From positions 1 to 40,496 of the forward strand of contig JAETQI010000040.1 of assembly GCA_021770755.1 (NCBI GenBank): DNA of 40,496 bases, read 5' to 3'. Each line of letters starts with the position of its first letter. The stretch's first letter is position 1. This DNA comes from Lachnospiraceae bacterium. GTDB lineage: Bacteria; Bacillota; Clostridia; Lachnospirales; Lachnospiraceae. Both the position numbers and the translations under genes were made by a program. This document shows positions 1 to 40,496 of the stretch, piece by piece. Under the pieces are notes generated by a model. The model made no database searches. It had not been told where the DNA came from and saw only the letters and a program-made list of their open reading frames with translations.

Positions 1-255
1 CACGGTGCGGATGTTGTGGAGATGTACGGAGGCGACGAAGCCTTGTTTTATGACGGCGAGATCAACAGGAGAAAGATTGATATATCAAGCCGGACATTGA
101 AACAGGGCAACGTGTCGGAAATAAAGATCGGCGCGAAAGACTACTCGAAGAATAAAAGAGGACTTAATTTTGTTTTGTATGATAACGAGACGGAGGAAGT
201 GATCGACGCTGTCAGCTTCGACACACATGTGCCCGAATTTACCTGCAGCAGATAG
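1..255 (+). CDS. C-terminal fragment of ILEI-like domain protein (partial)
   Basis: The reading frame is open from the first base and stops at 253-255, so only the last 84 residues are visible. The end of the protein contains RGLNFVLYDNETEEVIDAVS followed by FDTH. This resembles the core of the interleukin-like EMT inducer (ILEI/FAM3) domain, where a 'RGxNxVxxDxxTGxVxDxxxFD' stretch forms a beta hairpin. In bacteria such domains are often appended to polysaccharide-cluster proteins, which would fit the glycan genes downstream. The stop lies 12 bases before the FkbH start, so it is probably part of the same operon. The enzyme or transporter domain it belongs to is outside the window. The domain call rests on pattern memory only. 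Confidence 0.5.
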   Translation, partial: HGADVVEMYGGDEALFYDGEINRRKIDISSRTLKQGNVSEIKIGAKDYSKNKRGLNFVLYDNETEEVIDAVSFDTHVPEFTCSR

Positions 256-267
256 GAGGATCAAAAG

Positions 268-1992
268 ATGTATACATTCAGAGAATTGCAAAAAGCGTCA
301 CGCCTGGACATCGATGGGAAAGAAATAAAGGTCGCTGTGTTAGGCAACTGCGCAACACAATTTTTTTCCAGCGCGGTACAGGGATATGCGAAACGATCCG
401 GTCTGAATGCCCTGGTATATGACGCGGATTATGACCAGATCGATGCACAGCTTCTGGATCAGCATTCCGAGGTTTATGCATTCGGTCCTGACAGTATTGT
501 CATCTGGCTGGCGACAGACAGACTTTATGAAGAATTTCTTGACGCGGATCTTGCCGCGCGGGAGCGCTTCGCGGAAAGCTGTATGGAGCGATTGGAGCGG
601 TACTGGCATCTGATCACGGCAAACTGCAATGCCAAGATCATACAGTTAAATTTCTCCGAGATCAATGACAAGGTGCTTGGGAATTATTCGTGCAAGGTGA
701 CATCCACGTTTACATACCAGATCAGAAAGCTGAATGGTCTGCTCGGGGAAGCCATGGCAGGCCAGAGCGCGGTCTATCCCGCAGACTTGTTATCTGTACA
801 GATCGAACTGGGACAAAACAGGTTTTATGATGCGCCGCTCTACTATAATGCCAAGATGACCGTATCGATTAATGCCCTGCCGTATATCGCGAAAGCTGTG
901 GCAGATGTGCTTTTGGCGCTTGACGGCAGGATCAAGAAATGTGTTGTCTGCGATCTGGACAACACCCTGTGGGGCGGTGTGATCGGTGACGACGGTCTGG
1001 GAGGCATCCACATCGGGGAACTCGGGCAGGGACATGCGTTCACCAATCTCCAAAGATGGCTGAAACAATTAAAGGAATGCGGCATTATTCTGGCGGTGTG
1101 CAGCAAGAATAACGAGGAAACTGCCAGGGAACCGTTTGAAAAGCATGAGGAAATGATCTTAGGGCTGGAAGACATATCATTGTTTGTCGCAAATTGGGAC
1201 GATAAAGCGTCCAATATCAAAATGATCCAGAAGAGCCTGAACATAGGAATGGATTCGATGATCTTCCTGGATGACAACCCGTTTGAACGCAATCTGGTAA
1301 GGGAGCTGATCCCCGGGATCACAGTGCCCGAGCTGCCGCAGGATCCGGCATTATATCTTGAATACCTTCAGAGCCAGAATTACTTTGAGACAGCATCCTT
1401 TGCGGGAGCGGGCGCGGACAGGACAAAACAGTATCAGGCTGAATTGGAACGCAGGAAACTGGAAAAGACCTTTGAATCCATTGACGGGTACCTCAGGAGC
1501 CTTGAAATGAAAGGTACGGCAAAGCCGTTTGAACCAGTGAGATTTGCAAGGATCGCACAGCTTACGCAGCGCTCAAACCAATTTAACCTCAGAACGATCC
1601 GGTATACGGAAAGTGATATCGAGCGGATTGCAGACGACGGGAATTATCTGACGCTCTATTATACGCTGAGAGACAGATTCGGCGATCATGGTCTGGTGTC
1701 TGTCGTGATCATGAAAAAGATCTCCGAAACCAGGCTTTTCGTCGATACATGGCTGATGAGCTGCCGGGTATTAAAAAGAGGCATGGAGGAATTTATCGTA
1801 AATGCTTTTGTGGACACTGCCGCAAAAAATGGCTTCGAATGGATCAGCGCCGAGTATATTCCGACACCCAAAAATAAGATGGTCGAGACAATATATGAAA
1901 CAATGGGATTTACATGCACAACAGATCACCACTACGAGTTGAAAGTGTCAGCGTATGTGAAAAAAAATAATTATATAACAATGGAGGATTAA
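268..1992 (+). CDS. FkbH-like HAD protein, probable glyceryl-ACP synthase
   Basis: This 574-residue protein has the FkbH layout: an N-terminal BF1531-like region (about 1-215), a HAD catalytic core beginning with CDLDNTLWGGVIGDDG (Asp229, Asp231) and continuing through IILAVCSKNN and IFLDDNPFER, and a C-terminal GNAT-like region (about 400-570). Characterised FkbH proteins take 1,3-bisphosphoglycerate, remove the phosphate and load the glyceryl group on the phosphopantetheine of an ACP. An ACP gene follows 3 bases later, which supports that chemistry here. GGAGG at 256-260 sits 7 bases before the ATG. No methoxymalonyl enzymes (FkbG/I/K) are present, so glyceryl-ACP probably has another fate. 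The family call is firm; the exact substrate is inferred. Confidence 0.9.
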   Translation: MYTFRELQKASRLDIDGKEIKVAVLGNCATQFFSSAVQGYAKRSGLNALVYDADYDQIDAQLLDQHSEVYAFGPDSIVIWLATDRLYEEFLDADLAARERFAESCMERLERYWHLITANCNAKIIQLNFSEINDKVLGNYSCKVTSTFTYQIRKLNGLLGEAMAGQSAVYPADLLSVQIELGQNRFYDAPLYYNAKMTVSINALPYIAKAVADVLLALDGRIKKCVVCDLDNTLWGGVIGDDGLGGIHIGELGQGHAFTNLQRWLKQLKECGIILAVCSKNNEETAREPFEKHEEMILGLEDISLFVANWDDKASNIKMIQKSLNIGMDSMIFLDDNPFERNLVRELIPGITVPELPQDPALYLEYLQSQNYFETASFAGAGADRTKQYQAELERRKLEKTFESIDGYLRSLEMKGTAKPFEPVRFARIAQLTQRSNQFNLRTIRYTESDIERIADDGNYLTLYYTLRDRFGDHGLVSVVIMKKISETRLFVDTWLMSCRVLKRGMEEFIVNAFVDTAAKNGFEWISAEYIPTPKNKMVETIYETMGFTCTTDHHYELKVSAYVKKNNYITMED

Positions 1993-1995
1993 AAA

Positions 1996-2247
1996 ATGAG
2001 CAGGGAAGAAGTTTTGGAGAAAGTAACAGGCATTATCAGGGAGGTTTTTGAAAAGGACAGCATTGTCGTCAGTGAGACGACCACCGCTGCCGATGTCGAA
2101 GGCTGGGACAGCCTGACGCACCTGAATCTCGTAAATGAGATTGAAATGGAGTTTGACATACGTTTTATGCTCGCTGAGGTGCAGGGCTCTAAGAATGTCG
2201 GCGAGCTGATAACGGCGCTTATGAAGCATCTGGATGAAAAAAATTAA
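1996..2247 (+). CDS. acyl carrier protein
   Basis: An 83-residue acidic protein with the ACP signature GWDSLTHLNLV; Ser39 of the DSL motif is the expected phosphopantetheine site. GGAGG at 1983-1987 gives good spacing to the ATG. It directly follows the FkbH-like gene, the classic pairing for loading glycerate as a thioester. It is therefore probably a dedicated carrier rather than the fatty-acid ACP. Its stop overlaps the region just upstream of the lipoyl-carrier gene, consistent with co-translation. No phosphopantetheinyl transferase is encoded in this window, so it must rely on one elsewhere. Confidence 0.92.
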   Translation: MSREEVLEKVTGIIREVFEKDSIVVSETTTAADVEGWDSLTHLNLVNEIEMEFDIRFMLAEVQGSKNVGELITALMKHLDEKN

Positions 2248-2260
2248 CGGGGGTGATGCC

Positions 2261-2632
2261 ATGAAACTGGATGAGTTTCTGTTTTCTTCCGATCATATAT
2301 GGGTTAAAAAAGATGCGAATGATGTCCTGCTGGGCTTAAGCGATCATGCCCAGAAAAAGCTGAAAGTCATCATGTTCGTCAATCTGCCCGACGAAGGCTT
2401 TGAACTAAAGATCGGTGAAAAATTCGGGGATGTGGAGAGCGTAAAGACAGTATCCGATCTGGTTTCTCCAGTATCAGGCAGGGTGATCGGGATCAACCAG
2501 AGCATCGTCGACGAACCCGATGCGATCAATGAGTCGCCCTACGAGAGCTGGCTGCTGCGGGTCAGCGCCGATGCGCTTTCGGACAGTCTGATGAACCATG
2601 AGATGTACGAGGAATGTAAGGAGCGGTTATGA
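2261..2632 (+). CDS. GcvH-like lipoyl carrier protein
   Basis: A 123-residue protein of glycine-cleavage H-protein type. GDVESVKTVSDLVSPVSGRV contains the lipoylation site ESVK (Lys62), placed as in E. coli GcvH. The start at 2261 is preferred over the ATG at 2234 because family homology begins at MKLDEFLFSSDHIW and a G-rich ribosome site (ACGGGGG) precedes it. No glycine decarboxylase, aminomethyltransferase or 2-oxoacid dehydrogenase is encoded nearby. Neighbours instead supply its own E3 (next gene, 4-base overlap) and lipoate ligase. It is inferred to be a lipoyl carrier dedicated to this pathway, either a dithiol redox shuttle or an acyl carrier. Confidence 0.85.
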   Translation: MKLDEFLFSSDHIWVKKDANDVLLGLSDHAQKKLKVIMFVNLPDEGFELKIGEKFGDVESVKTVSDLVSPVSGRVIGINQSIVDEPDAINESPYESWLLRVSADALSDSLMNHEMYEECKERL

Positions 2633-3931
2633 TCTATGATGTAGCGATTATCGGAGGAGGTCCGGGCGGTTACGCCGCTGCGTTTGAGGCTGTCAGATCC
2701 GGGCTTTCGGCAATTCTTTTTGAAAAGGAACTGCTGGGGGGAACCTGCCTGAACAGAGGCTGTGTTCCCACGAAGTACCTGGCGCATGTTTCAACGCTGT
2801 GTACGGAATTATTACATGCTGGAGAATATGGTCTAAATGCGCAATACAGCGGAATCGATTTTCGCATGACGCAGCAGAAAAATCATGCAATTGTCGGGGA
2901 ACTCAGAAACGGTCTTGCACAAAAATTATCGGACTGCGGCGTATCCATCGTCAATGGCGAGGCTTCGCTGCTGGATAAAGATTCGATCCTGTGCGGAAAC
3001 GTTTTGTATCAAACACAAAATGTCATCATTGCAAGCGGTTCGGAACCGGTACGGTTAACGGGGCATATGTTGACGAGCGACGAGGTCTTAAAGCTGGATC
3101 GGATTCCCAACTCCATGTCAATAATAGGGGGGGGGTGGTATAGCTGCAGAGCTTGCTGAGATCTTCAACGGATTCGGCACAGATGTTTCCATCTATATCC
3201 GCGGCGATAGGATATTGAGAAGGTGGGATAAGGATATTGCTGTCGGCCTGACGCAGAGTATGAAAAAGCGCGGGATCAGGATCTATCCGAAGTGTGATGA
3301 AGACATCCTGAAAGGCGTGCGCGATGAAATAACCGTATCAGCGATCGGGAGAAAGCCTGTGCTTGACCACATGAACAAGTCCTTATTTTTGACAGATGGC
3401 AGCGGGGGAATTGTTACAGATCCATCAGGACAGACAAAGACAAAAGGCGTATATGCAATCGGGGATGTCGTATCGGGAAGTCCGATGCTTGCGCACACGG
3501 CTATGGAGCAGGGGATCAGGGCTGTATCTCACATCGTACATCAGAAAAGTGCCGGTGCGGGCGCCATCATTCGGTGCATTTATACCAAGCCTGAGATCGC
3601 CTGTGTGGGACTGACTATGGAAGGGGCACTTTTGCGGGGGAAAAATGCCATTGCAGCAAAACAGACAATGTATGCAAACGCAAGGACGCTGATCGTCACG
3701 AAGGAAAGAGGATTTATCAAAATTGTGGCGGAAAGAGGTACGCGCAGATTATTGGGCGCACAGTTAATGTGCGAGAGGGCGTCGGATCTTGTTTCCGAGC
3801 TGGCATCCGCGGTTCAGAACGGTTTTACGATAGATGACATGCTGGGAACCACAAGACCCCATCCGAGTTATGCGGAGGGCGTGTCAGAGGCTTTGGGCAG
3901 GGCAAGGGACGGGCTGGACAATGAAATATAG
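2629..3931 (+). CDS. lpdA: dihydrolipoamide dehydrogenase (E3), frameshifted at a G9 tract
   Basis: FAD/NAD disulfide oxidoreductase that would reoxidise or reduce the lipoyl carrier. Visible are the FAD loop IIGGGPGG, the redox disulfide GGTCLNRGCVPTK (Cys40, Cys45), the second FAD motif YAIGDV and the C-terminal dimer/catalytic stretch RPHPSYAEGVSEA. As sequenced the frame ends at TGA 3157-3159 (176 residues, lacking the NAD and dimer domains). With one G fewer in the run at 3127-3135, the frame reads SIIGGGGIAAELAEIFNG and continues to 3931, giving a 433-residue E3. The run encodes the glycine-rich NAD-binding loop itself. It could be a phase-off state, a real mutation or a homopolymer sequencing error. 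The start overlaps the lipoyl-carrier stop. Confidence 0.85.
3127..3135 (+). repeat. G9 homopolymer tract inside lpd
   Basis: Nine consecutive G residues lie within the NAD-binding loop codons of the dihydrolipoamide dehydrogenase gene. Eight G keep the full frame, nine give TGA at 3157, and ten would give an immediate TAG. The tract therefore acts as an on/off switch if it slips, and the sequenced state is off. Confidence 0.8.
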
Positions 3932-4628
3932 ATATATGCGGAGCAGTTCATTGAACCCCTACAAAAACCTTGCGCTCGAACAGGCATTGTTTCACTGTGT
4001 GCATGAGGAGGACGCGGTCTTCTTATTGTGGCAGAATGACAATACGATCGTAGCCGGAAGGAATCAGGATATAAGGACCGAGTGCAGGGTGGAGGCGTTT
4101 CTGCGGCAGGGAGGCACACTGGCACGGAGAAAGTCTGGGGGAGGCGCGGTATATCACGATCTTGGGAATCTGAACTATTCCATCATATGCCGCACAGCGT
4201 CTGCGGACGAATGCAGGTACGACGAGCTGATCTGCGGACTGATGAGGCAGTACGGTCTGGATGCGCGGTACAACGGACGCAACGATATCACCGTAGGCAC
4301 AAAAAAGATAAGCGGTAACGCCAGGTATTCCGCCGGCGAGATAACCTGCAGTCATGGGACGCTCCTCATTCAGTCGGATCTATCCGCCATGGAAAAGTTT
4401 TTGACGCCAGAGAGCGGCAAACTGGAGCGAAACCATATCAAAAGCGTGCGGGCAAGGGTTGCAAATCTGTCGGAATATATACCGCAGATCACCGTAGAAA
4501 CGGTTATTGGCGATCTCATAAGGCGATACCATATAAAAAGGCTGGAATCCCTGCCCCCGGAAAACGAATTGAAACGATGGGAATATTTTTTTGGAAATGA
4601 ACAATGGATCTATGGAGGTATGGAATGA
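3921..4628 (+). CDS. lipoate-protein ligase A family protein
   Basis: A 235-residue member of the biotin/lipoate ligase family, which activates lipoate (or octanoate) and attaches it to the lysine of lipoyl domains. RRKSGGGAVYHD (69-80) is the lipoate/adenylate loop and TVGTKKISGNARY carries the catalytic Lys129. It is shorter than E. coli LplA (338 residues) because the C-terminal accessory domain is absent, so it may be a transferase or need a partner. The ATG at 3921 is inside the end of lpd (11-base overlap), showing translational coupling. Its obvious substrate is the GcvH-like protein three genes up. It lies within the operon ending at 7446. Confidence 0.87.
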   Translation: MKYRYMRSSSLNPYKNLALEQALFHCVHEEDAVFLLWQNDNTIVAGRNQDIRTECRVEAFLRQGGTLARRKSGGGAVYHDLGNLNYSIICRTASADECRYDELICGLMRQYGLDARYNGRNDITVGTKKISGNARYSAGEITCSHGTLLIQSDLSAMEKFLTPESGKLERNHIKSVRARVANLSEYIPQITVETVIGDLIRRYHIKRLESLPPENELKRWEYFFGNEQWIYGGME

Positions 4629-5566
4629 ACATACTGTCAATGTCCGGATTTGTACCGGAACAGATATGTGATACGGTGCGGTTTACGCAGTACTTTGGAC
4701 AGCGTAATATTGCGTCGTATTGCGGATATGCGTCGGATTTTATCTCACAGGTTATGGGCGATCAAAATATAGACGGCGCCGTATATCCCAAATCCTGCGA
4801 CAGCAGCCGTATTATCGGCAGCTACCTGGAAATGTGCGGGAAATTCCTGCATCAGATCAATGTTCCGGCGGGAACGGATCATGCAGCGGTGATGTTTTTT
4901 GCAGAGGAGATCAGAAGGTATCAGCAGCAGATCGAAAAACATTATCATACAGCAATAAACAACATTGGTGAGCGGATCGCGCTGTTAAACAGGCGAAACA
5001 GAGAGATCTGCGAAATGTATGACGATCTTGACACGCTTGATTATTATGCATACATAGAGAATATACACAAGAACCTGCAGAGACCGCTTTGCGAGCAGAC
5101 GGTCGGGGACAGGCTCCGTCAGGTTCATCGGACAGGCAAGAGGGTTTTTGTGACGGGTTCTTTTTTGTCAGGCATAGAGATCGCCAGGATCATTGAGGAT
5201 AGAGGTCTTAAGATCGTGGGCGATGATCTTCCGGAATCCGGAAGATTATGCAGTTTTCCGGAAACAAAAGACACAGGAGATGTTTATCTCAATATATCAG
5301 CAAATATAATGGGACGGAGGTTATCCCCCACACAGGATCATTTTAACAGGATCCTGGAAGCCGATCTTGCGGAGATCAAAAGAAAGGAAGCAAAAGGCGT
5401 CATTATGGTGATCCAGAAATACTGCGAACCATATGAGTATCTGTATTCCATATATAAAGCCTATCTGGAAGCGCAGGATATTCCTGTGCTTAAGATCAGC
5501 CTGCTTCATTCCGAAGACACACAAAAGGCAGAACTGCAGATAGAAGCCTTTGCGGATATCATATAG
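4625..5566 (+). CDS. 2-hydroxyacyl-CoA dehydratase family subunit (HgdB/BcrC-like)
   Basis: A 313-residue subunit of the 2-hydroxyacyl-CoA dehydratase/benzoyl-CoA reductase D-component family. The C-terminal QKYCEPYEYLYSIYKAYLEA matches the family's 'KFCDPHxxDYPxLKxxLE' block with a cluster-ligand cysteine, followed by a degenerate QLRTRIEAF-like end (ELQIEAF). Further cysteines lie in SYCGYASDF and YPKSCDSSRI. Such subunits hold a [4Fe-4S] cluster and form a heterodimer that removes an alpha-hydroxyl through a ketyl radical. The start at 4625 overlaps the lipoate-ligase stop as ATGA, with GGAGG at 4615-4619. The next gene is the partner subunit. It is rather short and divergent, so the substrate may be unusual. 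Confidence 0.8.
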   Translation: MNILSMSGFVPEQICDTVRFTQYFGQRNIASYCGYASDFISQVMGDQNIDGAVYPKSCDSSRIIGSYLEMCGKFLHQINVPAGTDHAAVMFFAEEIRRYQQQIEKHYHTAINNIGERIALLNRRNREICEMYDDLDTLDYYAYIENIHKNLQRPLCEQTVGDRLRQVHRTGKRVFVTGSFLSGIEIARIIEDRGLKIVGDDLPESGRLCSFPETKDTGDVYLNISANIMGRRLSPTQDHFNRILEADLAEIKRKEAKGVIMVIQKYCEPYEYLYSIYKAYLEAQDIPVLKISLLHSEDTQKAELQIEAFADII

Positions 5567-5578
5567 GAGGACACTGCC

Positions 5579-6727
5579 ATGGCTCAGACAATCATAAGGA
5601 TTCAGACGAAACTGATGAAAGAGTACTACCAGTATTTTTCCAAGTACGCCAAGGGCGGACGGCCGGAAGGCAAGGTTGCCTGGATCACCGCGTTTGCACC
5701 GGTGGAAATATTGGAAGCGCTGGGAATTTCCTGCTACTATCCGGAAAGCTACGCAGCCGTGATCGCGGCAAGCAGCATGGAGCAGTCCCTGTTAAGCAAG
5801 AGCGAGGAATTAAACTTATCAAGGGACTGCTGCTCCTACTCATGCTGCATACAAGGATGCCTTGAATTGGAAGAAGGACCAAGAGGCGTACCGCCAAAGC
5901 CCGATATGCTGATCGCGACAAATAACCAGTGCAATACCCTTCCAAACTGGTGGAATATACTGGCGCACAGGTACAAAGTACCGCTGATCGTGATCGATTA
6001 TCCCGGAGACGGCGCAGACAGAAGGACCGCATATCACTATGTAACCGCCCAGCACAGAAACCTGATCACGGAGCTTGAAAGGCTCACCGGAAACAAGCTC
6101 CATATGGACAGGCTCGCGGAATTGGTTGAAAACAGCAGAAACAGCGTAAAAGCGTGGAAGTCCGTCATCCGCCATATGAAAGATAAGGAAGTCATACCAA
6201 CAGGGCTGTTCGATGACATTAATTTTCTCATTACGGCGAGATGCAGGCGTGAAACGTCGGAAATGTACACGATGCTTGAGGAGGAGCTAAGCAGGAGACC
6301 CCTGGCAAATCAGGAACTGCTTCCTGTGTTCTGGCTGGGCTATCCCCTCTGGTATCACGCTGACAGGTATCTGTCCTCCATACTGGAGGGATGCAGAGTA
6401 TCAGGTTCGAATTATATTACATGGTGGAATATTGACTACGCGGGTGAAGATCTGTTCGAATGCCTGTTTAACGCGTACAATGATACATTTTTAAATCTTT
6501 CCCAGAAAACCAGAAACGAACGTCTGGGCAGGCTCATACGGGAATCGGGCGCCAAAGCCGCAGTCACGCTCCGCAATAAGAGCTGCAAGTGCGATTTCGT
6601 GTCCGCCAGAAACATAGATATCCCGCAGGTCGAGATTGACATGGATATGATCGACCGAACCATCCTGGATGAGAAGGCTGCCCGGGACAGGATCAGCCTG
6701 GTCAGGGAAACGATATGTACCGGCTAG
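5579..6727 (+). CDS. 2-hydroxyacyl-CoA dehydratase family subunit (HgdA-like)
   Basis: The 382-residue partner of the preceding subunit. The family block is visible in DCCSYSCCIQGCLELEEGP, then PDMLIATNNQCNTLPNWWN, then VPLIVIDYPGDG, as in 2-hydroxyglutaryl-, lactoyl- and phenyllactoyl-CoA dehydratases. The cysteines in these blocks are candidate [4Fe-4S] ligands. TAGGAGG (5565-5571) overlaps the previous stop and positions the ATG at 5579. The activator gene overlaps its 3' end by 13 bases. No CoA transferase or CoA ligase accompanies it, so the thioester substrate is likely delivered by the operon's ACP or lipoyl carrier. That last point is inference. Confidence 0.85.
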   Translation: MAQTIIRIQTKLMKEYYQYFSKYAKGGRPEGKVAWITAFAPVEILEALGISCYYPESYAAVIAASSMEQSLLSKSEELNLSRDCCSYSCCIQGCLELEEGPRGVPPKPDMLIATNNQCNTLPNWWNILAHRYKVPLIVIDYPGDGADRRTAYHYVTAQHRNLITELERLTGNKLHMDRLAELVENSRNSVKAWKSVIRHMKDKEVIPTGLFDDINFLITARCRRETSEMYTMLEEELSRRPLANQELLPVFWLGYPLWYHADRYLSSILEGCRVSGSNYITWWNIDYAGEDLFECLFNAYNDTFLNLSQKTRNERLGRLIRESGAKAAVTLRNKSCKCDFVSARNIDIPQVEIDMDMIDRTILDEKAARDRISLVRETICTG

Positions 6728-7446
6728 GAATCGATGTGGGTTCAACATACACAAAATACTGTGTGTTGTCCTGCAGGAACAAGATCGAAGACTGCTTCAC
6801 CGAGAGGACACCCATAAGGCAGAGAGAATACTTTGAGGGCAAAAAGGGGGACTTTCCCAGCGCTTCCTGCGGCTACGGCAAGGCAAATGTCCCTTTTGCG
6901 AAAAAGTCGGTCAACGAATTGACCGCGCTGGCAAAGGGGAGTCATTATGTCTGTCCGGAAGTGAGCGTCGTGCTGGACATCGGAGGGCAGGATACGAAGA
7001 TCATCTGCCATGAAAACGGAACGCTGAAAAACTTTTATATCAATGACAGATGCGCCGCGGGCAGCGGAATGTTTCTGATCAATACATTGCGCATGCTGGA
7101 GATAGATTTTGACGATATGGATCTGCAAGACATCCGGTCTGAGATCAGGCTGTCGTCGGCATGCGCCGTGTTTGCACAGACCGAGATCGTAGGGCTGATT
7201 GCCGCGAACGTGCCCGCAAAAGATATTGCCGGCGCAGTTGTCGGGCACATACTGCAGCAGTCCAGGAGCCTGCTGCGCAAAGTAAATGCCGAAAACGGCA
7301 TATTGCTCTCAGGGGGGCTGACACAGATCAGGGGATTTCGGGAAATGGCAGACAGGATCTTGGAAACCAGATGTATCATAGGACCGTATGCGAGATATAT
7401 GTCCGCGATAGGGTGTGCTTTGAGCCTTCCTTCATGTGGCGATTAG
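6715..7446 (+). CDS. 2-hydroxyacyl dehydratase activator ATPase (HgdC/BadF-BcrA family)
   Basis: A 243-residue ASKHA-fold ATPase. GIDVGSTYTKYCV (phosphate 1), VLDIGGQDTK (phosphate 2) and LLSGGLTQIRG (adenosine) are visible. Cys113 in NDRCAAGSGMF and Cys150 in SSACAVFAQTEI match the two cysteines per monomer that hold one [4Fe-4S] cluster between two HgdC subunits. These activators use ATP to inject a low-potential electron into the dehydratase to start radical dehydration. All key residues are present, so the system looks functional. It is the last gene of the operon, with an intrinsic terminator overlapping its stop codon. Confidence 0.92.
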   Translation: MYRLGIDVGSTYTKYCVLSCRNKIEDCFTERTPIRQREYFEGKKGDFPSASCGYGKANVPFAKKSVNELTALAKGSHYVCPEVSVVLDIGGQDTKIICHENGTLKNFYINDRCAAGSGMFLINTLRMLEIDFDDMDLQDIRSEIRLSSACAVFAQTEIVGLIAANVPAKDIAGAVVGHILQQSRSLLRKVNAENGILLSGGLTQIRGFREMADRILETRCIIGPYARYMSAIGCALSLPSCGD

Positions 7447-7475
7447 ACAACTCAAAAAAGGGGTTGTCTTTTTTT
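7445..7475 (+). terminator. intrinsic terminator after dehydratase operon
   Basis: AGACAAC (7445-7451) pairs with GTTGTCT (7463-7469) across an A-rich loop and runs into seven T (7469-7475). It ends the operon that begins upstream of 268. Confidence 0.85.
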
Positions 7476-7477
7476 AT

Positions 7478-7562
7478 GCGCAGACCCGTGCAGAGGAAAT
7501 AAGCCGCCAGTGCGGCGCACGGGTCGCGCGGGAGTAGGGGAAGAAGGCTCTTCCCTACTCGA
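7478..7562. repeat. two-hairpin dispersed repeat, copy 1
   Basis: Outer stem GACCCGTGC (7483-7491) pairs with GCACGGGTC (7517-7525). Inside it are AGAGGAAA and a small stem GCCGC/GCGGC. A second hairpin follows: GAGTAGGG (7532-7539) with CCCTACTC (7553-7560), extended by AAGA/TCTT. The same plan recurs at 21276-21362 and 31154-31252 with different but compensating bases in the stems. Confidence 0.75.
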
Positions 7563-7563
7563 T

Positions 7564-7606
7564 TGCACACGGGCACCCAGGGGAAGAAGGCTCTTCCCTA
7601 CTCGAC
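7564..7606. repeat. truncated copy of the two-hairpin repeat
   Basis: It carries the left arm ACACGGGCACCCAG joined directly to GGGGAAGAAGGCTCTTCCCT and ACTCG, so the central part of the element is deleted. It lies in tandem immediately after copy 1. The rest of the interval to 7744 is AT-rich; TATAAT at 7697-7702 is a possible -10 box without a good -35. Confidence 0.6.
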
Positions 7607-7744
7607 TTTTCAAAATAATAGTAGCAAAAGTGCACAAAATAATCACTGAAAACCTAAATAAACTTAAAAAATATAGCTAAAAAAAAGAAACTAATCTATA
7701 ATGGCAATTGGTCGCATGAGATTGGGAAAGATGATACAGTGATT

Positions 7745-9553
7745 ATGGGAAAGTTCAGAAATTATATCAATAAGAAGTTCATAGAAAGCAATCCGGTCAT
7801 AGGCGAAGTGTTGTCGTATCAAAACAGGATTTATGGCAGACGACGCAGTGTATTTTCGCGTGCCGCATTGGATCTGCAGCTATATATAAAATATGTCCTG
7901 CTCCGTCGTCACCTGCTTGAAGAACAGGCAAAAAATAGAAATAAGGCAGTCTATCCGGAATCACAGATGAATCAGAAACAAGAGCTGGAGGCGATCATGG
8001 ATCGGCTGGATCAAAACGATACCGTTACATTTGATATGTGGGGTGTGTTGTTTTATGAGATCCTGAATGAGCAGCAGTTAGCTGCCCTGGCAGAAGCAAG
8101 ACTGCATTATATCGGATTGTCTGACATGGAGAATATGAAGAAATCGCTGTCATCAGAGCAGATACAATGCATCGATGACATCAGGCTGGACTTTATCATG
8201 CAGAATGATCGGATGAATGACTTGATGATGAGCGCATTACAGCATGGGAAAAAAATATATGTTTACAATAATTCTGACTATAGTGACCAGTTTGCGCAGA
8301 GAGTATTAGCGCGCTATTCCTGTTGTGCCGGGTTGACACCGATCTTGCAGGCTGGCATGCATGTCACAAATAAAATATGCAATATGACAGATGTGATGTA
8401 CAAAGATGTCAGGATACAGGGAGAGCGATATCGTCCATTCTATCATATCAATGCAGTTACAGCCTTGTATAATCAGATCGTAAATATAAAATTTCATAGT
8501 CAGGATAAGGAATATCCATTGTTTTATGAATATGGCTTTGCTTACGGCGGTATACTGACCTGCGGATTCTGTCAGTTTCTGGACAGACTGGCAGAGAGTG
8601 AGGGAGCGGACAAATTGATCTTTGTCGCGCGGGACGGGGATATCATGGAAAAGGTCTACAAGAAATATTTTGGCCATATAGATACTTCCTATCTGGTATT
8701 TTCACGGTTTGCTTCCTATGAGCTGATCTTTGACGATTTTCCGGAGGAATATATCGATAAAAATATCAAACCGAGGATCGGAAGGCAGGGGACAGACAAT
8801 TCCGTCAAAAAGATTTTGCAGGAATGCGGGTTGGAACGCTTAGAGAAATACCTTGATGAAGAAGGTATTTCCCCAAATGAACCATTGCATGATGAGAACT
8901 ACTTAAAGATCAAATCCCTTATCTTAAGGCACAGATCCGATCTTAGTGAAATTTTTGCGGAGACGGGCAATGCTTCCAGGGAATATATCATGGGAAAAAT
9001 AGGGACAAGCAAAAAAGTATGTATTGTGGATCTTGGCTGGCACGGCAAATCAATCGTGTATCTGAAACATTTGTGTGAAAAGTGCTACGGGTGGGATGGC
9101 GAGGTGATGGGTGCCCTGCTGGGGGCTTCGGAGAATGATGTCGTACAAGATCATATCAGGACAGGACTGATCCATACGTATGCATTTGAGAACGAATACT
9201 GGAGGAGTATGGGAACAAGGGTCGGAAAACGTATGGAATATAAGGAATGTATCTGTTTGGAGGCGCTGTTCTCTTCTACGAGCAGCACACTGCTAAGATA
9301 TACATACAATGCGGACGGGCATATTTCGTTTGTGTACGGGAAAAAGAATAAGAATATAGACAAAATAGCGCAGATTCATGAAGGGGTGTTGGATTTTGCC
9401 GGACAGTTTATGCCGTTGATCCAAAAATATAACCTGAAAATAACAGAGAGAGACGCGTACACGCCGGTGGATTCGGTTATGAGAAATCCTGAATATCAGG
9501 ATCTGATTTATCGCGGGTATTACGAAGAACCAAATGCAATGAATGGGTTTTAA
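7745..9553 (+). CDS. COG5610-type HAD-like protein, degenerate catalytic site
   Basis: A 602-residue protein homologous to the next gene product. Shared C-terminal blocks include LFYEYGFAYGGILTCGF and DKLIFVARDGDIMEKVY, typical of the COG5610 'predicted HAD hydrolase' family found in polysaccharide clusters. Its HAD motif I reads TFDMWGVLFYE: the nucleophile Asp remains but the usual Thr is Val. No GDxxxxD motif IV is apparent where the paralogue has VGDNYAVD. It may be a non-catalytic partner or a glycosyltransferase-associated protein. The ATG at 7745 is preferred over the GTG at 7739; the ribosome site is weak (GGGAAAG). It is the first gene of the AT-rich glycan cluster. Confidence 0.7.
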   Translation: MGKFRNYINKKFIESNPVIGEVLSYQNRIYGRRRSVFSRAALDLQLYIKYVLLRRHLLEEQAKNRNKAVYPESQMNQKQELEAIMDRLDQNDTVTFDMWGVLFYEILNEQQLAALAEARLHYIGLSDMENMKKSLSSEQIQCIDDIRLDFIMQNDRMNDLMMSALQHGKKIYVYNNSDYSDQFAQRVLARYSCCAGLTPILQAGMHVTNKICNMTDVMYKDVRIQGERYRPFYHINAVTALYNQIVNIKFHSQDKEYPLFYEYGFAYGGILTCGFCQFLDRLAESEGADKLIFVARDGDIMEKVYKKYFGHIDTSYLVFSRFASYELIFDDFPEEYIDKNIKPRIGRQGTDNSVKKILQECGLERLEKYLDEEGISPNEPLHDENYLKIKSLILRHRSDLSEIFAETGNASREYIMGKIGTSKKVCIVDLGWHGKSIVYLKHLCEKCYGWDGEVMGALLGASENDVVQDHIRTGLIHTYAFENEYWRSMGTRVGKRMEYKECICLEALFSSTSSTLLRYTYNADGHISFVYGKKNKNIDKIAQIHEGVLDFAGQFMPLIQKYNLKITERDAYTPVDSVMRNPEYQDLIYRGYYEEPNAMNGF

Positions 9554-9566
9554 GAAGGGGAGAGCA

Positions 9567-11657
9567 ATGGGAATATCTTTTGCGGGGACGAGATTACATA
9601 GGATATTTGTTGAAAGAAATAAATATGTTGAGCAGGAATACCATAATTATATTCAGGTCAATTCAAAGGATGGAAGGCGCCGCAGGGCAATGGAGTGGTT
9701 GTTTCTGATGAGAGTGAATATGGCGTATTTTTTGCTGAACAGAAGAAGCAAAACGCCGGTTATCAATGGAAAAGGGCAGACAAGGTCGATAGAAAAACTG
9801 CCATATTTAGAGGGTGCGGAGTCAGGACTATATAAGAGAAAAAAGGAAATTCATTTTGCAAATGATCTTATGCAATATGATGTGATTTCGTTTGATATCT
9901 TTGACACGCTGATTTTGCGTCCCTTTGCGAAACCTGCAGATCTGTTTATGGTCGTGGGAAATAAATTAAAGATCATTGATTTCATGCGGATACGCATGGA
10001 AGCGGAGAAAGCCGCAAGAGATGAGGCAATGGTTCTGAAAGGAAACCATGAAGTGACAATTAATGATATTTATGAGAAAGTGAGCAGGAAAACAGGAATC
10101 GATGTACAAAAGGGAGTGGAAACGGAACTGGAGACAGAGATGGAGTTCTGCTTTGCCAATCCGTATATGAAGCGAGTGTTTGATCTTCTGAAAGATCAGG
10201 GAAAAAAGATCATTTTAACATCCGATATGTATATTCCGGCCGGGCAGATGGAAAGACTGCTGAAATCATGTGGATATGAGGGGTACCGCGGGCTGTATGT
10301 TTCGTGCGACCATGAATGCAATAAAAGGAGCGGGGGATTATATCAAACAATCCTGCACGAGTCAGGTGGCCAGGTCAAAATAGTGCATGTCGGTGATAAT
10401 TATGCTGTAGATGTAACCAGCGCCAGCAAAAATGGTTTCGATACACGTTATTATAAGAACTGCCACGATATCGGAAATCCATACAGGGCAGATAATATGT
10501 CAGAGTTGGTGGGGTCGTTTTACGCAGGAATTGTCAATACCCATTTGCACAATGGGAGCAGACAGTACAGTCCATATTATGAATACGGATATATTTATGG
10601 CGGGTTGTATGTGACAGGATTTTGTAACTGGATCCATAAAAAGGCAAAAGAAGAAAATGTGGATAAGATCCTTTTTCTATCGAGGGATGGGGATATTTAC
10701 CAGAAGGTATTCAATGAATTGTATGGGGACATACCCAATGAGTATGTTTATTGGTCACGGATCGCAAATATCAAGTATACGATTGAAAATCAAAGGGAGG
10801 ATTTTCTGCTCCGGATCATCCGGCATAATTCCACGGCAGTCATTCCACGTACATATGGCGATGTCCTGACTTCCATATCGTTGCAAAAGCTTATACCATA
10901 TTTGAAAGAAGCATCTATGGATCGGGATACACTTTTTACGATCGAGAAAGTCAAAGCCTTTGAAAAATTTTTGTTAGGTCATTGGGAAATGATTGAACAG
11001 ATATACAATGAAGAGACGTTAGAACTTAAGAAGATCATGGAAAAGATATTATCGGGATGTAAAACCATTGCCGTGGTTGATGTTGGCTGGGGCGGAACGG
11101 GGCCATTGGGTATTAAGTATCTGATAGAAGAAAAGTGGCAGTCTGACTGCCGGGTCAAATGTTATTTAGCGGCAAGCAGGGATGTTAATCATGTGAAAAA
11201 TCTAAATGAGCTTATGAACAATGAGATAGAGGCGTATATGTTTTCGCAGTTAGAAAACAGACAATTATATAGTTTTCACGCAAATACGAATAAAGGATTG
11301 AACAATATTTTTTTCGAATTGTTTACCCAGGCGCGGCACCCAAGCTTTGGCGGTATCTGCAAAGATGGAAAATACGAATTTGATATCCCGGAAGTAGAAA
11401 ACTATGAAATGATCAGAGAGATACATCAGGGAATTATGGAATTTGCCAGAGATTATTATGGGAGGACGGATCAGTCGCGTTATTTGCGAAATATTTCAGG
11501 AACCGATGCATATGCAGCTTTTTGCATGATCATAAAGGATTTAAAGTTTGTGAAGACTTTTTTTAAGGATTTTACATATGCAAGAAGTATTTCAGGAAAT
11601 ATAAGTAAACAAAAAATAGAGAAAATAAGCGAGATTATTAATAAAGTACACGCTTAA
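9567..11657 (+). CDS. COG5610-type HAD hydrolase-like protein
   Basis: A 696-residue protein with HAD motif I VISFDIFDTLILRPF, motif II region KIILTSDMYIP and motif IV VHVGDNYAVDV in the N-terminal half. A second conserved half contains YYEYGYIYGGLYVTGF and DKILFLSRDGDIYQKVF. Members of this family sit in capsule and O-antigen loci; their reaction is not established, though phosphatase or glycan-transfer roles are plausible. The start at 9567 follows AGAAGGGGAG at 9553-9562 and lies just after the stop of the preceding paralogue. In contrast to that protein, its HAD motifs are intact. The two probably act together. Confidence 0.75.
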   Translation: MGISFAGTRLHRIFVERNKYVEQEYHNYIQVNSKDGRRRRAMEWLFLMRVNMAYFLLNRRSKTPVINGKGQTRSIEKLPYLEGAESGLYKRKKEIHFANDLMQYDVISFDIFDTLILRPFAKPADLFMVVGNKLKIIDFMRIRMEAEKAARDEAMVLKGNHEVTINDIYEKVSRKTGIDVQKGVETELETEMEFCFANPYMKRVFDLLKDQGKKIILTSDMYIPAGQMERLLKSCGYEGYRGLYVSCDHECNKRSGGLYQTILHESGGQVKIVHVGDNYAVDVTSASKNGFDTRYYKNCHDIGNPYRADNMSELVGSFYAGIVNTHLHNGSRQYSPYYEYGYIYGGLYVTGFCNWIHKKAKEENVDKILFLSRDGDIYQKVFNELYGDIPNEYVYWSRIANIKYTIENQREDFLLRIIRHNSTAVIPRTYGDVLTSISLQKLIPYLKEASMDRDTLFTIEKVKAFEKFLLGHWEMIEQIYNEETLELKKIMEKILSGCKTIAVVDVGWGGTGPLGIKYLIEEKWQSDCRVKCYLAASRDVNHVKNLNELMNNEIEAYMFSQLENRQLYSFHANTNKGLNNIFFELFTQARHPSFGGICKDGKYEFDIPEVENYEMIREIHQGIMEFARDYYGRTDQSRYLRNISGTDAYAAFCMIIKDLKFVKTFFKDFTYARSISGNISKQKIEKISEIINKVHA

Positions 11658-11671
11658 CTGGGAGAGAAAAC

Positions 11672-13225
11672 ATGTTGCTATTTCATGCGGTGAGCACCTA
11701 TCAATTATTGCTATTAGTTGAATATAAAATTAAGTATCATGTGAACGACAAAGCTGTTTTATTAATTCCGGACTCCCTTGTACAGAAATATTCTAAATAC
11801 AGTAAACTGACAAAATATTTTGATGATATAGTGCTTTATGAGATTAAGAGTCCTGAGCGCAGGAGCAGATCGATCAAGGAAGATACGCGGGATTATTTTG
11901 AAGCAGTATTAAGGAAACAGGATTATCTCATAACTGATTTTGATGAGATTTATGTCGGTTGCGCACATTATTATTTTGGAATTTATCTGGCGTCAAATGA
12001 TATTCCGTTTACGTTTTTTGAAGATGCGGCAGGAATGCTGAGCAGACCGGAAGTTTTGGTTGAAATCGAAGAAAAGTATCCAGTGAAAAGGGAGTATAAT
12101 CTACAGTATGGTCTGTACGATGGTACATGCCCGTGTATTAAGAAAGTAGTCTGTAATAAGAACGCACAATGTAAGGAGTTTGATCATGTTGAACATTTTG
12201 ATGTGGTGGAAGAGCTGTTAAATCTGCCTGAGACCGACAGAGAGTGGTTAAAAAGATTTTTTACGGATCTGGAGGTGCTTGATATCAGGCAAAATGCGAT
12301 TTTATTTTTAACCCAGCATTTTGCCAATCTGCAGATACTGTCTTTCGAACAGCACATATTGATCTATCAGACGGTGTTTGACTATTTCTTTGAGGGAAAG
12401 GAAGTTGTTATCAAACCGCATCCCAATGATATTATGTATTATGGAAAACTTTTTCCGCAGTATCAGATCATAAGGGACATTTTTCCGTCAGAATTTCTGC
12501 CGATCATGTTCACAAACAAGCCTGACATGATCGCGACGATCAGTTCAACTGCGATCAATAATCTGTACCGGTATTTTGCGAAAAGTTTTTCCCTGGGAAC
12601 ACAGTACGAGAAGGATTTTCCCTATACACACAGATATTATATGGCAGTGCAGATCATGAAAAGGCTTGGGATCAGTATAGGGCAGGAACATGGCATTGGC
12701 ACAAATGATGCGCTGATCAAGGCTTTGCTGCAGATCGAATCGGAAAAAGGATATGCTGCCAATCCGGATCTTCGCCACGTCAGATGCTATATTGTGGATG
12801 ACATACAAAAGCAGGAGGAGCATACGAGGGAATCTATCATTAAGATGATGGAGCAGATGGAAGAAGAAAGCATAATAATATTCATTAATTCCCAGACGGA
12901 CTATTGTTTTTATGATCTGTATCATAAATCACTCTGGGAAAATATCGTGCCCGTCTGCATCCACAAGAAAAGGACGAGGGAAGAAGATTTTTACTCGGAT
13001 GTAAATCCCGAGATCCTATATCTATATTCAAAAAGCAAGGAGATACGCGGTATGGCAGCAGATTATGAGATGAACAAAAGTCTGACAAATAGTGGGTTGG
13101 AAATAGAGGTCCGGCGTTTATCGCCAGAGGAAAGGCGCATAAAAGTGCTCGAAGGGCTGCTTGAGGCGACAGAAAAGAGACTTTTGCATTACATACAGAT
13201 TGTTGAAAATGATACAAAAGCATAG
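11672..13225 (+). CDS. polysialyltransferase-like glycosyltransferase
   Basis: A 517-residue protein resembling the sialyl/polysialyltransferase-type GT-B families (GT38/GT52-like). Visible signatures are FFEDAAGM (about 116-122, acceptor loop), VVIKPHPND (246-253, the HP motif that binds CMP-sugar) and TISSTAINNLY (289-299, the S motif). About 140 further residues follow (380-517) that I do not recognise. Two CMP-sugar synthetases encoded downstream would supply its donor. It probably adds an acidic CMP-activated sugar to a surface polymer at the cytoplasmic membrane face. Ribosome site GGGAGAG at 11660-11666. Confidence 0.7.
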   Translation: MLLFHAVSTYQLLLLVEYKIKYHVNDKAVLLIPDSLVQKYSKYSKLTKYFDDIVLYEIKSPERRSRSIKEDTRDYFEAVLRKQDYLITDFDEIYVGCAHYYFGIYLASNDIPFTFFEDAAGMLSRPEVLVEIEEKYPVKREYNLQYGLYDGTCPCIKKVVCNKNAQCKEFDHVEHFDVVEELLNLPETDREWLKRFFTDLEVLDIRQNAILFLTQHFANLQILSFEQHILIYQTVFDYFFEGKEVVIKPHPNDIMYYGKLFPQYQIIRDIFPSEFLPIMFTNKPDMIATISSTAINNLYRYFAKSFSLGTQYEKDFPYTHRYYMAVQIMKRLGISIGQEHGIGTNDALIKALLQIESEKGYAANPDLRHVRCYIVDDIQKQEEHTRESIIKMMEQMEEESIIIFINSQTDYCFYDLYHKSLWENIVPVCIHKKRTREEDFYSDVNPEILYLYSKSKEIRGMAADYEMNKSLTNSGLEIEVRRLSPEERRIKVLEGLLEATEKRLLHYIQIVENDTKA

Positions 13226-13237
13226 AAGAGGCAGATT

Positions 13238-14845
13238 ATGGGTAAGATAAAACTTCTTGACTGCACGCTGCGTGACGGCGGATATATTAATAATTGGAAC
13301 TTTGGCAGAAAAAACATAAAGAATATATGCAGCAGCCTTGCGGAAGCGCGGATTGATGTTGTTGAAGTGGGATTTCTCACCAATAAGGCACATTCGGAAG
13401 AAGATGCTCTGTATTGCAGTTGTGAGGAGATCGCACAGACCGCCAATATCGATAAAAATAAAACTGAGATCGCTGCCATGATCGCGATTGGAGAAACAGA
13501 GATGGATCCGATATCCCTGCCGAAAGCAGATAAGGCGGTTTTGGATATTGTCAGGATCACATTTCACCATACACGACAGGAAATAGAAAAAGCAGTGGCA
13601 TATGCAGGCTGTCTAATGCAAAAAGGATACAAAGTCTGTATGCAGCCTGTCGGAACGACCATTTATAAGGACAGGGAGTTATTGGAATTAATCGAGATCG
13701 TTAACAAACTAAAGCCATATGCATTTTATCTTGTTGACACGCTGGGGACATTGTATAAAAAAGAATTATTGCGATTCATTTACCTGATTGATAACAACCT
13801 GGAACGGAGTATCAAACTGGGTTTTCATTCCCATAATAATCTTCAGATGTCATTCTCAAATGCGCAGTTAATCTTAGAATATTCGTCGGCGAGAGAATTT
13901 TTGATTGACTGCTCGCTCTTTGGGATGGGGCGCGGAGCCGGAAACCTGTGCACGGAGTTGATCGCGCAGTACATGAACTCGGAAGGAATTGCAGCTTACA
14001 ACATGATGCCGATCGTTGCAGCGATCGACAACTATATCAATCCGATCCATCTGACAAAAACATGGGGATATTCGGCACAATACTATATTGCGGCAATTCA
14101 TAACTGTCATCCAAATTACGCCTCCTACCTGATGAACAAACAGACATTAAACATGAACCAGATCGATCTGATCCTGAAAAATATCGCAAGTGAAGATAAA
14201 CATATTTTTAAAAGAGATGTGATCGAGCATGCGTACTTTCGGTTTCAGAACCGTGATATTGATGATGTGGAAAGCATCAACAGACTGAGCGAAGAACTGG
14301 TGGGGAGCGGAAAGGATGTATTGGTATTAGCATCCGGAAAGACAATATTGGACTACAAAGAAAGGATCAGGGCATTTGCGGGGACGGGGCATGTGATCGT
14401 TATAACGATCAACGGAAGTTATGCAGACTATCCTGGTGATTATATGTTTCTGAGCAACCAGAAAAGGATGTATGATATTGATTATGAGGAATATGGGGGA
14501 AAGATCATCATGACATCAAATCTTCCAAAGGTAAATTCGGAATGCATATATGTTGATTACGATAAACTGGCGGATTATGAATATGAAGAAGCTGACAATG
14601 CGGGGCTGATGCTGCTGCGTCTGCTGGAAAGAGTAGGTGTTGCCAGAGTATATATAGCAGGGTTTGACGGATTTGACCAAAGTGTAAATAGAAATTACTA
14701 CGATAAAGATCTGATCAACAATGTTTTACCGGATGTTGTGGAAATGAAAAATGCGTCTATCCGCAGTCAGTTAAAAAAGATCATGGAAAAGCTGGATGTT
14801 ATCTTTCTGACACCAAGCAAATATCTGATTGAGGAAATGTCATGA
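13238..14845 (+). CDS. DRE-TIM metallolyase (aldolase) fused to a C-terminal domain
   Basis: The 535-residue protein starts with LLDCTLRDGGYINNW (Arg12, Asp13), the DRE-TIM signature, and has the metal-binding GFHSHNNLQMS (His197, His199). This is the HMGL-like aldolase family that includes 4-hydroxy-2-oxovalerate aldolase. From about residue 330 a second domain begins (VLVLASGKTILDYKERI) resembling MptE/DUF115-type domains. With a phosphatase and two cytidylyltransferases immediately downstream, it is a candidate for making a 2-keto-3-deoxy acid by pyruvate aldol addition. It would replace the KdsA/NeuB-type synthase, which is missing here. The gene overlaps the HAD gene by 4 bases. Confidence 0.75.
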   Translation: MGKIKLLDCTLRDGGYINNWNFGRKNIKNICSSLAEARIDVVEVGFLTNKAHSEEDALYCSCEEIAQTANIDKNKTEIAAMIAIGETEMDPISLPKADKAVLDIVRITFHHTRQEIEKAVAYAGCLMQKGYKVCMQPVGTTIYKDRELLELIEIVNKLKPYAFYLVDTLGTLYKKELLRFIYLIDNNLERSIKLGFHSHNNLQMSFSNAQLILEYSSAREFLIDCSLFGMGRGAGNLCTELIAQYMNSEGIAAYNMMPIVAAIDNYINPIHLTKTWGYSAQYYIAAIHNCHPNYASYLMNKQTLNMNQIDLILKNIASEDKHIFKRDVIEHAYFRFQNRDIDDVESINRLSEELVGSGKDVLVLASGKTILDYKERIRAFAGTGHVIVITINGSYADYPGDYMFLSNQKRMYDIDYEEYGGKIIMTSNLPKVNSECIYVDYDKLADYEYEEADNAGLMLLRLLERVGVARVYIAGFDGFDQSVNRNYYDKDLINNVLPDVVEMKNASIRSQLKKIMEKLDVIFLTPSKYLIEEMS

Positions 14846-15486
14846 AAAAGTATGAGTTGGTTATCTTTGATCTGGACGGGACACTGGCAGACACGTCGGA
14901 AGGAATTATAAATGCACACAGATATGCAAATGCTCAGATGAACAGAGAGCAGCCAGAGGAACAGGAATTAAGACATATCATAGGGGCGTCGCTGTTAGAT
15001 ACATATATTTATCAGTTCGGATATCAGAGGTGTGAGGCGGAAAAAGCAGTTCGGATCTATAGGGACTGGTATGGGAAGTATGGTGTAAAAGAGGCAGAAC
15101 TTTACCAAAATATCGATGAGCTGCTGCAAATATTGTATCATAAAGGCTGTAAACTCGCAGTGGCGACGCTGAAAGCGGAAAATCTTGCAAGGGAAGTTCT
15201 TGCCAATCTGGGCATAGACCATTTTTTTAACCTGATTCACGGTGTGGATACAAAGGACAGATTGTCAAAGTGTGATCTGATCAATATGTGCATCAGCGAG
15301 TTGGAGTGCGAAAAAGCGGCAAGTATTTTAGTGGGTGACAGTATGCACGATATGGCAGGAGCGGAGGAAGCTGGTATTGATTTTGTGGGGGTGACATATG
15401 GATTTGGACATTTTGCGGAGGGGCAGATGTACGAGAATATGAAGATGACAATTGCCGATCCGCTAGAGCTCTTAAGGATATTGTAA
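14842..15486 (+). CDS. HAD family phosphatase (Gph-like)
   Basis: A 214-residue haloacid-dehalogenase phosphatase with motif I VIFDLDGTLADT, motif II LAVATLKAE and motif IV ILVGDSMHDMAGAEEAG, plus an alpha-helical cap between residues 20 and 90. It resembles phosphoglycolate phosphatase-type enzymes that act on small sugar phosphates. Its start overlaps the aldolase stop (ATGA-type, 4 bases), so the two are co-translated. It probably dephosphorylates the aldolase product before CMP activation, as KdsC does in KDO synthesis. The substrate is inferred from context only. Confidence 0.85.
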   Translation: MKKYELVIFDLDGTLADTSEGIINAHRYANAQMNREQPEEQELRHIIGASLLDTYIYQFGYQRCEAEKAVRIYRDWYGKYGVKEAELYQNIDELLQILYHKGCKLAVATLKAENLAREVLANLGIDHFFNLIHGVDTKDRLSKCDLINMCISELECEKAASILVGDSMHDMAGAEEAGIDFVGVTYGFGHFAEGQMYENMKMTIADPLELLRIL

Positions 15487-15515
15487 AGTATTGTTTATGA
15501 AAGGAAAGGGATAAA

Positions 15516-16292
15516 ATGAAAATAATCGGAGTGATACCGGCAAGATACGGATCAACAAGATTTCCGGGAAAACCAATCGCTGATATATGTGGAAAACCGA
15601 TGATCTGGTGGGTATATAGTCGAATAGAAAAAATGAATGTGTTTGATGATATAGTATGCGCAATAGATGATGACAGGATTCGCGAAGTATGTGAGCATTA
15701 TGGGATGAAATATGTACTTACTCAAAAAGGGCATCCTGAGCATATTTCCAGGATACATGAAGTGGCGATGAAGATGGAGGCGGATTATTACATATCGGTG
15801 AATGGTGATGAACCGTTAGTATCATCTAAATGCATATTACCGATATTACCTCAAAAGATAGTTGAAGAGCCGTATTTTGGTGGTGCGATGAGAGTGCTGA
15901 CAGATCCTGCAGAAACGATAGATTTTGCCAAAATAAAGCTTGTTGTTTCAGAAAGCGGGCGGTGTTTATATATGTCGAGAATGCCTGTACCATATCCAAG
16001 GGGGACGTTGCTTTTTCAGTATAACAAATATGTTGGAGTAGAATGTTTTAATAAATCAGCATTGGACTTTTTTGTCAGTACGCCAATGGGAAAACTGGAG
16101 AAAATAGAGGATATCGATCATTTGAGATTTCTGGAAAATGGGATAGAGTTGTATTTTTCATATGTTGAAACGGAGTCTATCTCAGTCGATACGCCAAAGG
16201 ATCTGGAAAAGGTACGTAAAATGATGACAAGTGCGGGGGGGGGGTATAAGAACCTAAGATATCCGTCTGTGGAACGGAGGGCATGCGCATGA
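15516..16292 (+). CDS. KdsB-like CMP-sugar cytidylyltransferase with G10 tract near its end
   Basis: A 258-residue nucleotidyltransferase beginning IIGVIPARYGSTRFPGKPI, the signature of 3-deoxy-manno-octulosonate cytidylyltransferases; YISVNGDEPLV (substrate site) and SISVDTPKDLEKVRKMM (family end) are also visible. It should activate a keto-deoxy acid as a CMP-sugar. After the conserved end at about residue 236, codons 240-243 contain ten G (16235-16244), followed by a 15-residue tail that overlaps the next gene's start. Nine or eleven G would stop translation within a few codons without harming the core. This could change coupling to the next gene rather than activity. Confidence 0.85.
   Translation: MKIIGVIPARYGSTRFPGKPIADICGKPMIWWVYSRIEKMNVFDDIVCAIDDDRIREVCEHYGMKYVLTQKGHPEHISRIHEVAMKMEADYYISVNGDEPLVSSKCILPILPQKIVEEPYFGGAMRVLTDPAETIDFAKIKLVVSESGRCLYMSRMPVPYPRGTLLFQYNKYVGVECFNKSALDFFVSTPMGKLEKIEDIDHLRFLENGIELYFSYVETESISVDTPKDLEKVRKMMTSAGGGYKNLRYPSVERRACA
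16235..16244 (+). repeat. G10 homopolymer tract at 3' end of KdsB-like gene
   Basis: Ten consecutive G. With ten, the frame reads through to the stop at 16290-16292 and overlaps the next start; with nine it stops at TAA after GIRT, and with eleven at an immediate TAA. Confidence 0.85.
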
Positions 16293-16948
16293 AGACAGTG
16301 GCCTTTGTTCCGATCAAATTAAACAGTGAACGGTTGCCGATGAAAAATATAAAACGTTTCACCAACGGTGAACCATTGATCATATACATTTTAAGAACCC
16401 TGAAAAAAATTCCTGTTATAGATGAGATCTATGTATATTGCAGCAGTGAGGAAATAAAATCATATATACCTGACGGAATCCAGTTTTTACCGAGAGATGT
16501 ATACTATGATCTGCCAGATACAAAATTTAATGATGTGTTAAAAAGTTTTGCAGAACTTGTTGATGCCGATACTTATGTACTGGCACACGCGACAGCTCCG
16601 TTTTTAAGGAAAGAAAGTATTGAAATGGGGATTAGAAAGGTGAACCTGGAAGGTTATGATTCGGCTTTTGCGGCAGTACCTTTTCAGGAATTTTTGTGGA
16701 GAGATCATAAACCATTCAATTATGACCTGCAGGATATTCCGAGGACGCAGGATCTGGAAAAATTTTACAGGGAAACCTGCGGGTTGTATATATATAGAAA
16801 GCGGCTGATCGAGCGTGGCAGGAGAATTGGAGAAAAACCATTTTTACTCCCGGTTACAGAGATAGAGGCGTGCGATATCAATACAGAAGAGGATTTCTAT
16901 ATTGCGGATGCGATATACAATTATAGGAAGATGAAAGAGGAGCAGTAA
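16289..16948 (+). CDS. NeuA-like acylneuraminate cytidylyltransferase family protein
   Basis: A 219-residue protein starting MKTVAFVPIKLNSERLPMKN, the P-loop-like signature of CMP-sialate-type cytidylyltransferases; ATAPFLRKESIEMGI and a CDINTEEDF end are also visible. It would activate a nonulosonate or similar acid with CTP. The start at 16289 is preferred over 16283 because CGGAGGG (16275-16281) is 7 bases away. It overlaps the KdsB-like gene's stop, so ribosomes probably reinitiate here. It is odd that two different CMP-sugar synthetases stand side by side; either two acids are used or one enzyme has drifted. Confidence 0.8.
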   Translation: MKTVAFVPIKLNSERLPMKNIKRFTNGEPLIIYILRTLKKIPVIDEIYVYCSSEEIKSYIPDGIQFLPRDVYYDLPDTKFNDVLKSFAELVDADTYVLAHATAPFLRKESIEMGIRKVNLEGYDSAFAAVPFQEFLWRDHKPFNYDLQDIPRTQDLEKFYRETCGLYIYRKRLIERGRRIGEKPFLLPVTEIEACDINTEEDFYIADAIYNYRKMKEEQ

Positions 16949-16950
16949 AA

Positions 16951-18081
16951 ATGCGCACCAACGCGAATATACAAGACCGGAAGGCATATATGAAAAATTA
17001 TGAGATCAGCTTTTTGAAGTTTATCTTTACGATTATAGTGATCTATAGTCATACAACGTCGTTTATGGATGAAGGGATGGAAACGATCAGGAGAAATTGT
17101 GGACAGTCAGGGTACTGGGCTGTTCATTTCTTTTTTATCGTATCTGGTTATTTGATGATCTCGCATTATTTTAAGAATAAACCTCAATTTCTTGCAGGAA
17201 AGGAGTCATGGAAATTTATAGAAAGAAAATTTAGATCAATTGCAATGCAATATTATGTGGCCTTTTTTATAAGTTTGTGCATATATTTGATAGTTTACAT
17301 ATACACAAATGATGAAAACACGGTATCAAAATTGATACAGATTGTTGTCGGAACCATACCAGAGTTTTTTGTGGTCAAACAGATAGGATTTAACGGTTCG
17401 CTGATGATGAATGGGGCGACGTGGTATATTTCTGCAATGCTCATTTGCATGATTCCATTATATTATATGCTCGTTAAAAACCCTGACTTTTTTCTCTACA
17501 TTTTTTCACCATTGGGTGCATTTTTGATATATGGCTTTCTTTACAATTATGAAAGTCCTATTTTGGCAAATAGTAAATTTGTCTGTTTTACTACAGGGGC
17601 TATCATACGCGCGTTTTGCGGATTATTATTCGGTGTATGCACATACCTGGTATCAGAGAAGATAAAGGAAATCATAATAAGCAGCAGACAGCAGAAATAT
17701 ATAACAATACTGGAAGCTGCAATATACATATTAATTTTTTACTCGCTGTTTACATCCGATAGAACAATAAAATATTGTTATACTGTAATGCTATTACTGC
17801 CCGTAGCGGTTGCGATAACTTTTAGTGGGAAAAGTCATATCAGAGACAAGTTTCATTGTAAGCTGTTTTATGGTTTGGATTCGATCTCATTAGCGCTGTA
17901 CTTGAATCACTGGCGGCCTATGAAAATGACAGAACTTATGTTTTCGGGGGGGGGGGGGTATACGTATAGTGTGGCAACAATGATAACGCTTACGCTGATA
18001 CAGGTTTGTATTTATTTTGGGATCATAAAAGCTGTGAAATTTATTCAAAAAGAAATGGATGATAAGAGCCGCGATACATAA
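16951..18081 (+). CDS. membrane acyltransferase 3 family protein with G13 tract
   Basis: A 376-residue integral membrane protein with about ten hydrophobic segments. ISFLKFIFTIIVIYSHT near the N-terminus is the motif region with the catalytic His, and WAVHFFFIVSGYLM is the second family block (OafA/WecH-like acyltransferase 3). Such enzymes acetylate or otherwise acylate surface sugars. Codons 333-336 are four Gly encoded by thirteen G (17946-17958) just before the last membrane helix. Twelve or fourteen G would cause stops within about 12 codons and remove that helix. As sequenced it is in frame (on). Ribosome site AGAGGAG lies 8 bases before the ATG. Last gene of the glycan cluster. Confidence 0.87.
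   Translation: MRTNANIQDRKAYMKNYEISFLKFIFTIIVIYSHTTSFMDEGMETIRRNCGQSGYWAVHFFFIVSGYLMISHYFKNKPQFLAGKESWKFIERKFRSIAMQYYVAFFISLCIYLIVYIYTNDENTVSKLIQIVVGTIPEFFVVKQIGFNGSLMMNGATWYISAMLICMIPLYYMLVKNPDFFLYIFSPLGAFLIYGFLYNYESPILANSKFVCFTTGAIIRAFCGLLFGVCTYLVSEKIKEIIISSRQQKYITILEAAIYILIFYSLFTSDRTIKYCYTVMLLLPVAVAITFSGKSHIRDKFHCKLFYGLDSISLALYLNHWRPMKMTELMFSGGGGYTYSVATMITLTLIQVCIYFGIIKAVKFIQKEMDDKSRDT
17946..17958 (+). repeat. G13 homopolymer tract in acyltransferase gene
   Basis: Thirteen consecutive G within codons for Gly333-336. Thirteen is in frame. Twelve leads to TGA 12 codons on, and fourteen to a TAG after GTA TAC GTA. Confidence 0.9.
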
Positions 18082-18167
18082 CCTTCCCATATACTTGTCA
18101 TTTGGCAGACCGCATGATAAAATTGTGGATAAATCAGAATACTTTTTGGAAAGGGTGTGGCGGTCGA

Positions 18168-19760
18168 ATGGGGAAGATGTTTAATGTGAATGGGGTCTGT
18201 ATACCGGGGCTGCATTATATGGTAGATCTAAAAGATAGGCTGGAAGCGATCAAAGGGATGGTTGATGCGGGACAGTATTTTGCGATCAATAAAGCGCGGC
18301 AGTATGGAAAGACCACTACATTGCGGGCGCTGGCGGGGTATCTTCAGGATACATACATGGTCATCAGTCTGGATTTCCAGCGGATGAGTTCTGCGGATTT
18401 TGCATCGGAATCTGCTTTTGTCAATGGCCTGGCGCGCGAGATTCTGAAAAAGGTCAGGCGCATGGAGTATGTACCAGAACCGGTAAAAGTCAGGTTGTCA
18501 GAATTGTCAGAGAACGCGAATACCAGCGTACGCATGGCAGATATATTTGAGTGTTTTAATAACTGGTGTGAACAGTCCGAGCAGCCTGTCGTCCTGCTGA
18601 TCGATGAGGTCGATACCGCAGCGGACAGTCAGGTCTTTCTGGATTTTCTGGCACAGCTCAGGGCGGATTATCTCGACAGAATGGAGCTGCCAACATTCCA
18701 GTCGGTGATCCTTGCCAGTGTGTATGACATCCGCAATATGAGGAACAAAGTGCGCAGGGAAAAAGAGCATAAACAGAACAGTCCATGGAATATTTCGGCT
18801 AAATTTCTTGTGGATATGAGTTTCTCGTCGGAAGAGATCGCAGGGATGCTGGATCAGTATGAGACAGACCATGATACAGGGATGAATGTCAGGGAAGTCT
18901 CGGATCAGATTTATGCGTATACTTCAGGTTATCCATATCTTGTATCTGTTTTGTGCAAATATATTGATGAGGAGATAACTGGAATTGAAGAATTTCCAAA
19001 CGGTGATGCAGCATGGACGAGAGTGGGTGTGCTGGCTGCGGTGAAACGTCTCCTTTCTGAAAAAAATACTTTGTTTGAATCGCTGATCGGGAAGCTGAAT
19101 GATTATCCACAGATGCGGGAGATGATATACATGCTTTTGTTTCAGGGACAGACCATTGCATACAATGCGGATGATCAGGCGATGGATATGTTGTTGATGT
19201 TTGGGTTTGTCAGGGTGGATCAGGAAACGGTGCAGCTTGCAAACCGCATATTTGAGATAAGATTGTATAATTATTTTCTGACACTGCCTGAGGTTCAGAG
19301 CGGAGAGATATACCGGCTGGCAATGCAAAATAAAAATCAGTTTATTCAGAAAGGGCAGTTGGATATGGAATGCATTCTTTCCAAATTTGTGGAGCACTTT
19401 GATGACGTATATGGGGATCAGGACAGGCAGTTTATGGAGGAGGATGGACGGCGGTATTTTATGCTGTATCTGAAACCGATCATCAATGGCACAGGAAATT
19501 ATTATGTCGAGGCTCGTACCAGAAATCAGGAACGCACGGATCTGATCATTCATTATCTTGGGATACAGTATATCATCGAAATGAAAATATGGCGCGGAAA
19601 TGCTTATAATGAACGTGGTGAGAAACAGCTTGTGGAGTATCTTGACCATTATCATCTCCAGAAGGGGTATATGCTCAGTTTTTCCTTCAATAAAACAAAA
19701 AAGACAGGTCTGAGAGAGATCAGGCTCGGGGATAAGATCCTGATCGAAGCAGTCGTGTAA
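18168..19760 (+). CDS. AAA-like ATPase with C-terminal PD-(D/E)XK nuclease-like domain
   Basis: A 530-residue protein of a family common in gut Clostridia. NKARQYGKTTTLRAL is a Walker-A-like loop and VVLLIDEVDTA the Walker B; TSGYPYLVSVLCKYI is a conserved sensor/helical region. At the end, RTDLIIHYLGIQYIIEMKIW carries the D and E-x-K residues of a PD-(D/E)XK nuclease fold. The start at 18168 (MGKMFNVNG) fits where family homology begins; upstream in-frame starts at 18102 and 18114 lack it. The function is unknown; members are often near mobile or defence genes. It lies 86 bases after the glycan cluster, at its boundary with housekeeping genes. Confidence 0.75.
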   Translation: MGKMFNVNGVCIPGLHYMVDLKDRLEAIKGMVDAGQYFAINKARQYGKTTTLRALAGYLQDTYMVISLDFQRMSSADFASESAFVNGLAREILKKVRRMEYVPEPVKVRLSELSENANTSVRMADIFECFNNWCEQSEQPVVLLIDEVDTAADSQVFLDFLAQLRADYLDRMELPTFQSVILASVYDIRNMRNKVRREKEHKQNSPWNISAKFLVDMSFSSEEIAGMLDQYETDHDTGMNVREVSDQIYAYTSGYPYLVSVLCKYIDEEITGIEEFPNGDAAWTRVGVLAAVKRLLSEKNTLFESLIGKLNDYPQMREMIYMLLFQGQTIAYNADDQAMDMLLMFGFVRVDQETVQLANRIFEIRLYNYFLTLPEVQSGEIYRLAMQNKNQFIQKGQLDMECILSKFVEHFDDVYGDQDRQFMEEDGRRYFMLYLKPIINGTGNYYVEARTRNQERTDLIIHYLGIQYIIEMKIWRGNAYNERGEKQLVEYLDHYHLQKGYMLSFSFNKTKKTGLREIRLGDKILIEAVV

Positions 19761-19801
19761 AAAATGTTTGCAAAAATACGGATATACACGTATACAAGTT
19801 A

Positions 19802-19831
19802 TTGACAGAATGGGAATCTATGTTATATAGT
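19802..19831 (+). promoter_or_regulatory. sigma-A promoter of aminotransferase gene
   Basis: TTGACA (19802-19807) and TATAGT (19826-19831) with an 18-base gap; TATATA at 19824-19829 is an alternative with a 16-base gap. The start codon is about 105 bases downstream, leaving a leader with a short TACAAAA/TTTTGTA hairpin (19875-19892). Confidence 0.65.
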
Positions 19832-19935
19832 AGGAAAGGAACTGTGAGAAACTGTTTTTTGAGGAAAAATGGTATACAAAAGTATTTTTGTACGTAGTAT
19901 GACAATGGCGTATGAATGATGGAGGTTATGAGAAA

Positions 19936-21219
19936 ATGAAAGCATACAAGGATTTGAGTAAGGAAGAATTGCGTGCACTTCAGACGGAGCTTCAGGCAGA
20001 ATATGAGAAGTTAAAGGAATCAGACATAAAACTCGACATGTCGCGCGGAAAACCGGCGGCAGACCAGCTCGATCTGTCTGTCGACATGCTCGACGTACTC
20101 AATAGCAAGTCTGTGTTCAAGGGTGAAGATAAAGTGGATCTCAGAAATTACGGTGCCTTTGACGGGATCAGGGAAGCGAAGGCGCTCTTTGCGGAACTCA
20201 TGGAATGTCCTGTCGACCATGTGATGGTATTTGGCAATTCGAGCCTGAGTATCATGTACGATCTGGTCTCGAGAGCGATGGTGCACGGGATCGGAGGCAA
20301 CACGCCGTGGTGTAAACAGGAGAAGGTAAAGTTCCTGTGCCCTGTTCCGGGGTATGACAGACATTTTGCCATCACCGAGAGCTTCGGCATCGAGATGATC
20401 AACATTCCGATGGACGAGAACGGGCCGGATATGGATCTGGTGGAAAAGTATGTCAACAATGACGCGGCTGTCAAGGGGATCTGGAATGTTCCGAAGTATA
20501 CGAACCCGGCGGGGGTTGTGTACTCTGACGAGGTGGTGAGGCGGTTTGCGAATTTAAAGCCTGCAGCGCCTGATTTCAGGATCTATTGGGACAATGCGTA
20601 TGCGTTCCATCATGTCTATGTGGACAACAAGGCGGAGATGCTCAACATCGTGACAGAATGTGAGAAGGCGGGAAATCCCGATATGTATTATCAGGTCTGC
20701 TCGACATCGAAGGTTACATTCCCAGGCGCGGGCGTGGCGGCGCTGATCACTTCGCCTGCAAATCTTGCGGAAGTGAAAAAGACAGTGAGCCTGCAGACGA
20801 TCGGCTTTGACAAGATCAATCAGATGCGCCATGTGATGTATTTTAAGAACGCGGCGGGCGTGCACGCGCATATGGAGAAGCATGCGGCGCTGTTGAAGCC
20901 GAAGTTTGAGGCGGTTCTGGACTGTCTTGAGAAGGAGCTTGGCGGACTGGGGATCGGAAGCTGGATCAGGCCGCTCGGCGGATATTTTATCGCTTTTGAT
21001 ACACTGGAGGGCTGTGCAAAACGCGTTGTGGCGCTCTGCAAGGAGGCAGGCGTGGTGATGACACCGGCAGGCTCCACCTACCCGTACATGAAAGATCCTG
21101 CGGACACGAGTATCCGTATCGCGCCGACGCTGCCGACACCGGAAGAGCTCAAACAGGCGTGCGCAGTGTTTGTGCTCTGCGTGAAGATGGCTTCTGTCGA
21201 GAAGTTTTTGGCGGAATAG
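19936..21219 (+). CDS. class I aminotransferase, aspartate aminotransferase-like
   Basis: A 427-residue PLP enzyme resembling the Ic-type aspartate aminotransferases (PF12897-like family). Recognisable parts are DMSRGKPAADQLDLS (substrate loop), VFGNSSLSIMYDL (PLP phosphate site), IWNVPKYTNPAGVVYSD, IYWDNAYAFHHVY (PLP pyridine contacts) and QVCSTSKVTFPGAGVAAL (Schiff-base Lys in STSK). The C-terminal RPLGGYFIAFDT and SIRIAPTLPT complete the small domain. GGAGG at 19921-19925 supports the ATG at 19936 over 19912. It has its own promoter and terminator, and a more GC-rich composition than the glycan cluster. It is probably a core amino-acid gene. Confidence 0.87.
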   Translation: MKAYKDLSKEELRALQTELQAEYEKLKESDIKLDMSRGKPAADQLDLSVDMLDVLNSKSVFKGEDKVDLRNYGAFDGIREAKALFAELMECPVDHVMVFGNSSLSIMYDLVSRAMVHGIGGNTPWCKQEKVKFLCPVPGYDRHFAITESFGIEMINIPMDENGPDMDLVEKYVNNDAAVKGIWNVPKYTNPAGVVYSDEVVRRFANLKPAAPDFRIYWDNAYAFHHVYVDNKAEMLNIVTECEKAGNPDMYYQVCSTSKVTFPGAGVAALITSPANLAEVKKTVSLQTIGFDKINQMRHVMYFKNAAGVHAHMEKHAALLKPKFEAVLDCLEKELGGLGIGSWIRPLGGYFIAFDTLEGCAKRVVALCKEAGVVMTPAGSTYPYMKDPADTSIRIAPTLPTPEELKQACAVFVLCVKMASVEKFLAE

Positions 21220-21236
21220 CAGACGGACAATATGAG

Positions 21237-21272
21237 ATCCCCCAAAGCATTGCTGCTCTGGGGGATTTTTCT
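21237..21272 (+). terminator. intrinsic terminator after aminotransferase
   Basis: ATCCCCC (21237-21243) pairs with GGGGGAT (21260-21266), with an inner AGCA/TGCT pairing, followed by TTTTTCTTT. It lies between convergent genes. Confidence 0.85.
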
Positions 21273-21275
21273 TTA

Positions 21276-21362
21276 TGCACACGGGCACCCAGAGGAAGAT
21301 TGTCAGCATGCGCTGACGGGTGCCCGGCGCACGAGTAGGGGAAGATAGCTCTTACCTACTCG
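21276..21362. repeat. two-hairpin dispersed repeat, copy 3
   Basis: Outer stem CGGGCACCC (21282-21290) with GGGTGCCCG (21318-21326), inner stem GTCAGC/GCTGAC, and a conserved AGAGGAA between. The second hairpin is CGAGTAGG (21332-21339) with CCTACTCG (21355-21362), followed by ATCATTTTTT. It fills the gap between the aminotransferase terminator and the convergent MATE gene. Confidence 0.75.
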
Positions 21363-21363
21363 A

Positions 21364-22740
21364 TCATTTTTTCCAGTCCAGGATCCGGTTCAGGCGCGTA
21401 AAGAGCATGGTTCCTGTCACTGTCGCCGCGATGATGTCACTGACGGGTTCCGCCACGAACACGGCAAATACCTTATTGGAGAAAAAGAGCGGCAGGATAA
21501 AGATCAGCGGGATCAGGAGTACCAGCTTGCGCAGGCATGCCATGAGCAGGCTGATCTTTGCCTGGCCAAGCGCCATAAAGGTCTGCTGGCAGGCGATCTG
21601 TACGCCGGTGGAAAAGATTCCTGCCATATAGATCCTCATCGCCCATACGGTATAGGTCACTAACGTTTCATCGCTGCTGAATATGTTGGCAAAAAATCGT
21701 GGCACGATCATCAGGAGCAGCCACATAATGCTGGTATAGATCACACATGCGGCAAACTGACAGCCAAACGCCTGCTTTACCCGTTCTTTTTTGCCTGCGC
21801 CGAAATTGTAGCTCATGATCGGCTGGCCGCCCTGGCAGATGCCCTGCAGCGGCAGGGTGACAAGCTGGTTGCAGGAGGATATGATCGTCATGGCGCCCAC
21901 TGCCACATCGCCCCCGTAACGGGACAGGCTGCTGTTAAAACTGATGTTCAGGATGCTTTCCGTGCTGAGCATCACAAAGGTGGAGATGCCTAATCCCAGG
22001 CAGGGGAGGATCACCTGGGGGTCTATCTTCATATCCGGCAGGGTGAGGCGGAGCAGGGTTTTGGAGCCCCGCAGGAAACGGATCACCCACACTGCACTGA
22101 CGGCCTGGCTCAGCACTGTTGCGATCGCCGCGCCCTGGACGCCCATGTCGAGCACGAAGATCAGGATGGGGTCGAGAATGATATTGCACACCGCGCCGAC
22201 CACAGTGGTCGCCATGCTGATCCTTGCAAATCCCTGTGTGGTGATGAAAGGATTCAGCCCCATCACGATCATCACAAAGATCGTTCCCAGAATGTAGATG
22301 CGCGCATAGGAAAGCGCGTAGGGAAGCGTTACATCGCTTGCACCAAAAAGCCGCAGGAGCTGGGGGGCGAACAGATAAAATAACAGGGTCAGGAGCACGG
22401 CAAAGAACAGGAGCACGGAAAAACAGTTTCCGAGGATCTTCTGCGCCCCCTCGCGATCCTGTTTTCCCATGGCGATCGCTGCCCTGGGCGCCCCGCCTGA
22501 GCCTGCCAGCATGGCAAAGGCGTTGATCATCATCAGGATCGGCAGAAAGAGTCCCACCCCTGTCAGCGCGTCCGCCCCTGCGCCTGGTATATGGCCGATG
22601 TAGATCCGGTCCACGATGTTATACAGCATGTTGATCAACTGCGCTACGACTGCCGGGATCGCCAGATTGAGCATCAGCTTTGGAATACTGCCGCTTGCCA
22701 TGTCCTGCTTTTTCTTATCGTTTGTCATCTTGTCTGTCAT
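21364..22740 (-). CDS. MATE family multidrug/metabolite exporter
   Basis: A 458-residue protein with 12 predicted membrane segments in two homologous halves. LMLNLAIPAVVAQLINMLYNIVDR in the first half and the corresponding ITIISSCNQLVTLPLQGICQ then GGQPIMSYNFGAGKK are MATE hallmarks. These proteins export cationic drugs or metabolites using Na+ or H+ gradients. The ATG at 22740 is preferred to the upstream GTG at 22749, which is too close to the AAGGAAAGG ribosome site. A promoter reading leftward lies at 22821-22850. Substrate unknown. It is convergent with the aminotransferase and downstream of the BlaR1-like gene, but probably transcribed independently. Confidence 0.9.
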   Translation of the reverse strand: MTDKMTNDKKKQDMASGSIPKLMLNLAIPAVVAQLINMLYNIVDRIYIGHIPGAGADALTGVGLFLPILMMINAFAMLAGSGGAPRAAIAMGKQDREGAQKILGNCFSVLLFFAVLLTLLFYLFAPQLLRLFGASDVTLPYALSYARIYILGTIFVMIVMGLNPFITTQGFARISMATTVVGAVCNIILDPILIFVLDMGVQGAAIATVLSQAVSAVWVIRFLRGSKTLLRLTLPDMKIDPQVILPCLGLGISTFVMLSTESILNISFNSSLSRYGGDVAVGAMTIISSCNQLVTLPLQGICQGGQPIMSYNFGAGKKERVKQAFGCQFAACVIYTSIMWLLLMIVPRFFANIFSSDETLVTYTVWAMRIYMAGIFSTGVQIACQQTFMALGQAKISLLMACLRKLVLLIPLIFILPLFFSNKVFAVFVAEPVSDIIAATVTGTMLFTRLNRILDWKK

Positions 22741-22820
22741 TTGCCGCACCGTTTCCTTTCCTTCTCACGTATGTTTTTTTCGTTTTGCTGTCTTTTTGAA
22801 GATTCAATGCTATATAAGAG

Positions 22821-22850
22821 AGTGTACCATTACTGTGTTTAAGATGTCAA
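22821..22850 (-). promoter_or_regulatory. promoter of MATE gene
   Basis: On the minus strand TTGACA (22850-22845) is followed after 18 bases by TACACT (22826-22821). The start codon is about 80 bases downstream. Confidence 0.55.
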
Positions 22851-22876
22851 ATTTTTTCTGAATATTGAGAAGGCAG

Positions 22877-24676
22877 TCAAAATAGATTTTCAGATAAGAC
22901 CGCAGAAAAAATCTTCTTCCCATCGTTGTGTGCTTTTCTGATCCAGTCCTGCTGTTCTTTCTCTGTCATGTACGGAATAAGAATAGTAAAGCGGGCAACG
23001 TCATCTGCGGCATAATATTTTTCAGCGTACTGCTCTATGGTATCTGGCTGCATATAATTCAGTAATGCAGAAAAGAAATTTGTTTTTCCGTCCTGATCTG
23101 CTTTATCTGCATATACAGAGATCAGGTCATTATCCATGTATCCGATCACTGCTGAGAAGAATGCAGACTGATCAGCCTCATATATTTTTTGATACCACTC
23201 TGTTTGCTCTGTTGTGCTTAACAATGAAAAGAGTGCAGCAAAACCGTAAACATCTCCGTCCTGATAAAATTTCTCCCTCAATGCTGTCATATCCTTATCG
23301 CCTGCATAGATCACCTTTGTGATAACGGGTGTTTCTATTGCCGGATAGGTGTTTATGTTTTTTAGATACGATATTAGACCAGATGCGGCAGCGATCACCC
23401 TTTGATCAGCGATATGATCCTTTGAAGTATCGGTAAAATATACTTTCATCGCCGTGCCGTCTTCCAAAACGAATTCTGTCTGGGCAAAATACGCGTCACC
23501 GTACACGTTCCAGCCTATCTCGATAATGTAAGAATCATAGAAATAGCCATGTTGTGTATAGATAGATCTGTAATTTTCATCATCACTGATGGATATTCCG
23601 GATTCTTCCATGCTCTGTTCGCTCTGTTCCTGCTCCTGCATTTCCTTTTCCTGCATCTGACCTGGTGCAGCATACGCGCCGGCTGCTGCAAAGCAGATGC
23701 AAAGTGTAAAAGTGAAAAGAGCGGTGATCATTTTCACTGATTTTGATTTTCTGTTTGTTCTCATGATGGCACCTAACCTTTCTTTTAGTTGTTCAGCACT
23801 TTCCGTTAAAGTAACGGATGCCAAAGTGTTTTTATATTGTTGACCTGTTGTTACAAATGAGATCAGCATATCTCCATATTCACGTTTTGCCTTATCACCC
23901 AATAGGGATACAACTGTCTCGTCACATGACAATTCACATGTTCTGTTCACCTCCTTTTCCAGCAAGTACACAAAGGGATTAAACCAATGGACGCAGGCGG
24001 CAGTCTGGATCAGCCATTTGTAATACATATCTTTCCTTTTACAGTGGATCAGTTCGTGCGTAAAAATATAGGATAATTCTTTTTCTTCCAGTTCTCTGAC
24101 TGGCAGAATAATGTCCGGATGAATGAAACCGGTCATCATAGGGGAATGGATCAGCGCATTTTGATATAATCCGACTTTTGCCCGGATCTTTAGCTTTTCT
24201 TCACAGTCTGACAGCAGATTTAAGAGCTTAATGTCTGAAACTTCGTTATTTCCAGCTTTCATGTGTTGGATAAAGCACTGATAAATGGTTATCTTTCGTA
24301 TAAAAAGGACAAATGCTAAAGTCGACCATGTAAAAAATAAGTAAGGAATTATGTCAGGTGCATCTGTGCCGGGATCTGTATTTGTCTGTGTTCTGACTGG
24401 CTCATTGCAGTTTATGCCTGCTGTGTCTGCCATATTGGGAGTGACTTGTTTTTCGTCTGTTATCTCTGTTTCATTGAATTTCTCAAACAGGCTTCCAACG
24501 ATCGTAGTATCTGGCGTGATCGGAAGCAGAAAGCGGAGCACGACAATGATCCAGATATAATACTGCCAATGCTGACTGAACCTGTTTTTGTAAAATGGTT
24601 TTGATCCCCGGATAAGCAGTAGCAGCAATGTACCGGAAACGGACAGTGATAATAATGTTTTTATAAATGCATTCAT
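22877..24676 (-). CDS. BlaR1-like M56 family membrane metallopeptidase
   Basis: A 599-residue receptor. The N-terminal half has three to four membrane helices around a gluzincin site: HELIH (207-211) and ELSCDE (248-253) supply the zinc ligands and catalytic Glu. Another helix (about 314-336) precedes an outside domain with a Gln/Glu-rich linker (QEKEMQEQEQSEQS). The outer domain is not penicillin-binding-like; it contains repeated short segments such as FFSAxLxYM and AxFTILIPYM, so the ligand is unknown. Classical BlaR1 cleaves the BlaI repressor, but no blaI gene adjoins it. A pair of 20-base direct repeats lies just upstream as a likely operator. Confidence 0.85.
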   Translation of the reverse strand: MNAFIKTLLSLSVSGTLLLLLIRGSKPFYKNRFSQHWQYYIWIIVVLRFLLPITPDTTIVGSLFEKFNETEITDEKQVTPNMADTAGINCNEPVRTQTNTDPGTDAPDIIPYLFFTWSTLAFVLFIRKITIYQCFIQHMKAGNNEVSDIKLLNLLSDCEEKLKIRAKVGLYQNALIHSPMMTGFIHPDIILPVRELEEKELSYIFTHELIHCKRKDMYYKWLIQTAACVHWFNPFVYLLEKEVNRTCELSCDETVVSLLGDKAKREYGDMLISFVTTGQQYKNTLASVTLTESAEQLKERLGAIMRTNRKSKSVKMITALFTFTLCICFAAAGAYAAPGQMQEKEMQEQEQSEQSMEESGISISDDENYRSIYTQHGYFYDSYIIEIGWNVYGDAYFAQTEFVLEDGTAMKVYFTDTSKDHIADQRVIAAASGLISYLKNINTYPAIETPVITKVIYAGDKDMTALREKFYQDGDVYGFAALFSLLSTTEQTEWYQKIYEADQSAFFSAVIGYMDNDLISVYADKADQDGKTNFFSALLNYMQPDTIEQYAEKYYAADDVARFTILIPYMTEKEQQDWIRKAHNDGKKIFSAVLSENLF

Positions 24677-24705
24677 TTTTTCTCCAATATTGTGTCATCA
24701 TTATT

Positions 24706-24752
24706 TTATATTAACGCTTTGTAGGCATACATTTATATTAACACTATGTAGG
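24706..24752 (-). promoter_or_regulatory. direct-repeat operator upstream of BlaR1-like gene
   Basis: Two copies of TTATATTAACRCTWTGTAGG lie at 24706-24725 and 24733-24752, differing at two positions, with a 27-base period. They end 30 bases before the start codon at 24676, so they overlap the expected promoter. The TGTAG half-sites resemble BlaI/MecI half-sites (TACA/TGTA), but the tandem rather than inverted order is unusual. Confidence 0.6.
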
Positions 24753-24794
24753 TGACATTGCAATACTGAAAATGAAAAAATTTCCGTTCTCAAT

Positions 24795-24843
24795 AAACAG
24801 TATAAAACAGTTGACAACAGATAAATACTGTTATATACTGTTT
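24795..24843 (+). promoter_or_regulatory. promoter of GntR-ABC operon within nested operator palindrome
   Basis: TTGACA (24811-24816) and TATACT (24834-24839) are exactly 17 bases apart. AAACAGTATA (24795-24804) and TATACTGTTT (24834-24843) are perfect inverted arms, with nested ACAGT/ACTGT. The arms cover both promoter boxes, so the adjacent YtrA-type GntR protein is the likely autorepressor. Confidence 0.75.
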
Positions 24844-24978
24844 GTTAAGAGAAGGAATCAAACTTTTCTGACAGTTCATGAACAGATAATGCAGGGTTCT
24901 GTGTCCGGGAAACTGTGGATGCAGTGTGAAAACACCGGATCTGGAACGGATCCCTGGCGGATAAAGGATGTGGAATAG

Positions 24979-25353
24979 ATGAATCTGATAATCAACCATT
25001 CTTCGATGCAGCCTGTCTACGAGCAGATCGTGTGTCAGATCAAGGATAAGATCATACACGGGGAATTGATCGAGGAGACGATGCTCCCGTCTGTGAGGAC
25101 GCTCGCAAAGGAGATCAAAGTCAGTGCGCTCACGGTCAAAAAGGCATACGACCAGTTGGAGGAGGAGGGCTTTGTCGTCACAGTGCACGGCAAGGGAAGC
25201 TTTGTGGCGTGCGCCTGCCAGGCGCAGATGCTCGAGGAGAAAAAGAAGGAAGTGGAGGCAGCGTTTGAGCAGACGATCAGAAAGGCGCGTAGCTGCGGTA
25301 TGGAGGACAGTGAGATAAGGGAGCTGTTTGAGATCGTGCTGGAAGATGTATAG
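24979..25353 (+). CDS. GntR family regulator, YtrA subfamily
   Basis: A 124-residue protein: an N-terminal winged helix (QPVYEQIVCQIKDKIIHGEL, then LPSVRTLAKEIKVSALTVKK and GFVVTVHGKGSFVA) and a short C-terminal dimerisation helix, as in YtrA-type regulators. Such proteins repress ABC-transporter operons and respond to cell-envelope antibiotics or unknown ligands. The promoter 130 bases upstream is wrapped by an inverted repeat likely bound by this protein. The ABC ATPase gene follows. AAGGATG at 24964-24970 serves as ribosome site. Confidence 0.92.
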   Translation: MNLIINHSSMQPVYEQIVCQIKDKIIHGELIEETMLPSVRTLAKEIKVSALTVKKAYDQLEEEGFVVTVHGKGSFVACACQAQMLEEKKKEVEAAFEQTIRKARSCGMEDSEIRELFEIVLEDV

Positions 25354-25407
25354 AAGGATAGGAACGCATAGAAGATAGAAAGAACCATGAGAGAGGAAGT
25401 GTTTGGA

Positions 25408-26247
25408 ATGATCAGATTGAACAATGTGGTCAAGCGATATGACAATTTTTGTCTGGAGTGTTCGATGGAGATACCCGCGGGGCAGGTCACGGGACTGATT
25501 GGGAGAAACGGAGCCGGAAAAAGTACGGCGTTTAAGGCGATCCTGGGACTGATCCGTACAGATGGGGGGACGATCGAGGTATTTGGAAAGGACGCGGCGG
25601 CACTCACGCAGGCGGATAGGGAGCAGATCGGGGTGGTGCTCTCCGATTCGGGCTTTTGCAGTTATCTCACGATCAGGGATTATCTGCCGGTGCTGTCTGC
25701 GATGTATGCGGATTTTTCGAGAGATAAGTTTACTGCGGACTGTGACAGGATGGGACTTCCGCTGAAAAAGAAGATCAAGGAATTCTCCACCGGCATGAAG
25801 CGGAAGCTGCAGATCCTCGCGGCACTCTCGCACAACGCAAGGCTGTTGGTGCTGGATGAGCCGACAGCGGGTCTTGACGTGGTGGCGAGGGATGAATTGC
25901 TGGGGCTTTTGCGCGAGTATGCGGAGGACGGTGAGCGCAGTATCGTCATAAGCTCGCATATCTCCAGCGATCTCGAGGGGATCTGTGATGATGTGTACAT
26001 GATCGAGAATGGAAAGATCGTGCTTCACGAGGATACGGATGTGCTCCTGAACGAGTATGGATTGCTGAAAGTGACAAAGGATCAGTTTGCCCAGCTTGAC
26101 CAGACGTATCTGTTGAGGACGAAGGAGGAGAGCTTTGGCTACAGTTGTCTGACGAACCAGCGGCAGTTCTATCAGGATAACTATCCTTCGGTCGTGATCG
26201 AGAGGGGCAGCATAGATGAAGTGATCACCTTGATGTCAAAACATTAA
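25408..26247 (+). CDS. ABC transporter ATP-binding protein
   Basis: A 279-residue ATPase with Walker A GLIGRNGAGKSTAF, signature EFSTGMKRKLQI, Walker B LLVLDEPTAGLDV and switch His in VISSHISSDL. The extra C-terminal region (about 210-279) is typical of YtrB-like subunits. It powers the permease encoded 214 bases downstream. The ATG at 25408 is preferred over 25387 because GAGGAAG lies 8 bases upstream and homology starts at MIRLNNVVKRY. It is co-transcribed with the GntR gene. A hairpin directly after the stop may reduce expression of the permease. Confidence 0.92.
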   Translation: MIRLNNVVKRYDNFCLECSMEIPAGQVTGLIGRNGAGKSTAFKAILGLIRTDGGTIEVFGKDAAALTQADREQIGVVLSDSGFCSYLTIRDYLPVLSAMYADFSRDKFTADCDRMGLPLKKKIKEFSTGMKRKLQILAALSHNARLLVLDEPTAGLDVVARDELLGLLREYAEDGERSIVISSHISSDLEGICDDVYMIENGKIVLHEDTDVLLNEYGLLKVTKDQFAQLDQTYLLRTKEESFGYSCLTNQRQFYQDNYPSVVIERGSIDEVITLMSKH

Positions 26248-26287
26248 GAAACTCTATGGCTGTAAAGGACACAGCCTAAGAGTTTCT
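26247..26287 (+). terminator. hairpin after ABC ATPase gene (attenuator-like)
   Basis: AGAAACTCT (26247-26255) pairs with AGAGTTTCT (26279-26287), with a nested GGCTGT/ACAGCC stem. It is followed by AAATATTT rather than a clean T-run, so it may stabilise the mRNA end or only partly terminate. Confidence 0.5.
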
Positions 26288-26297
26288 AAATATTTGG

Positions 26298-26426
26298 AAG
26301 AACGCAGGGGCAGCGTTCTTCCGGGTTTTCGTATACTTGGAATGAGGATGTGTGGGCAGCGTTCTTCCGGGTTTTCGTATACTTGGAATGAGGTTGTGTG
26401 TGGGAAGCGTTCTTCGGGGGGGTTTC
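26298..26426. repeat. 46-base tandem repeat between ABC ATPase and permease genes
   Basis: The stretch begins with a hairpin, AAGAACGC/GCGTTCTT (26298-26320). Two near-identical 46-base units start at 26308 and 26354 (GGGCAGCGTTCTTCCGGGTT, then TTCGTATACTTGGAATGAGG). A third, shortened unit starts near 26402 and contains seven G at 26416-26422. No gene is seen here; it spaces the two transporter genes. Confidence 0.75.
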
Positions 26427-26461
26427 GCATGATTGATGGTTTTGTATAGGAGGATATGGTG

Positions 26462-27124
26462 ATGAGCAGGTCGATCAAAGGTTTGATGGTCAAGGATTTT
26501 CAATTGATGAGGTCGCAGATGAAATTTTACTTTATCGTGATGATGCTTTGGGGTGTGGTCATGGCGAGCAGTCTGAATATGGTGTTTTTTGCGGGGTACA
26601 ACGCGCTGATATGTTCTTTCCTGCTGGTCAGTACATTCAGCTATGATGCATTTGAGAACGGTTATGCATATCTGTTTACCCTGCCGGTCTCGAGAAGGGA
26701 TTATATATATGAGAAATATATGTTTGGTTTCCTGCTGACGACGGTTCCGTTCCTGCTGGTGAGTGCGGTCTGCTGGGCGGCACTTGTCATCAGGGATAGC
26801 GGGATGCATTTTGGAGTGTATTGCCTGTCTGTTTCGACAGCGCTTCCCATGGCGTATCTGATGCTGGCGCTGGAGATCCCGCTGCAGATTAAGTTTGGAC
26901 AGGAGAAGAGCAGGATCGTGTCGATGCTGCTGATCGGCGGGATGTCAGCCGCCATGGGGCTCATCGGTTTTCTGAGCGAGAGCGTCGGCGTTGCGGAATT
27001 CCTCAGCGGTATTGCAGGATTCGGTATAGGGGGTGTGGCCGTGCTGGTCGCTGCGGTGGTCGTGGTCCTGCTGATGGTGTCCTATCGGATCTCCTGCCGG
27101 ATCATGGAGAAGAAAGAGTTTTAG
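26462..27124 (+). CDS. ABC-2 type permease, YtrC/D-like
   Basis: A 220-residue membrane protein with six predicted helices. The N-terminal LMVKDFQLMRSQMKFYF leads into the first helix, and FENGYAYLFTLPVSRRDYIYEKY is the cytoplasmic loop motif typical of ABC-2 permeases of the bacitracin/YtrA type. It pairs with the ATPase upstream. AGGAGG (26448-26453) is 8 bases from the ATG at 26462 and only 2 from 26456, so 26462 is chosen. The 46-base repeats and a hairpin lie between it and the ATPase. It converges with the gene on the other strand, 11 bases away. Confidence 0.88.
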   Translation: MSRSIKGLMVKDFQLMRSQMKFYFIVMMLWGVVMASSLNMVFFAGYNALICSFLLVSTFSYDAFENGYAYLFTLPVSRRDYIYEKYMFGFLLTTVPFLLVSAVCWAALVIRDSGMHFGVYCLSVSTALPMAYLMLALEIPLQIKFGQEKSRIVSMLLIGGMSAAMGLIGFLSESVGVAEFLSGIAGFGIGGVAVLVAAVVVVLLMVSYRISCRIMEKKEF

Positions 27125-27135
27125 CGGTCATTGAT

Positions 27136-28221
27136 TTACAGTGCGCATTCGAGCTGGCAGTCGCAGGGTTCGAGCTCGACGTGGTGCTGGTTGTATACCT
27201 GTGCCTCGACACAGCCCATGGCTTTGTAAAACGCCTGTGTCTCGACGGCGGAGTGGGCGGAGATATACAATTTCCGTCCGCCTTTTTTCTTCGCCCAGTC
27301 CCTGGCAGCGTGGAATAATACCTGACCGATTCCTTTTCCGCGCAGATCCTCGGACACATGGATACTGGAAAGGTCGAGATATCCCTGGGTCTCTTCGAAC
27401 AGAGTGGGTTCCACGGAGACGAAGCCTTTGAGCAGGTGTCCTTTAAAAGCGCCATAGACGAATCCGCCTGTCTGAACTGTATTTTGCAGGCATTTTACCA
27501 GAAAATGATAATCCTCTTCTGTCCAGTCGTCGATGAACGGATCGTCCCGGATAACCCATTTTTCGTTCTCTTTCCGCCAGCATTTGGTGACCTCCTGACG
27601 ACGGACAAAACCGCGGAACAGTTCTGGACAGATCTCTTCTGAACTTAGTGTCCGATAGCAGATCCCATCTGCGATATATTGCTCTGTGAGTGTCATGGCA
27701 GTCTCCAGTATGCGGAGGTTTGGCACGATACTGCTTTTGACAGGTGCGGAAGTGTCATCTGTCAGAAGTTCAAGCGAGTGGTTGGCATTCTCGACAATAT
27801 ACAGCGGCAGGCGGCGTTCCCTGCAATTTTTCTCGACCAGGGCAGTCTCGGTCCACGGGTCGCGCGTGCCGTGAAATACGATGCCGGACTGCGGTGCAAA
27901 GTCAAACGTCTGGGGCAGCGGTGTGTAGTAGACATTTCGACAGGTTATGCCATGCTTTTGCGCGTAGGCGGCAGCGGCGGCCGTGCCAATACTTTTGGAT
28001 AGGAACAGGATATCTTCGTACTGGCTCCAGTCGATGTCTTTCAGACAGTGTTCTGTCTGGGCACACGCGTCTGCAAATGCCTCCGGGATCGACCGGCTGA
28101 GATCGGTGTAAGTTATTCTGCGTATTTCGTATTGATAGTGAGCGGCCAGTTTTCCGCTGTAGTAGAGCAGCGGTCTGTCGCAGTGATATCCGATTCCGGG
28201 AAATAATATGGCGATCTTCAT
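27136..28221 (-). CDS. alpha/beta hydrolase-GNAT acetyltransferase fusion
   Basis: A 361-residue two-domain protein. Residues 1 to about 190 form a small alpha/beta hydrolase-like domain with LFLSKSIGTAAA (nucleophile elbow Ser), FHGTRDPW (acid) and ENANHSLE (His). Residues from about 205 form a GNAT domain with SSIHVSEDLRGKGIGQVLFH, the acetyl-CoA loop. The combined substrate is unknown; the GNAT half resembles resistance-type acetyltransferases. The start at 28221 has AGGAG 7 bases upstream; the upstream GTG/TTG codons lack one. It follows another GNAT gene in the same direction, 31 bases after its stop. Confidence 0.78.
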   Translation of the reverse strand: MKIAILFPGIGYHCDRPLLYYSGKLAAHYQYEIRRITYTDLSRSIPEAFADACAQTEHCLKDIDWSQYEDILFLSKSIGTAAAAAYAQKHGITCRNVYYTPLPQTFDFAPQSGIVFHGTRDPWTETALVEKNCRERRLPLYIVENANHSLELLTDDTSAPVKSSIVPNLRILETAMTLTEQYIADGICYRTLSSEEICPELFRGFVRRQEVTKCWRKENEKWVIRDDPFIDDWTEEDYHFLVKCLQNTVQTGGFVYGAFKGHLLKGFVSVEPTLFEETQGYLDLSSIHVSEDLRGKGIGQVLFHAARDWAKKKGGRKLYISAHSAVETQAFYKAMGCVEAQVYNQHHVELEPCDCQLECAL

Positions 28222-28252
28222 AGCGTTTCTCCTCGTCTCTCCATAGCATTTT

Positions 28253-28768
28253 TCAAACACGTTCTAAACCATACAGATAGGTGCTGATCATAATGGGGTT
28301 TCCGTTCTGGTCATCTTTATAGGATTGCTGGTCGAGCTGTCGCATACGCTGAAATCCCAGACGTTCTAAGAGTTTCCAGGAAGCGGTGTTTTTCACATCA
28401 CAGTCGGCATAAACGGCAGGGACTTCTGATGTATGAAATAAGTACTCGACAAGTGCCCGTCCGGCTTCCGTCGCATAACCGTTTCCGCCGAATGCGGGGT
28501 TGAAATCATAGTCAATACAGTGATGCCCTTCGCCGTCGATCCAGTATCCGATGCTGCCGATCACGGTGCGGTCTGATTTCAGTTCAGCGACGAGGCGGTT
28601 GTCCATCGTTTTCCACTCTTCAATGAGGGCGAGGACCTGTTCCGGGGACATTGGATCAAAGTCCTCGTACCGGCTGACCTCCTCGCTTGAGAAATATACG
28701 AAAATGTCATCAAAATCAGTGGCTTTGTAATTTCGTAACAGCAAACGCTGTGTTTCTATTGAGACCAT
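28253..28768 (-). CDS. GNAT acetyltransferase, RimJ/RimL-like
   Basis: A 171-residue acetyltransferase with the RimL-type start TQRLLLRNYKATDFDDIF and the acetyl-CoA motif FNPAFGGNGYATEAGRALV, ending with NTASWKLLERLGF. These enzymes acetylate N-terminal amines of proteins, peptides or drugs; the substrate here is unknown. The ATG at 28768 has AAGGA about 7 bases upstream. It heads a two-gene leftward unit and is divergent from the MerR gene. ATTATA at 28809-28814 (TATAAT on this strand) is its probable -10 box. Confidence 0.88.
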   Translation of the reverse strand: MVSIETQRLLLRNYKATDFDDIFVYFSSEEVSRYEDFDPMSPEQVLALIEEWKTMDNRLVAELKSDRTVIGSIGYWIDGEGHHCIDYDFNPAFGGNGYATEAGRALVEYLFHTSEVPAVYADCDVKNTASWKLLERLGFQRMRQLDQQSYKDDQNGNPIMISTYLYGLERV

Positions 28769-28855
28769 GATCAATCCTTTCAGTGTGCAGGGGTGTTATT
28801 TATATAAGATTATAACACAGATCTGTAAAAAAAGAAAAAATATTTTAAATTGATA

Positions 28856-28886
28856 TTGACTGTCCCCCTGGGGAGTGGTTTATCCT
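28856..28886 (+). promoter_or_regulatory. MerR-type promoter with 19-base spacer
   Basis: TTGACT (28856-28861) and TATCCT (28881-28886) are 19 bases apart, the long spacing typical of MerR-activated promoters. A dyad (GTCCCCCTGGGGAG) fills the spacer. It reads into the MerR gene at 28917, implying autoregulation. Confidence 0.8.
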
Positions 28887-28916
28887 AAGGGAAATAGAGC
28901 AGGGAAGGTGAACAAT

Positions 28917-29789
28917 ATGCTTGTAAATGCAGTGTGTAAGGAGTGCAGACTGACGAAAAAGGCGGTGGAATACTATATAGAACAGGGACTAATCGCGCCC
29001 TCGGTGCAGGAAAACGGATACCGTGATTTCTCGGAAGCGGATATCGCCCGTCTGAAAAAGATCTCCGTGCTGAGGGGGCTGGGGCTGTCGGCCGCTGAGA
29101 TCAGGAACGTGTTAGCGCATCAGAATGTGTCGTTGAACGACATTTCCCATCAGAAGGTTTTGGAGATATCGGTCATGCAGGAGAAGCAGAAACTGGTGCA
29201 GGAGCTTGCCCGGACGCAGGACTGGGATACGGTGCAGGAGAAGCTCGTGCAGCTCCAGAAGAAGCAGTCTGTCCTGGAGCGCATGCGAGTTGCTTTTCCG
29301 GGTTATTATGGAAATTATATCTGTCAGCATTTTGCGCCGTTTCTGGGCGAACCTGTCCGGACAGCGCAGCAGCAGGAGGCTTTTGACACGATCATAGCAT
29401 TTCTTGACGGGATTCAATTTGAGGTTCCCGGTGATCTGCGGGCGTATTACGAGGAGATAACGCTGGAGTATGAGGATTCCATGCTGGAAAGAGTGGCTGC
29501 CGGTATGCGCAGTGCGATCTGCAATATCGAGCAGTATATGGACGAGAATCGTGAGGCGATCGAAGCCTGCATGGCATATAAACAGACCGAAGAATATAAA
29601 ACGTCAAAAGCATATCGCCTGGAGGAGACGCTCAGGCAGTTTAACAGTGCCAGCGGTTACAATGACATTTTCATACCGGCAATGTGCAGGCTGAGCGAGT
29701 CGTACCAGGCGTATTACGAAACACTGGGGCTGGCAGATAAAAAGTTTCTGCAGCGGTATTCGGAATGGGGAGGCGGGAGCCGTGAATGA
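28917..29789 (+). CDS. MerR family transcriptional regulator
   Basis: A 290-residue regulator with an N-terminal MerR winged helix (CRLTKKAVEYYIEQGLIAPS, then NGYRDFSEADIARLKKISVL and LGLSAAEIRNVL), a coiled-coil dimer helix around 85-125 and an unrecognised alpha-helical effector domain of about 170 residues. The start at 28917 is supported by GGGAAGGTG and by homology beginning at VNAVCKECRLTKKA. Its own promoter has the 19-base MerR spacing. A small membrane protein gene overlaps its stop, suggesting that the regulator and membrane protein act together. Confidence 0.87.
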   Translation: MLVNAVCKECRLTKKAVEYYIEQGLIAPSVQENGYRDFSEADIARLKKISVLRGLGLSAAEIRNVLAHQNVSLNDISHQKVLEISVMQEKQKLVQELARTQDWDTVQEKLVQLQKKQSVLERMRVAFPGYYGNYICQHFAPFLGEPVRTAQQQEAFDTIIAFLDGIQFEVPGDLRAYYEEITLEYEDSMLERVAAGMRSAICNIEQYMDENREAIEACMAYKQTEEYKTSKAYRLEETLRQFNSASGYNDIFIPAMCRLSESYQAYYETLGLADKKFLQRYSEWGGGSRE

Positions 29790-29940
29790 GCACAAAATAT
29801 TTAAGACATTTGTGAGGCCGGTTGTCATGCTGATCATCGGGCTGAACTGTATATTCAAGGATCTGCAGATGGCGGTCGTGGCCGGGATCGGGATCTATGC
29901 GGTGATCGTGTGGATCGAGCGGGTGTTTCGAAGCTCATAA
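29782..29940 (+). CDS. small membrane protein coupled to merR
   Basis: A 52-residue frame starting at GTG 29782, inside the last codons of the MerR gene, with GGAGGCGGGA just upstream. It encodes KTFVRPVVMLIIGLNCIF and MAVVAGIGIYAVIVWIERVF: two hydrophobic helices joined by a short loop, with a positively charged start. The 8-base overlap with the merR stop points to translational coupling. It overlaps the convergent GNAT gene's end by 46 bases. Function unknown; it could be a small membrane partner or toxin-like peptide. It was found by reading the frame directly. Confidence 0.6.
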   Translation: MNEHKIFKTFVRPVVMLIIGLNCIFKDLQMAVVAGIGIYAVIVWIERVFRSS

Positions 29941-30446
29941 AAATTGTTCAGCTCTGCCGTCTCATCATACAGATCCTGGTACATTCTGGTTTCGAGCAGG
30001 TGAAATCCTGCGCGCTCCAGCGTCCTGCACGATGCCTTGTTTGCGACCCGTGCTGCGGCAAAGAGCGTGTCTGCACTGTAGTTCTGAAAAAAATACTGTA
30101 CATAACTTTTTACGGCTTCTGTCATATATCCGTGTCCTCTGTGGTCGGCACCCAGAAAGTAGGTGATCCCGGTTCGTTTCATGTCCTCATAATAGGTACA
30201 GCCGACGGAACCGATGACGGTGTGATCCTTCTTGCGTTCGACACAGTACGCCAGGTATGCCCTGGCAGGGTTGTTCTCTTTTTCCAACTGTATGGATTCC
30301 GCGATCCATTGTCCGATCCAGTGGCTGCAGTCACTGCAGTCTCCGAAGATCTCGGTCAGGCTTCCGTCAGATGCCATTGTGATAAAATCCGGTTCGTCGT
30401 CCCGCCTGAGGCTTCTGATGATCAATCGATCAGTTTCTATTTTCAT
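29895..30446 (-). CDS. GNAT acetyltransferase, RimJ/RimL-like
   Basis: A 183-residue acetyltransferase beginning METDRLIIRSLRRDDEPDF-like (MKIETDRLIIRS) with the acetyl-CoA loop FLGADHRGHGYMTEAVKSYV and the end motif NKASCRTLERAGFHL. It is of the same family as the product encoded at 28253-28768 but divergent in sequence. AAAAGGAG sits 8 bases before the ATG. Together with the DUF1062 gene upstream on the same strand (21-base gap) it forms a two-gene unit. Substrate unknown. Confidence 0.88.
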   Translation of the reverse strand: MKIETDRLIIRSLRRDDEPDFITMASDGSLTEIFGDCSDCSHWIGQWIAESIQLEKENNPARAYLAYCVERKKDHTVIGSVGCTYYEDMKRTGITYFLGADHRGHGYMTEAVKSYVQYFFQNYSADTLFAAARVANKASCRTLERAGFHLLETRMYQDLYDETAELNNFYELRNTRSIHTITA

Positions 30447-30467
30447 TGTCGGTTCTCCTTTTCAATA

Positions 30468-31028
30468 TTATTTTGGGTCACTCAGAACAGATATATCAAT
30501 TGTCTGTGCAGAGGACGCTATTGTGATGGTTCCTTTTAGGATCTGTTTTCTGACCTGGTTTGCGGACAATCCCAGGATTTCCGCAGCCAGTTTCTCGGGA
30601 CGGATCTTGATGCCGTAAGGATTCCGGATCGTGATCTGTCTCCTGTTTTCACAGACGGTTTTATCTGTTGTGTCCTGCAGCGGGATCAGCTCATAGGCCA
30701 TGTCTTTGTGGTCGATCTGGGCTTTGTTTTTCTGGAACAGCGCGGCAGATCTGCCGTATTCCTCGGCGAGCTGTGCATCGTTGTCCAGGAAGCGCTGGTA
30801 TTCCTCCGCAGGTATGTCTGTGTTCTTCCGGCGCTCATAGATCGCAAGATTGAGGGTATGCCTGCATTTGCTGCATTGGTAGATCAGCCATACGTCGATC
30901 CTGCTGCCGTTTGCGTTGACGCGGAATTTTCCTGTGTTTTGGCAGGGCGCCTTTTTGCCGCAGCCGGCGCAGTTCCGGATCACTGTGAAAGATCGTGTTG
31001 GGACAAGTTTGTATTCTAAATAGCTCAT
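30468..31028 (-). CDS. DUF1062 family protein
   Basis: A 186-residue protein of the DUF1062 family. RNCAGCGKKAPCQNTGKFRV and DVWLIYQCSKCRHTLNLAIY contain two CxxC pairs, suggesting a zinc ribbon, and the C-terminal EKLAAEILGLSANQVRKQIL looks like a helix-turn-helix. The role is unknown; a nucleic-acid-binding regulator is possible. The ATG at 31028 is preferred because the AGGAG site is 6 bases away; the ATG at 31034 abuts the site. It is followed by the GNAT gene. A possible leftward promoter (TTGCAA, 18 bases, TAATAG) lies upstream. Confidence 0.8.
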   Translation of the reverse strand: MSYLEYKLVPTRSFTVIRNCAGCGKKAPCQNTGKFRVNANGSRIDVWLIYQCSKCRHTLNLAIYERRKNTDIPAEEYQRFLDNDAQLAEEYGRSAALFQKNKAQIDHKDMAYELIPLQDTTDKTVCENRRQITIRNPYGIKIRPEKLAAEILGLSANQVRKQILKGTITIASSAQTIDISVLSDPK

Positions 31029-31153
31029 ATGCATCTCCTGTTATAAACGGGTGGACGCGCAGGCTATTACAATGAAATGTTTTTATTTTGCAATAGCTGC
31101 GCTATGCAAAGTAAACGGGTGTGGTCATATGAGGGTTTCTCCTTCCTTTTTAT

Positions 31154-31252
31154 ATACACGGGCGTCCAGAGGAAAATGTCGTCAAACCGATAAATCGGTT
31201 CGCAGACGGACGCCCGGTGCGCGAGCAGGAGAAGATGGTTCTTTCGTGCTCG
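31154..31252. repeat. two-hairpin dispersed repeat, copy 4
   Basis: Outer stem CGGGCGTCC (31159-31167) with GGACGCCCG (31208-31216), inner stem AACCGA/TCGGTT (31185-31200) and conserved AGAGGAA. The second hairpin is CGAGCA (31222-31227) with TGCTCG (31247-31252). Compared with copy 3, both arms of each stem changed together (ACCC/GGGT to GTCC/GGAC; GTAGG/CCTAC to GCA/TGC). Confidence 0.75.
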
Positions 31253-31584
31253 TTTCCTGCTTGGTTTGAATAGTATTATTTTGAATATTATAGCGGATTT
31301 ATGGCACGCTGGATACCTCAGACTTTTTTATAAAAATGCATGATCATCTCAGAAAGGGCTTCGTTCTATCAATTCGTCCAAAGAATTCGTTTTCCGTTCA
31401 AAAAGCAGCTTGAAGTTATTCGACTGGACGTATATAATTATACTGGATTTCTGCCCGGAAGCCGTGAACGAAATTTTACGGCATTACAGCAAGCGAATCT
31501 TGAAAACGGGTATATTGACAGAACTTCCTTGATAATTTTGCGTCTATATTTATATAAGTATCTATTTTGGGGAGGTCATATATC
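31253..31584. other. intergenic stretch without recognised gene
   Basis: No convincing gene is seen. An open frame at 31340-31588 (82 residues) has no ribosome site or known motif and overlaps the lipoprotein start. The only clear signal is GGGGAGG (31569-31575), the ribosome site of the lipoprotein gene. Confidence 0.5.
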
Positions 31585-32301
31585 ATGAAAAAACAACAGC
31601 TTCTAATTTTAACGATGAGTTTTCTTCTGGCATTTGCCGCCTGCGGAACGTCTGGTTCGAACGCTGATTCTGACAACCTGATTTCTGCTTCTATTGCTGA
31701 TTCTGTGACAGAGGTTGGGATTACGCACATAATCAGCGGCACTGAGTCGCAATGGACAGTAGATAGTAATGAGTTGGAAACTTTGAAAAACTGGATTTTA
31801 GGATTGAATTACAGTATGGTTCAGTTTGAAGAGGGAAACTCTCCCGGTGACGAGGATGGCGGCGAAGTATATGGCTTTGATATGACAGATGTAGACCATC
31901 CGGGCTTTTCTTACGTCATCAACGGGTCGGACAGGTGCTACCTTTTGATGGATGGAAACTGGTATTTGGTTTCCAATCCGTCTAATCCGCCTGTGACAGA
32001 ACCTCAATGGGAGAAACTGACCATTGAAAAGGTTAAAGAGTTGGCAACAAAAGGGGATTCTCTGTCATGGAGTGATTTCGAACAATATCGCCATACAGAC
32101 ATCGGCTCGGGACTATATATCTACTTCTACGAAATAGATGAAAACTATTGCCTTGTAATTGGTGGCGGAGATAAACAAGCCGCGCCCATGTATATACGGT
32201 TGGTTTTAAAACCGTATGATCATGAGTTTTTAGATGATAAAGCATATATTGAAATACGAACCGATAATGTGAATGACTTTATAAACAGTCAAAAGAACTA
32301 A
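31585..32301 (+). CDS. predicted lipoprotein of unknown function
   Basis: A 238-residue protein with a lipoprotein signal peptide: KKQQ, a hydrophobic stretch LLILTMSFLLAFAAC and Cys20 as the lipidation site, followed by a Gly/Ser/Asn-rich linker. The mature part has alternating aromatic strands (WTVDSNELETLKNWILGLNY, CYLLMDGNWYLVSNPSN) and no known enzyme motif. It is expected to be anchored on the outer face of the membrane. GGGGAGG 9 bases upstream supports the ATG at 31585. It stands alone upstream of a decayed locus. Confidence 0.8.
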   Translation: MKKQQLLILTMSFLLAFAACGTSGSNADSDNLISASIADSVTEVGITHIISGTESQWTVDSNELETLKNWILGLNYSMVQFEEGNSPGDEDGGEVYGFDMTDVDHPGFSYVINGSDRCYLLMDGNWYLVSNPSNPPVTEPQWEKLTIEKVKELATKGDSLSWSDFEQYRHTDIGSGLYIYFYEIDENYCLVIGGGDKQAAPMYIRLVLKPYDHEFLDDKAYIEIRTDNVNDFINSQKN

Positions 32302-32336
32302 AATCCAGTTTTCAAACACGCTCTAGGGGGGATAAA

Positions 32337-32715
32337 ATGTTAAAAAGATACAAGTTATGTTTTGAAATATGGGGATTGCTGTTATTCTTTATTATTATGA
32401 TACCGAATTTTATTTGGTTTGCTATTCCTGCGCCAAACGATATATTAAGAGCAAAATCAATTACAGAAATGGTTGATACAGTAGCTTCTATATACTTAAA
32501 GTTGGAAAAGGAACTGCGTTTACTGTTAGGACAGATGGTTGAAGTTGACGGAAACAATGTGAGTATCTATTGTTGAAGGAACCGGCGATACGACACTTGT
32601 TTTCATGTCAGGCGGGGGACTTGTTCTCCCATATTGGATTTTAGGTCTCTCTAAAGAGGATAGAAGGTGTCCTGTTGTCCGTGGGGAGCGGGAAGAGTAT
32701 TGTTGTTACACTCAT
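32337..32715 (+). pseudogene. decayed membrane-protein/alpha-beta-hydrolase remnants
   Basis: The frame from 32337 begins with a one-helix membrane segment (LLLFFIIMIPNFIWFAIPAP, then NDILRAKSITEMVDTVAS) that resembles the start of a small Clostridial membrane protein. It then runs without a join into KLEKELRLLLGQMVEVDGNNVSIY, which looks like the start of an alpha/beta hydrolase. A single extra T near 32571 shifts the frame, after which EGTGDTTLVFMSGGG continues the hydrolase, and the similarity then dissolves. This suggests deletion and frameshift of two former genes. The identification is by motif memory, so it is tentative. Confidence 0.5.
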
Positions 32716-32747
32716 TCTATAGATCAGGAAGGAGGTGCATATGAAAT

Positions 32748-33593
32748 ATGGAGTTGGTCATACTTGGTTCTGGTGGTTGTGTCAGCACGCCGAGGGCATG
32801 CTGTAGCTGCCGTATATGCGCGCAGGCGCGTGAGAAAGGATTTCCGTATGCGAGGACAGGATGCAGCCTGTTTATTGAGGGCGCGGATATACTGATCGAC
32901 ACGCCGGAGGACATCAATACTGCGCTGAACAATGCTCGTATACAGAAAGTCGGGCATATCCTGTACAGTCATTGTGATCCCGACCACACGATGGGAATGC
33001 GCGTGATCGAACAGTTGAGGATGGACTGGCTTGCCGTTTCAGAGGGAAAGGCGCTGCAGGATCCGGTCGAGGTTGCCTCGCTGCCTGTGATTCTGGAAGA
33101 TATCAGAAAACTGAGTACAAAGTATGGTTCGGTCATGGGGTACTATGAGTCGAGAGGTCTTGTGCGCACAAGGGGAATCCGTGCTTTCGAGGTGAACGAT
33201 ATTCTGGTTGAACTGATTCCGGTGGATGCGCAGGAGCACGTGGCAGTGTTTGTGATCTCCTCCGATGGCAGAAAGGTGATCTACGCGCCCTGCGACGTAA
33301 AGCCCTTTCCGGCATCAGACAGATTTCGGGGCGCAGATGTGCTGATCATCGGCAATACGATCGTCGGCGACGTCCTGAAAGATGGATTTGTGCTGGAGGA
33401 AGGGAATCCGCTGAGAAAAGAACTGTTCACGCTGGATGAGATCAGCGGGATCAGAAGGCAGTATGGCATCAGTAAAGTCATCATCACGCACCTGGAGGAG
33501 GACTGGGGAAAGTCGTATGATGATTACAGGGCATTGGAGGAGGAACTGGATTCAATCTTTTTTGCATATGACGGGTTGAGGATACGGTTATGA
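32748..33593 (+). CDS. MBL-fold metallohydrolase, PhnP-like
   Basis: A 281-residue metallo-beta-lactamase-fold protein. It begins ELVILGSGGCVSTPRACCSC with a Cys-rich insertion, has LIDTPEDINTAL, and the metal motif reads SHCDPDHTMG, so the usual HxHxDH is HxDxDH with the second His replaced by Asp. Later ligands appear as VIYAPCDVKPF and VIITHLEED. PhnP-like members are phosphodiesterases; the altered site could change the metal or reaction. AAGGAGG precedes the start at 32748; an out-of-frame ATG at 32741 is not used. It overlaps the phosphatase gene by 4 bases (ATGA). Confidence 0.82.
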   Translation: MELVILGSGGCVSTPRACCSCRICAQAREKGFPYARTGCSLFIEGADILIDTPEDINTALNNARIQKVGHILYSHCDPDHTMGMRVIEQLRMDWLAVSEGKALQDPVEVASLPVILEDIRKLSTKYGSVMGYYESRGLVRTRGIRAFEVNDILVELIPVDAQEHVAVFVISSDGRKVIYAPCDVKPFPASDRFRGADVLIIGNTIVGDVLKDGFVLEEGNPLRKELFTLDEISGIRRQYGISKVIITHLEEDWGKSYDDYRALEEELDSIFFAYDGLRIRL

Positions 33594-34375
33594 TGATATA
33601 TAAGAATAATATGGAAACGGAAGGCGCATATGGAGCGTATAACGCTGATCGGCATGAATGGTCTGGCGCCGGAAAGCCGGGGAGTCTGCTGGAGACGACC
33701 TTGAACACGAGGGAATTGGGCGGGTACCGGACAAAAAGCGGCGCATGTACGGGCCGGGGAACGCTGATCCGGAGTGACATGCAAAAGGCTCCGAGTGAGA
33801 GGGATATCGCGTATTTATCAGAAAAACGCATCAGCACGATCATAGACATGCGCGGCAAAAAGGATGTGGCAGACGCGCCAAGCCCGTTTGCGAAGATGGA
33901 CGCTTTTCATTATTACAATATCCCGATCGAGGAGGGGAGCGGTATCCCGGAATCGGTGGAGGCAGTTCCGGGCAGTTACATGAAGATCGCCTCTTCGGCT
34001 AACATGGTCTGGGTTTACCGGCGGATCGCCCGCGCGCCGGAGGGGGTGCTTTTTCATTGTTCCGCCGGAAAAGACCGGACGGGTGTGGTGTCGGCAGTCC
34101 TGCTGTTGTTAGCAGGTGTGTGCGATGCGGACATCATTGAGAATTACATGCTGACGAAGATATGCAATCAGGAGCGGTTTGCGCTGCTGCATCAGAACTT
34201 TCCGGATATCGATATGAATATCGTGATACCGTGTGAGGCGTATATGACACGCTTCCTGGAATTATTCCGTGAGGCGTATGGCAGTGTGGAAGCATATCTG
34301 GAAACGATCGGCGTGTCGATGGAGGAGATGCTGCTGCTGCGGGAGAAATTGGGCTATCAGTCTACTGCGTTTTGA
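33590..34375 (+). CDS. tyrosine-specific protein phosphatase, dual-specificity type
   Basis: A 261-residue phosphatase of the PF13350 (Y_phosphatase3) type. The N-terminal NTRELGGYRTKSG is the family start motif and LFHCSAGKDRTGVVSAVLLL is the P-loop with catalytic Cys157 and Arg163. Family members remove phosphate from proteins or phosphoinositides. The ATG overlaps the MBL-fold gene's stop (ATGA), so both are co-translated and may act on related phosphoesters. The stop overlaps the end of the convergent permease gene by 14 bases. The first 30 residues are not conserved, so an internal start is possible. Confidence 0.88.
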   Translation: MMIYKNNMETEGAYGAYNADRHEWSGAGKPGSLLETTLNTRELGGYRTKSGACTGRGTLIRSDMQKAPSERDIAYLSEKRISTIIDMRGKKDVADAPSPFAKMDAFHYYNIPIEEGSGIPESVEAVPGSYMKIASSANMVWVYRRIARAPEGVLFHCSAGKDRTGVVSAVLLLLAGVCDADIIENYMLTKICNQERFALLHQNFPDIDMNIVIPCEAYMTRFLELFREAYGSVEAYLETIGVSMEEMLLLREKLGYQSTAF

Positions 34376-35900
34376 TGTCATGGCTCCGAATATACCAGAT
34401 ACTCAGGCTATAAAAAAGTATGATAAAAATCACAGCGCAACAGATGTATGCGGGCAGGTCCACTGTGAGGTTCGGATTGTTGGCGCGCATTCCCCTGCTC
34501 ATGAGCGAGTAGGGAAGGATATAATAGTGTCCGGCCGCGGTGGCGGCAAGTCCGGCGAATCCGCCGAGGAGCGCCATGCCGACAGGGATGGCGAAGCTTC
34601 GGATCACGAGCGACAGGAAGCACTGCACCGCGCACACAGCCGCACCGCCAAGGACGCCGCAGGCGAACCATTCGATCAGGTCGGGCGGAACGGGTTCGGA
34701 GAAACCGACATATAGGCCGCATATCACATAGAGGATACAGAGCCAGCCCAATGTGAGAAATGTGACAACGGAGCACACGGCGATCTTGTCAAATACAAGC
34801 CGCCAGACCGGGGTATTGACCAGTACCATATTCCAGTTCGAGCCACTGTGTTCCAGCCGCCACAGATAACTTGCGTAGACGCCGATGAGCGGCGGCATGA
34901 AAAAGAGGCAGAAGAACAGGGAGTGCTGCGTCCACAATGAAAACCAGGTGCTTTTCAGGAGCGCAAGGTTATTCAGATAGTTTGCTGTTCCGATCAGCGC
35001 AGAGATCAGCGGCAGTGTGAGGAAGGCGATCCAGATCGGCGTGCGCCGGATCTTTATCAGTTCGACGGGCAGGCGCGGGATTCTGACAGGCTTGTGGGAT
35101 TGGGAAGCGCTGTCAGGCCGCACGCGGTCCTTGTGCTGAAAATGATATCCGTCCGTATCCATCTTCTGAAAGACAAACCAGCCGCCGATCAGCAGCAGGA
35201 AAAACCACCCTGTGATAAAAAAGAGCACTCCGCTGTCCGGGCGTGTGTAATAAAAACCATTGATGCGGTTCCTTTCAGCGTCCATGGCGACAAACATTGC
35301 AGCGCCAAAGTGCCCCCATGGGACAAGGCATCTGAGTACAGGCCACTGCGGCACATACATCAGGAAAAGTCCTGCCATGCTGCCGCACAGCCCGGTGCAC
35401 AGGGCGGCTGCCTGGTTGGAAAAGATCAGGGAGATGATCATCTGCAGCAGGTAAAGATTGAAGGAGATCACAAAGGTCTGCACGAAAAACAGCCCGTATG
35501 CCCACAGATCCGGGTTTCCTGCGAAACCGATCGTATATCCCATTACCAGAAAAGCAGTCAGTTCCAGGATGGAAAAGATGAGGACTGCAAAGAATCCGTA
35601 CAGTACTTTGGTGATATAGATATCGAACCGGCTCTGCAGTGTCTCCAGCATTTTCCAGGTATTTCCCCTGTGCTCAAGGTCGATGATCCGGCTTGCAAAG
35701 ACGGCCATGGCTGTGGGAATCAGGATCGCATTCAGAAGCGGTACGTTAAACAGTGCCATCAGCCAGCCATATTCGAGAAAGCGCTCATCGTTCATGTTGC
35801 GCCCCGCCCACGCTGTGATGATCAGCAAAAGTGCCGCGGGGATCAGCCAGATGCCGCGTCTTCTGGTCTTTTTTAATTCCAGGGACAGATTGTGGATCAT
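34362..35900 (-). CDS. fused two-half ABC-2 permease (lantibiotic-immunity type)
   Basis: A 512-residue membrane protein made of two homologous halves, each with about six helices. The first begins LSLELKKTRRRGIW and has RIIDLEHRGNTWKMLE; the second (from about 280) begins LPVELIKIRRTPIW and has YLWRLEHSGSNWNMVL. Lantibiotic-immunity transporters normally use two separate permeases (MutE/MutG or LanE/LanG), so this is their fusion or an internal duplication. It would export or expel a peptide antibiotic with the ATPase encoded upstream. Its start overlaps the ATPase stop as ATGA. The two-component genes nearby probably regulate it. Confidence 0.85.
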   Translation of the reverse strand: MIHNLSLELKKTRRRGIWLIPAALLLIITAWAGRNMNDERFLEYGWLMALFNVPLLNAILIPTAMAVFASRIIDLEHRGNTWKMLETLQSRFDIYITKVLYGFFAVLIFSILELTAFLVMGYTIGFAGNPDLWAYGLFFVQTFVISFNLYLLQMIISLIFSNQAAALCTGLCGSMAGLFLMYVPQWPVLRCLVPWGHFGAAMFVAMDAERNRINGFYYTRPDSGVLFFITGWFFLLLIGGWFVFQKMDTDGYHFQHKDRVRPDSASQSHKPVRIPRLPVELIKIRRTPIWIAFLTLPLISALIGTANYLNNLALLKSTWFSLWTQHSLFFCLFFMPPLIGVYASYLWRLEHSGSNWNMVLVNTPVWRLVFDKIAVCSVVTFLTLGWLCILYVICGLYVGFSEPVPPDLIEWFACGVLGGAAVCAVQCFLSLVIRSFAIPVGMALLGGFAGLAATAAGHYYILPYSLMSRGMRANNPNLTVDLPAYICCAVIFIILFYSLSIWYIRSHDIKTQ

Positions 35901-36625
35901 AGACGCTCACCGCCTTCCGTCATTTTGAGAAACGCGTCTTCCAGATTTTCGCCTCTGGATTCGAGCGCTGCCAGTGTATCCTGAAAAATGAGTCTGCCGT
36001 GGTTGATGATCCCGACCATGTCCGCCATCTGTTCCATCTCGCTCAGAAGATGGCTCGACACGATGACTGTCATCTGGCGAATGACCGGCAGTTCCCGGAT
36101 AAACTCGCGGATCTCCTGGATCCCTGCCGGATCGAGACCGTTTGTCGGCTCGTCGAGTATCAGCACGCGCGGATTCCCGAGCAGCGCCATTGCGATGCCG
36201 AGGCGCTGCTTCATGCCAAGGGAGTACTGGCGGACTTTTTTGTCCCGCTGTTCATAGAGGCGCACGGTCTGAAGAACCTGCGTGATCTCGCTGGCGGGTA
36301 CTTTTTTCAGCTTTGCGATGATCTGGAGATTTTCCAGTCCGGTGAGGTGTCCGTAATAGCTGGGGCTCTCGATCAGGCTTCCTGTGTGCTTTAGTATGGA
36401 GAGCCTGTTTTTTTCTGTCATTTTCTGCCCGAAGAAAGTGATCGTGCCTGCAGTGGGCTTTAGCAGTCCGAGCAGCAGTTTCAGCGTCGTGGTCTTACCT
36501 GCGCCGTTTGGACCAAGAAATCCGTAGACACAGCCTTCCGGGACGCGCAGGTCAATGTGGTTTACGCGCATCTGGCTGCCGGTGCCTTTGGTCAGGCCGT
36601 TGGTTTCGATGATGTTTGTGTTCAT
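35897..36625 (-). CDS. ABC transporter ATP-binding protein, LanF/BcrA-like
   Basis: A 242-residue ATPase with Walker A FLGPNGAGKTTTL, signature QYSLGMKQRLGI, Walker B VLILDEPTNGLDP and switch His in VIVSSHLLSEME. It belongs to the bacitracin/lantibiotic self-protection subgroup (BcrA, LanF). It energises the fused permease, whose start overlaps its stop. GGAGGATCTCT precedes the ATG on this strand. A 21-base repeat also found before the two-component genes lies 67-87 bases upstream, a candidate response-regulator site. Confidence 0.93.
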   Translation of the reverse strand: MNTNIIETNGLTKGTGSQMRVNHIDLRVPEGCVYGFLGPNGAGKTTTLKLLLGLLKPTAGTITFFGQKMTEKNRLSILKHTGSLIESPSYYGHLTGLENLQIIAKLKKVPASEITQVLQTVRLYEQRDKKVRQYSLGMKQRLGIAMALLGNPRVLILDEPTNGLDPAGIQEIREFIRELPVIRQMTVIVSSHLLSEMEQMADMVGIINHGRLIFQDTLAALESRGENLEDAFLKMTEGGERL

Positions 36626-36691
36626 AGAGATCCTCCTTATTGTTTTGTCTATGTGATAAGGATAGGAGGATTTGTTTAAGGGAGTATGAGG

Positions 36692-36712
36692 ATTACCTTA
36701 TATTTACTTTAA
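36692..36712. promoter_or_regulatory. 21-base repeat upstream of ABC operon (copy A)
   Basis: The stretch ATTACCTTATATTTACTT plus TAA is identical at 37603-37623. Copy A is 67-87 bases upstream of the ATPase start, where a regulator would bind. Relative to the leftward operon it is in the opposite orientation to copy B. Confidence 0.6.
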
Positions 36713-36793
36713 ATTTTCTGGTGACTGGGGAAGTCTCAATAGATTGAGCTGGAGATTGAGCTGGTCTGTTCAGGATCAGATTAGCTCCCACCC

Positions 36794-37066
36794 TTACATA
36801 CCAAATAAATCAGCATGGGTGCCAGTTCGGTCTAATCTTAATTCATTGCCAATTTGTTTATAAATTAGCAACCAGTCTGGGGCAATGTGACATTCCCTAT
36901 ATCCAGAATAATTCCCGGTCAGATTGTGGTCTTGATTCTTTTCTGGGAGTGGGGCGGGAGTCCGCAACGTGTCGATAGCCTGTTGGAGTAGTGGCATTTT
37001 ATACCCACGCTTCACGCATAACTTAAAATCTTTCTTGAACTTTGTGGAGTATCTGACATCAAGCAT
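36794..37066 (-). CDS. yafQ: YafQ-like RelE-family mRNA interferase toxin
   Basis: A 90-residue toxin. YSTKFKKDFKLCVKRGYKM, DHNLTGNYSGYRECHIAPDW and LRLDRTGTHADLF match YafQ, including the His/Asp residues used for ribosome-dependent mRNA cleavage (DH, ECHI, PDW, THADLF). The start lies 3 bases after the antitoxin stop, with GAGGAATAACC as ribosome site, so the pair is coupled. Expression would halt translation when the labile antitoxin is degraded. It sits between the ABC transporter and its probable two-component regulators. Confidence 0.88.
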   Translation of the reverse strand: MLDVRYSTKFKKDFKLCVKRGYKMPLLQQAIDTLRTPAPLPEKNQDHNLTGNYSGYRECHIAPDWLLIYKQIGNELRLDRTGTHADLFGM

Positions 37067-37069
37067 TGG

Positions 37070-37279
37070 TTATTCCTCCATCAGTTCAGCAAACAAAGCT
37101 TCTGTGCTGCCGGTAAATAAAGTACCGCCGCCGTTTTCCAGTTCTTCTATAGAGGCTATGGTTTCTGCATTGGGAATCTCATCTGGTATAGAGGCTCCCT
37201 GTAAATATGAAATTACATAATACATTCTGTTCTCGGGGATCTGGTCAATCAGGTTCTTGGCAAATTCACGATTGCTCAT
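37070..37279 (-). CDS. DinJ/RelB-like antitoxin
   Basis: A 69-residue protein starting at 37279 (MSNREFAKNLIDQIPEN), with AAGGAAG 11 bases upstream. The N-terminal part looks like a short helical DNA-binding or dimer segment, and the C-terminal IPNAETIASIEELENGGGTL and FTGSTEALFAELMEE resembles the toxin-wrapping tail of antitoxins paired with YafQ. The upstream extension to 37372 lacks a ribosome site. It should neutralise the toxin and repress its own promoter. The family call rests mainly on the paired toxin. Confidence 0.78.
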   Translation of the reverse strand: MSNREFAKNLIDQIPENRMYYVISYLQGASIPDEIPNAETIASIEELENGGGTLFTGSTEALFAELMEE

Positions 37280-37602
37280 AATAATTACACTTCCTTTCAA
37301 AGTTATTGTATGTGGTTTGGTGCAACATATCCGGTTTCGTAATTTTACTGGATCTGATCTGCTCTCGAACAAATCTTCACTTTATATCTGCGGTATCGTT
37401 CTGGTGCAGGGGCAACTATTTGGTTGTGTCCTCTGGTGTGGGTAAGTTTTGGGGCGGTTCATCTTCTAATCCTTTTTATATTTTCAGCTACTGTCATATT
37501 CTTACCTCTTATACATTTTACCATATTGCAATCAAAATAAACAGTAGCAAATGAAAAGGAAACGACTGCGGAAAGTCAGGAAAATAGTGAATGCTTGTAT
37601 TC
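37280..37602. other. intergenic region upstream of antitoxin and two-component genes
   Basis: No gene is seen. Short frames here (for example 37306-37554) lack ribosome sites and known motifs. The region should contain the leftward toxin-antitoxin promoter, but no clear -35/-10 pair was found. Confidence 0.5.
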
Positions 37603-37668
37603 ATTACCTTATATTTACTTTAATATTCACAACAAAATCTGCACTTCCGATCCAATATCAGTTATAAT
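37603..37668 (+). promoter_or_regulatory. promoter region of two-component operon with 21-base repeat (copy B)
   Basis: Copy B of the 21-base repeat (37603-37623) lies 40-60 bases before a good -10 box TATAAT (37663-37668). The -35 position (TGCACT, 37640-37645) is poor, which fits an activator-dependent promoter. The response-regulator start is about 72 bases after the -10. Confidence 0.55.
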
Positions 37669-37739
37669 ATCTGTGGCAGATATTTTGATTTTGGAATGCG
37701 AAGGATGCAATAGTGAAACGAAAAGGCAGGAGGATGAAG

Positions 37740-38435
37740 ATGAAGTTATACGAGTGCAGGATCTTACTGGTGGATGATGAGGCCGCGCTTCTGGATATGG
37801 TTGGGAATCTGTTGAAAAAGGAAGGGTATCAGCACATAGACATGGCTGCGGACTGCAGCAGTGCGGTGAGGCTGACGATGGAAAATGAGTATCAGCTTGC
37901 GGTTCTGGATGTGATGCTGCCTGACGGGGACGGCTTTGCGCTGTTTGAGCAGATCAGGCGGATCAGGGGGAGCAGGCTTCCGGTGATCTTTCTGTCGGCG
38001 AGGGATGAGGATCAGGCGAGGCTGCGGGGGCTTGGGCTCGGTGCGGACGATTACGTCACGAAGCCTTTTTTGCCGGAGGAACTGATGCTGCGGGTGCGGG
38101 CGGTACTCAAGAGAACGTACCATGTCGATGATGCGGCGGGGACGGACAGGATCGGGAAAGCACTGGTCGACTGGGGAGCGGGGACGATCCGCGTGAACGG
38201 TGAGGACGACGCGCTCACGGCAAAGGAGTATGTTCTGTTAAAGAAGCTGTGTGAAAACAGGGGGCGGATCCTCTCGATCAATATCCTGTGCGATACATTA
38301 TGGCCTGACGGAAGTTACGGGTACGAAAATTCGCTTATGGTGCATATCAGGCATCTGCGGGAAAAACTGGAGGACAATCCGTCCAGGCCGGAGCATCTGC
38401 TGACTGTCAGGGGGTTGGGATACAAGATCATATGA
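37740..38435 (+). CDS. OmpR family response regulator
   Basis: A 231-residue regulator: receiver domain with acidic pocket LLVDDEAA (Asp12, Asp13), phosphoacceptor Asp57 in LAVLDVMLPDGD and Lys in YVTKPFLPEE, then a winged helix ending MVHIRHLREKLEDNP and VRGLGYKI. The start at 37740 (MKLYECRILLVDDE) fits GGCAGGAGG at 37726-37733. The histidine kinase gene overlaps its stop by 4 bases. It probably controls the ABC transporter to the left, as LanR/BceR regulators do; the shared 21-base repeat before both operons supports this. Confidence 0.93.
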   Translation: MKLYECRILLVDDEAALLDMVGNLLKKEGYQHIDMAADCSSAVRLTMENEYQLAVLDVMLPDGDGFALFEQIRRIRGSRLPVIFLSARDEDQARLRGLGLGADDYVTKPFLPEELMLRVRAVLKRTYHVDDAAGTDRIGKALVDWGAGTIRVNGEDDALTAKEYVLLKKLCENRGRILSINILCDTLWPDGSYGYENSLMVHIRHLREKLEDNPSRPEHLLTVRGLGYKII

Positions 38436-39715
38436 AAAAAGTGGAAAATTTTATCAAGATCGTTGTCTGGACAAACATCATGATCGCTGTGATGCTGGTC
38501 GTGGATCTTCTCGTCATGACTTATTTTGGTGTGAGATCCGATGCGGGGCTGGCAAGATTTTCCGCGGCGGACCTTTCCGGTGAGATCGGCAGGACTGCCA
38601 ATGAAAATGGAGAGATCTGTTACAGCATGTCGCGGCAGGGCACGGACAGGATCGATGATTTTCATGGATTTGCCTTTATTCTGGACGACGCGGGAGATGT
38701 GGTGTGGAGTTATCAGTTGCCGGACGACGTCCCCAGACATTTTACGGTGAGGGATATCGTACAGTTTTCGAGATATTATCTGAATGATTATCCGGTCTAC
38801 TCGCACATAATGGAAGAGGCGGTTCTGGTGGCGGGAATGCCCAGACAGACTGTCTGGAAATATCATCTGTCTTTTCAGATCAGTACGGTGGAGACGTTCT
38901 TTGCGCTGATCCCGATCCTGCTGATCGTGAATATCGTCGTGTTGCTGATCGGGCCGTTTCTGATCATAAGGCACGATGCACATCGGCGCGAGAAGCAGAG
39001 GACATCGTGGATTGCGGGGGTATCGCACGATATCCGCACGCCGCTGTCACTGGTGCTCGGCTATGCAGATGAACTGCTGCATTCTGCCCGATATGGTTTT
39101 GAAGGCCTGGAGGGGGAAACGATGGCAGCGCATGTTGAGAAGAAGGCACAGATGATCGAGCAGCAGGCACTGCGCATCAGGACGCTGGTCACGAACCTGA
39201 ACACTTCCAACAAGCTCACGTACGGAATGGGCGTCTGGCGCCGGGAGAAGGTGCTGCTGCCTGCGCTGCTCAGGGAGTCCGTCTGTGGAATGATCAACAG
39301 GGGCATTGATGAAAAATGTGACATCAGTGTCCTTATTTCGGAAGCATTGGAGCAGTTTTATGTTGAGGGAGACAGGGAGCTGGTCATGCGGCTGGTCGAG
39401 AATCTGATCAACAATGCGATAAACCACAATCCGCAGGGCTGTGAGATCACAGTAAACCTGACGAACAGGAGTCTGTGGATCTTCAAAAGGGTCATACTGG
39501 AAATATCAGATAACGGCTGCGGTGTCAGCAGGGAGCAGCTTCGGTATTTCAGAAGTTCCATGAAGCTGGAAAAACTGCCGGAGCATGGACTCGGTATCCG
39601 TCTTGTGCGCCAGATCGCGCTGTTTCATCGCTGGCGGCTGCAGTTTCTGAATGATGAGCAGGGGGGATTCGTCTGCCGGATCTATCTGAGATCTCCCCGC
39701 AGATTCCGGAAATGA
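38432..39715 (+). CDS. HisKA sensor histidine kinase
   Basis: A 427-residue membrane kinase. Helix 1 (about 10-32), an outside sensor region of about 120 residues, helix 2 (about 155-180), then the H-box AGVSHDIRTPLS with phospho-accepting His199, N-box LVENLINNAINHNP and G1 box EISDNGCGV. The short 'D-I-R-T-P' form is seen in antibiotic-peptide sensors. The sensor domain is larger than in BceS-type intramembrane kinases, so it may bind its ligand directly. It overlaps the regulator's stop (ATGA). It converges with the Uma2 gene 7 bases away. Confidence 0.93.
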   Translation: MKKVENFIKIVVWTNIMIAVMLVVDLLVMTYFGVRSDAGLARFSAADLSGEIGRTANENGEICYSMSRQGTDRIDDFHGFAFILDDAGDVVWSYQLPDDVPRHFTVRDIVQFSRYYLNDYPVYSHIMEEAVLVAGMPRQTVWKYHLSFQISTVETFFALIPILLIVNIVVLLIGPFLIIRHDAHRREKQRTSWIAGVSHDIRTPLSLVLGYADELLHSARYGFEGLEGETMAAHVEKKAQMIEQQALRIRTLVTNLNTSNKLTYGMGVWRREKVLLPALLRESVCGMINRGIDEKCDISVLISEALEQFYVEGDRELVMRLVENLINNAINHNPQGCEITVNLTNRSLWIFKRVILEISDNGCGVSREQLRYFRSSMKLEKLPEHGLGIRLVRQIALFHRWRLQFLNDEQGGFVCRIYLRSPRRFRK

Positions 39716-39722
39716 ATTCTCC

Positions 39723-40268
39723 TTAGAAGTCAAATGAAGAAAAATCGATGGACAGGTCCTTGTATAGATTGACCGGAATGGTATCTTCAAAGGTATACTG
39801 TCTGACCTTAACGTTTTCTTCAAAGAAGTACACGAGAACTGTTCGCTGCTGCGGATCGACGATCCAGTACTCACGTACGCCTGCATCAAGATACAGATTT
39901 AGTTTTTTGACGTAGTCGTGTCCGGGATTGCCTGGGGAAATGATCTCAACGATCCAGTCAGGCGCACCCGTGCAGCCCCTGTCTGTCAGCTTGTCTCTGT
40001 CACAGATGACGCTGATATCCGGTTCCACGATCGTCTTGCTGTCGTCAAAAAGTTTGACAGCAAATGGGGCAGCATAGACATCACAGGAACCGTGTCTGTC
40101 GTCAATATAGTTTCCAATGATCCGATAGATCGTTCCGGATATTTTCTGATGGAGACGGCTTGGTGCAGCCATATCATAAAACTGTCCGTCGATCAGTTCT
40201 GCCCGTATATTTTCCGGCAGGTTGTAATAGTCGTTTTCCGTATGAGATTTCAGTGCTTTTGCGTCCAT
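39723..40268 (-). CDS. Uma2 family endonuclease-like protein (DUF820)
   Basis: A 181-residue PD-(D/E)XK-fold protein of the Uma2 family. Motifs include ELIDGQFYDMAAPSRLHQKI, VEPDISVICD (metal Asp), PDWIVEIISPGNPGHDYVKK (E-x-I with downstream Lys) and YWIVDPQQRTVLVYF. The family is expanded in cyanobacteria and some Firmicutes; its biological role is unknown. ACGGAGG 8 bases upstream supports the ATG at 40268. It is a single gene, facing the histidine kinase. Confidence 0.9.
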   Translation of the reverse strand: MDAKALKSHTENDYYNLPENIRAELIDGQFYDMAAPSRLHQKISGTIYRIIGNYIDDRHGSCDVYAAPFAVKLFDDSKTIVEPDISVICDRDKLTDRGCTGAPDWIVEIISPGNPGHDYVKKLNLYLDAGVREYWIVDPQQRTVLVYFFEENVKVRQYTFEDTIPVNLYKDLSIDFSSFDF

Positions 40269-40370
40269 GGCAGTGCCTCCGTTTCTGTTATATAGACTTA
40301 TTTTATCATAGATATCCCGAATGTAAAACCCTAAAAGGATTGATTTTAAATAGGACAGGAGTGCTGGTTA

Positions 40371-40496
40371 CTGTTCACATAGGACTTAGCATTTACTGCT
40401 AAGTCCGTACGAAAACGTACATATAGCGAGTAAAAATCCATTTGCGAAGCAAATTTTGCATGGATTTTTACCTGTTACTGGGAACGGAGTGAACAG
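40371..40496. repeat. multi-hairpin palindromic element, cut by window end
   Basis: Three perfect hairpins in a row: GGACTTAGCA/TGCTAAGTCC (40382-40406), GTACG/CGTAC (40407-40420), and GTAAAAATCCA/TGGATTTTTAC (40430-40471) with inner TTTGC/GCAAA. Outer arms CTGTTCAC (40371-40378) and GTGAACAG (40489-40496) enclose them all. It looks like a MITE-like or RNA-structured repeat that probably continues past the end. Confidence 0.7.

Follow-up and report, generated by a model that had tools for sequence, protein, structure and literature searches.

In a window of 40,496 nt from Lachnospiraceae bacterium (assembly GCA_021770755.1, contig JAETQI010000040.1, positions 1 to 40,496, forward strand; the window being the whole stretch of DNA analysed), an undescribed set of genes unites an FkbH-like protein and an acyl carrier protein (ACP), a lipoyl system, and an ATP-activated radical dehydratase. 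Our reading, to which we give a probability of roughly 40%, is that this cassette builds a modified C3 acyl group on ACP by radical reductive dehydroxylation, yielding 3-hydroxypropionyl-ACP, from which an MBOAT protein would pass the group to a surface glycan. An earlier note on this DNA had proposed searching other genomes for the same neighbourhood, and the search found orthologous modules in 38 further genomes, for a survey of 40 loci from 39 genomes, window included.

All eight functions named in that note were recovered on the plus strand, in the order it gave and followed by a terminator; the E3 gene is not intact in the assembly. The cassette genes span 268–7446, with neighbours overlapping or abutting. 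A full-length FkbH-like protein with N-terminal and HAD domains (268–1992; FkbH_N PF21211, 3.4e-65; TIGR01686, 3.2e-88) adjoins a stand-alone ACP bearing the attachment-serine motif (1996–2247; PF00550, 3.6e-6). The lipoyl system comprises an H-protein-like (GcvH-like) carrier with its lipoyl Lys71 in ESVK (2234–2632; PF01597, 1e-30), E3 (dihydrolipoyl dehydrogenase) in two pieces, and the catalytic part only of a lipoate-protein ligase (about 3921–4628, the start being set by eye; PF21948, 6.6e-57), which covers positions 2–241 of the 328 in the TIGR00545 profile. The small, HadC/HgdB-like dehydratase subunit (4625–5566; PF06050, 2.5e-27), the large, substrate-binding, HadB-like subunit (5579–6727; PF06050, 3.9e-39), and an ATP-dependent HgdC/HadI-like activase (6715–7446; TIGR00241, 1.4e-50, over the cut-off; 4eht_A, 5.9e-35) complete the run. 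A terminator-like hairpin of 9 pairs with a T-rich tail follows on the same strand at 7445–7469; 13 hairpin and T-run sites were counted over 8 kb, compared with 7.0 in shuffled sequence. Finding this set of genes again in other genomes shows that the run is more than chance. It may be incomplete on the left, as the window begins at a contig end and bases 1–255 of the plus strand hold the C-terminal piece of another frame, truncated by the contig start. Pfam and NCBIfam gave no match to that piece, which shares 47% identity (E 4e-12) with the C-terminal 60 aa or so of L058:468-1955 and looks like the tail of a surface-protein-like gene (cluster c9, judged SGNH-like by eye alone).

The E3 gene of the window is split into an N-terminal piece that carries GGTCLNRGC, the redox-disulfide motif (2629–3159; TIGR01350, 1.1e-43) and a C-terminal piece (3215–3931; TIGR01350, 5.8e-46), the frame breaking at a G9 tract (3127–3135, plus strand); relatives carry uninterrupted E3 frames. 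A search of the source genome for lipoamide dehydrogenase returned zero matches at the family cut-off, the window's two pieces being the top hits (2.6e-53 and 1.1e-42) and an 885-aa frame the next (2.9e-34). The G9 sequence is possibly a phase-variation tract, and it is conceivable that poly-G tracts make expression of the cassette phase-variable.

Both dehydratase subunits and the activase are kept in all loci, and H-protein, E3, and ligase genes are present in 33, 29, and 28 of 39 loci, respectively. Their hallmarks are conserved as well: H-protein occurs in 34 of the 40 loci with the lipoyl lysine in 34/34 rows, the E3 motif in 29/29 distinct E3 rows (the split window gene left out), and the attachment motif [DE]SL in 21/21 ACP rows. 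Contig ends account for some of the absences of E3 (10/39 loci) and ligase (11/39), namely in L063, L065, L067, and L080, and do not account for those in L051, L055, and L056, for E3 in L050, or for ligase in L053 and L064. The complete set of FkbH, ACP, H-protein, E3, ligase, both subunits, and activase stands in one run in Eubacterium plexicaudatum ASF492 (L057), with a short ligase frame of 176 aa.

In the proposed mechanism, the window FkbH would be expected, by analogy with its family, which turns 1,3-bisphosphoglycerate into glyceryl-S-ACP, to supply the starting thioester. The activase would then use ATP to drive one electron into the two-subunit iron-sulfur dehydratase, where the ACP-bound thioester would become a ketyl radical, the known radical start for this dehydratase family, and expel its alpha-hydroxyl to leave an enoxy radical. 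The enoxy radical is described for dehydratase chemistry in PMC8473912. The new step would come next. Known dehydratases release a beta-proton at this stage; here, the radical would instead abstract a hydrogen from the thiols of cysteines specific to this family, which the dihydrolipoyl arm of the dedicated H-protein would recharge. The ligase would arm this H-protein and E3 would re-reduce it with NADH, for a net reaction of glyceryl-ACP + NADH to 3-hydroxypropionyl-ACP + H2O + NAD+; finally, as gene context suggests for part of the loci, a DltB-like MBOAT would move the acyl group to an extracellular glycan. Ribonucleotide reductase ends its deoxygenation likewise, with thiols reducing the radical left by hydroxyl loss. 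The proposed likeness would lie in a carbonyl-alpha radical reduced, following loss of the hydroxyl, by an externally recharged dithiol, whereas the module enzyme is unrelated and would employ iron-sulfur ketyl chemistry. For the dehydratase step, we infer the substrate, the product, and the reductive outcome. Slightly less probable than the cassette reading as a whole is that the module defines a new reaction class of the HAD/BCR superfamily. In this reading, a radical enzyme activated with ATP would reductively dehydroxylate an alpha-hydroxyacyl group carried by ACP; the hydrogen would come from dihydrolipoyl H-protein and from cysteines of the enzyme, NADH and E3 would close the cycle, and 3-hydroxypropionyl would be made for a phase-variable surface glycan of gut Clostridia.

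The dehydratase itself is a heterodimer of the HGD-D fold nearest to HadB and HadC, with PF06050 in both subunits and models of the large (pLDDT 86.7) and small (pLDDT 90) subunits that match 3o3m and 3o3m_B best among PDB entries. With 2-hydroxyacyl-CoA dehydratases (HadBC/HadI, HgdAB/HgdC, LcdAB), whose canonical homologues in the order are 25–31% identical, it shares the two-subunit fold, the three large-subunit cluster cysteines (C85, C118, and C336 in 40/40 module and 28/28 canonical rows), Glu56, which like Tyr87 is kept in all rows, and an activase with two cluster cysteines (ORF positions 113 and 150, each in 39/40 rows, one row being gapped). It differs at the catalytic pair, at sites we take to be HadB Ser37 and Glu55: the glutamate is kept in 40/40 module rows, while the serine, present in 28/28 canonical rows, is alanine in 31/40 and serine in 9/40. 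Moreover, Cys90, Cys222, and Cys338 of the large subunit occur in 40/40 module rows versus 0/28 canonical ones, and these extra cysteines could be structural or metal-binding. The small subunit is shorter (313 aa versus 373 in 3o3m_B), with C33, C58, and C267 as its invariant cysteines (28 rows). The module also departs from canonical dehydratases in its ties to the lipoyl genes and FkbH/ACP and in mostly lacking CoA-transferase III. The earlier note had held that dehydratase genes consistently found without FkbH/ACP but with CoA transferases would speak against its scheme; CoA-transferase III, the family covered here, occurs in 2/39 module genomes, on contigs other than the module's. This rarity may point to a carrier-bound rather than a CoA substrate. 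The histidine of class I benzoyl-CoA reductases that lies three residues past the second cluster cysteine (BzdO His131; residues from PMC11971306) is replaced by Leu121 in 40/40 rows, which speaks against membership in that class. At the two double-cubane ligands of the benzoyl-CoA reductase/DCCP type that could be compared in the small subunit, BzdN Cys263 and Cys293 (cysteine list from PMC11971306), the window protein has Pro and Ser instead.

The shared fold, cluster cysteines, Glu56, and activase would also suit a route raised in the earlier note, in which glyceryl, an alpha-hydroxyacyl group with a beta-hydrogen, is dehydrated on ACP without net redox to 3-hydroxyacryloyl-ACP, the enol of malonic semialdehyde-ACP, just as HadBC acts on 2-hydroxyacyl-CoA, and the lipoyl genes serve something else. 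The genomic tie of FkbH to the module also fits this route. It is nonetheless unlikely, as it leaves unexplained the frequent company of H-protein, E3, and ligase, the loss of the catalytic serine, and the gain of three invariant cysteines, and the gene clusters common to the loci showed no obvious candidate for an enzyme that would handle a malonic semialdehyde thioester. In fact, the lipoyl genes are found with the dehydratase at more loci than FkbH is, a point the earlier note overlooked. Because E3 couples nothing but thiols and NAD(H), its conservation implies net redox, and the co-occurrence of these genes favors a reaction with net NAD(H)-linked redox over plain redox-neutral dehydration.

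The H-protein belongs to the same family as that of glycine cleavage, with the same lipoyl lysine motif, E3, and lipoate ligase; it differs in being encoded beside a radical dehydratase, mostly in genomes with no clear GDC-P (34/39, clear meaning E below 1e-30). The module encodes its own H-protein in 33/39 genomes, and of the other six, four have glycine cleavage and two have modules ending at a contig edge. In the source genome, the window's H-protein is the only GCV_H match, and a search for GDC-P gave none over the cut-off. Overall, a clear H-protein is found in 36/39 module genomes and a clear GDC-P in 5/39, and in 4/5 of the latter, in two tree branches, the module carries no H-protein gene (Fisher p 9e-4, optimistic like the other p-value here, as the loci are not independent and control genomes come from one order only). 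This complementarity is weakened because three of those five modules (L051, L052, and L056) lie in MAGs labelled Candidatus Gastranaerophilales, with genes that nest among Clostridia, possibly through horizontal transfer or misbinning. The dedicated H-protein and the absence of CoA-transferase III from 37/39 genomes would also suit a lipoyl arm acting as an acyl carrier in place of CoA, with glyceryl moving from ACP to dihydrolipoyl-H-protein, being dehydrated there, and moving on, while E3 only keeps the arm reduced. A long arm could reach the deep CoA channel of the fold (BzdO channel, PMC11971306). However, the phosphopantetheine of ACP is itself the end of CoA that bears the thiol and ought to enter this channel as well, making a second carrier unnecessary, and no transferase from ACP to the lipoyl arm stood out; this scheme appears a little less likely than redox-neutral dehydration.

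Two cysteines specific to the module's activase, Cys16 (39/40 rows versus 0/23) and Cys52 (40/40 versus 0/23), might instead favor an electron feed, in which E3 and the lipoyl protein pass electrons from NADH to the activase in place of ferredoxin or flavodoxin and the dehydratase reaction is ordinary. This is improbable: dihydrolipoyl is a weak reductant for the activase cluster, and four rumen-type loci already have a flavodoxin-like gene close by. Furthermore, the at least 1000 turnovers that follow each activation of a known dehydratase (PMC8473912) do not call for a dedicated lipoyl system.

The link from FkbH/ACP to a HAD-type dehydratase, central to the earlier note, has held up, and genomics supports the partnership well. 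In 21/40 loci, FkbH and ACP are no more than 9 kb away, with FkbH 1.2–8.4 kb from the large-subunit gene, and the linked FkbH proteins come from at least three FkbH lineages. Among the 18 module genomes tested (of 39), 17 have FkbH, compared with 68/385 genomes of the order (Fisher p 2e-10, again optimistic, two shared genomes removed). The local picture drawn in that note applies to part of the loci, as nine loci whose left flank extends for about 9 kb lack a neighbouring FkbH; eight of these belong to tested genomes, all eight with FkbH elsewhere, and the ninth (L080) lies outside the test. Altogether, 10/11 tested genomes without a local FkbH carry one elsewhere. In the L058 genome, where CoA-transferase III and glycine cleavage occur along with the module, the search found no FkbH. 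At 13 unlinked FkbH loci from module genomes, ACP is nearby in 10 and MBOAT in 8. Least probable of all is that the dehydratase-lipoyl module has a metabolic task of its own and is tied to FkbH only indirectly, with the two simply widespread in the same lineages of the gut, since, for all that the nine FkbH-less loci, the rubrerythrin and flavodoxin-like neighbours of rumen-type loci, the L058 genome, and the many FkbH genomes of the order (most of them) without a module would fit, the enrichment, the several FkbH lineages, and the FkbH genes elsewhere in the genome all stand against it.

That the acyl group may end up on a glycan, as the earlier note tentatively suggested, is backed by DltB-like MBOAT genes in part of the loci, although no MBOAT was recognised in the window. 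An MBOAT cluster lies in the examined flank of 12/39 loci, and for the two members tested DltB was the sole match in solved structures (2e-19 and 3e-16). SGNH-like (DltD-type) candidates occur in 11/39 loci, with Gly-x-Ser and a histidine invariant in 10/10 aligned. They may take the part of DltD, a label from inspection and from sub-cut-off matches of one protein (0.015 and 0.03); a profile search gave AlgX only (E 0.38). The Dlt (D-alanylation) pathway combines a carrier protein with DltB, as part of the loci would with their DltB-like MBOAT; in the cassette, FkbH would stand at DltA's place and the acyl group would be a C3 hydroxyacid. As in the FkbH pathways to methoxymalonyl-ACP and in the tetronate 'glycerate-utilisation' operons, FkbH and a stand-alone ACP would feed tailoring enzymes that alter glyceryl. 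In those pathways (PMC7489565), tailoring relies on dehydrogenases and a methyltransferase or on acetylation and elimination, and the sink is a polyketide, whereas the cassette has an ATP-activated radical enzyme and a sink that looks like a glycan.

The complete run in a named strain, ASF492, presumably a member of the altered Schaedler flora, makes the proposal directly testable. If it is true, the 2-hydroxyacyl-CoA dehydratase family leaves fermentation and CoA chemistry for envelope biosynthesis, the glycine-cleavage H-protein gains a second job in genomes without glycine cleavage, and the radical chemistries of the iron-sulfur ketyl and of thiol-terminated deoxygenation are possibly joined in one enzyme. 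Phase-variable acylation of gut commensal surfaces would, in turn, bear on phage and immune recognition.

The window, a contig of 40,496 bases, carries a run of eight gene functions, closely spaced on the + strand at 268-7446, in the order FkbH, ACP, H-protein-like lipoyl carrier, dihydrolipoyl dehydrogenase (E3), lipoate-protein ligase, small HGD-D subunit, large HGD-D subunit, and acyl-CoA dehydratase activase, and a terminator-like hairpin at 7445-7469 closes it. In E3 the reading frame breaks at a G9 tract (3127), where a frameshift leaves two pieces. Bases 1-255 are the tail of another frame, sharing 47% identity across 60 aa with the end of the gene preceding the module at locus L058. 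The ligase frame (3921-4628) covers the catalytic part only (profile positions 2-241 of 328; the frames of L066 and L069 are 330 aa), and it may need a partner or act by transfer. The same genome also encodes a second, unrelated HGD-D pair with an activase (L043; G000:C95:63372-66862), preceded by a gene that by eye is ParA/CooC-like, and two BadF-type activase domains lie within a 1480-aa open frame at G000:C117:29296-31005.

Among 392 genomes of the order, two gave a close homologue of the large subunit: that of the window and G358 (61% identity). The remaining matches in the order are 25-31% identical, and at the level of the phylum the count was 2 of 398 genomes. The G358 cassette has the same genes, with the ACP at its end, E3 in one unbroken frame, and an MBOAT gene preceding them. 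A genome_contigs scan with two-sequence alignment gave 39 loci, L044-L082, with best segments 57-66% identical, a lower bound given that the scan relies on two short peptide patterns. One of these, L062, duplicates the L041 record (G358), and L045 and L046 come from one genome, which gives 39 genomes once the window genome (G000) is added. The records are mainly MAGs labelled Clostridia, Lachnospiraceae and similar, many of them gut or rumen by title, while Eubacterium plexicaudatum ASF492 (L057) and bacterium 1XD42-1 (L061) are strain-named and carry no MAG label. Three MAGs labelled Candidatus Gastranaerophilales (L051, L052, and L056) have the module genes nested among clostridial ones, which may reflect horizontal transfer or misbinning.

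Both subunits and the activase are found at all 39 loci (the large subunit by construction), accompanied by H-protein at 33, E3 at 29, and ligase at 28; FkbH and ACP occur at 20, MBOAT at 12, and SGNH-like genes at 11. With the window included, H-protein is present at 34/40 loci and FkbH at 21/40. These gene counts are minima, as contig ends truncate many flanks; for example, the right flank of L052, L054, L063, L065, and L080 stops less than 550 bases past the activase, making missing downstream genes uninformative there. E3 is absent without a contig-end explanation at L050, L051, L055, L056, and probably L058. The H-protein, E3, and ligase genes stand either before or after the dehydratase genes, depending on the locus. 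The lipoyl lysine is conserved in all 34 H-protein rows and the serine motif in all 21 ACP rows, and the E3 redox motif occurs in 29/29 distinct E3 rows besides the window (two of them contig-truncated) and in the N-terminal piece of the window E3. The rumen-type loci L073, L077, L078, L080, and L081 share a gene immediately upstream, identified as rubrerythrin in L073 (cluster in 5/5), and four of the five share a second one, flavodoxin-like in L077; these neighbours might protect or feed an oxygen-sensitive enzyme.

Structure models of the large (pLDDT 86.7) and small (pLDDT 90) subunits are both closest to 2-hydroxyisocaproyl-CoA dehydratase, 3o3m. Across 40 module rows, aligned with 28 canonical rows (the duplicate L062 being left out), the large subunit retains the cluster ligands, the Glu, and the Tyr whose equivalent contacts the thioester in BzdO (PMC11971306). 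Compared with the canonical rows, which all come from this order, it carries three invariant cysteines specific to the family (90, 222, and 338), the last of which is two residues off a cluster ligand. The site of HadB Ser37 is Ala in 31/40 module rows and Ser in 9/40. The activase likewise carries two extra Cys specific to the family (39/40 and 40/40 versus 0/23). Although the fold and the clusters agree with the HAD family, one catalytic residue differs and a CoA substrate is doubtful; we therefore call the enzyme a HAD-like new subfamily and not a 2-hydroxyacyl-CoA dehydratase.

Several other identities were considered and rejected. For anti-phage defence, none of the five proteins tested had a PADLOC match. 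A benzoyl-CoA reductase or double-cubane reductase was rejected, as the large subunit has Leu at the benzoyl-CoA reductase His131 site in 40/40 rows and two double-cubane Cys are missing. Ordinary CoA-linked fermentation was judged unlikely, with CoA-transferase III occurring in just 2/39 genomes. No CoA transferase or ligase was seen among the first 25 of 91 and 25 of 70 families for 125 neighbour ORFs, which were ORFs of at least 130 aa, within 8 kb, with one member per shared cluster.

The alternative that the lipoyl protein serves ordinary glycine cleavage was rejected on the distribution of its P-protein (GDC-P), as 34/39 module genomes have no clear match. A strong H-protein match occurs in 36/39 genomes (17/18 and 19/21), and in 33/39 it is encoded by the module itself. 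The five genomes with a clear GDC-P (E <1e-30) are those of L051, L052 (G394, where the copy is a contig-edge piece), L056, L058, and L072; partial matches in G802 and G804 are barely above the cut-off. In the first four of these five, the module is without its own H-protein, while L072 has both. The genome's H-protein adjoins GDC-P in three of these four, and no clear H-protein was found in the fourth, G394. Among the 34 genomes without a clear GDC-P, module H-protein is missing only for L063 and L065, where the contig ends at the activase. The association between H-protein absence from the module and GDC-P presence has a Fisher p of 9e-4 when counted by locus. In the large-subunit tree, L051, L052, and L056 are nested in a clade otherwise carrying H-protein and L058 is placed elsewhere, which implies about two origins for the pattern, provided the three Gastranaerophilales bins are not misbinned. 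We read this as a module that needs an H-protein and supplies its own where the cell has none; on this reading the lipoyl protein belongs to the radical enzyme.

The earlier note had associated FkbH and ACP with the dehydratase, and that association is real. FkbH was found in 17 of 18 module genomes tested (picked from the 39 before the result), the sole exception being the L058 genome, as compared to 68/385 genomes of the order at E 1e-40 (65 above the cut-off); the enrichment has a p of 2e-10 with two shared genomes removed. This co-occurrence bears out the guess that FkbH is the partner of the module. FkbH lies within the locus in 7 of the 18 genomes and elsewhere in 10 of the other 11, and its distance to the large-subunit gene is 1.2-8.4 kb. 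In a tree, module-linked FkbHs fall into at least three groups, interspersed with those of module-free genomes. Thirteen unlinked FkbH loci were fetched from module genomes, with MBOAT near 8 and ACP near 10. Both are near FkbH at L097, L099, L100, and L103-L107 (the L107 ACP was seen in L083), only ACP at L101 and L108, and neither at L102 and L109, while L098 ends inside FkbH. The FkbHs of the eight loci with both genes are 57-63% identical to their closest module-linked FkbH; those of the L074 genome (L101, L102, and L109) are only 30-38% identical. Among 20 FkbH loci of module-free genomes (L110-L129), an ACP is near 19, a DltB-like MBOAT near 13, and an SGNH-like gene near 6. Since FkbH-ACP, often with MBOAT, also occurs without the module, the latter appears to be an accessory that alters the product of FkbH.

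The acyl group would be destined for a glycan, judging from the neighbours. Two MBOATs from module loci had DltB as their sole match among solved structures (2e-19 and 3e-16). Two neighbouring clusters were tentatively labelled SGNH/DltD-like by eye, with Gly-x-Ser and a His invariant in 10/10 aligned sequences; matches of this SGNH-like family are weak (DUF1574 below the cut-off for two, DltD at 0.015 for one, and AlgX at 0.38 for the profile). Glycosyltransferases, nucleotide-sugar enzymes, and a polysaccharide flippase-type gene also lie nearby, mixed with unrelated genes. To the right of the module in the window is a glycan cluster (7739-19760) with a polysialyltransferase-like gene, two cytidylyltransferases, an HMGL-like aldolase, a HAD phosphatase, and an acyltransferase 3, as well as two long paralogues (604 and 704 aa) that gave no Pfam match. 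Searches of the open-licence literature surfaced no paper on an FkbH-MBOAT glycan system, FkbH with MBOAT there being natural-product work, and none on a 3-hydroxypropionyl ester on exopolysaccharide.

Poly-G tracts, counted as runs of nine or more G/C, are another feature of these loci. Three lie in window 1-20000, at 3127-3135 (9, E3), 16235-16244 (10, a cytidylyltransferase gene), and 17946-17958 (13, an acyltransferase-3 gene), and none in the remainder (Poisson p 1.5e-4, for a stretch picked after the tracts were seen). Module loci have 22 runs in 589 kb, versus 2 in 400 kb taken from elsewhere in the window genome and none in 400 kb from E. plexicaudatum (binomial p 6e-7 against these pooled controls of two genomes only), and FkbH loci have 6 in 151 kb when unlinked and 3 in 209 kb in module-free genomes. 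Module loci hold 28 runs of at least eight; the G lies on the coding strand of a called gene in 21 and on the opposite strand in 2, and the other 5 are outside called genes. The tract-bearing gene varies by locus (E3, FkbH, HgdB, HgdC, MBOAT, or SGNH-like), and a broken frame coincides with a tract, at or beside it, in the window E3, the L051 HgdC (L051:11654), and the L068 HgdB (L068:9247). The density of tracts suggests phase variation, which would suit a surface structure and offer a benign reason for the broken E3; an assembly error may instead explain the break. For a Campylobacter flagellar glycan region, too, mention is made of an fkbH-domain gene and of a poly-G tract (PMC7099621).

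How might such an enzyme work? Gene content, conservation, co-occurrence, and residue changes are observed directly, and from here we infer the substrate, the product, the role of the thiols, and the glycan target. In ribonucleotide reductase, the substrate radical is reduced by thiols, and by analogy the radical left after hydroxyl loss could be reduced in this way by the module enzyme. In known 2-hydroxyacyl-CoA dehydratases, by contrast, hydroxide leaves the ketyl, the enoxy radical so formed gives up a beta-proton, and the electron is then reused (PMC8473912). We propose a different ending because that route needs neither thiol nor NADH, yet the dihydrolipoyl/E3 pair is conserved and new cysteines have appeared, which together suggest that thiols reduce the enoxy radical. 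With FkbH as the maker of glyceryl-ACP (PMC7489565), the module would convert glyceryl-ACP to 3-hydroxypropionyl-ACP. Within the open-licence literature, no paper was found on FkbH with hydroxyglutaryl-CoA dehydratase, on a dehydratase with a lipoyl H-protein, or on a dehydratase with E3 and ligase. The lipoyl arm, which the earlier note had left unused, suggests another chemistry, and a more unusual one.
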